From the NCBI GenBank assembly GCA_037043015.1, contig CM073321.1, positions 36,124,101 through 36,188,100 of the forward strand: 64,000 nt of DNA, given 5' to 3'. Below the pieces are notes generated by a model that made no database searches, was not told the origin of the DNA, and saw nothing but the letters and a program-made list of their open reading frames with translations. The position numbers were made by a program, and so were the translations under genes. Shown here one piece after another: positions 1 to 64,000 of the stretch. This DNA is from Bryum argenteum (taxonomy: Eukaryota; Streptophyta; Bryopsida; Bryales; Bryaceae). Numbering within the stretch: position 1 is the first letter of the stretch; every line of letters starts with the position of its first letter.

Positions 1-2187
1 TCTCCCTATTCGAGGACGTGAGTAACTCACGGTGTCAGGTCGATGAGTTTCATCTTCAGCACCAATGGGAACATCAGCCTTACGTTTCCTGGAACCAAAA
101 ATCTGTGCCCCTTCCAAGTGGGCGTCACGCGTACAGTAAGCTTCTGTTTTAGGGAAGTCCATAACTGCCTTGTTGAGGCAAGATGGATTGCCGAATCGAT
201 TAGCCCAACGTTGAGGAGTAAAAAGACGCTGACGAAGTTCTTCTACGGATGGTCCAGAACCACTTGCAGCGTCTTTGTTGAATTGATGGTAGCCGACCAC
301 TTGGAGGAAGGCCCGAACGTAGTCGTTAACGGCTGCGACGTAGAGATCCCTACCCTTATTGCCATACGCTTGCAGCCACTTGTTATGGATTTACTCCGCA
401 AGATTATATGAAGGCATCTCTCCGAGTTCTTCGGCCGAATATTTTTTTTCCAGCAATGTACAATCGTATTAAGACTTTATTCATAATTTAGATTTAGACT
501 TAATACAGATTCACAGTGTATAAACCCACATGAAAAATCAACTGATAATATATATTATTAAAACAATAACTGTCAATTTCTTTGGTACTATCATAACATT
601 CGAGAAGCTACCGTAGAGCATGTCATAAGCAAAGATACCACAAAAATTGAATACTTACCATTTCCATAAATCCACCCCATTGTCTGTATCTGAAGTGCCA
701 CTACGCAAGCCAATGACCTAAGTGTTCTAAACCAACTTCGGAGGTGGCCTTCGAGGATGCCCACCATGCTCTTATAACCCAATATCGGGTCTCTGCCTCT
801 TCCATGGTGCGCGCATCCTTGTACTGCTTACACAGAATCCGGTGTTGGCCTTGCAATTCGGGCACAATGTATTGTTTCGTATGTTTCTCAAGGGACTGAG
901 TCCAATGAAAATAACATGTGCATTCGCGGCCTTCCATGGGGACAGCAGGGTTTCCAGAGCCGTAGATGATGCACACAACGTTCCAGTTAGCTTGGAAACT
1001 ATCAGCCATAAATCCCTCAAACTGCGGCTTAGGTACTCCGTTCCTTGCCATCACATGATTAAGGTTATTCCAGAAGATGAGTTGAGCATCTTTGTCCTCT
1101 GACTGAAAATCACAGCATGCAATGGTTATAATGTGTTGGTAACGTGAGTCGTACAAGTGGCAGGCCATGGTGGTCCAATCCGTAACGCGTTTGACATGGT
1201 CAAACATCATCCATGCGTGGGAGAGATTTCCTCCAGGCTGCATACGGCAAACCAGATCAACACCGCTACCGGGGCCGACCTCCGACATTTTGAAGATGAA
1301 GACTTTCTCTGATTCGTCGCCTTGGCCAGGGAACATGTTGCGTTGCACATATGCCCAGTTGCTGAGACCTCTGAGCTTTGTAATCCCATCGAGAATGCGA
1401 TACCTACGCAAGTACTTGGAAGTGTAGATACGATTGCGCATGCTGTGAGAGTTTAACTCTTTGCATTGTTCAAAGACAGGTTCTAGCTGCTGAAGAGAAA
1501 GATTGCCGGTTTCGGGGTCACCTTCGTCACGGAGAAGTAAGTTACCTAACAAGTCTTTGCTGGTTTCCATAACTATTTTGGAAACGGTTGCGTGAGGGTT
1601 ACGCTCAACATGCTCTTCTAGTAACTCATCTATTTTTTCCGTACACATCTATAATCTCCAACTTTGACAGGATGTTCGTGTGTTCCTATATGGACACATG
1701 CACGCTCTTGACAATCTTCTCCAAGTACATAGAAGATTTTTACAGAACAAGGCGCAACACAAACAGGAGGTTGTTTGCAAAGCTTACAGACCAACGTCGA
1801 GGTGGGCGGGGGCGATCCGCCTACTGGGAAGGGGTCTTTGGTAATGCCTTCAAACTCCACATCGTTCACTCCAGCGACTCGATCAGGTCGTTGCAAGAAG
1901 TCGCAGTTTGGGTTGTGGCACTGTAGTTGTCCTACACAGTTCAAGTATCGGAAAGACAACCCTTGCGTATTGCTGATGTTGGTGGTCATCGTCCTAGTCC
2001 ACACGTGACTGTCGTACCGTTTATCCATCCCCTCCATGGACTTCGCGACCTTGTGAGTTGCAGACGGAAGAGTGGGCGGAAAGATGAAGAGTACATCGCC
2101 ATTGAATGACGGAGGCAAGAAAGATACGTTGACAGTGCGGATGGTTTTGAAATCAATTTTTTTGAGGAGAGTCTTGCTATTTGGCAT
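1..2187 (-). pseudogene. MULE-like transposase, decayed, runs off left edge
   Basis: Minus-strand coding remains of a Mutator-like (DDE) transposase. The N-terminal part (2187-1630) has a Cys/His cluster (CHNPNC, CKLC, CVHIGTHEHP) like the DNA-binding fingers of this group. The body (1648-701) has ACCDF with acidic residues, then FMADSFQAN as a likely second Asp, and CYFHW, the C-x2-H signature after it. The two parts are one base out of frame across an A-run near 1640. A TAG lies at 703-701, after which the frame stays open to a good donor (GTAAGT) near 657. A minus-strand open stretch from about 440 to base 1 (IHNKWLQ, WANRFGNPS) reads as the next exon and has an in-frame TAA near 394. The plus-strand open frame at 43-411 is its shadow. 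The family call is by pattern and the details are uncertain. Confidence 0.5.
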
Positions 2188-2217
2188 TCTAGCGAGATTG
2201 CAGAGGGATGGAAGAAT

Positions 2218-2799
2218 TTATTTGGGTTTTACAATTTGCGATGAAAGTAAAGAAGGAGGGGTGGCTCTTAGATAGTTATCCCTAACAGGAGGTGGCAATG
2301 GAATATCAGAGGTCAGACGACATGGTTGCAGAGGAGATTTCTTCTCGGCTTCTGATGAATCCGATATGTCAATAGTGACTTCCAGACCTGGTTCGACTTT
2401 GACACGAGTAAGAGCTGGAGCAACCGTGGAGATAGTAGAAGAACTACGTGGGGTCAGGAGAACTGTTGAGGCGTTCATGATGGACTCCATTAAGCCGTAG
2501 AGGCGATACTTTCCAGCTCTAAGCTTCCAGATTGTAGTATTATTTTCTAGGATGATTGGATCTACGACCATGGAGTACTGAACATGATTAGTATCGGGTT
2601 CTAGAACTTCTCTCTCTAACCACAGTGAAGATGCATCGTAGCCAAATCGAATTCCAAGCCACGATGCAGTGATCTCTACGACACCTTCAAGCCCTACGGA
2701 CATGCAAATAGGAACAAGTGCTCCCTGTGACACAATCTCAACGATGTTTGCAGCAGTGGGTTCAGCAGAGGAGGAAGCCATGACGTGCGAGAGGAGCAA
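2218..2799 (-). CDS. Hypothetical protein next to the MULE-like ORF, SUMO-type motifs
   Basis: Open frame of 193 aa, not recognised. It ends 31 bp before the transposase-like ORF on the same strand, so it may be an upstream ORF or exon of the same element. The N-terminal two thirds look globular (LWLEREVLEP, KYRLYGLMES). The C-terminal part holds VKVEPG, which fits the sumoylation consensus, followed by EVTIDISDSSEAE, which looks like a SUMO-interacting motif with an acidic/Ser tail. It is then basic and proline-rich. These motifs are short and could be chance. The first of two nearby Met codons was taken as start; the second is 6 residues on. Confidence 0.4.
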   Translation of the reverse strand: MLLSHVMASSSAEPTAANIVEIVSQGALVPICMSVGLEGVVEITASWLGIRFGYDASSLWLEREVLEPDTNHVQYSMVVDPIILENNTTIWKLRAGKYRLYGLMESIMNASTVLLTPRSSSTISTVAPALTRVKVEPGLEVTIDISDSSEAEKKSPLQPCRLTSDIPLPPPVRDNYLRATPPSLLSSQIVKPK

Positions 2800-3292
2800 C
2801 GAGCATCGACACTGGATGTGAGAAAAGGATACATACTAGGTATGATGCAGACTATAAAAGAAAATTGGTAGTAGGAACTTCTAGTGAAGTAAATAAGATT
2901 AGGAGAGTGAATAAATCAGACAATTACCATAATGAAGATTAAATATTGTATACCTTTAGGCAATTGTAATTAGTTTCATTATTGTGCAACTGTTGATAGT
3001 ATCAAAATTGGAAAAGTGACGGCGGCCGTCACTGTGAGAGCATTTGTATGCAAATTCAAAAAATAGATTAGCATCTCATGTCAAAGACTGTCACAATTGG
3101 CAAACCATGAGCCGTCATAGTTGTTGCGATAATTTATGATGAAGTGCGCAAATTAGGTTAGGGGGCGGCTTGTAAACTTTGTTTAAATAGGAGTAGGATG
3201 GCGAGATGGTCCTTTCCTTTGTTCGTTTTGTTGGTGTTGGTAAGGTATTGAGACGGTACGATCTGTGTCCTTTTGTTTAGAGTCTTGACGTT
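2800..3292. promoter_or_regulatory. Divergent intergenic region with a TATA-like box
   Basis: AT-rich 493 bp between a minus-strand ORF starting at 2799 and a plus-strand gene starting at 3293. TTTAAATA at 3182-3189 lies about 100 bp before the plus-strand ATG and is a reasonable TATA candidate. No clear box was seen for the minus strand. GACGGCGGCCGTC at 3018-3030 is a GC-rich palindrome. Transcription start sites are not known. Confidence 0.25.
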
Positions 3293-4013
3293 ATGGACGC
3301 GGTGAGCTTGGGGTCTGAGAGATCCAATGAGAGTGTGCCTAAGAAGAAGAAGAAGAAGAGAGGGGGTACTCGTTTTAGTAATACGAAAGCGCGCAAACAA
3401 AGTGCATTGCGAAAGGTGGGTGCGTCTAGGTCGAGTGGAGATGAGAGAGGCCCTACTGATTATGATCTGAACGATGATGAAGTTGGGCCCCAGTATAGGC
3501 GGAATCTGAAAATGCGGTCGATCAATCTTGACACAGTGATCGAGATTAACGAGAAAGACACTGTTGAAGATGGGAACGAATTTAAGAGATTTATAGAAGA
3601 GCAGGAGCGCGGTAGAAGTGGATCGACATCTAGCGAATCTCTATGTTATGACACAGGAGGTGATGAGGTTGCACAGGATTCTGAGAGGCAGGTACGGTAG
3701 TATTCTTGAGTTTTTGCTATTAAAATATTGCAGTTTGAGTTTAATGAGTTGAATGTTTGTCTACTAGGGTGATGCCGACGAAGGTCCCAAGGACGATGAA
3801 ATAGATGATCTAAGTTTTGACGGTACGGAGAAAGATTTCAAGGACTGTTCTAAAAACGAGGAGCAGATGGACCAAAAGCTGAAGTTGGTACATGTTGAAG
3901 AAGATGATGATACCACTGATCGTACCTTAGAGGAGGACGTAAATGACATGACGTTTTTTTTAAGTGTCATGAAGGAATCTGGGCACATTTTAGCATTCAC
4001 GTCCATAGATTAG
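3293..4013 (+). CDS. Small acidic nuclear-type protein, two exons
   Basis: Exon 1 is 3293-3691 and ends CAG|GTACGG. Exon 2 is 3768-4013 after CTACTAG. The 76-bp intron is phase 0 and the joined frame gives about 214 aa. Residues 16-24 are PKKKKKKRGG, a strong nuclear-localisation candidate. The rest is acidic and Ser-rich (DLNDDEVGP, EEDDDTTDRTLEEDVND), probably disordered with helical parts. I do not recognise a family. An upstream TATA-like box, clean splice sites and no internal stop support a real gene, in contrast to most of the window. It could also be an accessory ORF of a mobile element. Confidence 0.5.
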
Positions 4014-4249
4014 ATATGTAGTTATGTTTGCACAATACGCCAATGTAGATTTCAATTAAGTATTGCTTCAGTAACAAAAATGTGACGTACTATTTAAAAA
4101 AAGGTCTGATTGGTTTTGATAATTATAAATTATGTCAGTTTTGACTGCGGGACAAGTTTAAAGACTCGTGAATAAGAGAGCCCTAGTATGATAGTATAAA
4201 GGATTGCAGGATATAACTCCTAGTAGGTACGGGTATACACGGACCTCCT
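4014..4249. other. Intergenic, AT-rich, no gene seen
   Basis: Short AT-rich spacer after the acidic gene; likely its 3' untranslated end. Nothing else is visible. Confidence 0.3.
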
Positions 4250-4732
4250 TGGTATCGGTAATGGGTTATTGGGGTTTCGGGGTATTGGGGTATCGGGGTA
4301 TCGCGGCGTGAAGCCCCAGCCCAGACAGCAGCGCCGTATAAGGGTATCCAGGTATGAAGCCCTAGCCCCGGCAGTAGCGTCGTTATGGGGTACCGGGGTA
4401 TGAAGCCCCGACCCCGGCGTATCGGGTACCTGTGGAGAGGCGTATGTGCCGTCTACCCGGGTGATGCCCTGCCCTCCCCGCCCCTGATGCCCTGCCCTAA
4501 CTCGTTGCGCATACCCGGGTGATGCCCTGCCGCGTATACCGCCGCGCATACCTGCTGATGCCCTGCCCGGCCGCGTATACCAGTTGATGCCGCCGCGCAT
4601 ACCCGCTGATGCCCTGCCCCGCCGCGCATACCCGCTGATGCCCTGCCCTGCCAGACATACCCGCTGATACCCAGTCCTGGCGCGCATACCCACTGATGCC
4701 CCGCCGCGCATACCCGCTGATGCCCTGCCTCG
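4250..4732. repeat. GC-rich minisatellite just upstream of an ATG
   Basis: Two kinds of imperfect short repeat. At 4250-4420 the motif GGGGTATCGGGGTAT alternates with TGAAGCCCC blocks. At 4447-4732 a 21-27 bp unit built on GCGCATACCCGCTGATGCCC recurs about ten times. The run stops 3 bp before the ATG at 4736, so it would form the 5' leader or promoter of the gene there. Long minus-strand open frames across it are products of the repeat. Confidence 0.6.
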
Positions 4733-4735
4733 TCC

Positions 4736-5119
4736 ATGTTGAAACCCTACCCTGCCCTGATCGCCCACCGTGTTCAAACCGCCTGCCCGCCAGTTCCCTC
4801 CTCCGCCATGCCTCCGTCCGCTTCCTCCCCGTCCGCTCAACTCCCCCTCTGGCGCAAAACTGAGAATAGGCAGGTGATGCCGGCTCCCCCGGCAAGTGAA
4901 CCTGAGGAATTTCGGAAGGAGATGACAATGCAGCAGGACGAGGAGATGGCCATGCGGCGAGAAGGAGAGGACGTTGAGAAGGAGTTGGAGAATGTGAGTT
5001 TCGAATCTAAGTCAAGCATTTTTTCAGAGTTTAACAAGGAATACGCTCTTCAATACACTCTTGGGGTAATAATGAAGACTCATGCAGAAAACGAGGCGTG
5101 CTTCGTTACAGCATTCAAG
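4736..5119 (+). CDS. Exon 1 of a two-exon gene with an 8.7-kb satellite-filled intron
   Basis: Exon 1 has a Pro/Ser-rich start, then EMTMQQDEEMAMRREGEDVE (acidic, helical), ending ACFVTAFK at AAG|GTTAGA. It is 384 bp, exactly 128 codons, so the intron is phase 0. The partner exon is 13775-14086. A later Met at 4808 could also be the start. The product, about 231 aa, is not recognised. The acidic-then-basic layout is like that of the gene at 3293-4013, but I cannot show homology. The pairing of exons over 8655 bp is inferred from matching phase and splice sites. Confidence 0.4.
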
Positions 5120-5332
5120 GTTAGAATCATCTCCTTCATCTTCTACTAAATCTAGTACTTGTAATTATATAAGATTAGTTTGTGTTGTGTCTCACTAAGA
5201 TTTTAATTTGAAGCGAAGCAAGGGGGAGTAGTTAGGGTTTATATTACATCAACCGACCAGTCGAGGTACTGTGTCCATCGGCGCGCGCAGTCTGCCTAGG
5301 ATCGTGAAAGTTCAGCTTGTACTATCTACCTG

Positions 5333-8242
5333 GGTTCGCGACGGTTCTGCTCACCCTGTTGGTTCTTCTTGTTCAGTCGACAGACTTATTTTTTGCCGAA
5401 CCTAACACCTTGTTTGCCGAATTCCATAGGCAGGGATCTTGAGCTCGTCCTGATGCTTCTGGTTGTCTTCTCGGCTGGGTTCGTGAAGGCCGTGTGGGTC
5501 CTTCTTGTGCATGTGAATTATTTGGTGTGAGTTGGGGCCTTTTCTTTTGCCGAATCCATCACCTACCTTCCAGATATTCCTCGACGAAGCTCTGGGTTCA
5601 AGATGGTTCTGCTCGCCCTGTTGGTTATGCTTGTTCAGTGGACGGAATTATTTTTTGCCGAATCCAGCACCTTGATTGCCGAATTCCAAGGCTGGGATCA
5701 TGAGCTCGTCCTGATGCTTCTGATTGTCCTCCTGGCTGGATTCCTCAAGGCCGTGTGGGTCCTGCTTGTGCATGTGAATTTTTTGGTGTGAAAAGGGGCC
5801 TTACTTTTTGCCAAATCCATCACCGACCTTCCAGACATTCGTCGACGAAGCTCTGGGTTCACGATGGTTCTGCTCGGCCTATTGGTTATGCTTGTTCACT
5901 CGACGGGCGTATTTTTTGCCAAAACTAGTACCTTGAATGCCGAATTCCAAGGCTCGGATCATGAGCTTGTCCAGATGCTTCTGGTTGTCCTCGTGGCTCG
6001 GTTCGTCAAGGCTGTGTCGGTCCTGCTTGTGCATGTGAATTTTTTGGTGTCAATGGGGGCCTTATTTTTTGCCGAATCCATCACCGACCTTCCAGACATT
6101 CGTCCACGAAGCTCTGGGTTCAGGATGGTACTGCTCGCCCTATTGGTTATGCTTGTTCACTCCATGGACTTATTTTTTGCCGAATCCAGCACCTTGATTG
6201 CCGAATTGGAGAGGTTGGGATCATGAGCTCGTCCTGATGCTTCTGGTTGTCCTCGTGGCTGGGTTCGTGGAGGCCGTGGAGGTCCCGCCTGTGCATGTGA
6301 AATATCCGGTGATAATAGAGGCCTTCTTTTTTGCCGAATCAATCACCTACCTTGTAGACATTTGTCCACGAAGCTCTGGGTTTGCGATAGTTCTGCTCGC
6401 CCTGTTAGTTAAGCTTGTTCAGTCGACGGACTTATTTTTTGCCTAATCCAGCACCTTGTTTGCCGAATTCCAGAGGTTGGGATCATGAACTCGTCGTGAT
6501 GCGTCTGGTTGTCCTCGTGGCTGACTTCGTGAAGGCCGTGTACTTCCTGCTTCTGCATGTGAATTTTTTGGTGAGAGGTGGAGCCTTTTTTTTTTGCCGA
6601 ATCCATCACCTACCTTCCAAACATTCGTCGACGAAGCTTTGGGTTCAGGATGGTTCTGCTCGCCCTGTTGGTTCTCAATGTTCAGTCGAGAGACTTATTT
6701 TTTGCCGAATCTAGCACCTTGATTGCCGAATTCCAAGGCTGGGATCATGAGCTCGTCCTGATGCTTCTGGTTGTCCTCGTGGCTCGGTTTGTGAAGGCCG
6801 TGTGGGTCCTGCTTGTGCATGTGAATTTTTTGGTGTGAGTTGAGGCCTTTTTTTTGCCAAATCCATCACCTACCTTCCAGACATTCGTCGAGGAAGTTCT
6901 TGGTTTGGAATGGTTCTGCTCGCCGTGTTGGTTATGCTTTTTCACTCGACGGACTTATTATTTGCCTAATCCAGCACCTTGATTGCCGAATTCCAAGGCT
7001 GGAATCATGAGATCATCTTGATGCAACTGGTTGTCCTCGTGGCTGGGTTCGTGAAGGCCGTGTGGGTCCTGCTTGTGCATGTGAATTTTTTGGTGTGAGT
7101 TGGGGCCTTTTTTTTTGCCGAATCCATCACCTACCTTCCTGACATTCGTCGACGAAGCTCTGGGTTCGAGATGGTTCCGCTCGCCCTGTTGGTTATGCTT
7201 GTTCAATCGAGAGAATTTTTTTTTGCCGAATCCAGCACCTTGATTGCCGAATTCCATAGGCTGGGATCATGAACTCGTCCTCATGATTCTGGTTGTCCTT
7301 TTAGCAGGGTTCCTGAAGGCCGTGTGGGTCCTGCTTGTGCATGTGAATTTTTTGGTGTGAATGGGGGCCTTTTTTTTTCCCAAATCCATCACCTACCTTC
7401 CAGACATTCGTCGACGAAGCTCTGGGTTCAGGATGGTTCTGCTCGCCCTGTTGGTTATGCTTTTTCACTCGACGGACTTATTATTTGCCTAATCCAGCAC
7501 CTTGATTGCCGAATTCCAAGGCTGGGATCATGAGCTCGTCCTGATGCTTCTGGTTGTCCTCGTGGCTGGGTTCGTGAAGGTCGTGTGAGTCTTGCTTGTG
7601 CATGTGAATTTTCTGGTGTAAAAGGGGGGTTTTATTTTTGCTGAATCCATCACCTACCTTCCTGACATTCGTCGAGGAAGCTCTGGGATCGGGATGGTTC
7701 TGCTCGCCGTGTTGGTTCTCCTTGTTCAGTTCACAGACTTATTTTTTGCCGAAACAGCACCTTGATTGCCGAATTCCAAGGCTGGGATCATGAGCTCTTC
7801 TTGATGCTTCTGGTTGTCCTCGTGGCTCGGTTTGTGAAGGCCATATTGGTCCTGCTTGTACATGTAAATTTTTTGGTGTGAATGAGGGGCTTTTTGTTTT
7901 GCTGAATCCATCACCTACCTTCTAGACATTCGTCGACGAAGCTCTGGGTTCTGGATGGTTCTGCTCGCCGTGTTGGTTATGCTTTTTCACTCGACGGACT
8001 TATTATTTGCCTAATCCAGCACCTTGATTGCCGAATTCCAAGGCTGGGATCATGAGGTCATCCTGATGCAACTGGTTGTCCTCGTGGCTGGGTTCGTGAA
8101 GGCCGTGTGGGTCCTGCTTGTGCATGTGAATTTTTTGGTGTGAGTTGGGGCCTTTTTTTTTGCCGAATCCATCACCTACCTTCCTGACATTCGTCGACGA
8201 AGCTTTGGGTTCGAGATGGTTCCGCTCGCCCTGTTGGTTATG
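5333..8242. repeat. 262-bp satellite array, first block (about 11 units)
   Basis: Head-to-tail units of about 261-262 bp. Recognisable starts at GGGTTC..GATGGTTC occur at about 5333, 5594, 5855, 6117, 6378, 6640, 6902, 7163, 7425, 7688, 7947 and 8208 (the last one partial). Each unit carries TTTTTTGCCGAATCC twice (about 107 and 155 bp apart), the palindrome TCGTCGACGA, and TGTGCATGTGAATTTTTTGG. The units are diverged from each other by scattered substitutions. Open frames of 60-120 aa recur in phase with the unit on both strands and are artefacts. Confidence 0.9.
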
Positions 8243-8394
8243 CACAAGCTGGACAAACACGGCCTTCACGAACGCAGCCAAGAGGACAACCAGAAGCATC
8301 AGGACGAGCTCATTATCTCAACCTATGGAATTCGGCAATCAAGGTGCTGGGTTCGGCAAAAAATAAGTCTCTCGACTGATCAAGCATAACCAAC
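8243..8394. repeat. Inverted 152-bp piece of the satellite unit at the CACTA border
   Basis: This piece is the reverse complement of part of the 262-bp unit, starting CACAAGCTGGAC and ending AGCATAACCAAC. It follows directly on a forward unit ending GTTGGTTATG, so the junction is a head-to-head flip. It abuts the left terminus of the CACTA element. Confidence 0.8.
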
Positions 8395-8718
8395 CACTAT
8401 AAGAAACCTGCGTTTTTAGTGATGTTGTAAATGATGTCTATAAAGACAACGTAGACATTAATTCGGATGTCTTATAGACGATAAGACATCCTAGACAGCT
8501 CAGATGTCTATGCAGACATCTTAATAGACAGGAAGATGTCTTAAAGATCGAAGATGTCTTAAGGTAATTTTGGAAGGGTAAAAAGTGTGCCACGTAGGTG
8601 CCACGTAGATGACACATCAGCTTGAATTCAACGGGCAGTGCCACATGGGGATGAAATTCATAATGATGTGGAATTTTACATGGTCCCACGAAAGATGACA
8701 TGGCGGCGCCAGAATCCA

Positions 8719-8816
8719 ACGTGGCATGCGGGAAAATCCAACGTGGCACGCGGGAAAATCCGACGTGGCACGCGGGAAAAGTTGACGTCGACGCGGGAAA
8801 ATGACGTGGCATGCCA
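8719..8816. repeat. Short tandem repeat inside the CACTA element
   Basis: Imperfect units of 20-25 bp around GACGTGGCACGCGGGAAAA, about four to five copies. This creates open minus-strand frames that should not be read as genes. Confidence 0.7.
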
Positions 8817-10537
8817 CGTTAGCATGTTTTGGAGGTTTTATGCTTCTATCATGATATTTTTAGACATCAGTTAAGACGACTTAAATGTCTTGCAAAACAT
8901 TTTAAATGTCGTACAAGATGTCTTGCAAGACGTATGCAATGTCTTACAAGATATCTTAAAAGACACTTTGTATGTCTTATAACATGTCTCCAGTGCGTAG
9001 AATGATGTTTAGGTTGATGTCCTTCTTAAATTTGTGATGTTTGCTTGGATGTTTGTAGCAACATCCCGTAGGACATCAATGTAAACGTTTTGTGTTAAAC
9101 ATAATGTTTGCAACAATGTTACTATTGATGTTTTCTGTTCATATTAAAGGACATCTATGATGACATTTTTAAATATTTATATTGTAATCAGATCTGTAAT
9201 CCATAGACGTCTCACATAACATAAACTGTAAACACTGTCACGTCAAAAAGTTTGAGTCAAACATATATTGCTTAAGTCATTAAAACCTCAGATAACACAA
9301 AACTAGACTATTAACTAATACGTCTGTCAACAACTACGATATACTACGCACCCACAATTTGAACTCCGGAAGCTCCTCCACTACCATCGCTTGTTGTCGA
9401 TACCGGTATGGTCATGTGCATGTCCCGCCGCTACACATGTTCAATAAGCCAATATCAGCTGCATTTAAAGAAGGGTTTGTAAAGGTAAAAAAATTATGAT
9501 TTAATTCCATTTAATTGCACTACCTAGGTTAAGATGGTTTACTTCCTAACCTCAAGATATCGACACAGTTAGACATTCTTGCAAACATCTGCTTAGACAT
9601 TTCTTCAGACATCCTTCTAGACATCATTAAAAACAACGTTATAGACATCTATGCATACATCTGTTTTACTCACCTACAAGCACGTATGTCGCTTCATTTT
9701 TTCTTCGCGGCCTCACATCGTATTTCGCTGCCCCACCCTCATGTCCCACCCTCCAAAACAGAAATTCCATCAACACAATTAGACATCTTCATAGACATGT
9801 TGTAAGACATCTTGAAGACATCATCATAGACATCTTCCACAACAAATCAAATACTACAAGTGCTACAGTAGGGTTTCTTGTACATGATGCTTTTGAAATC
9901 CAGTTCCTCTTAAGTAGCAAATCTTAGCCACATGAAGAAGGAAACCACTACTCTTGAGAGCTACTAGATTTCTACAACTACTATTCTCTTATTGTAGTTA
10001 ACAATCATTCTAAAATTGAATAGAAACAATTTTGAAATCCTCTATACTTTAAACACTAACTCTTTGGAAAAACTAAGGCAAGATTGAGCTTTGTAATTTC
10101 ATTTAAAGGTCTCATGACCTAACTATGGCGGCGGCAGCAAACCCTAACCACATGAAGAAGCAAACTTTAGCCTCTACACTCTAAACACTAACTCCTTGAA
10201 AAATGAAGGCACAAATGAGCTTTATGCGGCCTCTAATTCTACTTAAAGGTCTCATGACCTAACTATGGCGGCGGCAGCAAACCCTAGCCGCCTCTGTTCA
10301 TCTACTGAAGTCGATGAAAATCATCTCCGTAGATGATTATGGATGATGTCGTAGATGTCTTCTTCGACATCTTCATAGAAATCATGTTAAACATTTTCAT
10401 GAACGTCATCTTAGACATCCCTGCAGATATTATCAAAGACATCTGATGACATCTTCAGAGTTTCAACTACAACACGTTAATCATAAAAGGTTTTTTGTTT
10501 TCTTCCACAACAAATCAAATACCAGATGCTTTAAAGT

Positions 10538-10650
10538 TCTTTCCACAACAAAGCACGTATTGTAAAACATAGAGTCTTCCACAACAAAGCACGTATTGTA
10601 AAACATAGAGTTTCTTCCACAACAAAGCACGTATTGTAAGACATAGAGTT
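10538..10650. repeat. Three tandem copies of a 36-45 bp unit in the CACTA interior
   Basis: The unit TTCCACAACAAAGCACGTAT plus TGTAAAACATAGAG recurs three times; a nearby copy reads TTCCACAACAAATCAAATA. About 400 bp before, the block CTCATGACCTAACTATGGCG is also duplicated (about 10111 and 10251). Confidence 0.75.
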
Positions 10651-12037
10651 TTTTCCAAAACAAATCAAATAATCTTTATTGATAGAAAAGTGTGGAATCA
10701 CAGTTATGAGACTATAGTCTCGAATGGTGATAGGCTCTCCTTCCAACTCTTAACTACCTTTTATTTCTGCCCTAACTAACTTTCCAACTAACTTTCCTAA
10801 TACTATATTAAATAGCTACTTTCATAAACTCATATCTCTTGTAAATTTGCTTCAATTTGTATAATATTGGTAGTTGATGATAGAGTAATGTATAAACTTG
10901 CCATTGGACTATAATAATCTAATCTATAAGTAATCAATAATATTTAGTTCCTTCTTGAAGTAAGCCAAAAAATACTGTTTATTGTTTTTATTTTCTTTTT
11001 ATATTTTTTTTAAGTATTCGAGGATTAAGGGTTATCAGAGATAGAGCCTAATCAGAGACCCGCGCCAATGGAGGACAAGCAGTAAGAGAAGAAGTTGACA
11101 TTATTCTTAAGAGACCCTTAAGTACTACCGCTTTTCGATAAATGACGTCTAGGAGGATGTCGTGCAAAACATCTTCATAGACATCCCGATGTCTACGCGG
11201 ACATTCATGCCTGACCGTAGTTATGGTAAGTTGGACATCGTGTTAGACATCCGACTAGATGTTGCATGACTTGTCAACTGGTCCGACGTGGAGATTTTGT
11301 TGCCATGTAGATAAAGCGTTGTAAATAACTTTTTTAATCTATGTCCACACTTTTTTTGAGGATTAAATATCCACGAAACTACTTTTACTTCGAAATTCTA
11401 TTTTTTGGCACCATTGTTATTTTACAGATATAATATTTTTTAAATATTTAAATATTTTTAAATCATAAAAAAATTACAGAATTATAATATTTCAGTTTAT
11501 TTTAATATAATAAAAATTTACAAAATATATTTTTTATTGGAATATGATTTTTTATTTTAATATTATTAGAAAATAGACCAATGAAAAAATAGTGAGAATA
11601 GCCTGAAATTAGTATTTTCAATATTGCCATGTCACATAATGATTTAACATATTATCAAAAAAAAAAAAAAAAAAAAATTGCAAAAGTGTGATGTTTTTTT
11701 CTACTTTTGAAAACCGCTGCCCATTCAACTACTCTTTTAAGATTAGAAATGCTTCTTACTCTGTCCAACATTAAATTTTGGTCGTTTTTACCTTGCTGGT
11801 CTAAAACCCTTGCCAACGTGGCAGTTTGATGTCTATCGGGATGTCTTCAAAGACATCCATGTCTTCACCCACATCTTTTTGTTTGGTGATGTCTTCATGC
11901 CCCTCCAATCCAAAATGTGCCCGTTAGACGTACAGACATCCTCCTCTCTTCGAAGACATCTTTTAAAGCAGTAAGACATCACAAAATACATTAGACATTA
12001 CACAAGACATCACAAAAAACAGGGTTTTCTTATAGTG

Positions 12038-13560
12038 TGGGTTCGGGATGGTTCTGCTCGCCGTGTTGGTTATACTTGTTCACTCCATGGACTTATTTTT
12101 TGCCGAATCCAGCACCTTGATTGCCGAATTCCAAGGCTGGGATCATGAGCTCGTCTTGATGCTTCTGGTTGTCCTCGTGGCTCGGTTTGTGAAGGCCGTG
12201 TGGGTCCTTCTTGTGCATGTGAATTTTTTGGTGTGAATGGGGGCCTTTTTGTTTTGGCAAATCCATCACCTACCTTCCAGACATTCGTCGAGGAAGTTCT
12301 TGGTTTGGGATGGTTCTACTCGCCGTGTTGGTTCTCCTTGTTCAGTTGACAGACTTATTTTTTGTCGAATCGAGCACCTTGATTGCCGAATTCCAAGGCT
12401 GGGATCATGAGCTAATCCTGATGCTTTTGGTTGTCCTCGTGGCTCGGTTCGTGAAGGCCGTGTGGGTCCTGCTTGTGCATGTGAATTTTTTGGTGTGAGT
12501 TGGGGCCTTTTTTTTTGCCGAATCCATCACCTACCTTCCAGACATTCATCGACGAAGCTTTGGGTTCAGGATGGTTCCGCTCGCCCTGTTGGTTATGCTT
12601 GTTCAGTCGAGAGACTTATATTTTGCCGAATCCAGCACCTTGATTGCCGAATTCCATAAGCTGGGATCATGAGCTCGTCCTGATGCTTCTGGTTGTCCCT
12701 TTGGCTGGGTTCGTGAAGGCCGTGTGGGTCCTTCTTGTGCATGTGAATTTTTTGGTGTGAGTTGAGGCCTTTTTTTTGCCAAATCCATCACCTACCTTCC
12801 AGACATTCGTCGAGGAAGTTCTTGGTTTGGGATGGTTCTGCTCGCCGTGTTGGTTCTCCTTGTTCAGTTGACAGACTTATTTTTTGTCGAATCGAGCACC
12901 TTGATTGCCGAATTCCAAGGCTGGGATCATGAGCTAATCCTGATGCTTCTGGTTGTCCTCGTGGCTCGGTTCGTGAAGGCCATGTGGGTCCTGCTTGTGC
13001 ATGTGAATTTTTTGGTGTGAGTTGAGGCCTTTTTTTTGCCGAATCCATCACCTACCTTCCTGACATTCGTCGACGAAGCTCTGGGTTTGAGATGGTTCCG
13101 CTCGCCATGTTGGTTATGCTTATTCACTCGAGGGACTTATTATTTGCCTAATCCTGCACCTTGATTGCCGAATTCCATAGGCAGGGATCTTGAGCTCGTC
13201 CTGATGCTTCTGGTTGTCTTCTCGGCTGGGTTCGTGAAGGCCGTGTGGGTCCTGCTTGTGCATGTGAATTTTTTGGTGTGAAAGGGGGGCTTTTTTTTTG
13301 CCGAATCCATCACCTACCTTCCAGACATTCTTCGACGAAGCTCTGGGTTCGGGTTGGTTCTACTCGCCCTGTTGGTTCTCCTTGTTCAGTCGACAGACTT
13401 ATTTTTTGCCGAATCCAGCACGTTGATTGCCGAATTCCAGAGGCTGGGGTGATGAGCTCGTCCTGATGCTTCTGGTTGTCCTCGTGGCTGGGTTTGTGAA
13501 GGCCTTGTGGGTTATGCTTGTGCTTGTGAATTTTTCGGGGTTCTCGTATGGGGTGGGCAG
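12038..13560. repeat. 262-bp satellite array, second block (about 6 units)
   Basis: Same unit as at 5333-8242, with starts near 12038, 12303, 12562, 12824, 13085 and 13348, running out in a diverged partial copy near 13560. Forward orientation as in the first block. The CACTA element divides what was probably one array. Confidence 0.9.
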
Positions 13561-13774
13561 GGTCCTGTTTTAGACCGAATTATCAGATACTATATGCGAT
13601 TTGCTCTAGCGGGGTGCTGCTGGATTTTTCTTTTCTTAATTATGTTAGGCTTGGAATGTGTTTTGATGTGTAAATGCAAGAGATTTGTTTTAATATTTAT
13701 TATGTTTGTGAAGTTCTTTGGCTTTGTATAGTATCTAATATTTTGCATGGTGGTGCTTTTGTCTTGTATTGCAG
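13561..13774. other. 3' end of the large intron
   Basis: AT/T-rich sequence ending in TTTTGTCTTGTATTGCAG, a good polypyrimidine tract and acceptor for the exon at 13775. Confidence 0.4.
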
Positions 13775-14086
13775 GAATTGTTAAAGCCACTTGCAGTTCA
13801 TCCAGAAAAGGAATCTGATGCAGACAGCGACCTCTCCACTTTGAGAGACAAAAAGTTAGTTTACGTGGAGTCCCGTCGATTAGTAATACCCTTGTCTTCG
13901 GTTCCAGAAACTCCGCCTTCTCTCACCCCTGTCTGTCACACTTCACGTGTTGACGTTGATCGGGTTGTGATTAGCAAGCGCATTAAGAACAATGAGGCCA
14001 AAGCTTGGCGTATCCAAGAGAAAGAATTAGCTAGACTTGCACCCAGACGTTCTCCGCGACTTGCCGCAACGTTGAAATCTGCTTAA
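13775..14086 (+). CDS. Exon 2 of the large-intron gene, basic C-terminus
   Basis: Starts after TTGCAG in phase 0 with ELLKPLAVHPEKES and runs to a TAA at 14084-14086. The end is basic and Arg/Pro-rich (RLAPRRSPRLAATLKSA), possibly a nucleic-acid binding tail. It would join the exon ending at 5119. It ends 140 bp before the start of the methyltransferase-like gene on the same strand, so a shared transcript cannot be excluded. Confidence 0.4.
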   Translation, partial: ELLKPLAVHPEKESDADSDLSTLRDKKLVYVESRRLVIPLSSVPETPPSLTPVCHTSRVDVDRVVISKRIKNNEAKAWRIQEKELARLAPRRSPRLAATLKSA

Positions 14087-14226
14087 TTGTATCCATTGAT
14101 TATATGATATGTTTATCATATACTTCACTATACAAAGGTTTTAAATTTCTTTCTATATCTCTATGTTACTTTGATATCTTCTTATTCTATTTGTGCTATG
14201 TTGTATTCAGGTTTTTGTATCGTCAG

Positions 14227-17200
14227 ATGAACATAGCTCAAGATCAATCCGTCCAAGACGAGGAAGCCACACCAACTCCGCTTCATTCTCCACCAACTCG
14301 ATCTCTGGATGAGAATGAGCTCTTACATGACAGTGGTAGAAGTGCTCAAGACGTGGGCAACGCGGTTCTCAAGGAAAGTCCATTGGAAACTGACTGTCAA
14401 CTTCAACCCATGCACGATCACAATGGAGACGTCTCTCATTCTGAAGATGATGACACTCCATTGCCGGGAAGTGTCAACATCAGGATTGTCCACATGCCCC
14501 CTCATCTCCAAAACAAATATCCCTACTGGAGTGCAAATGAGATGCGAATGATTCACAAAAGTGATTCTATCGCCATTATCAACAGGTTACGATACAAACC
14601 TGTGAAGAAGTCTCGCATGCTAATTCCATTGTGTTGTCTTGTTTGTTATCCTAAGGTTCGACCTATCTCCGAACAAGACGTACGAAAGTTGGAGAATGAG
14701 TTTAACAAAGGCTATCGCGAAGGCGACCGGGTCATGTACGTTTCTCCCTTTGATAGGAAAGGAGAGAGAAGATGATTGACAACGGAGATGCAGTGTGGAC
14801 GAATCCACTTTGGAAATCTGCAAATGAAGAGTTTGAGAAGACGTTGCTGTTTGATCCGGATCTTCAACACTTGAGTGATAAGTACTTTTACGTGTACGAA
14901 GGTAACCACCGTGTTACGGCGTGGATGCGTCACATTGAAAGGTACCATAAGATGGATACATCGTGGGACATGTCCGTGGATTGTATCGTACTTGATGCAC
15001 AAGAAGAGAGCAACCTCCTGCTTGACGCTATGAACGACATAAACTGGTGAGTCATTCTCATATTTTCCGAAAACAATTTATATGTATTCTATATATCTTC
15101 AATATCTCTCGTGTTTCATCCGACTATGCAGGTCTACTGTACATGACCATGTCGAAGACGGTTTGTGTGCGAAATTGCAGCGCGTGAGGAAGTTCGGAAA
15201 ATTGAAACTCAAGGATTTCAAGGATCTGATATCTCCTGAGGATTACAAAATTTGCAAGAACGCTAAGGCAAAAAAAGATACTTGGTACCCTGTAACAGTT
15301 GACGTTTTTGTAAAGTTCTTATACGCGGTAAGTTGGGTTTAATGTGTCTCAAATTTGATTCTTTCTGTTCGGTTCTTTACACCTTATTAATGATTTTTAT
15401 ATGTTATACAGAGGAGATTAGCAAAAGCATCAGATAACGTTGAAACAAATTACTACGCCACCGTCCCAAAGGAGAAACAAACTGGACCCGGAGTATGGAG
15501 TGCCATGGATTATGCAATCAAGGCAGAAATCAAGTCGATTTGTGGCAAAAACTTTGACAAGATGGTCGCTGTGGTTAACAACAAACTTGGGAAAGTATTT
15601 GCGCAGGAGGTAAAGAAAGCACCCTTTTCCTATTTCACATGACTATACTTGTAATCATGTTTTATAACTTGATTCTTTCTGATGGATTTCATGTGCAGAT
15701 TTATTCCCATTACAGCAAGAACTTGAAACCCGATATGACAATCGATCGCTTACAAATGGTAGCTACTACCAATGTTCATTGCGATTTCAAGGGAAAGTGG
15801 CTCCAATGGTGGAACTCATCAGACGAAGTTCGACGATCTTTTCGCTTCCCTGATGAACGTCCAATGAAAGATAAAGCTCTGGTGGCATTTTTGCATCGCG
15901 CATCTCTTTGGGCACAAGTATCTTTCATTATCGTTACGTGTTGTTAAAGTTAGAGTTCATATGGTATTTTCATCTTTAAAATGTTTTCTTTTTTCACAGC
16001 TCGAGCATGCACTTCAAAGTGAATTGCAAAACTTGATTGACAACGAAAACCTCAACATTGAGTGGTCTAGTGTTGTCCTAAAGCCATCTGAGTATGTGGA
16101 GAAGTGGAGGTTGTTCTTATGGGACAAGGCATTCAACAACTATCTTGGTCCTAATGCAAGCCCAAAGTTCATCAAAGGCTCAGATCTTCAAAAGATTACC
16201 GGGGGCAAAGTTACAATTAAACGGCTTTTATTCCGATATGTTTCTAATTTACTCTTCAATATTAATAAAATTGGTACAACTTGTTCAATGTTCACTATCT
16301 GATTTGTTCACATTTTTGTACGTACTTAAAACAAGAGCTCGTTGCGAAGGGAGCATTAGCGTCGTTCTCCATTCCAATGGAGTTTGAGGACATTTCAGTC
16401 ACGAATGATCCCCGAAGCTTTTTCTCCACAGCCTAACAAGAGCGGTTTACTAACTCCCAATTGACGACCGGTGGATGGTTTCTGGAGTGCCACGACAACT
16501 ACGTGCACAAGGAGGAGAAGCATCTTCTTCGGAACCTCGCATCTAACCCAGCTAACTCTGCACCGATGGACATTGACGACGATGAAGATGACGACCTCTC
16601 CATTTTGCGAGTCGCACCTGATCCAAGCTCTTCTCCTTCTTCACCAGTTGCAGTGCCCAAGTCTCGTGCAAACAGGAAGCGATGCAACTCTGTTGCAGAG
16701 CCTGTTGTAGATCTTGAGCAAGAATCCGAAGAAAATGTTCCTCCCCCAGAAGACATTGTAGGGCCTGAAGATGCTGATCTGACTCTGGCTTCAGCGGGAG
16801 CCGCAAATAATACAATTCAACACGGTGCAAGATTGACTCAACTTTCTACAGGTGGACTTACGAATGCGGGGTCCCCACCTCAATCATTCACCGTTGACCA
16901 CAACTCGCAGCAGTCCTCACGTTGTCTCAGCCAGCCAATATTCGCCAGACGCCCTCTTCCGAAACCCAATCACATTGGTAGCAGCTCGTCGTCGAAAATA
17001 ACAGTCACTCTGCCAATGAATCTGGAGAAGGAGAACATTGGAGATTTGGTTCACCAGTCATCGAAGAGTGCAAAATGAGATTCGCAAATCCTAGATATCG
17101 TCGAGCACATCAAGAAGGTATTATTTCATACATTTGTCATTCATAATCTCCCTTATTACGTTTTGTACTTGTAAATCTATTAGCCACTATCTAATTTTTG

Positions 17201-18512
17201 ACTTGTACCTCAGATTGGAAAAGACTGTAAGTACCCGTGTTCGGCGATGGAGTATGAACCCAAGCATCCAGGGATTGATCTCATTTTTGCAGATGCTCCC
17301 GAGAACTTGCCTGTACCAGGTGTGTCTCCAACAGAAATTCCATCCTGGAACCGGCGTGACAAAACCTACTTTGAAAGCTTCTTCGTGTTTGCCGCGTATC
17401 ATTTGACCGACGTTGGAGCCATTCTTCTGATGCATCCAAAATATCGTAGAATCGAGCGTACTCTCGATTCCGAGTTCCATACATATAGTTTTTGTCTTGT
17501 TTGAGACTGGTGGGGATATAATCCCCTCCCTATGGCCTCTACGGTACCCAAACCGAAAGAGGTACGAAACATATTCTAGTTTCCAATTTCACAATTCATG
17601 GTTATTGCCTTCTATGCATTTGTATTAATGTATCTATACTTGTGTTTTGCAGACTCACTGCTTCCATATCAAAGTGTATGTTCGCAAAGAGTATGTTTCG
17701 AAGTTCCAAACTCGACAAGTGGCACACGCATACGCGGGTGTGGCAATCGTACCTGATGAGGAAGACCACCTCTGTAACTTTGCAGAGAAAGAAACCTTGT
17801 GTTATCGTCCAGACGGTACGCCGTGGCGAGGCTCACGAGAAAAGGAGCCCTCCTTCATTCAATGTTTCGTCGATTGTCTCACGGACGAGGGGGGTATAGT
17901 CTTCGACTGGAGCGCAAGTACAGGTAATGTTTCCATAGACTCTACATTAGAATCTGTTTCTACATTTCGCATTTTTAACGTGGGCTTTCGATTTTGTTAG
18001 ATGCATCTGTAATTGCTTGCGCGCGCTCCAACCGACACCTTATTGCTATGGAACCTGATGAAGAGATCTTTGATAGTGTACTTGCGAATTACAAGAATGG
18101 TCCTCCCGGTGATGAGGAAAGTGGAGAATCAGCCCCTCCCGCAGACTATGACTCTGACGAACCGGTCGTGTTGAAGCCACTAAAGTTCATTGGTGCGTAA
18201 TACCATCTTGTATTCTCTTTTACAATTTTAAATTACGCATTTACAAATCGGTAGGACTGACTTTCTTAGCAATTTTAGGATTGCAGGTCTGAAAGAGCGA
18301 TTGACTCGCAACGCTCATCTCTACAAAGTCCTCCATCAAAATTCATACTACCATCTTACGCTGAGCGTCTTGCTCAAGAGTTTGTTCAAGCTTCATCTCT
18401 CATTTTGTCTGACACTCTACGTCGACGTTATAGCAATAGTGTGCTTAAATTTATAGACTTTGAGGCTGATGAATGTGATCAGCACTTTAATGGTACTACA
18501 CCGTCTGCCTAG
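14227..18512 (+). pseudogene. ParB-like / N6-N4 DNA methyltransferase-like fusion, about 10 exons, broken
   Basis: Exons read: 14227-15046, 15132-15327, 15412-15609, 15699-15917, 16000-16209, 16338-17117, 17214-17561, 17653-17923, 18001-18196, 18287-18512. All introns are GT/AG, 75-130 bp. The N-terminal part fits a ParB-type fold: IRIVHMPPHL, then YVYEGNHRVTAWMRHI (the NHR motif), then VDCIVLDAQE with LLLDAMNDIN. A 200-aa acidic/Ser-rich linker (16460-17075) follows. The C-terminal part has the beta-class order of an N6_N4 methylase: motif IV-like IDLIFADAPEN, GAILLMHP, then motif I-like GGIVFDWSAST, and RHLIAMEPDEEIFD. DPPY is DAPE and FxGxG is altered, so catalysis is doubtful. Breaks: a one-base shift in a purine run near 14765, TAA at 16434, TGA at 17076 and TGA at 17502. 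The fusion is typical of bacteria and phages, so ancient transfer followed by intron gain is inferred. Confidence 0.6.
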
Positions 18513-19713
18513 TTTGTGATTTGTTTTCTGATAGGTACTGAACATGGTAGCGCCATTCATTTGTAGTTTACCATGATCTATTACTTACATACTATCTATA
18601 TGTGTTTTTCAATATATACGGTTTAATATTTTTAATTATCGTGATTATCGTTGATAGCTTATCCTACACTAAGTGCTTCAAGTATTATTATAAGTATCTC
18701 AATACTATGTGATCTAAAGCCATGCTTGCCTTTAATGGTGACGTCAGCCCTAATTTTGATGTATCTTCTTCAACTTTAATTTCAATGCATCAGTGTATGT
18801 AAATGTTTAAGTTCTAAACTCAATGCAGACGAAAAGTTTCAGAAGGTTTGTTTTTATTTTCCATTGGAGTGATTAAATCTTGCCATTGTTGGTAGGGGCT
18901 ATACTCCAGTATTTGTATAGCTCAGGATAGCGGCTTTAAGACACAATGCAACGCTCAAACGAGGTCAGAGGAATCAAACTCGGACCACTACAATGCCACG
19001 TGAAAATCTTCTTGTACACCTTACAAGGAGAGACGGAAAGACGACGTGTAGTTATAAATTTCAGATTATATAAACCGAAGCATTTACATATAATTCTGAC
19101 AAGTGTAATAGGAAATTGATGACGGCAGCCCTAATTAGTTTCTAAATATTAAAAACGGTAAAATAAACTTATTGATTACATAAAGGGCCATTCCAAATTT
19201 TGGTTTAGATTTTGTATATAATTTGAATTGTATAGGTTACACATGATGATGTCAGCCTATAATTTAATCAACTTCTATTTAAACTTGCAAATGTGGATTA
19301 TTTCTGAAATATTGTATGACCTCAATACCATGAAAATAAATGGATAAAGGACCTATATCCACGGTTTTGGGTACTTTTTTGCCTAAAAATGACCATTTCA
19401 AAAATTCAGAACCACCCATTTCATGGTAATATGGCTATTAACTTCTAATTTTTTTTTTTTGCAATGAGTGGTAAGAGGGTCTTGATCTTTCATGAAAAAA
19501 AAGAAAATCTGCCAATCACCGCTCTCCGCTCACACCGGTGCATTCCCCCACCTTTGCAATTCAGAATGAGATCCAAAGTATGCATTGGCATTCTTCTAGT
19601 GTCACCATTTGGTCCATAGAACCCTCATTAGAGCTCCACCTACAGAGGATGGTGAAGAAGGTGGTTTTGTCAAACATACTCATTATTACATCTCTGATGA
19701 TAAGATGCATGAT
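18513..19713. other. Intergenic, no gene seen
   Basis: AT-rich sequence with no convincing coding frame or repeat boundary. The last part (19538-19713) has a short open frame on both strands that is cut by the solo LTR; I do not recognise it. Confidence 0.3.
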
Positions 19714-21235
19714 TGTCACATCCCTTTCCAAAGGATGCCCGAACACCGTGGTGAGCCAAGAGGACCCCGGGAGTGACGTTCCGGGCTTGGCAAGAGACAA
19801 GGTGAGGAGACCAAGGAGAGTCCCGAGCAAACAGCACGCAATAGCGTTGTGCTTGGGACGAACTTGGTGGCGTGTCTTACATGGTTGGAAATCTTGTTTG
19901 AGCACGCACCCATGGGTCCAAAGAACGCGCGATTTGGAGTTGTGAGTCATGAGATATGACTCTCCAAAGTTGGAGCGCGTTCCGGGACACTCCGGGACTC
20001 GGGAGTGTTGCCTTTCGGGACTCAAAATGTCGTCCTTCATGGATGGCGGCATGTTGCATGTCTTTGGAAAGCTCTGGACATGAGCTTTCCAAAATGCTAA
20101 GGCTCGTGAGAAGCAAAACAATGCTTTGGGAGATATGGCTCTCCAAAGCATCGGGACTTCGGGACTCCGGGACTGCTGCCTCCCGGGACTCCCGAATGTT
20201 CAGAGGAGCATAGCTCCCACATGCAAGCTCCGATTGGGACAAGTGAGGAGTTCATCGACATCTACTCGAAGAGTAGATGTTGAAAATGGGCTCGCACGTC
20301 CCATTTGGATAACTGAGCTACAAGTTAGCCCGAGAAGAAGATACGGCCCGTTTTTGAGACTAAGGCAAAAACGGGTGGTCTTCCAAAACAAAAGTGTGTC
20401 ACGGAAGGCCCCTCAACACAAGAGGTGGGGCCTACCGAAGACTCCGGAGAGTACTATGAGGAGGGGTGGTCTCCCTCCTCACTTGCACATGGTGCCTTGA
20501 GGAGCCGGGGTGGCTCCAAGGGGTGAGGCTTGGGATGTGACCTCACTCCCGCACCTTGTGGAAAGTAGAGAGTGCTTTGGAGCCTCTCTAAACATGGGGT
20601 TGGGAAGTGTCCCTCTCCAAGTTAGTCCCCGTGATAAGTAATGCCGGTTCCTGGGAGTAACCGGGAATGGCTCAAAAGGGTGAGGCATGGAAATGAAGCC
20701 TCACTTCCACACCTTGGGCATTGTGGGATGCTCTTGAGCATCCCGCAACATTGGGTTGGAAAGAGTCCCGCTCCAAACTAGTCCCCGGGAAAACTAGTGC
20801 CGGATTCCGGGAGGATTTCCGGCAATGTCCCAAATGAAGTGAGAGACAAGAGTGGAAGGGGGACTAGTGGGAAGTTGGACAATGGATAAGGGCGGTTAGC
20901 TCCGGGGGTGATTAGTAGCACCCTTGGGAGCTTGGACATTTGTGGAAGGCCGCCCCGTGCCACCAAGTGGCACGCCCATGTGTTGGTGGGAGTTCCGGGT
21001 TGGCATACCCATGTGTTGGTGGGAGTTCCGGGTAATGAGTACCGGATAATGAGTTATCGAGTCAAGGTGGGTTGGACACCTTGACTTAGAATGGTGCTAA
21101 CATTGTGTGTGTGTGGGGCACATGCAAGTGTTAGCAAAGTCGTGGCCGGTTGCTACCAACTAAGTGAGCCGTGATTCCGCTACCAAGTAAGGCTCACTAA
21201 GAAAAAGAAGAGTTGGAGTAATTAGGGTCGCGACA
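19714..21235. mobile_element. Solo LTR, family L1 (1522 bp, TSD ATGAT)
   Basis: Begins TGTCACATCCC and ends GGGTCGCGACA, so it has TG..CA ends with a short TGTC/GACA inversion. It is flanked by the same five bases, ATGAT, at 19709-19713 and 21236-21240. No internal gag or pol lies between, so it is a solo LTR left by recombination. GC-rich, with repeated phrases such as GGGACTCCGGGACT. The many open frames inside have no recognisable product. Related pieces lie at 44182-45532 and 54474-55140. Confidence 0.85.
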
Positions 21236-21251
21236 ATGATAGTTTGTTTGT

Positions 21252-22496
21252 TCAGCATTGTTTGATGTTGCATTGGAATTGGGCCTTGAGGAACGCCAAC
21301 CGGTCGTTGCAGAGGTCGAGAGATTTCTCATACCCCTCCACTTCCTTCCGAGCGTTGTTCCGAGCAAATGACGCAGCCTGCCTCCCGTTTCTGCTAACAA
21401 TAATTTCAACTCCCAACAACTTGATGAGACTCTCAATCCTTTCTACTCGCTCAGCAATCTTGAGCACTGTGTCCACCTCTTGCCTATTTGGTATGCGGGA
21501 TGCACAAACCTCAGACACATCCTACTCAGAAACCCATCAAAGGAGGGAAATTGTAAGTTAACCCTAAAAAGTGAACACATCAACACAGCAGTGGAAACAA
21601 GAAGTGAACGCAGAGCTCAACTTCTTCGAAGTCCCTGGCGTCTCCAAGCCCAGCGTCTTCGTTATGTCCACCTTCTCCTTCTTCAGCCGCTTCCAGGTCA
21701 CCTTCGTAGGAGGGTGACCAAACTTTTTGGCATACAGGAGCTTCTCCCTTTGAATTCTCACTGCCCTCCGCTGCGTCTCGTTAGTTTCCTGAGCAAACGC
21801 GCACCAAGCAATCGTCCCCACCCCAGAAGCCACCTCTTGCGTGATGCCCCTTGCAAACTGAACCTTCAAAAAGGACGGCATGGAATTCTGAGAATGCTCG
21901 TAAATCCGCCATTGGATATCCCTCGCGTGCGTAAGGACGTCCCGCCTCTTGCAACCTTGCCACTTTAAGCCAACACACTCTCTGTACCCCCACCTTATTC
22001 CAAACAGCTGACACACCTACTCATCAGGCACGTCCTTCTTGTTGAGGCGATGGGCGTTGATTTCGCCCTCATCGAGACCGAGCTTCTTGAAGTATTTGTA
22101 AAAGAGCGCACAAGACTCTTTCTGCATCTTCGCGAGCTGGGCGTCGACGTCTAGGCCGTCGTCATTGAGATCGAGATCATTATCGAGATGATCTTCGTCT
22201 TCCTCCTCTTCGATACCCAAAGACGGTAGGCAGGATACAGCAGCTTCCTTTGAAGACAACGGCGTACTCTGCTTCAAACAATCATCTTTTGATGAACCGG
22301 CTTTCTTCGAAGCATGCGCCTTCTTCAAAACCGTGGCCCTAAACTCCGCTACCTTCTTCTCGCCAACAATCTTCTTCGCCTCCCCCGCCTTCTTCGACTC
22401 TAAAACCGCCTTCTTCGCCTCCGCCGCCTTCTTCGCTTCTAACACCTTCCTGTCGTTCTTCAGCAGGTTCTTCTCCGAGCGCTCCATCACTAGCAT
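21252..22496 (-). pseudogene. Lysine-rich coiled-coil protein gene with an in-frame stop
   Basis: First block 22496-22017 starts MLVMERSEKNLLKNDRK and has a Lys/Ala/Glu heptad-like run (AEAKKA repeated), then an acidic stretch (EEEEDEDHLDNDLDLNDD). The frame stops at TAG 22019-22017 and reopens at once in the same frame as CQLFGIRWGYRECVG to 21564; TAG for CAG would explain it. A last exon is likely at about 21522-21252 after the acceptor TCTGAGTAG, with KIAERVERIESLIKLLGVE as a coiled coil. The family is not recognised. The gene ends 12 bp from the target duplication of the solo LTR, which may have cut its 3' side. Confidence 0.45.
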
Positions 22497-23270
22497 TCCC
22501 TAAACCTGCACCCACCCCAAATCCAGAAAAAGAACAAAAACCGCTACACTTCCTGACCAGCTACTCGCTCACGCTTTAGACCACGCACACAAAACAATGC
22601 TCACAGCTTCTACGCCGCTCCGAACCCTCACGGTTTCAGAAACGCCTCTCACTAGAAACCCTAGTCTATTACTCAAAAACGCCTCTCAATCAACTATTCT
22701 CTTGCACCACCTGCAATAACAGTAATGACGAGCTCGGACATCGTAAAACCAAAATTCCTCACACTAAAACCTTACGGAAATCCGACTTCTACACTCACTA
22801 GAAACTCTCGCGGTTTCAAATTGTCTACAACTCAATGCTTCCTAGTCGCGCCACCTGCTCCTTCCCTCCAGCTATCAAGGACAACACAACATTGTGAAGG
22901 CGCGCAATCACGGTGGTTAAAAAAAAGCTCAAAAACTACAAAGTTCGAATTGGCGAGTCGGCCGAATGGCGCAACGGAAAAGAGAGAGACGATGATGACC
23001 AGTGATCACTGGTCGCCATTGGAGGCAACCGGTGATCACCGGTCACCATCAGGCTCATAGCTGCCAATAACAAAAGCCTCACAGAATTTTGGGGGCTGAA
23101 AAAGAAAAGGGACCCACCCTACTGCCATATTATCCAGGCTGCATTGATGATACTGACATACAAAGGATTCAATGTACCTCCCCCTAAACTCCAAAAACAA
23201 AGCTTTGACTTTCAGTACTTAGAGAGTACTTTTTTTTGGCGGAGAGTGCACCCACTCTAGTGTGCTTACA
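22497..23270. promoter_or_regulatory. Upstream region with two adjacent perfect palindromes
   Basis: This region lies upstream of the minus-strand lysine-rich gene. It holds GACCAGTGATCACTGGTC (22997-23014, perfect 18-bp palindrome) and, 13 bp on, ACCGGTGATCACCGGT (23028-23043, perfect 16-bp palindrome). Both share the core GTGATCAC. The spacing centre to centre is 30 bp, near three helical turns. This looks like a paired binding site for a dimeric factor; the function is unknown. A plus-strand open frame at 22725-23060 lies across it and is not supported. Confidence 0.35.
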
Positions 23271-24569
23271 TGTTGCGCACCTCTCCTTGAGGAGTGCCCG
23301 CAGCACCAAGGGCCCAAGGGGGACACCGGAGTGACGCCCGGGCCTTGGGGTGCCAAGGTGAAGGGAACCTAAGTGGGCCTAGTGCGGGAGAGGACCCCGG
23401 GCGTTGGAGACGCCTCTCACCCACCGAGACTAGGAGCCACGTGGGAATGGACATGAGATTATGGAAGCTCATGTTGCCACGATTCGGGGATGCTAAGGAG
23501 CACCTCATTTGGAGGTGTGAGCTAAAAGTTATGGGAGTTGGAAGATTGTGGGACTAAAGGGAGTGCTGTCCAGGGACAGTGCTGGACTGGGAAGCTGGCC
23601 CGGGACTCCCGAATCTTCAGAGGGGCATAACTCCCCCAATACTTGTCGGAATGAAGCAAGTAAGGTGTCTATCGGCATCTACTTGACGAGTAGATGTCGA
23701 TACAGTGGTCGCTTGTTGCGTTTGGATGCGGGACAAGGTAGATACAAGCCCTGGAAGGTTCGGGAAGTCTCCTGGGGCCTTCCAGCGGATAAGGCATTGG
23801 GAGATTGGGTGGTCTTCCAAACTTTAGAGGTGTGAGGGTCCAGCCCTTCACCTAGGACTAGGGGGCTGCCGAATCCCATAGAGTATACTATGGGGAGGGC
23901 TGGTCTCCCTCCCCACTCCCATGGTGCCTTGGTGGTGACCAAGGTGGGAGTCCCGAGTGGTGTGGCTAGTGTTGGGGCCTCACCATGGGGACTCCCAAGC
24001 CAAGGTGAGTCCCAATGGGGGGGGGAGCTAGTGTTGGGGCTCCACCATGGGGACTCAAGATGCAAAATGAGGCACGGTGGGTGGAGCTAGTGTTGGGGCT
24101 TCACCACGGTGGCTCATAAGGACAAGGTGAGTCCCGGTGGGGGAGCTAGTGTTGGGGCTTCACCACGGGGACTCATATAGGCAAAATGAGGACCATGAGT
24201 GCTATCGATGTGGGGTGGTGTCCCACCGCCGGCGTTGTGATTACTTGGTGGCCTTGGGGTCACCATGGTGGTCATGGGCGGTGGTGAGGAGACACCACCA
24301 AGTGCGGTTAGGCCGCGTGGTATGGGAGTGCCACCAAGTTGGGCCTTGGACATAAGTGGAAGTCCGCACCTAACCATTGGCTACCTACGAAGGGGTTGAG
24401 TCCCGGTTGCATGAGTAGGAGGGATTGATAACCAAGCGGTGAGCTTGGTGGTTGGTATGGTGAGCTAACTTTGTGAATGTGGGGGATGTGCAGAGTTAGC
24501 GCTCGTGACACTTGCTAGAGTTGGAAAAAAGTTGGTGTAAACTAAGGTGAGCTAGCAAGGGTTGCGACA
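23271..24569. mobile_element. Solo LTR, family L4 (1299 bp, TSD TTACA)
   Basis: Begins TGTTGCGCACCTCTCC and ends GGGTTGCGACA, with TTACA directly on both sides (23266-23270 and 24570-24574). It shares layout and phrases with the L1 family (CCCGAATCTTCAGAGGGGCA, ACGAGTAGATGTCGAT), so it is a diverged relative. The internal repeat GGGGACTC with TAGTGTTGGGGC occurs four times at about 23970-24170. No coding capacity is credible. Confidence 0.85.
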
Positions 24570-24574
24570 TTACA

Positions 24575-25350
24575 CCCCGATGCCTATCACGTTGTTCCAA
24601 GTTCAGCCTTTGGTCTGTCAACGAGCAATGCCGACACTCCATTGGCCATGGTACCAAGACAACTTTGAATGCGGCTAGCACCAGTGCCGACATTCCGGTG
24701 CCCATATGGCGGTCCCATCACCAGGCTTCTTCGGTGTGACATGGGTTTGGAATATGGCAACGGAGCTGGCAAGGAGAAGAGAGCCTTGGGCTTCTTGTGA
24801 GCATTTGAAAGCCACTTGAGCCCTTGTTGGCCTGTAAAAGCCAACTTCATGTCCAAATTGAATCATTTTGCATGAGATCTTGCAATGTGTATTTATCATG
24901 CTGCCATATCAAGTAATTTCATTAGTTTTGTCATCCTATGGGGAGCTAGAGTGCAGGCATGGCTTTTCTCACCTGCATATGCTGGCATTTTTTGAGCCTC
25001 AGCCGGAGGCGGCGTTGACTTCGGCAGTGCCGGCAGTATGTCGTGATGCCTTGCTAAAGCCCCGGCAGTCCTCCCTGCAGCGCCAGCACTCACACGCATA
25101 GCCTCGGCTGACCACGTGGAATCAACTTTCCACTACCACTCTCGGGAGGTAGAGTGTTGGCATGGCGATTCTCTCCTGCAGGTGCCGGCGCTTGTTGAGC
25201 CTCAACCGGAGGCGGCGTTGACGTCGGCCGTGCCGGCAGGACGTCGAAAGCGCCGGCACTCCCCGGAAGCAAGTTTCTACTGCCACTATGGGGGGATAGA
25301 GTATCGACATTGTGTCTCACCTACAGAACTGCCGGCGTTTTTTGAGGACC
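24575..25350. repeat. Imperfect repeats rich in CGGCAGTGCCGGC
   Basis: At least two diverged tandem copies of about 190 bp (near 24940 and 25135) containing GGCATGG..TTCTC, TTTTTGAGCCTCAGCCGG and GGCGGCGTTGAC, with a partial third near 25290. A simple palindromic core CGGCAGTGCCGGC recurs through to 26040. The part at 24575-24900 shows nothing clear. Open frames here on both strands are products of base composition. Confidence 0.55.
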
Positions 25351-25359
25351 CAGCATGCC

Positions 25360-25800
25360 AAGGACCCCTGCTTGCCGAGGACCCCTGCTTGACTACCTTG
25401 CCCCGACATTGTTGATCGGGAGTCAGGAGTCGCCTTGCTTGGCGCTTTAGCAGATCGGAAGCTGCCCTGTTTGCACCATTGCCGGCATTGCCGAGGATTT
25501 TTGGTTGCCGGCATTGCCGAGGACCCCTGCTTGACTGCCTTGCCCCGACATTGTTGATCGGGAGTCAGGAGTCGCCCTGCTTGCCGCCATAGCCGATCGG
25601 GTTCTGCCTTTTTTACACCATTGCCGACATTGTTGAGGATTCCTGGTTGCTGGCATTGTCCGAGACCCCTGCTTGACTGCCTTGCCCCGACATTGTTGAT
25701 CGAGAGTCGGGAGTCGACCTGCTTGCCGCCTTAGCCGATCGGGAGCTGCTCTGTTTGCACCGTTGCCAGCATAGTCAAGGATTCCTGGTTGCCGGCAGTA
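25360..25800. repeat. 142-bp tandem repeat, about three copies
   Basis: The phrase ACCCCTGCTTGACTNCCTTG followed by CCCCGACATTGTTGATCG recurs at 25381, 25523 and 25665, a 142-bp period. Each unit ends with a GCCGGCATTGCCGAGGA-type segment. The minus-strand frame at 25447-25923 reads through it and should not be called a gene. Confidence 0.8.
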
Positions 25801-26359
25801 CGTCGGAAGTGCCGGCACTCCCAGGCAAAGCCTCGGCGTGGACACATCGCTCAGGTGTCTATATATGTGGGTGTCTATATCTGCATGTGCCGAAGCTTTT
25901 TTTGCCTCAGCCGGAGTTGACATTGGCTCGGCAGTGCCGACAGTCCATCCTAAAGCCCCGGTGAAGCACCTGTGAAGACCCGGAAGTTTTTTTGCAGTGC
26001 CGGCAGTCCCTCGTTAATGAGGTGTGCCGGCAGACCAGCCAAGTGCAGGGTGTGCCAAGGAGCACTGCGGGCACCAAAACTTCTATTGTCACGCTGGCGT
26101 TGGCACTGCATTTGCGAGTGTCGGCCCTTATGCGCATTTGCTCGCACCCGAGACAAAGGCAATCTTGTTGCAAATTTTTATTTAAGAGATGATTGACTTT
26201 ATTATCCATAAAAGCTTTCTGTGTCAGTATTAAATCATATCGTCTGATTTTATATTATCTGCACACCTATATCTCCAAGGCCATCGTTATGGTGCTGGCG
26301 CTGCCATCTACTTGTCGACGTCAGCCTACCTAGCTCGATATCAAGCTCAATCCATTTAC

Positions 26360-27075
26360 ACCAGCCCTCGACCTAAACAAGCAAGACGTGATGTTCAACG
26401 CCATTGATGAGCACAATATTCTTTAAAAGAAGTCGGATGGCAAGCCATGGCGGGGTCCGCAACAGCGCACTAAACTTTTCTTCAAGCCCCTCATTTATGG
26501 GATGTGTCCTGACGGAGGATTGGTAATGGACTTCGCAGCTGCAACAGGTAAGTTATCGGATGAAATTCCCAAAGTAAATTGCATCTTTCCTTCTTAAAAT
26601 GGGTCATTGAGTTCAAAGGGTGTAACTATATTTACTTCTTGTCTGACCCCAGGCGCATCAGTATAGGCAGCTCGGTCACTGAACCGCAACATTCTCGCTC
26701 TCGAGGGGGACCGCAAGATTTACAACGAGGTTCTACTGCCACTCACCGTTCTTGCGCTGCCACCACCGAGCACACCGATAGCATCAAACGCAGGCGGTGG
26801 CGACAACGAATCTCCTATCCGCGCTGCACATCTCGAAGGATTGTGTGAGTGGCAATCAAGTGTCTGGTTGATTTTTGTATTTGATAAATCCTTTTTTCAT
26901 TATTCCAATCATGTTGTGTGGGTTCTTGTGCAGTTTAGTGAGTGTATTTGATAGACTCTTGTCGCTTTAAATTAGTAGTCCAGTATTTTTTAGACTTCCT
27001 TCATGTGCAGAAGGCCTAGCAGAGGCTTTCGCCACAATTTCGTCGGACTCCTCCCCGGATATTGTTCCTCAGTAG
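26360..27075 (+). pseudogene. Second copy of the N6/N4 methyltransferase-like gene, C-terminal fragment
   Basis: Matches the C-terminal exons of the gene at 14227-18512. Exon to 26547: DGKPWRG, then FFKPLIYGMCPDGGLVMDFA with AATG across the splice. Exon from 26653: RSLNRNILALEGDRKIYNEV. The other copy reads DGTPWRG, GGIVFDWSAST and RSNRHLIAMEPDEEIFD in the same places. The intron between them sits at the same codon and phase (ACAG|GT) in both copies, so this is a duplicated gene, not a retrocopy. A further short exon (AEAFATISSDSS) is likely near 27010. In-frame stops: TAA 26424 and TAG 26664. The ParB-like half and the motif IV exon are absent. Its motif I, DFAAATG, is closer to a usable SAM site than the first copy. 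Confidence 0.6.
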
Positions 27076-27789
27076 CCTTAGTATCATCCGGGAGTGAAGC
27101 GCTACTTGGACTTGAGCGCCTTGGAGTGTGACTCTCGAGCATGTTTACTTTAAGATGACTATTCACTATTACGTGTTATTGCATATCTTATTTTGCACTT
27201 CAAACTACATTGCTTGTGACTAAAGCATCCGAATGCAGCCGGTTCCAGTGATATTAAACTCACCCTTTTTGTGTAATAGCGCACTACTACCACTGCTGCG
27301 AAGAAGGTCAAAACTCTCAATTTCTACAAGAAAGACATTGCACAAGGAAGTTGAGAACCATGCACTCGATGTCATAAATCGTATCATCCTAGCATTGTTG
27401 ATTGAGGCTGCTCTGGATGTAATTTAGTCATCAGCACTAGACACGGAGAGAAGTCCTATGGCTTAACTAAGTATTTTTTGAAACGGAACACATTGGTAAC
27501 ACCATATTATAAATAAGCTTTCTTGTGTCCAAATAAGTCAGGTCCCGTTGCATTCCAACCGCATTCCAATCATGTTTTAACCTCACTCTATACCCAAACC
27601 TATCGAACATTCAGATCGACTGTTTCGTACAAGGGCGTACTCAATCATTACCAGTCATGTTCATTGCTTAGAGTCGTCAACCACATTGTCTATAGTCGGT
27701 TCACAGAATTTTACCAAATGTTTTTTGTCTATTGCTTCAAAGCTACATGACCTACTACCATCTGTTCGGTCAAGCCTAATATATCCCTT

Positions 27790-28171
27790 CTAGAATGTCG
27801 CCTCATCTTGGAGACCATCCATATGTTCGGGAAAGCACATAAAACAAGTCCAGCAGATGTCTTCAGCCTCTATCGCTTCTTTGATGATGTCGTCACCATA
27901 GTTACGAATGATACACGTCGCGCACCACCATAATTTGCAGCAACTGCAGTCGATGAGCTCGTATGTCTTTCCACACCAATAGCACGTATCGACATCCACT
28001 GTCTACACATAACTACTTCCAAATCATAAGCAACTTACAATTAACCGAACTCGAACCTCACCACCTTTTTACGTGAACTACAAGACGTACTTATATGCTT
28101 CTGAACGTCGATGATCCTCTCGATCCGATTGTCAGGAATAGTGTATCGATCCTCCAAAAAATGTCGTAGGG
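27790..28171 (-). pseudogene. Truncated ADD/PHD-type zinc finger gene
   Basis: Two minus-strand exons. Exon 28171-28091 encodes ALRHFLEDRYTIPDNRIERI and more, ending ATAA|GTACGT. Exon 27998-27790 begins after GACAG and joins in frame to MDVDTCYWCGKTYELIDC. The Cys layout is CYWC, CSCC, CATC, CWTC/FMC, in the spacing of the PHD half of ATRX/DNMT3-type ADD domains (CxxC - ELI-C-xxC - CxxCI-RN - CxxC). The C-terminus is GLQDEATF then stop. The upstream GATA-like finger expected in a full ADD is missing. At 28172 the sequence changes to TGTTGCCACTACGG, perhaps an LTR-type insertion that cut the gene. Function inferred only: histone H3 tail reading. Confidence 0.5.
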
Positions 28172-29170
28172 CTTGTTGCCACTACGGGAGGGTGAAATAG
28201 GATAGGAAAGAGTAGGATAGAAACGAGGCTCTTATTAAGTACTTTGGGAGGCCATCAGTACTTAAGGGAGGAAAACCCTAGAAGGCTCATCTTTCTAAAG
28301 TTGAGCCTTCGGAGGAGCTTTTACTCTAGCTCTCTTTGCATTGTAACACACCTTCATGGTGTTTGTGTATAGCTTGACTTATGTCAACTAGTAGAGTTTT
28401 TGCACCCACACTGGGTTTTCTCTACGCTTTATCATGACTTTAGAAAGATCCTATTTCACTTATAAGTGTACGTGAGCTAGTTAGGACACTTGAAAAATTG
28501 CAAAATTTAGTGTTTAGAGGTGTTTTATGGGCACTCTCGTGTGCTGATTTTGCAAAAGTGGAGATGAGATTGTCACCATAGCTTTCATCCAAGACAATAG
28601 CGGATGAAAGCATCAAGACTTTGTCTTGTATGGAATGTGTGACGTTTTTTCATCCATATTTGGGATCTTTCATCCTGACATTTCATCTTGACATGTCATT
28701 CGTCTCGTTCCTTCTTCTTTCTCGTGTCTAAGTTTTGCCCAAGTGAGCTTTGAAAGGTTTGTGAGCTGTTGGCAGAGTTGGTGAGAAAATATTGTTTGCG
28801 AAGATCGGTGACAGTAGGACTTGACGGAGAGTGAGGCACTCGGGGTTTGTGGCGTGGCGCTATAGACCAAGGAGCTGCGGAGAGCAGAGGCGCCGCGACG
28901 GCGCAAGCAACATCAAGTAACGGCAAAGAGCTTCATTTTGGCGAACGTATAGGCGGTGGCGCCGCACGACGCCGAGAAGGTGAAGCTGTGGAGTTGTATG
29001 CGGAGAAGGTGAACAACAGGGGTTTGTGCGCTATTGCTCAGGCCGAATCCCTGCGCTACAAGCTCTTGAGAGGTCTTGCAGGTTGCAGGGCTTGCTACGG
29101 AGTCTTGAGATTCATCATGGAGAGCAGTTGTTGCGAGACATAAGGGCTTGATAATGACGAAGGCAACAAA
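28172..29170. other. Possible LTR-like or transposon sequence, unresolved
   Basis: Starts TGTTGCCACTACGGGAGGG at the break in the zinc finger gene and has a pair of inverted TTAAGTACT/AGTACTTAA motifs near 28240. I could not find a matching right end or a convincing 5-bp duplication. A candidate right end CA|GGGCT near 29087 is weak. Open frames at 28670-29143 are not supported. Confidence 0.2.
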
Positions 29171-29173
29171 GCG

Positions 29174-29455
29174 CTAACGCGAAAAGACTATCGACCACGG
29201 GATCGTGAAGCTGCTGGGGAGCGGAGCGCTGGCAGTGCTGAGTCCGACGGCGGCGATGTTCATCGAGCAAGAGCAGCAAATCCCCTCACGGCACGACCGC
29301 CGGAACGCCAGCGACGAGTCTACCTCGTTCTTGATCTTCAAGAGCGCGTCCAGCACCATCGGCCCGCACTCGTTCGTGTTAATCGTGTAAGTCTTCAGAA
29401 AGGGCTTGGCGCTCTGGTCGGGGTCCCATCAATAAATCGAAAACTTCTTTATGAC
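29174..29455 (-). pseudogene. SDHB (succinate dehydrogenase iron-sulfur subunit) fragment
   Basis: Minus-strand frame with KKFSIY, a TGA, then [20 protein letters not shown] and [15 protein letters not shown], then [17 protein letters not shown]. This is the N-terminal 2Fe-2S (plant ferredoxin-type) domain of SDHB, with the C-x4-C-x2-C cluster loop kept, except that the usual Gly between the cysteines is Cys. After MNI the match fades, and the frame ends at 29174. The TGA at 29431-29429 replaces a codon usually Arg in this motif. No C-terminal 4Fe-4S/3Fe-4S half is nearby. It is a gene fragment, probably captured or retroposed. Confidence 0.75.
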
Positions 29456-30291
29456 GGGAGCCTTAGTTGCGATAATTCCTAGCGACGTTCGGAAGGAGTA
29501 GCTGAGCCGTCGGAGGGCCGAAGCACCTAGGTGGACCAGGAGACCATCGAGCTTTTGACAGACTTGAACATGCCCCAGCTGTCAGGTGTGGTGCAGCAGG
29601 CGGCTTTGTACGCAGGAGGGTTCTTCAAACCCCAGCAAGTCGGAGGGTTCCAGGGCGGCAACCGAGACAACAGGAACGACGGTAACTAGAGAAAGATTTT
29701 CCAGATGATGATAACAGTCTGGTTTTTGTAAGTTTTATGGTTCCTCTTTCTACATGGTGCTTCTAATGCTTTTGAGTATATGAATGTCCAAATCATAGTA
29801 GCTTCATTGACGGTGAGGACTTTCTGTCCGGATGGTTTGCCTGTCGAAGGCGAGCTTGTTTTGTCAGTTTACACAAATGTGAAGAGCTGAACGATGGGAA
29901 GCCGCGACGCGTGAAGGAGACTCGGCGATACTCATTCCAGCTTCGGAGGAGACAAGGCCGAGCGCTTGGAGAGTACAGATTCGAGTTTTGGGGTGGACGC
30001 GGTGGATTCGGCCGTGATGGCGGTGGATTCTCTAGTGCTCAACGACGACTAGTTTTGCTCCTGATGCTCCCAACGCTGAGTGGAGGAGAAGGTGGCTTCC
30101 CTGCATTTGAAGTTCGGCGCTCGCTTGACCAGGATCAACAACGACCAAGCTTCCTGCATCAGCGTACATGTTGGAGGTTCACACAAGCCGCCCACTGCCG
30201 TTAGTGAGCATTCAGTGAATACCTGCGATAAGGTACTGAAGCTGCAGAGGTGTGGCCGGAGGCACTGAGCATAAAAAAAAAAAAAAACAAC
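29456..30291. other. No clear gene; possible gene-tail fragment
   Basis: An open stretch ending near 29688 reads DLNMPQLSGVVQQAALYAGG, then a Gly/Asn/Arg-rich tail and a stop, and could be the end of some protein. I do not recognise it. The plus-strand frame at 29911-30204 is Arg/Gly-rich with no match I can name. Confidence 0.2.
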
Positions 30292-30497
30292 TACTGACGT
30301 GGCGTGGCATGGTCAAATATATTGTTGACGTGGAGAAGTCAAATGTATTGCTGACGTGGAGGGGTCAAATGTATTGCTAACGTGGAGAGTCAAATGTATT
30401 GCTGACGTGGAGAGTCAAATATATTGCTGACGTGGCGTTATTGGGTATAGTGCTGACGTGGTGCTATCGAATATATTGCTGACGTGGCGTTATTGGG
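30292..30497. repeat. 25-26 bp minisatellite with GCTGACGTGG
   Basis: About eight imperfect copies of GCTGACGTGGAGAGTCAAAT plus GTATT, in two flavours (GAGAGTCAAATGTATT and CGTTATTGGG). It is preceded by a short poly-A run at 30273-30286. Each unit contains a GACGTGG motif. Confidence 0.8.
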
Positions 30498-30989
30498 ACT
30501 ACCGCACTTTGACTAGGCCAACCCAGCCTTAATTTTATGATGGGGCCTATCGATTTTAATATTCTGTAGCTGGCCCTATACGACCTACATATTTATATTT
30601 TATGAGTATGGTGCACAAGAGAGAGGAATTGAGCGATACGCAAGAGGGAATAATAGGATGATCATTAAGCACTCGGAATTAGTTAATTAGACAACACGTC
30701 AGTACTAATTAGGGATACCTAAGTACTAATTATTTTAACTACATGGATTGGGGGTTTTACCCTGCACCGCTTCTTGTGCCATCTCCTAACTTCTCTATTT
30801 GTATATGTTGTGTTGCAAAACATCATCTAATTCAATACTTGATAACCCACTTTGGATATAACTTCATGATTACTGTTTTAACTATGCCTACCCCCGTAAT
30901 CCTTCTTTTAGTTTCTTACGCGGATGCATGGGTGTGCACCATCTACGTTTTGTATTGACATTTAGGCGAGATAGGAGTGACAATAGTTT

Positions 30990-31667
30990 ATGGAGGGACA
31001 TGATTCTAATAGTGTTACTACTAACCTACAACGTCTTCGTATTTGTGGCGAAATAGTAGAAGGAGATTGTAGTGAGCTGGTAGGACGAAGTGTAGACTTG
31101 ATTGTTGTAGGAAGAATAACTAGAAGCACCTTAAGAGTTAGTACTTCTTTGTCTGTGCAACCTCTACCATTTACATTATCACCAGAAGCAGCATCGAGGT
31201 TGGGCACTCAACGGTTGGGAGGGCCAGGAACCAAGGTGTTAGGACCGAGATCAATTGAATATTGGGGACGAGGGGGTGGCTTCAACGCAGTACAAGCCTT
31301 GAAGATCCAACGTCGCGGGTATATTTCACCACAAGCACTCAATCGTGCGTTTGTGCGATTTGCAGCTTTTGTGGTGAAGGCGGACGTGATCGTGGTGAAA
31401 AACCAAGGACTCCGATCCCAAGCAGAGTGGATTTGGAGGAGTGAAGTTGATTCACTACCCTTGTTTTCTCTCATTTTTAGTGAATATTGGAACGACGGCT
31501 ATTCATTCCACACGATTTGGCACAATGAAGAGACCGGGTGGATTGAGAGAGCCACCATTGTCGTAGAGCAACAAACTCACAAAATTCTCAATTTTGAAGT
31601 TGCTCCCGCTATATATTATCCAGCCGAACCGGGTAAGCAGTCCTTGTGGCATTTATATGCCTTATAA
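30990..31667 (+). CDS. Unknown N-terminal ORF of the methyltransferase-bearing gypsy element
   Basis: Open for 225 aa with no internal stop, unlike what follows. Starts MEGHDSNSVTTNLQRLRICG. The middle has a Gly-rich patch (RLGGPGTKVLGP) and IQRRGYISPQALNRAFVRFA. The end has WHNEETGWIERATIVVEQQ. No family recognised. It runs toward a Pro/Glu-rich gag-like segment in another frame (31646 on), so the two may once have been one polyprotein with a frameshift near 31640. A possible donor GG|GTAAGC near 31634 is an alternative. Confidence 0.4.
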   Translation: MEGHDSNSVTTNLQRLRICGEIVEGDCSELVGRSVDLIVVGRITRSTLRVSTSLSVQPLPFTLSPEAASRLGTQRLGGPGTKVLGPRSIEYWGRGGGFNAVQALKIQRRGYISPQALNRAFVRFAAFVVKADVIVVKNQGLRSQAEWIWRSEVDSLPLFSLIFSEYWNDGYSFHTIWHNEETGWIERATIVVEQQTHKILNFEVAPAIYYPAEPGKQSLWHLYAL

Positions 31668-33025
31668 TTTCCCGATTCAATCTGGATTTTCCACACGGCG
31701 TCACTAGAAGTGGGCGCCTTTACTTGACACCTCTTCCGGAAGAGTTGGAAGAAGTTGAAAGTGAGCAGGAGTTTGAAGCGCCGGAACCCGATCTCACCGT
31801 ATTCAGCGAGATACCTGAAGAGGTTGGAGATTACGATTACTGCTACGATAGTGACGACGAGATGGCTCGCGTCTATGGAGCTTCCCAAGGCCTTTGTCGA
31901 TTTTCTGGGGTGGTGGGCACCATTGAGTTGGAGGACTTTATTATTGAGTTTGGAGCCTGGTGCCATAGGCAATCAGAATCGCCGAGTGGGTGCAAGCACA
32001 CTCACTCTTGCAGATATGGGAGCTAAAGAGGAGGGTGAAGGAAGCTCTGGAGGAGAGAAGGGTAAGGCCGAGGTCACTTCAGCACTAGGCCCTTGTTTAA
32101 TCCTATCCTGTCATTTTTTGAAGTTCTGCGAGTAAACTATCAAGGTCAAAGACTCGACAAGATGTTGGAACTGCAACAATTTCAACTCAAAGACAAGGAG
32201 ACGTTTCGGGATGCTTATCATCGATTGTAACGATTAGTAGAAAGCAGTGAAGGCGTTACGGTTGCTCAAGCAATTAATTATTGGTACCTCATTCTTGATT
32301 CGGAGCTGAAGCAACTCGTGAGGGCCGGAGTTTTGAGTTTACCATCTGCAACTCCACCCACGTTGGAGTTCGTTTTTCTTTCTACTGATTTAATTGCAGT
32401 CAACTTGGCGAGAGAAAGGTCAGCCATGCCGATGATTAGTAGAGCTTCAAAGACTGCAGAGAAGGCACAAGTTTTTGCCAAAGTAGGTGAACCTGCCTTT
32501 GGAAGTCAACCTACAACGGACTCTAGGCCTAAACCACCTAGAGAGAAATATTGTTCTGGGTGTGGGGCATCTTCTCATCCAGCATCAAAATGTTGGATTC
32601 TTCATCCAGAGTTGAAACCAGCATATGCTAAGGCCCGTAAAAATGCAAGCAAGGACGAGAAAAACGAATCGGAGCAGTCTAAATCAAATGCTAGGCCATC
32701 CACGAAAAAGGTAGGCCAAGACGAGTCTCGGTTTAAGACAATTGAGGCCCAATTGGCTTCAATTGTGGCAGCGTTGAAGATTAAGGAGGTGTCTGAAGCT
32801 GAGCAAGGGCAAGCTCCATCGTATTATGGAGCTTGGGACGAGTCGTTTTGTGGTCTGGCAGAGGCAGCCTACGTTACAACTCGGGCTCAAGCTCACCAAG
32901 AGATACCACGTGGAGCTACCAGTGGCCTTGATCCACAAGTTGGAGAGGCACGACAACAAGTGAGACTTCCAGCATCATTTGTTCCTGGAGGACAAGGAGT
33001 CGGTTCCAACACATGGACAATATAG
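31668..33025 (+). pseudogene. Gag of the methyltransferase-bearing gypsy element
   Basis: An acidic leader (LPEELEEVESEQEFEAPEPD) is followed by RFSGVVGTIELEDFIIEFGA, in the position and style of gypsy capsid starts. A shift follows, then a helical capsid part (KMLELQQFQLKDKETFRDAY) with TAA/TGA breaks near 32230. The second block 32318-33025 holds the zinc knuckle YCSGCGASSHPASKCW (C-x2-C-x4-H-x4-C), followed by Lys/Ser-rich and coiled segments. Not functional as it stands. Confidence 0.65.
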
Positions 33026-34060
33026 ACCTCGGGTTATACGTGCACAAGAAGACAATATTTCCGGAGCTGCAACCATTGTGTGTCAAACTCCATTATTTTC
33101 TGCTGAAGTCGTCAAAGCACTTGGAGGTAACATTAGCTCGGTGTTGGAGACTGCAGCTGCAATGTGCAAAAATCCTAGCATGCGCCCCACTGCACCTATG
33201 GTGGGTAGGAGCGTTGCAACACTCGATACCAATAGTGGACTTATAGAAGGAGACAATTTGTATGCAGCAACCGCACGTATTCAAACTCTGCCACATAGAC
33301 CGGCCATTGAGAGGGCTTCCGTAACACCAGGTGTTGTTGTGGTGGATAACCAACGTGGTGTTTTGCAAATTATAGGCCTTATTGGTCAATTATTTGTACC
33401 ACAACGGGTGTTAATGAATTCCGTGGCCCAATCGCTTATGTTGGGCAAGGCGGCCATTGAGGTGTTAGACTTACATGGAGGAGCTTTAGAACCATGTCCC
33501 TTTACTATTAACACCTCTATGGGCGGGTCTGAGAAAGTTACGGGTATCACTTCCCAACCACTGTTGGTACAACTCGAACCTGAAGACGTCATGAACTCAG
33601 CTTCATTAAAGTGAAGGCCATTATCACTCCCACGGCATCATATGACGTACTAGTTGGAGCTATGGTACTTTATCCTATGGGTTTTACACTCGATTTTTGG
33701 AATGAGACAGCCTCATATCGGCCAAGGTGGCAAGCTGGTGATGGTCGTCAGGCTATCTTGCCTGCACGGTTTATACGAGATTCCGATAGTCAACATGTGG
33801 CATTTGCTATGGCTAGTAGTGCTAACGACTTCGATCTCAAGGAGACGACCAAGCTCAACACATTTCCGTCACATTCGCTTGTTACTCTTTCACGAAGCAA
33901 CCATTTAGACCAAGTCCATCATGCTACCGCAATATGGAAATCAACGGCCGATCTGTTGGAGCACGCCAACCACACTTTGACTAAGGTATGGAATGTCCTA
34001 CCTTCCCAGTCCAAAAAGCTGGGGGCGTTGAGCAATTATGAAGTCATTCTTCATTGGTGA
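32979..34060 (+). pseudogene. Retropepsin region of the gypsy element
   Basis: RVLMNSVAQSLMLGKAAIEV (about 33399-33458) sits where a gypsy protease has its DSGA active site followed by the LMLGK type context; here Asp-Ser-Gly is altered to Asn-Ser-Val, so it would be inactive. DVLVGAMVLYPMGFTLDFW after it is the second half of the domain. The stop after SASLK (TGA 33612-33614) and a frameshift near 34050 separate it from the methyltransferase. Confidence 0.55.
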
Positions 34061-35025
34061 CTACACCTCTTATTTGGCAATTTCCACATTCGGGAGTATG
34101 TTTATTGAAGTTATTCGGCGGTATTGGCACGGGCCTCGCTGCAACATTACAAGCTGGAATCAAAGTCCGCAAATATTTATATGAGGACAATGATCTTGTG
34201 GCTCAGAGGGTCGCCAAGGCCCATGTTGCCAAGCTCCAACGCCCTTACCCCAATTTATTATCATTGGAAGCTACTACCAGCTCATTTACTGCACTAGCCC
34301 AAGATGTTCTATTGGTAAACGCCCAACAACTACGTGCACATGGGCCTGTGGACTTGATCATCGCAGGATGGCCGTGTCAAAGACTCTCAATGGCAGGCAA
34401 CCAAGACGGACTCCATGACACACGCAGTGCATGTTTTCATGAGCTCATCCGGGTTCTAGAAACTCTTCAAGAGTTACAGACTACTCGTTCGGGTTATATT
34501 ATTGAGAATTCTCCGGTTGGTTCACAGTCTAAAGGTAGAAATTTGAAGAGCGCACAACAGATCGACGCAATACTTGGACCTTCTATTACTTTGGATGCAG
34601 CTTAGATTGGTTTCCGAGCCCATCGGGCACTCCAATGGTGGACCAACTTGATTTCGGCAATTATTTTGCAAAGTGGTCATGCAAACACCTTACGGCCTTC
34701 TGAGTTGTTTGTCCAAGATATTTTGGATCCGCACCGACGCCCACGGGATGTGAGATGGGACGACAAACCTCCTTATGCGGTGGTAAACAAAGCTGGAGAG
34801 TCTCATAGAGCATTGTCGACGTTCGTGAGTTTTTCGAAGTCTTACGCATTTCGTGGAGATGGACCTGGTACTATCCTGGACATGAGTGGCACTGAGTATG
34901 TTATAGAAGAACCAAATGCTGATGAACGAGAAAGGGCTATGGGTTTTCTTATGGGAACAACTCGCCGGATAATTCTATCTCCGAGTATCAAAGAAGAATG
35001 CTCATTGGTCAAGCGATGGACTTGA
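34054..35025 (+). pseudogene. DNMT3/DRM-like cytosine-5 DNA methyltransferase inside the gypsy pol
   Basis: Motif I: LLKLFGGIGTGLAATLQAG (SAM binding). Motif IV: DLIIAGWPCQRLSMAG, with the catalytic Pro-Cys. It is followed by QDGLHDTRSACFHELIRVLE. Motif VI: YIIENSP. Motif VIII region: DAA, a TAG stop at 34603-34605, then IGFRAHRALQWWTNL, which matches the AHR..W pattern of DNMT3. Motifs IX-X: NADERERAMGF near the end. The order is not permuted as it is in DRM. About 320 codons, a near complete catalytic domain with no regulatory domain of its own. It sits between protease and RT, all on one strand, so it was once part of the polyprotein. Expected role: cytosine methylation by the element. Class assignment between DNMT3 and DRM is unresolved. 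Confidence 0.75.
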
Positions 35026-35109
35026 ATTGCTTGACTTGGATTTTGGCTATTGAAACCGCGGACCAACGATGCTTAGCTACAATGACGCCATCTATACACA
35101 CATTTAGGA

Positions 35110-36702
35110 GCCCTTAAAGGACAAGAGGTACAAATTGACTTGATGGATGATGCCCCTATTTTTTGCAAACCTTATCGGTATAGTGAGGCGGAAAGAGAAT
35201 TAATCAAGGCACATACCAAGGAATTGTTTGATGCTTAGTTGGTAGAGTTATCTAAGGGGGAGTACGCATCTGCTACCGTGATGCCTTCTAAGAAAGATAT
35301 ATTTGGCAATTGGACGGAAAAACGAATGTGTGGAGATTATCGGCCGATCAACAAGCGAACTAAGTCCGATCGATATGCAATGCCAACACTTGAAGAAATA
35401 TTTGACGCAATCGGGCATGCAAGAGTGTTCAGTACACTTGACTTGAGATCCGGTTATCACCAATTACCGGTACGAGACGGAGACAAACATGAGACGGCAT
35501 TTTGGGGTATAGACGAATTTGGGAAGGATAAACTATATCAATGGAAGTTTCTACCATTTGGGTTAAAAAAGGCACCTGCCGAGTTTCAGAGGGTGATGGA
35601 TCGAGTACTTGCTGGATTGCCATTTGTGCAATGTTACATTGATAACATCTTTGTCTTCAGTGACAGTGCGCAAGAACATCGAGGACATCTTGCTATGGTT
35701 TTTAACCGTTTGGTAGAACATGGGTTGAAGTTGCACCCTAGTAAGTGCAACTTCTTTTATTCTCAAGTTGAATACTTGGGACATATGATTTATCAAGGAG
35801 GTCTTGGTGTAATGAAGAGCAAGGTGGAGGCATTGGCAAGCATTCCAGGACCAAAAGATGTTAGCGGATTACGGGCTTTTCTGGGATTAGCAAACTATTA
35901 TTGAAAGTTTGTTGCGAACTTTAGTCGTATAGCCAAACCTTTGACAATGCTTACACGAAATGATCAAGAATGGTTGTGGGGAGATGGGCAAGAAGCAGCA
36001 TTTGTTGAGTTAAAGGCAAGATTGGCATCTGCTCCCATATTACAAAGGCCAATCCCGGGGAGATCATATCAACTACACACGGATTGGAGCACTCTAGGCA
36101 TTGGAGCTGTTTTAATTCAAATGGACGATGAAGGAAAAGAGTTTGTCGTCGCTTATGCAAGCAGATTAAACAACAATGCAGAGGCACAATACAGTTCATA
36201 TGAAGGCGAATGTTTGGCTGCAGTATGGGCTATTGCCCATTTTCGGTGTTACTTATATGGGAGCGAATTCTTATTGGTAACGGACCATCAACCTCTAAAA
36301 TGACTGATGGAATCTGTCAAGTTAACAGGAAAACTTGCGAGGTGGACCTTAATGCTTCAAGAATACAATTTTAAGGTGGTGCATAGATCGGGTTTGGTGA
36401 ATATGGATGCGGATGGGTTGAGTAGAAATCCATGTCCAAGCCAAGTGGATTCTACTGGAGCACGATGGCACGTTGGAGAAGATGAGGAAGAAGTTCCGGG
36501 ATGGCATGCGTCCATGTGCTTGAGTTTATTAGCGGAGAATGGAGACTCAGTTGATGATCTTGCTGAACAACTAGAAGACAGAGAAGAGTCTGGGGGCGCC
36601 AAAGATATTTTTGAAGATGTGGCAATTCTAGATTATTTGAAGCGTAAAGTGTTGACACATGTTGTCACCTCTAAAGAGAGACCGGATCCTGCAGCGAGAT
36701 AA
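35110..36702 (+). pseudogene. Reverse transcriptase and RNase H of the gypsy element
   Basis: RT: RMCGDYRPINKRTKSDRYAM, FSTLDLRSGYHQLPV, FLPFGLKKAPAEFQRVMDRV, and the active site CYIDN (usually YIDD). Tether and RNase H: FSRIAKPLTMLT, LHTDWSTLGIGAVLIQ, QYSSYEGECLAAVWAI, TDHQPLK. Stops: TAG 35236, TGA 35902, TGA 36301 and TAA 36700. Each is at a codon that is Gln, Arg or Trp in this family. Similarity to gypsy pol is plain even without alignment. Confidence 0.85.
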
Positions 36703-36890
36703 AGGGTTTAGTGGGAGGGGGCTGATCTGCTCAAGAAATTGGCAGATGGAGGAAAACGTGTGGTTCCTAGACGACAAGGTCGAGAAAAGTTGGTGCTTCA
36801 CATTCACGAAGAGTTGAGGCATTTTGGTGTAAAGAGGACTTACAGTCTCTTACAAACTCAATATTGGTGGGTAGGTATGCAAACAGACAC
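36703..36890 (+). pseudogene. Integrase N-terminal part (zinc-binding), before the insertion
   Basis: HIHEELRHFGVKRTYSLLQ then YWWVGMQTDT is the first half of the HHCC finger. The reading frame is cut after GACAC by the insertion; the cysteine half resumes at 39533 with KCQTCDRA. Confidence 0.8.
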
Positions 36891-39532
36891 TGTCGAACCC
36901 TGTTCTCCAATATTTTTGTTTTTAGCAATTAACTAGGAGTAAAAGGGTAATTTTAGCAAGTGGAAATAAAAATCGGTCTGCTTAAACCGGTTTGTAGGTA
37001 GTAATTTTGTGTTAGGATTCCTCCGGCTAACCTTAGGGGATTTTAGAGCCTACCGGATACCCGTATTGATATCCGGCCGATACCCGAGATGCCCGGATGG
37101 GCGGTTCTCCTACCGGATTGATGACCGGGGCCGCGGTCGACCCGGAGAAAGGGCCGGAAAACTCGCGGGCGCCCGGCTGTAACCACCGGCGGCTCAATGA
37201 TGACCGGGTAATTCCCGGTGTACGTCTCGAGTGCGGGGTGATGATGTCTCGGAAGGAGAACTCCGGTTTGTTGTTATTAGGAGCCGCCGCCTCCATTCTC
37301 AGCCATTCCAGTCCGCGCGTTTTGAGAGATCGAGCAGTCTTGAGCGCTCAGCAATCCGCGAGAGTTGGAAAAGCGAAGTTCTCGTGAGGTTAGGGTTTCG
37401 GGAAGTAGGGTTTCTACCGAGTCATCCGGGAAGGCAGGGAGAGAGTATTTCCGGGCAGCTGCAGGAGAGTAGAACCGGAGCAATGCCGAAGAGGAGGGAA
37501 GTCGTCCCATGGCGACCCGGGATGCCGATTCCCCTCAAGTCGGTGAAGCCGCAGGTGCCCGAGCTGCCACCGCACCGAGCGGAGGCGAGGGGAGGACCTC
37601 CTCCGGATGGGGTGCGCGCGGTCAGACGATGCCCCGTGGGATTTGGCGGATCAGGCCATCATCGAGGAGACCGTCACCCACCGCTTCCCCGAGATGTACG
37701 TGTCGCACCCCCAGAGGTGCCCACGGAGGGGCCGGTGCCCATGAAGGTCGAGGAAGTGTCCCTGCCCGTTTCGGAAGAGCAGGGGATCCCAGTTGATGGT
37801 GGCGTTCGGAGGAGGAGAGAGGAAGACCGAGATGTAACTCCCCCTCGGGGAGGTGACATCCCGAGTGAAGTAGGGCTACCTGGTCCCTCCGAGGTGGAAG
37901 AGGCGGTAGAAGGAGAGGTTAACCCCTCTCAACAACCGGATGAGAATCCGGTGGACGGTGTCACGGGAGAAGAGGCAGGACTCCCCGAGCAGGTTGAGGA
38001 GGTAGTACCTCACCCGGAGGCCCAAGTCAACGAGGTGGGAGATCCGGGCGAACAGGACCAGCAGAATGAACCCGTGGCCCCTCAGGAACAGCAAGAGGAG
38101 CCCGTGGTCCCTCAGGAAGAAGTGGAAGCCCAACCCGTGCCCCCTCCATCGAAGTTGAAGGCACTCGGGACGGAGTGGAAGAGCCGGAGGACACAAGAAA
38201 CCCCAGGTTTTACATCGACACTGGTCGATCAAAGAGGCAGTTCCCCTCCCCGCGAGTGGAAAGGCACTCCTGTGGGGAAAACCCCGCCGCTGAGACCCCT
38301 CGAGCCGCCCCACGCCGCCGGAAGAAGATATTAATTAATAAATTAGTTAGGTTAGAGGTAGCTAGAAATAGTAGATGCCCTTTTGGCCACTCACCCGGGA
38401 ATCTCGGAGGCCCGGGAATTCCGGATCTGATAGGGTTTCCGGGAAATCCGGAACCCTCAGATTTACCGAAGACTCTGCGGAGTCCTTCGGGTCTTTCTCG
38501 CGATCCACCTCTGTGAGTAAAGGTTCAATTTGCAATCTGAAACCTTGCGTCCTTCTTTGTGCATGTGTGAGTGATTTGCTTGGTATTTTGTGTAAAGTGA
38601 GGATTGAAAACCGGTTGTGGGGTACAGGAAGTCCCTTGTTGGTCCGGGTAGTTACGAGTCCGAGATATCCGAGGAGGGGATAGCCGGAGGAGTAACGCCC
38701 GTCGAAGAGGTCCCGGTGAGAGGAGTCCGAGCGTCCCGGGAGGTGTTTAGCGAGTGCCAAGGGGGTTGTGATTCCAACCGGATCGGGACAGAGGAGTTGG
38801 GATTGGCGAGTAAAGCCACCCCGCATAACCACCCCGGATGGGATATTCGGGTGAGGAAAGTCCACGACGGGAGTTGCACGTAACCCCGGTGCCGCCTAAC
38901 CCCGAAGATACGTTAGTAGAAATCTCGTGGGGCGGGGTAGTGGGATGCTACTCACCTGCAGACCGGATCACAAGTTGTGTCGCCTGCAGAGAGAAGGAGA
39001 GAACAGGCAGATGCGGTGTGACCTACCGTTTAAACAAATCACCCGACGGTAGCGACAGTTGTAAGGGAGGAACCCCGGGTAGAGAGAGAGAGAGAGAAGG
39101 ATACGAGTATAGGTGAAACTCCAGTCACCCTAATCAACCGGAGGAGAGTGCCCATTCCGTGCTCTGTTAAAAACTTACAGGGAGAACCCCTCCGAGGACT
39201 TACGGAGGTTAAATTAAATCATCACTCACTAACATGCCCTAACCGGTCAAAGTAATAGTTTAGTTGGGGAGAGCAACCGGATCAGAATCAACCGGTCACC
39301 CTGGGGTTTTGGGTTAAGGAACCAGTCAGGTCTAAACTCTTGCGTTCCCTGATCCGGTACACTAGAACGTGTTGGTCGTTGTAGCGTCAACCCGGTGATC
39401 AATCCAGATTTCGTCTTGTCTTCACACTTCACAGAATCTCCGTGGAACGTTACCCGGAAGGTGGACCATCTTGCTAGGTTGTAAGGGTAAATTGAGTTAA
39501 TTTTGGTCTCCTCGGTTCGGTAACTCACGACA
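36891..39532. mobile_element. LTR-type insertion (2642 bp) in the integrase, TSD GACAC
   Basis: Starts TGTCGAACCCTG and ends CTCACGACA: TG..CA termini with a TGTCG/CGACA inversion. The five bases GACAC stand directly before (36886-36890) and after (39533-39537). Removing the insert and one GACAC restores the integrase frame exactly, which dates it after the host element. No second LTR copy was found within, and there is no gag/pol, so it is a long solo LTR or a non-autonomous LTR element. GC-rich with many CCGG words and a short (GA)n run near 39085. Confidence 0.85.
37483..38334 (+). CDS. Pro/Glu/Val-rich ORF inside the LTR-type insertion
   Basis: Open 283 codons from the Met at 37483 (the frame is open from 37231). 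Starts MPKRREVVPWRPGMPIPLKS, basic, then low-complexity Pro/Glu/Val/Gln (VPQEEVEAQPVPPPSKLKAL). It ends LEPPHAAGRRY. No known domain. Composition is uniform enough that the open frame could be a by-product of GC-rich repeats; but it may be a gag-like N-terminal ORF retained in a non-autonomous element. Confidence 0.3.
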   Translation: MPKRREVVPWRPGMPIPLKSVKPQVPELPPHRAEARGGPPPDGVRAVRRCPVGFGGSGHHRGDRHPPLPRDVRVAPPEVPTEGPVPMKVEEVSLPVSEEQGIPVDGGVRRRREEDRDVTPPRGGDIPSEVGLPGPSEVEEAVEGEVNPSQQPDENPVDGVTGEEAGLPEQVEEVVPHPEAQVNEVGDPGEQDQQNEPVAPQEQQEEPVVPQEEVEAQPVPPPSKLKALGTEWKSRRTQETPGFTSTLVDQRGSSPPREWKGTPVGKTPPLRPLEPPHAAGRRY

Positions 39533-40345
39533 GACACACAACGTATAGTTGCTAAGTGTCAAACATGTGACAGGGCCCGTGCTTCGTTTAATGCACCTAA
39601 ACCGATATTGCAACCGTTGCCAATTATGGGCCTAGGCTATCGATGGAGTCTGGATTTTGCGGGACCATTACCAATCACCAAGAGACATAACAAATATGTA
39701 TTGGTTATAATTGAACATTTCTCTAAGTGGATTGAGTTGGTAGCACTCCCTGACAAATTCAGTGAGGTAGCTGCTTATTCGTTTCTTGATCGAGTACTCA
39801 GCCGGTTTGGAGCATCTGCGGAAGTATTGATTGACCAAGGCCGAGAATTTCTGGGAGAGTTCCAACTTTTGTTGGCACAGACGTTTATTGATCATAGGAC
39901 AATATCTTGTGATCATCCTGAGGTAGACGGTTTGGCGGAACGCATGGTGCAGACTGTCAAGAGGGCACTCAGGAAATATGGGCTACACCGGGGACACACG
40001 GGAGATTGAGACCTACAATTGCCATGGTTGGCAATGGGCTATCGTTTCAACAAACAAGCCTCCCTTGCCTCCTTTTCTCCCTACTTGTTGTATGGAAGGG
40101 ATCCATTCCTACCAGCTTCAATTCCGCGGGATATTCAGACAGTGGTCAAGATTAATGATCCGGATACATGGGCAGAGGTATGTAAGACACGTGCACAAGT
40201 GTTTCAACGAATCATGCCTATGGCATTTGAAAACCTTGCTATCGCACAACATCGCGACACCTTGAGGTATGCCACTATTTGTGGAGGCGGCTACATACCA
40301 CAGTTACGAAGATTCATGCCCGGTGATTATGTGTATCTGCAATAG
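39533..40345 (+). pseudogene. Integrase core of the gypsy element
   Basis: KCQTCDRARASFNAP completes the zinc finger. The catalytic core has WSLDFAGPLPITKRHNKYVL (first Asp), VLIDQGREFLGEF (second Asp) and DHPEVDGLAERMVQTVKRAL (Glu). A TGA at 40007-40009 interrupts it, then FSPYLLYGRDPFLPAS continues in a new frame to a TAG at 40343-40345. Confidence 0.85.
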
Positions 40346-40360
40346 ACGGCACCAACTACA

Positions 40361-40705
40361 TTGGACGTGACGGCCGGCAGGATTATCTTGCGAGTGAAGA
40401 AGGTGCTTGCAAGCGGTGTGTTGGAGTTAGAAGGCCGCGACGGACGAATCTGGAAGGATCATGCAAGAAATTGTGCACCTTGTCATTTGCCTAACATTGA
40501 TGGCAACCTGGATCCCAATTTAAGCATCATTTCTGCTAACTTAAAATGTATAATGTGTGGGAGAGCGCAAGGAGCTGCTACAATGATTTTGTGTGACGTT
40601 TGTTTGACGGGCTGGCACATGCAGTGTTTAACACCACCTCTAGATCACGTCCCCACTGATCGATGGCTCTGCCCACGTTGCCAGAGGAGACCTGGAGGAG
40701 GCTAA
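40361..40705 (+). CDS. Integrase C-terminus with a PHD finger
   Basis: After the integrase tail (RIILRVKKVLASGVLELEGR) comes a complete C4HC3 PHD finger at about 40546-40684: CIMCGR, then MILCDVCLTGWHMQC, then DRWLCPRC. The spacing and the Trp before the last CxxC are those of histone H3 tail readers. It takes the place a chromodomain has in chromoviruses, so a role in steering integration to marked chromatin is a natural inference. It is preceded by a TAG (40343) in this copy. The domain itself has no lesions. Confidence 0.75.
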   Translation: MDVTAGRIILRVKKVLASGVLELEGRDGRIWKDHARNCAPCHLPNIDGNLDPNLSIISANLKCIMCGRAQGAATMILCDVCLTGWHMQCLTPPLDHVPTDRWLCPRCQRRPGGG

Positions 40706-42680
40706 TAGGAAGCGGTATTTTCTCGCTGACAATCTTATTTATTGAGATTGCTTGTATAGAACATAGTGCGTCATCATGAATGGGACTTCATTGGAGGCGC
40801 AAGGGGCGAGTAAAGAAGGCCTTTCAGGCCCTACCTTTGCTACAACTCTTTGTGTTTTCAAAGCTTGACCCATTTTTCGTTTAGGTGGTATGTGAATGTT
40901 TATATGTTCCACCTACTTGTTGTTTATTTGCTTGGGTTTGCACTCAAGTATGTTTAAAGTAGCTTGGGAGGATGCTGCCACTCTATTCAAGACCGCACGA
41001 TGTGGTTAGCACACGATGTAATAGTGCACGACACGATGCTCCTGAAATGCCACGCATACCACACACATTACAACGTCAAGTTCCGCATGAAAATCCAGGT
41101 CGTCCAAACTTTTTATTTCTTCCCCGCAAGTTGTGCATGTCAGTGTCCTCTCCGCCATAGTCAAAATAAATATCTGCAAGCACAAATTTTCAACGGAGCC
41201 TCTAAGTAAACCGGACTAGTACTCGCACATCAACAATCAACCATCCAATATCTCAAGTGCAAGTAAAAAAGTTCTACGACGTACTTCGACTATCGACCAT
41301 CATCACAGGATCCTTACTGCGCTCGCTACAGTTCTAACAGTTTCTATGTGGAGCAACAACTGCGGTTGCGCCATGATCCCTCTCCCAAATTTTGACCAAC
41401 TAAGTACACGAAGAATGTGAAGAAGTTCATTTCAAATTTGAGCACAACTAGTAATGCTGGATTACCAACATGAACAACGCAAACCGATGAGTTGCCCAGA
41501 GCGTGTTGAGTGTAATCGAGAGTCAAGTTTTCAGCCTTAACCAGACAGTGAGAGCGGCCACAACCGCACCACGAAACTGAAAGCCGACACATGCTATTAA
41601 CCATAGCCTATGGTACGCCGAATGTGCGAGATTGACATGTTGGAGATGAGCATGGGAGAGGTGGCTGTTACCTCGATGCATGCTTCAAGGGTGACTGACA
41701 GCAATGTGGCTGACGGCTACCTTACCATAGCAATTATTCTTGATTACCATAAATAATTCTTTACATCGATCTTCACATATCATGCATGTACATCAGATTT
41801 TTGCCACTTTTTTTTAGATTAATCTTCCCCAAACAATACTCAATCAAATTTCAATTGATTGTGAGGTGTCAATGCATCTTCCCAACATTTAAGCTATTTC
41901 TATCTGCCTGTGATTGCTTACATGGAACAAGCCGACTTGTTGTAAGCCCACAATACAGGCTCCATAACTTGCATCCATTGCGGACCTGTCCACAGCACAA
42001 AATTCTCAGAAAACTAACACCTCCATACTCAAATGAACATTCACGAATGAACTAAACATTTTACTTACCTTTGTCCAAATTGCCTCATCCCTGAACTCCA
42101 CATAAAGTTCACACACTCTTACACTACAACCCACACCCTCACTGTTCTTGATCATCGTTACATTCTACCAGATCCAACACTAGATACCAAATGCTAAACA
42201 CGACAAAACAAACACTCTTTATTGTCACCGTGTTGATATTTCAGTCGGAGGTACTCTCCAAGAAAATATGCCCTCAGTCAGCGTATTGATGGCAGAAAGT
42301 AGCAGTAGCACGCAACGTCGGAGATACACCTTTGGCAGCGGGGCCCATACAAGAGAGCACGCCTGGCAATCCCTAGACCCTAAACTAAAAATCTCAACTG
42401 ACTGATGACGCCAGCCCTAATTTGGTCCCTCCAATACAATTTCCTAATGACCTGAACTACTAGCAGGTGCCACGGGGTACTAAAATTTTGTGTACACCAC
42501 TCTATTATGAAGATGATTTTGACCTCCATTACCACGGATTTAGGACTTCCTACATAATTGCACACCACTTCTTTATCTTTTTTTTCAAAATTTGGATACA
42601 CTTTATGACTTCCAAATGTCAAAATTGTTGATAAAAATCTGCTCAATGAGCAGAAAAGTCTGCTTATAGCTCATTGGTTT
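40706..42680. other. No gene seen; part may be the 3' LTR of the gypsy element
   Basis: Just after the PHD finger the sequence is T-rich and could be the untranslated end and LTR of the element, but I found no matching copy upstream. Open frames at 40964-41209, 41344-41604 and 41786-42055 show no recognisable product. Confidence 0.25.
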
Positions 42681-42683
42681 ATG

Positions 42684-44176
42684 CTCAGTGCTCCCACAGC
42701 TGCAATCCTGCAATCGTGGTGAAAAGAGCCACATGGCAAAGGATTGCTCCAAACCAAAGGGGGAACCCACTTGTTCATAAGTCCGGAAGATGCAAAAAGG
42801 ATGGGCTTGCAAATGAGTTAGGCAAGCAAGCCCATCCAAGTGAGGTTTGCCAAAGACAATCCGCACCAAACATGCCTTGTAGCTACGGGAGTGGAAGTGA
42901 AGTGTCAAAACTTCACATTTGTGGAAAACTTCATAGTTTGTGAGATGGATTGGATTGATCTCATCTTGTGTAATACTCTCTTTGATACCTGTGGGGTGGA
43001 TATAAGGAAGCGGCTATTGAGAGTGGTTGCCACCCCCGAAGGCAAGGAGATTGAGTTGGAGTTCACCAAGGCTCCCAACATGTTGAGGAGGAAGATCAAC
43101 TTGGTGAACTTGGAAGAGTTAGAAGAATCCCGGTTCTTGATAATGCGAAGAACTCATTTAGGAGATTAAGAGAATAAGCTTACTTCTAACTCTAGACCTC
43201 CCAAGAGTAATCAAAAGGTCATCAAGCTTTCTTGATGCCTTTTGAGTTGTGCAACGCCCCTTCAACGATCACAAGCCTCCCATCAAGAGACGGATGTGCT
43301 TATCATTGTTTACATTCATGACATATTGGTGATCTCCAAAACGGCGGAAGACCATGCCCAACACCTTGCAATTGTGCTTCAAAAAACTTTGAGACAATAA
43401 GTTATTATGCAAATGGGAGAAAAGTGAGTTTGGCTTGCAAGAGCTTGAGTTCTTGGGACACATTATGACGGGGCAAGGTGTGAAATCGGACCACAAGAGG
43501 GTTGAGGCAATCAAGAAGTGGAGCGGACCCACTTCACAAAAGAGAGTGAGGTCATTTCTTGGGTTGGCTAAGTATAATAGGAGGTTCATGAGGAACTTCT
43601 CCAAGATGGCTAAGCCCATGTCCGATTTGCTTAAGAAGAACTTGACCTTGGATGGCACCGTTTCATGTGAGCAAGCCTTTCAAGAACTCAAGGAGAAACT
43701 ATCCTCCCCATTGGTATTGAAGTTCCCAAAGTTTGAGAAACCTTTTGAGGTGCACAGCGATGCAAGTGACTTTGCCATCGGGGGAGTGCTCATGCAAGAA
43801 GGAAGGCCAATCGCATTTGAGAGCAAGAGCAAGAAATTTGATGGCTCTCAAATCAATTGGCCAACGCATGAAAAGGAGATGTTGGTCGTGGTGCATTGTT
43901 TGAAAACATGGCAAAATTACCTTGGTATCTATAAGACCAAGGTATTCACCAATAATGTTTCATCAAAGTAATTTGAAACATAAGTCAAAGTTACACCCAA
44001 GCAATTGAGGTCGTATGTTACCTTAGTGCTCATAAATGTGGACTTGATTCACAAGCCGGTAAGAGTGAATGGTCGCCGGATGCACTAGGTTGGAAGCATG
44101 AACATAAGCCAAATATCACGCAAGTCTTGAGAGTGATGTATGCGGGAGAAGGTGATTTGGCAAAATGAACAGGAGG
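42684..44176 (+). mobile_element. Ty3/gypsy fragment (protease, part RT, RNase H) with an internal deletion
   Basis: A damaged zinc knuckle (EKSHMAKDCSKP) is followed by a protease-region frame 42840-43169 (VKCQNFTFVENFIV, DTCGVDIRKR). After a deletion comes RT (MPFELCNAPST, VYIHDILVISK, so YIDD is YIHD) and then the open frame 43435-43971 with FLGHIMTGQGVKSDHKRVEA, VHSDASDFAIGGVLMQEGRP and WPTHEKEMLVVVHCLKTWQN (RNase H). It runs into an L1-family LTR piece at 44182. The same family lies on the minus strand at 62232-64000. Confidence 0.8.
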
Positions 44177-44181
44177 CAAGA

Positions 44182-45532
44182 GCGTGGTGCTTGGGTCAAA
44201 CTTGGTGGAGTGCCTTACATGGTTGGAAACTTTGTTCAAGCACGCACCCACGGGTCTAAAGGACGCGCAATTTGGAGTTGTAAGTCATGAGATATGGCTC
44301 TCCAAAGTCGGAGCGCGTTCTGGGACACTCCAGGACTTGGGAGTGTTGCCTTTTGGGACTCAATCTCTTGTCCTTTATGGTTGGCGGCATGTTGCATGTT
44401 GTTGTAAAACTATGGACAAGAACTTTCCAAATTGCTTAGGCTCGTGAAGAGCAAAGCAATGCTTTGGGAGATATGGCTCTCCAAAGCATCGGAACTTTGC
44501 GACTCCAGAACTACTGCCCCTGGTAGTCCCGAATGTTCAGAGGAGCATGGCTCTTACATGGAAGCTCCGATTGGGACAAGTGAGGAGTCTATCAACATTT
44601 ACTCAAAAAGTAGATGTCGAAAATGGACTTGCACGGCCCATTGAGTAACTGAGCCACAAGTTAGCCCGAGAAGAAGTTACGGCCCGTTTTTGAGGCTAAG
44701 GCAAAAACAGGTGGTCTTTTAAAAGAAAAGTGTGTCATGGAAGGCTCCTACCGACACAAGAGGGGGGGCCTACCAAAGACTCCAAAGACTATTATGAAGA
44801 GGGGTGGTCTCCCTTCTCACTTGCACATGGTGCCATGAGGAGCCGGGGTGGCTCTAAGGGGTGAGGCTTGGGATGAGGCCTCCCTCATCTTGGAGAAAAT
44901 GGAGGGTGCTTTGGAGCATCTCTAAACATGGGGTTGGAAAGTGTCCCTCTCCAAGTTAGTTCCCGTGATAAGTTGTGCCGGTTAGTGAAAGTGACCGGGA
45001 ATGGCTCAAAAGGGTAAGGCATGGAAAGGAAGCCTCACTCCCACACCTTGGGCACTGTGGGATGCTATGGAGCATCCCGCAACCTTGGGTTGGAAAGAGT
45101 CCCGCTCCAAACTAGTCCCCGGGAAAACTAGTGCCGGATTCCGGGAGGGTTTCCGGCAACGTTCCGAATGGAGTGAGAGACAAGAGTGGAAGTGGACTAG
45201 AGGGAAGTTATACAATGACCAAGGGCGGTTAGCTCCGGGGGCGATAAGTGCCACCCTTGAGAGCTTAGACATTTGTGGAAGGCCGTCCCGTGCCACTAAG
45301 TGGCACGCCCATGTGTTAGTGGGAGTTCCGGGTAATGAGTATCGGATATTGAGTTATGGAGTCAAGGTGGGTTGGACACCTTGACTTGGAATGGTGCTAA
45401 CATTGTATGTGGGGGCACATGCAAGTGTTAGCTATGTCGTGGCCGGTTGCTACCAACTAAGTGAGCCGGGATTCCGCTTCTAAGTAAGGCTTACTAAGAA
45501 AAGAAGAGTCGGCAGTAATTAGAGTCGCGACA
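44182..45532. mobile_element. L1-family LTR, 5'-truncated copy
   Basis: Collinear with 19842-21235 of the solo LTR, with a few small indels, and ends AGAGTCGCGACA at 45532. The first about 130 bp of the LTR are missing and the left side is fused to gypsy RNase H sequence. On the right it abuts a Tat-like gag fragment. Confidence 0.8.
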
Positions 45533-45540
45533 AGCAAGGA

Positions 45541-46295
45541 CCGAAGACACCCGACCCACGCGGGCCACGGCCGCAACCATGTATCCGGATGAAATTAACG
45601 TAGATGCTTTTCAACCTGGCAGGATTGACGGCTGCTGGGAATGTGGATCACCTCATCATAGTCGGGGTCAATGCGCAGTTTTGAAGCAACGTTGGGCCAA
45701 TATCCGTACCTCCGCAGACACCAAGGCAACCACAGGCAGCTCCGAAGTAAACCCAAGCAATGGAAGAGGGGGAGTTACGCTTACCTAATTCCATGGATCC
45801 AATGTGGCTACCATAAGCACTGCTGCGGTAACCACAAGATCCAAAGCTATCATGTATAATCACGTGGTGGAACACCGCAAACCTTTTGCGGTGCAACAGT
45901 AGAAAAGATTGCATAACCTCAGAACAGAGATTCAAGCTGACCTTCAAACACATGTGGTCCCACACCCGCAACATGTCTTGGACAAATCCAACGTACGGAT
46001 CACCTTAGCTAACTTACTGAAAATCGGTCCGAAACTGCAATCATACATGCAAAATATGCACAAAAAGACAAACACGGCCATGGCTACGTGTTACCCGACT
46101 GACGTCATCAGGTAACCACGGCGGCCAAAGCGGGAGCAGCAGCGGCAACAGGGATAGCGCGGCACTTTCGGCGGAGGCAACAGCAGTTAACTTCAGATGC
46201 CTCGGCAGTCGATAAGGGCACCGCCCGGTTTCGAGGACATCCGTGGCAGCCGTTGTATAAGAAGCAGTAGAAAATAGAAGAGAGGACTCGTTTTT
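45541..46295 (+). mobile_element. Remnant A0 of the Tat-like gypsy family (gag fragment joined to 3' tail)
   Basis: 45541-46080 matches the gag end of element A: DEINVDAFQPGRIDGCWECG with the knuckle CWECGSPHHSRGQC, then RLHNLRTEIQADLQ. Near 46090 it jumps to the 3' untranslated tail (GGGATAGCGCGGCACTTTCG), with pol and the extra ORF deleted. The tail 46145-46290 is almost identical to 54290-54435 of element A. It leads into the LTR at 46296. Confidence 0.75.
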
Positions 46296-46878
46296 TGGTA
46301 GTCACCGTAGAAGCATAGGTTCGCCATACACTGAGCACACACACTCACATGTATTCCGATATGATGTTTTGAATATGAAGGCCAAGGGCCGAAGTCTTCC
46401 TCTCCCATGTCTGCATTTTAAATTCCTCTCTCTCTCTCACTCTGTCTACTTACTGAGGATTGCAATGGTTAACCTTGGATAGAACCCTAACCTCCCTTTT
46501 CTTGATTGTACGTCGTCTGTGTCTCCGGCCTTGCTGGGTCTCCGCGGTTTCCAAGTTAGCACTGGCGGATCACCGAGCCAGGGATACAGCCTCGGTAAAG
46601 TCCAGCAGTCCCGAGCTTCGGGACTTATGCACCCGACTGCGGAGCACTGTACAGCTTTATGTGCACCCCACCACCTCGGTATCAGTATTGACCGTGGTTC
46701 TACGTAAGGATCTCGTTCTCCCTCAAATCTCAGCCAGTGTCACCAAAGTCAACCCTCTGCTCCTAATTCAGACTGGGCGCTTCTCAGCCCACTTAACAGC
46801 CGTCTAAACATTACTAAAAAAGCTATCTTCGGTGTATGAGCTCGTAAAGTATTCCATTCCTCGTTACCCCGGTCATCA
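46296..46878 (+). mobile_element. LTR of the Tat-like gypsy element A (5' LTR)
   Basis: About 583 bp from TGGTAGTCACCG to GGTCATCA. It is preceded by a polypurine tract (AAAATAGAAGAGAGGA) of A0 and followed at once by a primer binding site, so it is shared between A0 and A. It has a (CT)n stretch near 46423. The matching LTR of element B is at about 61405-61975. Boundaries are set by comparison and by TG/CA, and could be off by a few bases. Confidence 0.7.
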
Positions 46879-46880
46879 TT

Positions 46881-46898
46881 TTGGCGACCATGCTGGGG
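46881..46898 (+). promoter_or_regulatory. Primer binding site of element A
   Basis: TTGGCGACCATGCTGGGG just after the LTR. The pattern TGGCGAC..TGCTGGGGA is that of Tat/Ogre-type plant gypsy elements, which prime with a tRNA 3' end. The exact tRNA cannot be named here. Confidence 0.6.
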
Positions 46899-46953
46899 AT
46901 GGAATGTTGAGTCATCCCGAAGAACAGAATAGAAAAACATCAAACAGGACACA

Positions 46954-48361
46954 ATGCCTCCACGAAAAGCAACAGAGAAAACCACGGAACTTGAGGAGGC
47001 CATACCCCAAGATGACCAAGATACCACGAGAGAACTGCTCCAGTGGAGGAAACAACAAATGACAGATTTGGCGGCGAAAAACGACGCCACCAATGCCAAG
47101 ATCGAATTATTAAATTCGCACTATCTCGAAGGGGTAGGAACATTGACAACTGTTCCGCCCATCGTTACCATGGCCGGACCATCACAGCTACCACCTATTG
47201 ATCCAGCCATAGCCGCTTCTATGGCATCTAGAGAAAGAGACCGACTCATCAAGTTGCCGAAGATACCTTACACAGTCTTTGATGACTCCGGTGACCCTGA
47301 TTGGCACGTACGCAGGTTTAAAGGAATAGCGCGAACCAACGGTGTCACCAGCACCGAAGACTTACTGAACATTTTCGGGACCACGCTTTAAGGCAACCAC
47401 ATCAATTGGTACATTGATTTCGAGGCCGAGCATTTGTTACCAACATGGGAAGAAATGGAGCGTAGTTTCTTGCAGAAATTCCGAAAGCTGAAAACAAGCT
47501 CAGAAATACTTCGAGCTTTAGGAAACATACAGCAAGAAAGAAACGAACCTGTCGACAAGTTTTACGACAAGATTCAAGCAACTGGCAGACAAACTCAGTC
47601 AACGGCCAGAAGAAGACTACCTATGCAAATGGTTCAAAAAGGGCTTGCTACCGTGGATACAACAGGGCATCATCATCTGCGGTGTAAAAACACTGCAGGA
47701 CATACTCACAGCTGCCAATGACATCAGCCGGGAATTCAGTGTCATTGACAAAACGCAGACACCGTTGCTTCCGCTACCGACACCAAGAGTGTCCATCCGG
47801 CCAGCGACAACACCATGCACCACTCGTGGCAAATTACACGCAGGACGATGTTGGTTTTCGAATGCACCCGCAAGAACCGAGGATACTCGGCCCATGCGAA
47901 CCAAGGCAGCATCGATGTATCCAGAGGAAATCAACGTGGACGCATTCCAACCTGGCAGAAACGATGGGTGTTGGGAATGCGGATCACCGCACCACAGACG
48001 GGGCCAATGCCCGGTGTTGAGGCAGCGCTGGACAAACACCCGTGCTACCGCGGACACCAAGCCACACCCCAGCAGCTCCGAAGCTAACGCAGGCAACAGA
48101 AAGGGGGGAGTTACACTTACAGAAGTCCACGGCACCAACATGGCTACCATAAGCACCGCCGCGGTAACTACAAGATCTAAGGCTATCTTGGATAAACATG
48201 TGATAGAACACCGCAAGCCTTTCGCGCAACAACATTGGGAACGATTACACAATCTGCGGACACAAATTCAAACCGACCTGAAAACCGCGGTAGTCCCAAA
48301 CCTAACAGGTATTAGAAAAAACCGACGTACGCATCACATTACCCAATCTGTTGAAAATTAG
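46954..48361 (+). pseudogene. Gag of element A
   Basis: Starts MPPRKATEKTTELEEAIPQD. The capsid region has KLPKIPYTVFDDSGDPDWHV and LPTWEEMERSFLQKF, typical of Tat/Athila gag. A TAA at 47389-47391 (probably Gln before) and a frameshift near 47590 break it. The second block 47645-48361 has the zinc knuckle CWECGSPHHRRGQC and a Thr/Arg-rich tail. Confidence 0.8.
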
Positions 48362-49325
48362 CCTGGAACTGCAAACATACCTACAAAATATGCACAAACT
48401 CCCAACGGCGGCCATAACAACCGTGGAAATTAATGCGACAACCATAGACACCGATGCAGCCGTCATACATGTCCGATTAGGACAACACCAATTGGCCAAT
48501 GTATTAGTTGATGGAGGTTCCGGAGTCAACGTTATCAGCAATCACCTGCGACAATAGCTAGAACTACCACATCCAACAACAGCTCAATTCGTCTTACGAA
48601 TGGCGAATGATGCCCCGGTAACCCCATTGGGGATACTTTCTACCGTGGCCATCACCACTCACGGTATCTCTACACCGGCAACCTTTGTTGTCATCGACAT
48701 GCCAGATAGTAGTAATTTCCCTATGATTTTGGGCCGACCGTGGTTAAGAGACATGAATGCAATTCATGACTGGGCTAGGAATCAAATCAGAATTTGGAGA
48801 TGCGGAAAAACCATGATAATTCCCGTGGACAGCTGTATCACTCGAGAAAGAATCAAACAGATAAGGAATCAGGCTGGCACAGCCTGGGGACAAGGTCTCA
48901 CGCACGAGCAAGAAGCCTTGGTATTCCACGGCGACCCCGATCTGATCCCGCTGGCGGAGATTCACTTGGCCAGCGTAGTTTCGGAAGAAGATACCCTCGA
49001 TATCCCACCCAGGTTCACCACCGAGGTTTCCGAAGGGGTCATCATTGATAAAACTCCGGCAACCGAAGCTTTGAGCAAACAAGTAGTAACCGGGTGGACA
49101 CATGGCTCCAAAGAACAAGTACAGTTGGTCAACCTCGGCACCGAAAACGAACCAAAGAATGTCAAGATCAACGCCGACGCGCCTGAAGATATCAAACAAG
49201 CTACCATAGCTCTCTTCAAAGAATACCATAATATTTTTGCCTGGACGCATGAAGACTTAAAGGGGATACCGAGGACTATAGCTAAACACACCATAGATCT
49301 GGTACCAAATGCTCACCCAGTGTAG
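48362..49325 (+). pseudogene. Protease and RT leader of element A
   Basis: Retropepsin active site VLVDGGSGVNVISNHL, the DGGS form common in Tat/Athila elements. The flap side is FPMILGRPWLRDMNAIHDWA. A TAG ends the first piece at 48555-48557. The leader then reads KEYHNIFAWTHEDLKGIPR before a TAG at 49323-49325, where element B has CAA. Confidence 0.85.
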
Positions 49326-49340
49326 CAACGCAGATACCGA

Positions 49341-51758
49341 ATGAATCCGAACTATGTTGCCAGAGTCAAAGCAGAGCTAGACAAGCTGCTCTATGCCAAA
49401 TTTATATCCCCGGTAGACTCGGCACCCTGGCTGTCTCCAATGGTCATCATTCCCAAAAAGAATGGCGCCTTACGAATCTGTGTGGATTTTCGTAAACTTA
49501 ATGCAGCAACCAAGAAGGATCACTATCCTTTACCTTACATGGAGGAAATCATTGACGAAGTAGCTGGACATGAGATGTACTCATTTCTGGATTGTTTTTC
49601 CGGCTATTATCAAGTTGCCATGGCAGAGCAAGACAAGAACAAGACCGCGTTTTCCACGGAGTGGGGTCCATATCAATTTGAAAGAATGCCGTTTGGGGCA
49701 AAAAACGCACCAATGACATTTCAACGTGTCATGGAATTGATTTTTTTGCCCCTACTTAAAGAAATTCTTCCGTATCTACCTAGACGATGGCACAGTGTAC
49801 GGACGAATGCAAGACCATGTTAGCCAGCTAAGACAAATTTTTCAGGCCTGCAGAGAAAACGGGGTAAGCTTGATGCCGACAAATGTATGTTCCTTTTCTT
49901 CGTAGGAGTCATCCTAGGTTATATTGTTTGCAAATATGGCAAACTCCCCGACCCATCCAAGATCCAAGACATCCTAGATATGACTCCACCTAAAGATCAA
50001 AAAGGCGTCCAAAGATTGCTTGGTATGTCACAGTTCAACAGAATTTACATCGAAAAGCTAGCGCATCTGACGGCACCGATAGCTGCCTAAAATCATGCCG
50101 GGTATTCCTACCCCCGAGATTGGACCCCGGCAGCACAGATAACGTTAGATAAAATCAAACAAGCATATTCACAGGCACCGATACTGCTGGCACCTAACTG
50201 GGCCAAGCCCTTCCACGTCCACACAGATGCCTCCAAGATCGCCGTGGGAGTGATGTTAGCACAAAATGTCAACGACAAGCATGATCAACCGGTGGCATAT
50301 GCTAGTAGGTTGTTGAACCAAGCAGAACGAAATTATTCAACCACGGAGAGAGAAGCGCTAGCAATGGTCTACGCGGTCAAGAAATTTCGACATTACCTGT
50401 TAGGAAACAAGTTTAGATTCATGGTGGATCATCATAGTTTATCTTACTTAGTGAACCAACCTTTGATCACCGGAAGAGTCGCTCGGTGGATCATGATCCT
50501 CATGGAATATGACTTCGAAGTAGTCTTTGTGCTAGGAAAACGTCACATCGTCGCAGACTACCTTTTACGCGACACCAATGCTACCGAAGAAGGCATAGAT
50601 GATTCATTTAATGAGCCATATATACAAGCTGCCTCAATACAGGCCTCCATGGATACCACGGAAGCTCCGACTGACTACAGACAGGATATCATGGCTTACT
50701 TAAGTCAAGGACTGATTCCCAATGGGCTAACATGCACCCAAAAAGTCAGCTTTGTGGGAACTACGTTACCCTACACGGTGGTTGACGATAGACTGTACCG
50801 AAAAGGTGCAGATCTGGAGATCAGGCTCTGTGTACCCACCGGGGAGCAGCATCAAATCATAGATAGTCTCCACGCTGGCCCCGCTGGCGGACATCAAGGC
50901 CCGGATACCACAGTTCAGAAAATACTTGCTGCCAAGTATTGGTGGCCCACGTTACACAAGGATGTCAACGCATACATTAAAAATTGCCACGTATGCCAAA
51001 CAGCAACCACCAATTTTCAGCATCAAGGAAAAGTACCACTCAAATCGATACCACCGTTGGGACCATTTCAGCGATGGGGACTTGATTTTGTCGGTCCAAT
51101 TAAACCAGCCACAAAGCAGGGATACAAGTATATTTTGGTGGCCACGGATTACACTACCAAATGGGTAGAGGCAAAACCGTTACGCAACAATACTGCGATG
51201 GTAATGGCTATTTTTCTCTACGAAAACATCATTACCCGCTTCGGGTGCCCCTTAGAAATTGTCTCAGATCAACGCACCCATTTCGTCAACGCAGTCATCG
51301 AAGATCTCATGGACAACCATCTCATCCAACACAGGACTAGTACAGTTTATTATCCTCAAGGAAATGGACAAGCAGAGTCCACCAACAAGACCATTTTAAC
51401 CATGCTGCGCAAATTTGTAATGGCTAACCAAGGCGACTGGGATGATTGTCTACCCGCAGCTCTATGGGCCTACAGAGTGGCTACTAAAGCAGCCACCCAA
51501 CACAGCCCATTCGAGTTAGTTTATGGAGTGCAGCCGCTGTTACCGACAGAATACATTGTACCAACATTCCAGTCCATACAACCTCGGGAATATCAACCTT
51601 ACCGCATCTTGGCAGCCCGTATACAGGACCTACACAGACTCGAAGAATTCCGTGGAGATGCCAGACTCAACATCCTACGAAGACAAGAACTTAGTGCCAA
51701 GTATTTCCAAGGTACTAAGCCTCCTCGGGTATTCCAAAAAGGGGATCTGGTACTATAG
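49341..51758 (+). pseudogene. RT, RNase H and integrase of element A
   Basis: RT: KNGALRICVDFRKLNAATKK, FLDCFSGYYQVAMAEQDKN, RMPFGAKNAPMTFQRVM. The YLDD box is present but one frame over, after a shift near 49755. RNase [45 protein letters not shown]. Integrase: [10 protein letters not shown] with CHVCQ (HHCC), then [47 protein letters not shown] (D, D, E). The block 50244-51758 (504 codons) is free of stops. The integrase tail [15 protein letters not shown] ends just before the extra ORF region. Confidence 0.9.
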
Positions 51759-52556
51759 TGTCCAAGAGATTCAAAAATTAGAAAATCCAAATTAGGGACA
51801 ATTTGGCACGGACCTTACAGGGTGCAATTAGTTTTGTCAAATAATACAGTTCTCTTGGTCAACAACGACAACTACAATAGCCAGGCAACTATTGTTAACA
51901 CAGCAAAATTAAAACAATACCATTCCAACACTCCAGACCAACAGCCAACTGTTAGTCTAGGTCAACTACAAAATTTGCTGTCCACGGAAGCCAAAGGGCA
52001 GAAATCGCAGCAGGATATTACCGACTCAACAGACCCCGGGGAGACCAAGGATGCCGCAGATAACACAATTACCCAAGGGGCAAGTTTGCCCCTCATTTAT
52101 TTATATCACGTCCAAGTGGTCTTTTTTCACACCCAAAAGAATTCATGCTGCAATCATCACATGGACACCGAGGACAATATTGCCCAAGGAGGAGACCCCC
52201 TCGAGTGGCCTACACTAGCCAACAGATACCATCACAGGCCTTCAACCGCCGCCGAAATGGCCTTTGGTCGATTGCCACTGACAGTGATAACTCCCACTCA
52301 GCCGCCTTTTACTCCCACTACTGCGGAAACCGAGGACAACAAAAGGCCGTTGAAGACTCACTGCCCTCATTTGCGGCCTCACACAGTGCTTCACTGTCTC
52401 ACAGCTCGTGCTTCCTTGCCGCGCCGCCTTTGCCCTCTACCGCCTTCTTCCTTGCAGATTGAGCTACACAATCCCACCGCTCGGTGCTTTTCCACGGTAT
52501 CCATAGCTTCTCGCAATTTGACTCCACAGAAACCTAAGCCAGAAGCACCCTTCATC

Positions 52557-54416
52557 ATGCCGAGGCACCTCCTCGATTGGCGCAGCAGGATTGACGGTGT
52601 GTGGACGCAAAACACAGGACTTCACCGATTTTGGGAAGATATGAAGACTTGGAAGCTCAATGTTAACCACTGCAGGCAATTCGTGGATACCATGAAGCCG
52701 CAGAGCTGCGGAGGGACTTACCCCACCGGCACCGTGGATGGCGTGGAGGTGCATTTCTCTGCAGCATACCTATACCACCAATATGGGTGGGACGGCACCG
52801 GCATCACACAATGGACAGAAGACTGCGGTTTTCAAAAGCCAGACATTGCGCAGAGGATACCGGGGTTGGAACCAAGAGAGAAGGGCTACGATACCTACGC
52901 AGTTGGAGCGATGCTGAAGGAGCCGTGGTTTTCACGCATCCGCGGCATCATCAGTCAGATCTACTGTCGGTGCAACTGCAATTACGTGTTGCCCGCACAG
53001 TTAGAGCTGCTTTTTCTCGCAGATGCAGGAGCTAAGGTGAACTGGAGGATGTTTTTCGAGGATCACCAGCGTCTTGAGTTACAGAACCATCAAAGGTTCG
53101 CCGACTACTCCAGCTCCATCGGGCCATTTCTGTCCACCTACATCATGCGATATCTACAGTATCACAAGGTGAACGGCAAATTACCGCCAATGTCAACTTT
53201 CGTGGAGATTCAACGCCGGAAGCTACCGTCACCGATGAAACCTATCAGGGACGCCGCTGCACTAAGCACAAACAAGAGACAACGGACTGATGACGAGGGA
53301 CCCTCCACCAACGCAAGTCACACACTCGCGGACCAACTTGATGCACAGGCGTCAGCTATGGCAGCATGTGTAGACAAAGTACTACGGCACTTGCAAGCTA
53401 CCGAAGGACAATAGCGACAGCTGCAGGAGGAGAAGGACCGATACTCCAAGACCACGCAAGACCTGCACACACGATTGCGCAGGAAGGAGGAGGAATTAGG
53501 TCAGGCCATTCAAAAGGTGGAGGAAGCTAACCGTACTGCCCAAACATTACAAAGCCAGCTCGCGGCGAAGCAGATTGACATACAATCTGTGACATCCAAG
53601 CTAGACAGAGTCACTAAGGAAAGGGACGGTGCAAAGGAGCAGTTGATATCCCTGATAGCGCCGAACGAGGAACTGCGGCAGCAGTGCCGGAATTTGATTG
53701 ACACCAATCCATCAAATCCTAAGGCACAGAGTCTGGAGGAGCGGCGCAAAGCTTTGGTTATCGAGGAAGAAAACTTCGAAGCCAACAAACATGCTTGGGT
53801 CCACGATGCCGCAGCAGTATTGGGGGAGATATTATTTAGGGCAATCCAACGGGGTCCTCCACTGACGGACAACATCGCAGTCAACATGGTGGCCGCCTGC
53901 ATCGAAGAAACGCTCACAAAATTGCAGTTAAACGCGGACTACGAGGGAGAATGGCAAGAGTCCAGCCACGACAACACCAATCTACCCACGGATACCACGG
54001 TCACCGAGCACCATCAGTCACCACAGCAGGTTACCGAGGCACCAGACTTCCGCGAAATAGTGGCCCATGAGGACACCATAGGCACCGAGCCGGAAGGTCA
54101 GAAAGATCAAGGTATGGACATACCGAAGGAGCAGTTACAGGATCGCTTGCACATCTCGGAACACCTTACCGACACCAAGCAGACACCCCAGGCATCACCG
54201 AGGGCAGCAGAGGAGAAGAATCAGTCACCAGCACACCCACCGACATCCTCAACGACATCCACGGCTCAACCATCAACCCCGGTAACCCCGGCAACAGGGA
54301 TAGCGCGGCACTTTCGGCGGAGGCAACAGCAGTTAACTTCAGATGCCTCGGCAGTCGATAAGGGCACCGCCCGGTTTCGAGGACATCCGCGGCAGCCGTT
54401 GTATAAGAAGCAGTAG
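52557..54416 (+). CDS. Extra 3' ORF of element A: globular head plus coiled coil
   Basis: From Met 52557 (MPRHLLDWRSRIDGVW) to 54416, about 620 codons with one TAG at 53412-53414; element B has CAA there. The frame is also open upstream from 51822, overlapping the integrase tail. Head (about 240 aa): FWEDMKTWKLNVNHCRQFV, WFSRIRGIISQIYCRCNC, LPAQLELLFLADAGAKVNW. Then a long coiled coil (EELGQAIQKVEEANRTAQTL). Then a Ser/Thr/Pro-rich variable tail. Its position after integrase is that of the env-like or extra ORFs of Athila/Tat lineages, and the head resembles in layout the plant transposon protein domain of those elements. No membrane segment is evident, so an envelope role is unlikely. Confidence 0.6.
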
Positions 54417-54473
54417 AAAATAGGAGAGAGGACTCGTATTTTGGTAGTCACCGTAGAAGCATAGGTTCGCCAT
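54417..54473 (+). other. Polypurine tract and first 32 bp of the 3' LTR of element A
   Basis: AAAATAGGAGAGAGGA at 54417-54432 is the plus-strand primer site. TGGTAGTCACCGTAGAAGC starts the 3' LTR at 54442. The LTR is cut at 54473 by the L1-family LTR that begins TGTCACATCC. Confidence 0.75.
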
Positions 54474-55140
54474 TGTCACATCCCTTTCCAAAGGATGCCC
54501 GAACACCGTGGTGAGCCAAGAGGACCCCGGGAGTGACGTTCCGGGCTTGGCAAGAGACAAGGTGAAGTGACCAAGGGGAGTCCCGAGCAAACAGCACGCA
54601 ATGGCGTCGTGCTTGGGACGAACTGGGTGGTGTGCCTTACATGGTTGGAAACCTTGTTTTAGCACGCACCCATGGGTCCAAAGAACGCGCAACTTGGAGT
54701 TGTGAGTCATGAGATATGGCTCTCCAAAGTTGAAGCGCGTTCCGAGACACTCCGGGACTTGGGAGTGTTGCCTTTCAGGACTCAAAATGTCGTCCTTCTT
54801 GGATGGCGGCATGTTACATGTCTTTGGAAAGCTCTAGACAAGAGCTTTCCAAGATGCTAAGGCTCGTGAGGAGCAAAGCAATGCTTTGGGAGATATGGCT
54901 CTCCAAAGTATCGGGACTTCGGGACTCCGGGACTGCTGCCTCCCGGGACTCCCGAATGTTCAGAGGAGCATAGCTCCCACATGCAAGCTCTGATCGGAAC
55001 AAATAAGGAGTCCATTGACATCTACTCAAAGAGCAGATGTCGAAAATGGGCTTACTCGTCCCATTTGGATAACTGAGCTACAAGTTAGCCCGAGAAGAAG
55101 ATACGGCCCGTTTTTGAGACTAAGGCAAAAACGGGTGGTC
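54474..55140. mobile_element. L1-family LTR, 3'-truncated copy inside the element A LTR
   Basis: Starts at the true LTR end TGTCACATCCCTTTCC and follows the solo LTR at 19714 with few changes for 667 bp, then breaks off after ACGGGTGGTC. The next base belongs to pol of element B, so a deletion or unequal exchange removed the rest of the LTR, the rest of A's 3' LTR and the 5' half of B. Confidence 0.8.
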
Positions 55141-58100
55141 AGGGATATTAGCCACTGTAGCCATCAATACCCATGGTATCTCTACACTGGCAACCTTCGT
55201 TGTCATAGACATGCCAGATAGTTGTAATTTTCCTATGATCTAGGACAACCTTGGTCACGAGATATGAATGCAGTTCATGACTGGGCAAATAACCAGATCA
55301 GAATCCGGAGATATGGGAATACCATGATAATCCCCGTGGATAGTTGTATCACTCGAGAGAAAGTCAAACAAATAAGAAACCAGGCTAGCATTGGATGGGG
55401 CAAAGGACTTACTCAAGAACAAGAGGCCTTGGTGTTCCACGTTGATCCAGATCTAATCCCGTTAGCAGAAATTCACTTGGCCAGTGTGGTCTCCCATGAA
55501 GAGACGCTCGATATCCCGCCTAGATTTACCACGAAAGTTTCCGAGGGAGTCACCATTGATAACACTCTGGCAACCAAGGCCTTGGGTCAACAAGTGGTGA
55601 CAAGATGGACGCATGGATCTAAAGAACAGGTGGAGTTGGTTAACCTTAGTACCGAACAAGAGCCGAAGAATGTAAAAATTAACGCCGATGCACCCAGCGC
55701 TATCAAACAAGCTACCATAGCTCTTTTCAACGAATACCAAGATATCTTTGCGTGGACGCATAAAGACTTGAAAGGGATACCGAGGTCTATAGCCGAACAT
55801 ACAATCAACCTGATACCAGACGAGCACCCGGTACAACAGCGCAGATATCGAATGAATCCTCACTACAATGCCAGAGTCAAAACGGAGTTAGACAAGTTAC
55901 TAAGTGCCAAATTCATATCTCCGGTAGACTCAGCACCATGGTTGTCTTTAGTGGTGATCATCCCCAAAAAGAACGGCGCATTACGAATCTGTGTAGACTT
56001 TCGCAAACTAAATGCGGCAACTAAAAAGGATCACTATCCTTTACCTTACATGGAGGAAATTATTGAAAAGGTAGCTAGACACAAAACGTACTCTTTCCTA
56101 GACTGTTTTTCAAGGTACTACCAAGTCGCCATGGCAAAGCAAGACAAGAACAGAATCGCTTTTTCTACAGAGTGAGGGCCCTTTCAATTCAAAAGAATGC
56201 CGTTTAAAAATGCACCCATGACATTTCAACACGTCATGGAATTGATTTTTTCCCATATTTGAAGAAGTTCTTCTGTATCTATCTAGATGATGGAACCGTA
56301 TATGGTCGTATGCAGGACCATGTTGGCCAGTTACAACAAATTTTCCAGGCCTGCCGGGAAAACAGAGTAAGTTTGAATGTAGACAAATGCATGTTCATCT
56401 TTTTTGCCGAGGTCATCTTCGGATATATTGTTTGCAAGTATGGGAATCTCCCTGATCCATCCAAGATCCAAGATATCTTTGACATGACCCCACCCACGGA
56501 TCAAAAGGGTGTCCAAAGGCTGCTTGGCACTTCGCAATTCAATAGAATATTCATAAAAAAGCTAGCCCATCTTACTGCTCCAATAGCCGCCCTAAATCAT
56601 GCAGGGTACTCCTATCTAAGGGATTGGACACTGGCCGCGCAAACCGCTCTGGACAAAATCAAACAGTCTTATTTGGAAGCCCCAATACTACTCGCCCCAA
56701 ACTGGGCCAAGCCATTCCACGGTCACATAGATGCCTCTAAAATCACCATAGGAGTCATGTTAGCAGAGAACGTCGACGACAAATACAATGAACCGGTGGC
56801 TTCCGCTAGCAGATTGCTGAACCAGGCTGAACGCAACTACTCAACCACGGAAAGAGAAGCACTAGCCATGGTCTACGCGGTCGAGAAATTTCGGCATTAC
56901 TTGCTAGGCAACAAGTTTCGTTTCTTGGTTGACCACCATAGCTTATCTTACTTAGTAAACCAACCGTTGATCAACGGGCATGTAACTTGGTGGATTATGA
57001 TTACCATGGAATATGACTTCGAGGTAGTCTTTGTACCAAGAAAGAGGCATATAGTAGCACATTACCTATCCAGGGATACCAATACCACCGAGGAAGGCAT
57101 AGACGATTCCTTTAATGAACCATATATTCAAGCTGCATCGCTGGAAGCTAGCATCGCCACCACGAGAACCCAAAACAATTGGAGACAGGGTATCATGGCC
57201 TACTTAGTTCAGAGCATCGCCCCAAGAGGACTAGCGGTCACACAGAAAATCAACTTCGTGCAAACCACGTTGCCATACACCATGGTTGACGGTAGACTGT
57301 ATCGAAAAGGGGCCAATTTCGAGATCAGACTCTGTGTACCCACAGAAGAGCAACAACAGATCATCACTAGCCTCCACGCTGGCCCCGAAGGGGGACACCA
57401 GGGACGTGACACTACGCTTAAGAAGATACTTGCTGCCAAATATTGGTGGCCTACAATACACAAGGATGTAGTCGCATATATCAGAAATTGCCACGCTTGC
57501 CAAATTGCCACCACCAATTTCCAACATCAAGGGAAGGTACCACTCAAACCCAGAATGCCATTGGGACTATTTCAGCGGTGGGGACTAGACTTTGTAGGAC
57601 CAATCAAACCAACAACCAAATAAGGATACAAATACATCCTCGTTGCTACGGACTACACCACCAAGTGGGTAGAGGCAAAGCCAATACGCAACAATACTGC
57701 CATGGTAACAGCCATTCCTTTATAAGAACATTATTACTCGTTTTGGATGCCCTTTGGTGATCGTCTCAGATCAAAGCACGTATTTTGTCAACGCAGTCAT
57801 CGACGATCTCATGGATAACCACCTCATCAAGCACATGACAAGTACAGTATATTACCCCTAAGGGAACGGTTAGGCACAATCCACAAACAAAACCACACTA
57901 ACGATGCGGCGCAAGTTTGCAATCGCTAACTAGGTGGACTATGATGATTGCTTGGCCGCAGCATTGTGGGCCTACAGGGTGGCCACTAAAGCAGCTACTC
58001 AATTCAGCCCTTTCGAGTTAGTTTATGGAACCCAGCCACTATTACCAACAGAATACATTGTTCCCACATTAAAACCATGCAGCCACGAGACAACCAACCT

Positions 58101-58160
58101 CATCGCGGTTTAGCAGCCCGCGTGGAAGATCTTCACATGCTCGAAGAATTCCGTGGAGAC
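55141..58160 (+). pseudogene. Pol of element B (protease end, RT, RNase H, integrase)
   Basis: Aligned with element A from the protease (NTHGISTLATFVVIDMPD) on. RT with FFCIYLDDGTVYGRMQDHV keeps YLDD in frame. RNase [36 protein letters not shown]. Integrase: [16 protein letters not shown]. Stops at 56173 (TGA), 57621 (TAA) and several after 57721 make it dead. Where A can be compared these are TGG, CAG, CAA or CGA. The 5' part including gag is missing. Confidence 0.85.
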
Positions 58161-61100
58161 GCAAAGATGAATATATTATAAAGACAAGAACACAGTGCAA
58201 AATATTTCCAAGGCTCTAAACCCCCTCAAATATTCCAAAAGGGTGATCAAGTATTATGGTGACCAAGAGATCCAAAATTCCGGAAATCCAAATTCGGAAC
58301 GTTTCGCATGGACCATACAGGGTGCAATCGGCCTTGCCAAAGAACACAGTTCTCTTCGTAAACAAAGACAACTACGATGCCCAGGCAACCATTGTCAACA
58401 CGTCAAAGCTCAATCAGTATCATACCAATACCCCCAACGAACATACAACAGTAAGCTTAGGACAGCTGCAAAACCTCTTGTTCACAAAGGCACACGAACA
58501 GCCAGCCTCGCCAGACATCACAGAATCTACGGATGCCAGAGAAACCAGCCTTCCGCTGATATATCTAAATTACATCCAAGTAGCCCACGACACCGGCCCG
58601 AAACAACAGGTACAACTATCATCACCACGGAAATGCGGTCATCATGGCGGATGAGGGAGACTCCATCGAGTTACCGACGCTAGCCATGATAGGCACTGAA
58701 AGACCTATCACAGCCGCCGTAATAAACTCCAACCAGCCTCCTTTGTCAGTCATTAGCACCACTCCGCCGACTTTAAACTCTAGGGCCGCGGTTACCAAGG
58801 CGTACTTAAAGGTACTACTACGGCCTTACTGCCCTCACTTACGCCATCACTCGCTACCAAGGTGCCTTACTCCATGCTCTCACTCACAGCGCCATCTCTA
58901 CTCTTTGTCTCTCTCTTTGGTTCTTCATTCGCACCTCGCACTCTGCGCTTCAACTCATTTCACGAGAACCATGGCTTCTCGGAGTATCACACATAAAAAA
59001 AAAATCGAAGCTGGCATCCTACATGCCAAAATAGGTACTCAAGTGGCGCACCATGGTCGATGGAGTTTGGACACAGAACACCGGACTACATTGTTTTTGG
59101 GAGGACATGAAGAGCTAGAGACTCAACGTTGACCACTGCAGACAGTTCGTGGATTCCATGGCGCCCCAGAGCTGTAGAGGAGGTTACCCCACGGGCACCG
59201 TGGAGGGAGTACAAGTTCAATCCTCAACATCATATGTGTACCACCAATATGGGTAGGACGGCACCGTTATCACGGGGTGGACAGAAACCTGTGGATTCCC
59301 AAAACCCGACATTGCACAGAGGCTACCAGGGTTGCAACCGGACATCAAGCGCGGTTACAATGTCTTCGCAGTCGGAGGACAATTGAACGAGCCATGGTTC
59401 ATCCGAATACGCGGAATTCTTAGCCAAATATACTCCCGGTGCAACTGCAATAGCATACTGCCTGCGCAGTCAGAGCTGTTATTGCTAGCGGATGCAGGAG
59501 CCAAGATCAACTGGGGTATGCTTCTCGAGGACAGCCTGCGTGTAGAATTCCAAAACTACCAGCGCTAGTCCAATTACTCCAGCCCCATTGGCTCGCTCCT
59601 ATCGACCTACATCATGCGATACATGAAGTACCAGAAGGAACATAACAAGTTGCCACCACTAGCCAACTTCGTGGAACTCCAGCGTCATAAACCCCGTCAC
59701 CGATAAAACCGGTCAGGGACGTCGCGGCACCAAGTTCCAGCAAGCGATCCAGAACAGAGTACGAGGTTGTCTCCGGGGATACCTAACACTCATTGGCGGA
59801 ACAACTGGGCAATCACTCAACGGCCATGGTAGCGTGCGTTGAGAAAGTGTTACATCAGCTGTAGTCCACGGAACGCCAACAACGTCAACTACGCGAGGAC
59901 AATGCGCGGTACGTAAAGACCACGCAGGACCTGCAAGCACTCCTGCGCAAGAAGGAAGAAGACTTAGGCCATGCAAACTAGAATATGGAAGAGGCAAACC
60001 GCGCAGCCCAGACGCTTAAGAGTCAGCTCGCGGCATGTCGAATCAACATGGAGGCCATGACAGCGTTGCTTCATGGAGTTAGCAAAGAGAGGGACAATGC
60101 AAAGGAGCAGATTACGTCCCTGGAAACTCAGAATGACGAACTCCGTCAGCAATGCCGGAATTTGATTGACACCAATCCGACCAATCCAGAGCACAGAGCC
60201 TAGAAATGTGACGCCGAGCAGTTGCCACCGGGGCGGAGAACTTTGAGGCCAACAAACAGAGTTGGGTCCATGACGCCGCAACTTGCTTGGAAGAATTCTT
60301 ATTCAACGCTATCTGACAACAACCCCCTACAGACGGATGAGCTCGCATGCGACTTGGTCGCAGCTAGCATCGATCAAACTCTTGCAAAACTGCAGTTGAA
60401 CACGGATTATGACCTAGATTGGCGCGAGTCTAGCCATGAAGACACTGACCTTACCACGGACACCACGGTGACTATCTGCGAGCAGCCACCAATGCAGGTC
60501 ACAGAAGTCCAGCATAACCTTAAGGTGGTAGCTGTGGACACATCGGCAGGAGGCACCGTGGAAGACCATCAGGGGTATTAGAGTATCTCCATGACCAAAG
60601 ATCAACCAGAGGAGCGAGTTCACATACCAGAACACTTAACCGTTGCTGAACAGACGCCACAACCATCGCCAAAGACAACAGAAGGAGGAGACGAGTCACC
60701 AACTTGTCCGCCATCATCCGCAAGGCCACCAACTACGCAGCCATCAACCACGGTAACCACTAAAATTTCTTTTGCGGAACACCGACAAGCTCTAATACAA
60801 TTGTCGGATGATAATACCTGGGATGTGGAACCTGACGATTATAGTGAGGCTGACGAGGAATACCAAGAAGCGCACAATGAAGTACAACAATACTTCACCA
60901 ATCACCCTGATCTTGCACAACGCTTCATGGATCCGACTGCCAACGATGCTCAATGTCCCGGTTGTTGGGCGAAACGGTGCATGATGTCTATGAACATACC
61001 AATCCGGACCGGAACCGACGGTCCCTGCACAAGGGAATCGCCGCAGCTATCAGAGCGTTGTACAATGACCAACCTCCACCGAGACGACAACAGCAACTGC

Positions 61101-61211
61101 CACGGGAACAGACTCGTCTCGACAGGAGGCCCGCCAACTGACGCTCCAAGCGTTGACCAATCCGGGGACGGATTGCGCTGTCACAGGGAGTGCAAAATGT
61201 TATTTGACTGA
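58161..61211 (+). pseudogene. Integrase tail and extra 3' ORF of element B
   Basis: Head from about Met 58970 (MASRSITHKKKIEAGI), with FIRIRGILSQIYSRCNCNS and LPAQSELLLLADAGAKINW. Coiled coil: NMEEANRAAQTLKSQLAA, ELRQQCRNLIDTNPTNP. Several stops. It keeps a C-terminal segment that element A lacks: ISFAEHRQALIQLSDDNTWD and EYQEAHNEVQQYFTNHPDLA. After this, near 60955, a frame change leads to RLLGETVHDVYEHTNPDRNR. This shows that A has an internal deletion near 54295 and that the full protein is longer. Confidence 0.65.
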
Positions 61212-61381
61212 CGTCACAGGGCAACCACGGCGACCAAGGGGGGAGCCATAGCCACTAAACAGGGCACCATGGCGACCAAGGCGGAAGACATAGCTGCTGA
61301 CTGAGGACACCACGGCACTTCGGATAAGGGCACCGCCCGATTTCCAGGACCTCCACGGTGCGACGTAGGATATCAGCAGTA

Positions 61382-61978
61382 GAAAATAGGAGAAGAGACA
61401 CTCGTATTAGTCACCATAGAAGTATACGTTGAGGCTAGCTCAATCGATACTCCAATGTACTCAGATTCCGTGGCATAAATGTAAAGGCCAAGAGTTATTC
61501 ACTCTCTCTCTCCCATTAAAGCCTTTCTCCTTCGTCTCTCTGTCTGATTGTTGTACTTGCTTAAATGGCCATGGCCGAAAACCTAACCCCTCGACGTCCA
61601 CTTTGTATCCTTGCCTTCACAATGTTCTCCGCGGCATCAGAATAACCGTAGTTGGGATTCCGGACGTCTACGCCATACCTCAACTTTCTCGTTCGCCCCC
61701 AGTCACCGAACCACCTCCGGCACCTCCTTAGCACAGCGTAGTTTGCCTGACCACCATCTTCGACATCCATATTCTTCCAAAGACTCTATAGAAAGAAAGC
61801 TAGAATTTCTCCTCCCCGACTCTAACGACACCGTGGTATTTAGCCGAAGCTCTCCTCAAGAACCAAGCTTCCCTCTGCCTCATTTCGTCCCTATTGCCCT
61901 AAAAAACTACCCCGCTGTTCTGGATGAACTCGTACAGCATTTCCATCCGCTCTAACCCAGGCTAAAAGTACTCTACAA
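61382..61978 (+). mobile_element. Polypurine tract and 3' LTR of element B
   Basis: GAAAATAGGAGAAGAGAC at 61382-61399 is the primer tract. The LTR, from about 61405 to about 61975, is diverged from the LTR at 46296 but shares AGTCACC.TAGAAG.ATA, AAGGCCAAG, the CT-rich stretch and the end TGAACTCGTACAGCATTTCC. The right boundary and target duplication are not resolved. Confidence 0.65.
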
Positions 61979-62231
61979 TGATACGTCAACGCCTCTCTCA
62001 ACCGTTCAACAAAGTTTTTGTTTGTATTCCAGTCTGTACAATACTTCTGAACATCCTTATCACGTCATATGGGGCGAAAGGACAATATTTAGAATGCAAG
62101 TGGCCTCTCTTTTTACATGAGCACTTTCTCCATAGCAAAGTCTCCTGCATTCTTATGCACTTCAAAAGACTTATCAAACTTCGCAAACTTCAATACCAAG
62201 GGGAAGAAGATCTTCTTCTTGAGTTTTAAAA

Positions 62232-64000
62232 GGCTTACTCACATAACTTGGTCCACTCAAAGGTGAAGTTCTTCATTAGCGAAATGGACACATGATAAGC
62301 AATTAATGTAGATGATGACAAACTCATCAATCTCTTGATGGAACACCTTTTTATGAGGGTTGAGAATGTTAATAAGGCGTTGCACAACCGGAAAGGCATC
62401 ACCAAAAAATCATAGGACTTATATTTAGTCCTAGAACCGGTTTTCTTGACATCCTCAAGTGCAATCAGGATCTGGAAATATTCCGACTTTAAGTCAATTT
62501 GGCTAAAATATCTCGCCTCCGCCAACCAATCAAAGAGATCATGAATTCGAGGCAATGGATAGTTGCTCTTGATGTCAATCTTATTAAACAAGCGGTAATC
62601 CACGCAGATGTGTAGTTACCCTCCTTTCTTGTCCACAAAGAAGACTAGCGCTCCACAAGGTCACTTGCTTTGGCAGATATATCCCTTTGTCAAAATGTCA
62701 TTGAGTTGTTTCTTCAATTCCATCTACTCTTTTTGGTTCACCCAATAAGGTGCCTTAAATGGTCGTGCCGATTCTGACACCAAATTGATCTTGTGATCAA
62801 CCTCTATCTGTGGCGGTAGCTTATCGTCTACCTTCTCCTTGAGAACATCACCAAAGCCTTCGACGACCTCCTGAATATACTTGGAAGGAGTGGAGTTTGA
62901 ATTGGGCTTAATCCCTTCAATTCCCAAATCGGTCCTTAGTATAATTAAGAACCACGTTTCGAAATTCACCAAGTTGATCTTACTCCCTAACATGTTGGGA
63001 GCCTCCGTGAACTTCAACTCAATATTCTTGCCCTCAAGGTTGACAACCAGTCTCAATGGCCGCCTCTTTATATCCACCCCATAGGTATCAAAGAATATAT
63101 TTCCCAAAATGAATTCAATCGCATCCATTTCACGAACCATGATGTTTTCTACAAAGGTGAAGTTCTGGCACTTCACTTCTGCTCTTGTAGCTACAAGAAA
63201 TGTTTGGTGTGGCTTGTCTTTTACAAACGTCTCTTCGGTGGGCTTCTTTGCCATGCTTAGGAACAAAAAGCCACCACCTAACTTGGACCAACTTGCTTTT
63301 GGAATGTAAACTTCTTCCAATAGGTAACTTGTAACAAGGCTTCTCCTATTTTCCAATCTTACCTTTGGTTTTGAGCAATTTTTTGCCATATGGCCCTTTT
63401 CACCACAATTGTAACAAGTTATGTCACTTGTCTCCTTCTAAGACTTCTTCCCACTTATAGATTTGTCCTTGGCAACATTGTTCTTTGATCCTCTGCAAGA
63501 CCTACTCTCATTGGTCTTATTCTTTTGCCAATTATTTTTCTTGTCCTGGTGCTTGGACTGCAATTTTTCCTGGCACTAAGAGGAGCCGCCTCAGTAGAAA
63601 ACTTCTTGTGACCACTATAGTCTCCAAGTTGTTCTATAAGCTTGAGCAACTTGACACAAATCTTCAGCAATCTTAGCATCCTGAATAATGTTAGCATCGC
63701 TCAACCTTGGAGTCTATTGAACAAAATGACCTTTCTGGCCAATTCCTCCAACTTCAAGAACACATTCAACTGTCCATTGGAATCTCTCACATAGATACAA
63801 ACGGTCGCCGTTTACCTCAAGTACAGAAGTCCCATGCCTTTCTGAATGTCTTAGTACTCAGGAGTAAAGCAATCACTTAAAATCTCGTAGAATTCAACTG
63901 AAGTTAAGCTGCTCACTACCACCAAATTCTCATTGTGGTAACAAGTCTACGACAGAAGAGTATACTATTACAATAAGATCAAGATATTAGTAATCTTGCC
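62232..64000 (-). mobile_element. Ty3/gypsy fragment, minus strand (gag end, protease, start of RT)
   Basis: Reading leftward: gag remains from 64000; zinc knuckle CYNCGEKGHMAKNCSKP near 63410; protease region 63389-62724 (VKCQNFTFVENIMV, IFFDTYGVDIKRRPLRL, LPPQIEVDHKINLV); RT 62630-62235 (CVDYRLFNKIDIKSNYPLPR, YFSQIDLKSEYFQI, VMPFRLCNALLTF). TAG/TGA stops lie between pieces. It is the same family as the plus-strand fragment at 42684-44176 and more complete in gag to RT. It continues past the right edge. Confidence 0.85.

Follow-up and report, generated by a model that had tools for sequence, protein, structure and literature searches.

A methyltransferase-like gene with a ParB-like motif on a probable Mutator-type transposon of the moss Bryum argenteum

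The window, a stretch of 64,000 nucleotides from the genome of the moss Bryum argenteum, holds a transposase-like gene, tandem arrays, a terminal inverted repeat and a ten-exon gene that combines a ParB-like motif with a methyltransferase-like half (Table 1). The ten-exon model was checked against sibling copies, and its protein of about 1170 residues opens with a short fast-changing N-terminal tail and a strongly conserved, DNA-binding-like GNHR module; a helical middle region and then an acidic linker lead to the methyltransferase-like part. The NHR-type, IDLIFADAPEN and GGIVFDWSAST motifs quoted in an earlier note on this DNA are all present in the window sequence.

Table 1. Features at the locus, in window coordinates.
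Feature	Position	Strand	Basis or remark
Probable Mutator-type DNA transposon, part within the window	1..19548	+	17 of 20 sibling loci share the position of the right end; left end in all three elements traced that far
Transposase-like gene, window part	704..2835	-	open reading frames; continues left to about L032 position 6998
261-bp tandem array, left part	5330..8243		TRF
261-bp tandem array, right part	12038..13535		a nested CACTA-like insert lies between it and the left part
Final exon of another fast-evolving open frame, directly upstream of the gene	13775..14086	+	
ParB-motif/methyltransferase-like gene, pseudogene here	14227..18512	+	sibling alignment, splice-site comparison
Exons 1-5	14227-15046, 15132-15327, 15412-15609, 15699-15917, 16000-16235	+	
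Exons 6-10	16322-17117, 17214-17561, 17653-17923, 18001-18192, 18287-18512	+	
ParB-like region of exon 1 (VRPISEQDV...YEGNHRVTAW...CIVLDA)	14656..15046	+	motif only
Exon 6, acidic low-complexity linker	16322..17117	+	
Motif IV region, IDLIFADAPENLP	17260..17330	+	
AdoMet-binding motif I region, GGIVFDWSAST / DASVIACARSNRHLIAMEPDEEIF	17840..18100	+	split by intron 8
Right terminal inverted repeat	19526..19548	-	inward reading GGGGAATGCAC.GGTGTGAGCGG

The gene is multicopy, with at least 40 matches in the genome (35 of 799 candidates scored) and copies at at least 35 dispersed places. In the window copy and its 20 best-matching siblings (ranks 2-21 of the genome match list, a choice that favours better-kept copies), all nine introns line up in every one of the 21 copies, with the GT donor intact at 180 of 189 sites and the AG acceptor at 179 of 189; exon 1 is mostly missing in sibling L024 and exon 10 in sibling L015. 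Third codon positions are enriched for substitutions between copies, and one sibling is open across 1167 codons. The third-position excess and the conservation of splice sites speak against chance open reading frames, and the introns and the dispersed copies within large contigs against recent bacterial contamination. A division of the two halves between separate genes is made unlikely by the Ceratodon protein M758_1G295400, in which the GNHR module and the methyltransferase are annotated as one protein.

The window copy itself is a pseudogene. It carries one-base deletions in exon 1 and exon 10 (exon 1 is one base shorter than in 14 of the 20 siblings, exon 10 likewise relative to 13), in-frame stops at 16434, 17076 and 17502, and an intron 5 that has lost both GT and AG. 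Thus, of the ten exons joined in frame across GT/AG introns that had been proposed from the window alone, the exon-intron layout is supported by the siblings, whereas the joining in frame does not hold for this copy. Compared with Pfam, the exon frames of the window gave one weak chance match.

The transposon extends beyond the window, its left end lying 1476 bases upstream of position 1 (L032 position 6524). Both ends share the core GGTGTGAGCGGAGAGCGGTGA in inverted orientation, and their first dozen bases differ. The right-end repeat matches once within the window (0 matches in 100 shuffles) and at 224 places genome-wide at up to two mismatches (control, 0); six siblings (L022, L023, L025-L028) carry a variant right end, GGGGAAACCAC, which an exact pattern misses. 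When 90 left ends with 0-1 mismatch (among 100 listed of 352 found) were compared with 99 exact right ends (among 100 listed of 224 found), 44 of the 90 were paired in element orientation within 30 kb, against 3 in the wrong-side control. The gene travels with these ends: among the matches listed, an exact right end lies no more than 12 kb from at least 15 of 35 gene copies, and on the expected side, within 60 kb, a left end accompanies at least 16 of 35 and a listed transposase at least 10 of 35, the opposite side giving 5 and 3 (the 35 copies are 35 of 40 match rows, five short pieces beside counted places being set aside). Elements are typically 13-26 kb in size. A one-ended element (retrotransposon or Helitron) had been considered for the right end and was dropped after the left end was found.

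Target-site duplications of 9-10 bp, perfect or near-perfect, were observed in 9 of 12 elements, a sample in which 10 element pairs had been hand-picked for fitting distance before the full pairing count. Five are perfect 9 bp duplications and one is a perfect 10 bp duplication; two of 9 bp have one mismatch, and one of 10 bp has two. In the remaining three elements, the one in the window included, no such duplication was found. We regard it as very probable that the gene is an accessory gene of a DNA transposon.

This setting, like the multicopy state of the gene, had escaped the earlier note, which pictured a protein established in this lineage; instead, the gene moves as the second gene of a transposon, probably of MULE type. 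The view of the earlier note, a single domesticated host gene now serving as a DNA reader after the loss of its catalytic function, would account for the introns, the conserved altered motif and the purifying selection described below, but it conflicts with the 35 or more dispersed places, the element ends, the target duplications and the dead window copy, and is extremely unlikely; for the window locus this reading is largely refuted.

The transposase-like gene recurs at at least 39 further places with 90-95% identity (40 of 746 candidates scored). By eye, it has an N-terminal Cys/His cluster, acidic motifs with C..H between them and a CxC..CxH (SWIM-like) end. MULE transposases typically show a CxxH flanked by acidic motifs and a SWIM-like end. 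Its open reading frames gave no MULE or SWIM match in Pfam, for three window frames to E=1 and four pieces to E=5. This result and the mismatch between the two ends over their first dozen bases would suit a cut-and-paste transposon of another superfamily, such as KDZ or an undescribed one, which we nonetheless consider quite unlikely, given the MULE-like motifs of the transposase and the length of the duplications. MULE duplications measure 8-11 bp (PMC6446971), and two marks of MULEs, duplications in this range and terminal inverted repeats, are present. Membership of the element in the MULE superfamily is held with good confidence.

Other parts of the element are less constant. In the 18 of 20 siblings whose arrays were compared, the place of the 261-bp array is taken by arrays of at least 500 bp of other kinds in 9 and by some tandem repeat in 15. 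Across 10 tandem arrays, no 8-mer present at three or more per kb (poly-A aside) is common to more than three, so that no shared binding site is seen. The frame upstream of the gene, in 13 copies with 312-318 bases, has one stop in 12 copies and none in one, compared with 4-11 in the other frames; in the window its stop sits at the end of the frame.

In the methyltransferase half, motif IV precedes motif I, the order of beta-class amino-methyltransferases, as had been claimed. PF01555 matches an open sibling copy at E=0.0013, below its curated cut-off of 26.7 bits; proteins of the DAPE type score 19.2 bits (L027) and 14.5-18.3 bits (P0001-P0003 of Ceratodon). Three divergent relatives of the same layout exceed the cut-off, at 32.3, 30.4 and 35.0 bits (E-values 1.3e-7, 4.9e-7 and 1.9e-8), which supports the earlier assignment of this half and identifies the DAPE type as a divergent relative of PF01555 and not a canonical member. 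The best solved relatives are 5hfj/5hek (0.0011) and CcrM (0.049); M1.HpyAVI (5hek/5hfj) and CcrM are beta-class DNA methyltransferases. Named methylases occupy 7 of the 10 phage rows listed for a DAPE-type query (240 records matched, best E 0.01) and, with the DTPF relative as query, 12 of 15 such rows (best E 2e-5 among 539 records matched). With hhalign, five phage methyltransferases were matched at 95.8%, against at most 10.4% in 12 shuffled or reversed controls, a result favoured by the choice of the five among the best phage matches (six fetched; the unannotated L059 unused); the Pfam and PDB results are free of this selection. A four-sequence alignment compared with PDB sequences gave only chance matches (dynein light chains at 0.06, one receptor at 2.5). 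Two AlphaFold2 models were poor (pLDDT 28 and 40), and Foldseek gave no significant match for the second, with M1.HpyAVI third at E=2.1, a rank given no weight here. Judged by these sequence comparisons, the C-terminal half very probably adopts a beta-class N6_N4 methyltransferase fold.

The N-terminal module is less easily placed. Its (D/E)GNHR motif is largely conserved, being intact in 6 of 8 sibling stretches, with GNHC in L011 and SNHR in L014; confirmation of the earlier ParB assignment did not come from Pfam, PDB-sequence or profile tests. PF02195 gave no match up to E=10 in the open copy and none in Ceratodon P0004, and in a genome search it gave one weak match, at C4:16718650 (L062), a place found to be unrelated, the same search being positive in 11 of 14 control genomes. 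The PDB-sequence test for ParB found nothing, and neither did the profile test, which was of low power: hhalign of the module with SopB, P1 ParB and YbdM was negative, but so was the control YbdM-SopB, whereas SopB-P1 ParB reached 97.1%. Overall, the motif leads us to lean towards a ParB-like fold for this module.

Among the candidates scored in three protein searches (7999, 1372 and 6170), relatives were found only in the moss Ceratodon and in one further record. Ceratodon purpureus has three DAPE proteins (M758_6G158200, M758_1G310400 and M758_9G084500) and two near-canonical relatives, M758_1G295400 (DTPF) and KC19_7G101700 (DQPY); the DAPE gene models and KC19_7G101700 begin downstream of the GNHR region. 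The DTPF type occurs at three near-identical places in the Bryum argenteum genome, the Ceratodon gene being 81% identical over 64% of the query, and these low-copy relatives could be domesticated host genes. Among known proteins, phage and bacterial enzymes come closest, in agreement with the bacterial or phage origin suggested earlier, and the methyltransferase half is likely of prokaryotic source. The beta-class enzymes of bacteria and phages share the order of motif IV and motif I and give the best sequence matches to the moss protein. The enzymes matched among phages and in the PDB, at about 230-370 residues, are far smaller, and the motifs of the phage ones are DPPY- or DLPY-like. A scan of IMG/VR with the family alignment, using two patterns that both derive from the middle domain, returned 185 pattern-matching stretches and no relative among them, and thus no viral source was found.

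Comparison of nine pairs from seven copies, chosen for few stops and with codons containing stops or gaps skipped, gave a dN/dS of about 0.15, despite DAPE in place of a DPPY-like motif. The ParB-like region (residues 81-290) is the most constrained, at 0.02-0.08 in the eight of nine pairs with finite dS, several of which are near saturation. Values are 0.08-0.15 in the helical middle, 0.12-0.27 in the methyltransferase domain and 0.32-1.16 in the N-terminal tail. The protein sequence thus appears to have been maintained by natural selection while the element spread. If the gene were a host gene captured as a passenger (Pack-MULE-like) and of no role for the element, as the low-copy DTPF relatives in this genome and in Ceratodon might suggest, neutral decay would be expected; yet the dispersed copies show a dN/dS well under 1 and retain most of their splice sites. 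Elements of a common design repeatedly pair the gene with the transposase, and the DAPE type is also present in Ceratodon. Passenger capture is therefore very unlikely.

The favoured explanation, which we hold to be rather probable, is that of a MULE accessory gene whose protein acts on the DNA of its own element. The N-terminal module would recognize element DNA, and the methyltransferase fold would bind the double helix, perhaps with AdoMet, with methyl transfer absent or much altered. The outcome may be an element kept accessible or a guided transposition, a role comparable to that of VANC in VANDAL MULEs. That such an anti-silencing or DNA-targeting role proceeds without standard catalysis is a tentative proposal, falling somewhat short of an even chance, and the idea of a non-catalytic DNA reader may be called a good guess. 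The loss of the canonical DPPY is clear: the motif IV tetrapeptide is DAPE in 17 of 21 copies, NAPE in two and HAPE and VAPE in one each, DAPE recurs in all three Ceratodon proteins of the window type (P0001-P0003), L061 has DIPE, and the catalytic (D/N/S)PP(Y/F/W) pattern is found neither in the gene copies nor in P0001-P0003. The family as a whole combines these DAPE/DIPE versions with near-canonical DQPY and DTPF versions. A less likely variant is that the transposon carries a sequence-guided epigenetic tool, in which the ParB-like module is joined to a rebuilt DxPE site that makes a new DNA modification or serves as a methyl-sensing reader.

An active amino-methyltransferase with an unusual motif IV, writing N6-methyladenine or N4-methylcytosine on the element as a self-mark, would be consistent with the well-conserved AdoMet motif I region, the purifying selection on the whole domain, the near-canonical motifs of the same-layout relatives (DQPY in P0005, DTPF in P0004) and, by analogy, N4CMT, which writes on transposons in bdelloid rotifers. 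However, DAPE and DIPE lack the aromatic residue of SPPY, DPPY, NPPY, DPPF and DPPW, the motifs named in PMC8885841, and the D of motif IV is lost in 4 of 21 copies; we consider such an enzyme unlikely.

The VANDAL MULEs of Arabidopsis encode VANC anti-silencing proteins (PMC5735166; PMC10398659). As probably in the moss, a Mutator-type element bears an extra gene beside its transposase, and tandem repeats in the non-coding parts are dynamic (PMC5735166). The moss arrays differ in showing no shared motif, and the passages of PMC5735166 that describe VANC mention neither a methyltransferase nor a ParB-like part. In bdelloid rotifers, N4CMT belongs to the host, has SPPY and a chromodomain, and works against transposons; it is reported to have no eukaryotic homologs (PMC8885841). 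It resembles the moss gene in being an intron-bearing eukaryotic gene, linked to transposons, for a permuted amino-methyltransferase of the PF01555 kind with a bacterial origin, a likely one in the moss; the moss gene, in contrast, is carried by the transposon itself and combines DAPE with a ParB-like motif. Extra genes on MULEs and C5 methyltransferases on retrotransposons are already known, whereas for an apparent N6_N4-type methyltransferase fold on a eukaryotic cut-and-paste transposon we found no description in the open-access literature searched, as the earlier note had supposed for such a eukaryotic family.

If the protein steers or reads the modification of its own element, the tractability of mosses as plants would permit direct tests of the ways in which transposons turn tools of bacterial origin on host silencing. 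The split between DAPE/DIPE and DTPF/DQPY would likewise be a natural test of what the fold can do once its canonical active site is lost.

Mobile elements bearing DNA methyltransferase genes also include the retrotransposons of dinoflagellates and Klebsormidium, whose enzymes are C5 cytosine methyltransferases, under purifying selection in Klebsormidium (PMC5890265); the moss case differs in having an N6_N4-type fold, as predicted, in a DNA transposon. The window additionally contains a Gypsy-like element of the kind that carries a C5 methyltransferase.

The ten exons described in the earlier note proved to be real, and all nine introns could be placed by alignment with sibling copies. Searched at the DNA level, the assembly that contains the window (258.8 Mb, 25 contigs) returned at least 40 matches to the gene region at 79-100% identity, a lower bound on copy number because only 35 of 799 candidates were scored. 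When the 20 best-matching siblings were aligned with the window copy, donors were GT in 180 and acceptors AG in 179 of the 189 places (nine introns in 21 copies). The window copy itself is clearly dead: exons 1 and 10 are each one base short relative to 14 and 13 of the 20 siblings, respectively, the frame is broken by stops at 16434, 17076 and 17502, and neither GT nor AG remains at intron 5. One sibling, L027, reads through 1167 codons unaltered, and all others carry stops or frame shifts, with a minimum of one stop. Thus, the claimed in-frame junction of the exons fails in the window copy but holds for the family. A further plus-strand frame ends before the gene (13775-14086). Of 13 copies, 12 have a single stop in it and one has no stop, and third positions show no clear excess; the frame is either a third gene of the element that evolves fast, or a remnant.

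Substitution rates from nine pairs of seven copies indicated that the gene was kept by selection during its spread. The ParB-like residues 81-290 had a dN/dS ratio of 0.02-0.08 (from the eight pairs with a finite value, whose dS of 0.45-1.9 is partly near saturation). The middle gave 0.08-0.15, the linker 0.19-0.38, the methyltransferase region 0.12-0.27 and the C-tail 0.11-0.28; the first 80 residues gave 0.32-1.16. As a separate observation, dS in residues 81-290 (one pair not finite) clearly exceeded that of the methyltransferase region in the same pairs (0.19-0.33), and this exon 1 excess points to a mosaic make-up of the copies or to recombination among subfamilies.

Homology among the copies extends well past the gene on both sides. 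Its right boundary lies at window position 19548, reading inwards as GGGGAATGCAC.GGTGTGAGCGG, and 17 of the 20 sibling loci have this end, in six cases as the variant GGGGAAACCAC; its left boundary, traced in three elements, lies 1476 bases ahead of the window at the start of GGACGTAGCTACGGTGTGAGCGGAGAGCGG. The two ends have a common inverted core and first dozen bases that are unlike. Between the gene and the left end, the minus strand of the same three elements carries a transposase-like gene (window 704-2835 and further out), with at least 39 places beyond the window's at 90-95% identity (40 of 746 candidates scored). By eye, its pieces show what we take to be a cluster of Cys and His residues, acidic motifs on either side of a C..H, and a SWIM-like end; searched with Pfam, they matched neither MULE nor SWIM. 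Genome-wide, the left end occurs at 352 places (up to three mismatches) and the right end at 224 (up to two), the reversed control patterns at none. Among the matches listed, 90 left ends show one mismatch or none; for at least 44 of them an exact right end in element orientation lies within 30 kb, in 41 cases 13-26 kb away, and for three it lies on the wrong side. Twelve elements were inspected for target-site duplications: five are perfect at 9 bp and one at 10 bp, two have 9 bp with one mismatch and one has 10 bp with two, and three, the window's included, have none. According to PMC6446971, duplications of 8-11 bp characterize MULEs, several of which also have extra ORFs.

The gene is linked to these parts in many copies: an exact right end lies within 12 kb of at least 15 of 35, a left end up to 60 kb away in the expected direction for at least 16 (other side, five), and a listed transposase copy likewise for at least 10 (other side, three). 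These counts are lower bounds, because they were made among the matches listed and the exact pattern misses the variant right end. Element parts are unevenly distributed among the matches listed: contig C1 (44.1 of 258.8 Mb, 17%) accounts for 55 of 99 exact right ends and 52 of 90 near-exact left ends, as well as for 24 of 40 transposase places and 27 of 35 gene copies. This is about 3 to 4.5 times its share, and C1 may be a chromosome rich in transposons that recombines little, a sex chromosome for example. At C10:13680543-13681129, the ends stand just 0.6 kb apart, probably marking a non-autonomous short derivative.

The methyltransferase-like claim held for the fold, although the window type, with motif IV DAPE, stays below the PF01555 cut-off of 26.7 bits (19.2 bits, E=0.0013, for the L027 domain), which relatives of the same layout pass. 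A six-frame search of the genome found 32 PF01555 places, two above the cut-off. One of these, the divergent relative L060 on contig C4, has the order FFYVWDGNHRLVAW, DLIIIDTPF, GDIVVDLTASTGAS; its domain, hand-joined from two exons, covers profile positions 1-214 of 221 at 32.3 bits (E=1.3e-7). It occurs at three places, 98-100% identical; two of them lie 13 kb apart in opposite orientation, and they are either recently duplicated or mobile themselves. A further type, L061, reads DIPE. The L060 domain matched 5hfj/5hek best among PDB sequences (E=0.0011), followed by CcrM (0.049), and named methylases made up 12 of its best 15 of 539 phage records (best E 2e-5), as against 7 of the best 10 of 240 for the DAPE type (best E 0.01). 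In hhalign, the DAPE-type domain aligned with five phage methyltransferases at 95.8% (E=8e-9) in the motif I region only, the maximum among one reversed and 11 shuffled controls being 10.4%. Together, the Pfam, PDB, phage and hhalign comparisons make the methyltransferase fold a firm assignment for the family.

Protein relatives were found in another moss. Among 5.8 billion proteins (the 7999 candidates with most words in common scored), three from Ceratodon purpureus were 51-54% identical over 68% of the query, and the methyltransferase region retrieved the same three (1372 candidates); they score 14.5-18.3 bits for PF01555, under the cut-off, and the GNHR region precedes the start of all three gene models. 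By themselves, these matches would make the window genome probably that of a moss. A search with L060 (6170 candidates) returned two further Ceratodon proteins, KC19_7G101700 (DQPY, 35.0 bits) and the full-length M758_1G295400 (DTPF, 30.4 bits), the latter with both modules. The same search returned P0006, a protein of 389 residues that resembles the middle domain and stops ahead of the methyltransferase part.

As to the ParB claim, the GNHR motif is present, but profile, phage, plasmid and PDB searches gave it no support. GNHR is common to M758_1G295400, L027, L020 and L060, and intact in six of eight sibling stretches (GNHC in L011, SNHR in L014). Pfam found no ParB in L027 or M758_1G295400, the ParB search of the genome gave a single weak match at an unrelated place, and nothing relevant was retrieved from phages, plasmids or the PDB when this region served as query. 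In hhalign the region did not match SopB, P1 ParB or YbdM, a test without power since the control, YbdM against SopB, was also negative. The ParB label may serve as a lead, drawn from the motif.

The canonical DPPY has been lost, as the earlier note claimed: motif IV reads DAPE in 17 of 21 copies, NAPE in two, and HAPE and VAPE in one each. PMC8885841 lists SPPY, DPPY, NPPY, DPPY/F and DPPW for known families and states that no eukaryotic homologs of the bdelloid PF01555 enzyme exist; with the moss family, PF01555 would occur in eukaryotes once more. We tentatively favor, as the most likely reading, that the protein binds DNA or acts epigenetically on its own element without standard catalysis; an active writer comes next and appears rather unlikely to us. 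A comparison for this non-catalytic role is offered by the VANDAL MULEs, whose VANC, according to PMC5735166, binds motifs within non-coding tandem repeats of the element that encodes it and reduces the DNA methylation of these repeats. Tandem arrays of at least 500 bp adjoin the moss gene in the window and in nine of 18 siblings examined (upstream in L012, L014-L016, L019, L020, L025, L026 and L028). However, no 8-mer (at least three per kb, poly-A aside) is common to more than three of ten moss arrays. Their units differ from copy to copy, with periods of 192 to 851 bp, which suggests a rapid turnover of the array.

Such a gene was not found in the open-access literature searched, most subscription papers being outside its scope. 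It varies on things already known: the accessory genes of MULEs, methyltransferases carried by transposons, and eukaryotic occurrences of bacterial amino-methyltransferases.

Features of the window and places of the DTPF relative in the assembly
Feature	Position	Remark
Tandem array of the window element	5330-8243	just upstream of gene
Nested insert, CACTA-like	8395-12037	ends CACTATAAGAAA / TTTTCTTATAGTG; inside the element's 261-bp tandem array
Tandem array of the window element	12038-13535	just upstream of gene
C5 cytosine methyltransferase domain	34042-34602	PF00145, E=7.5e-9; just upstream of reverse transcriptase
Reverse transcriptase	35239-35901	PF00078
Integrase core	39524-40006	
DTPF relative	C4:20498239-20501589	
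DTPF relative	C4:20514889-20518235	
DTPF relative	C7:9878370-9881718	

Elsewhere in the window, parts of a Gypsy-like retroelement, the C5 cytosine methyltransferase domain among them, lie at 32231-40006; they putatively form one element, and a comparable arrangement is described for Klebsormidium in PMC5890265.
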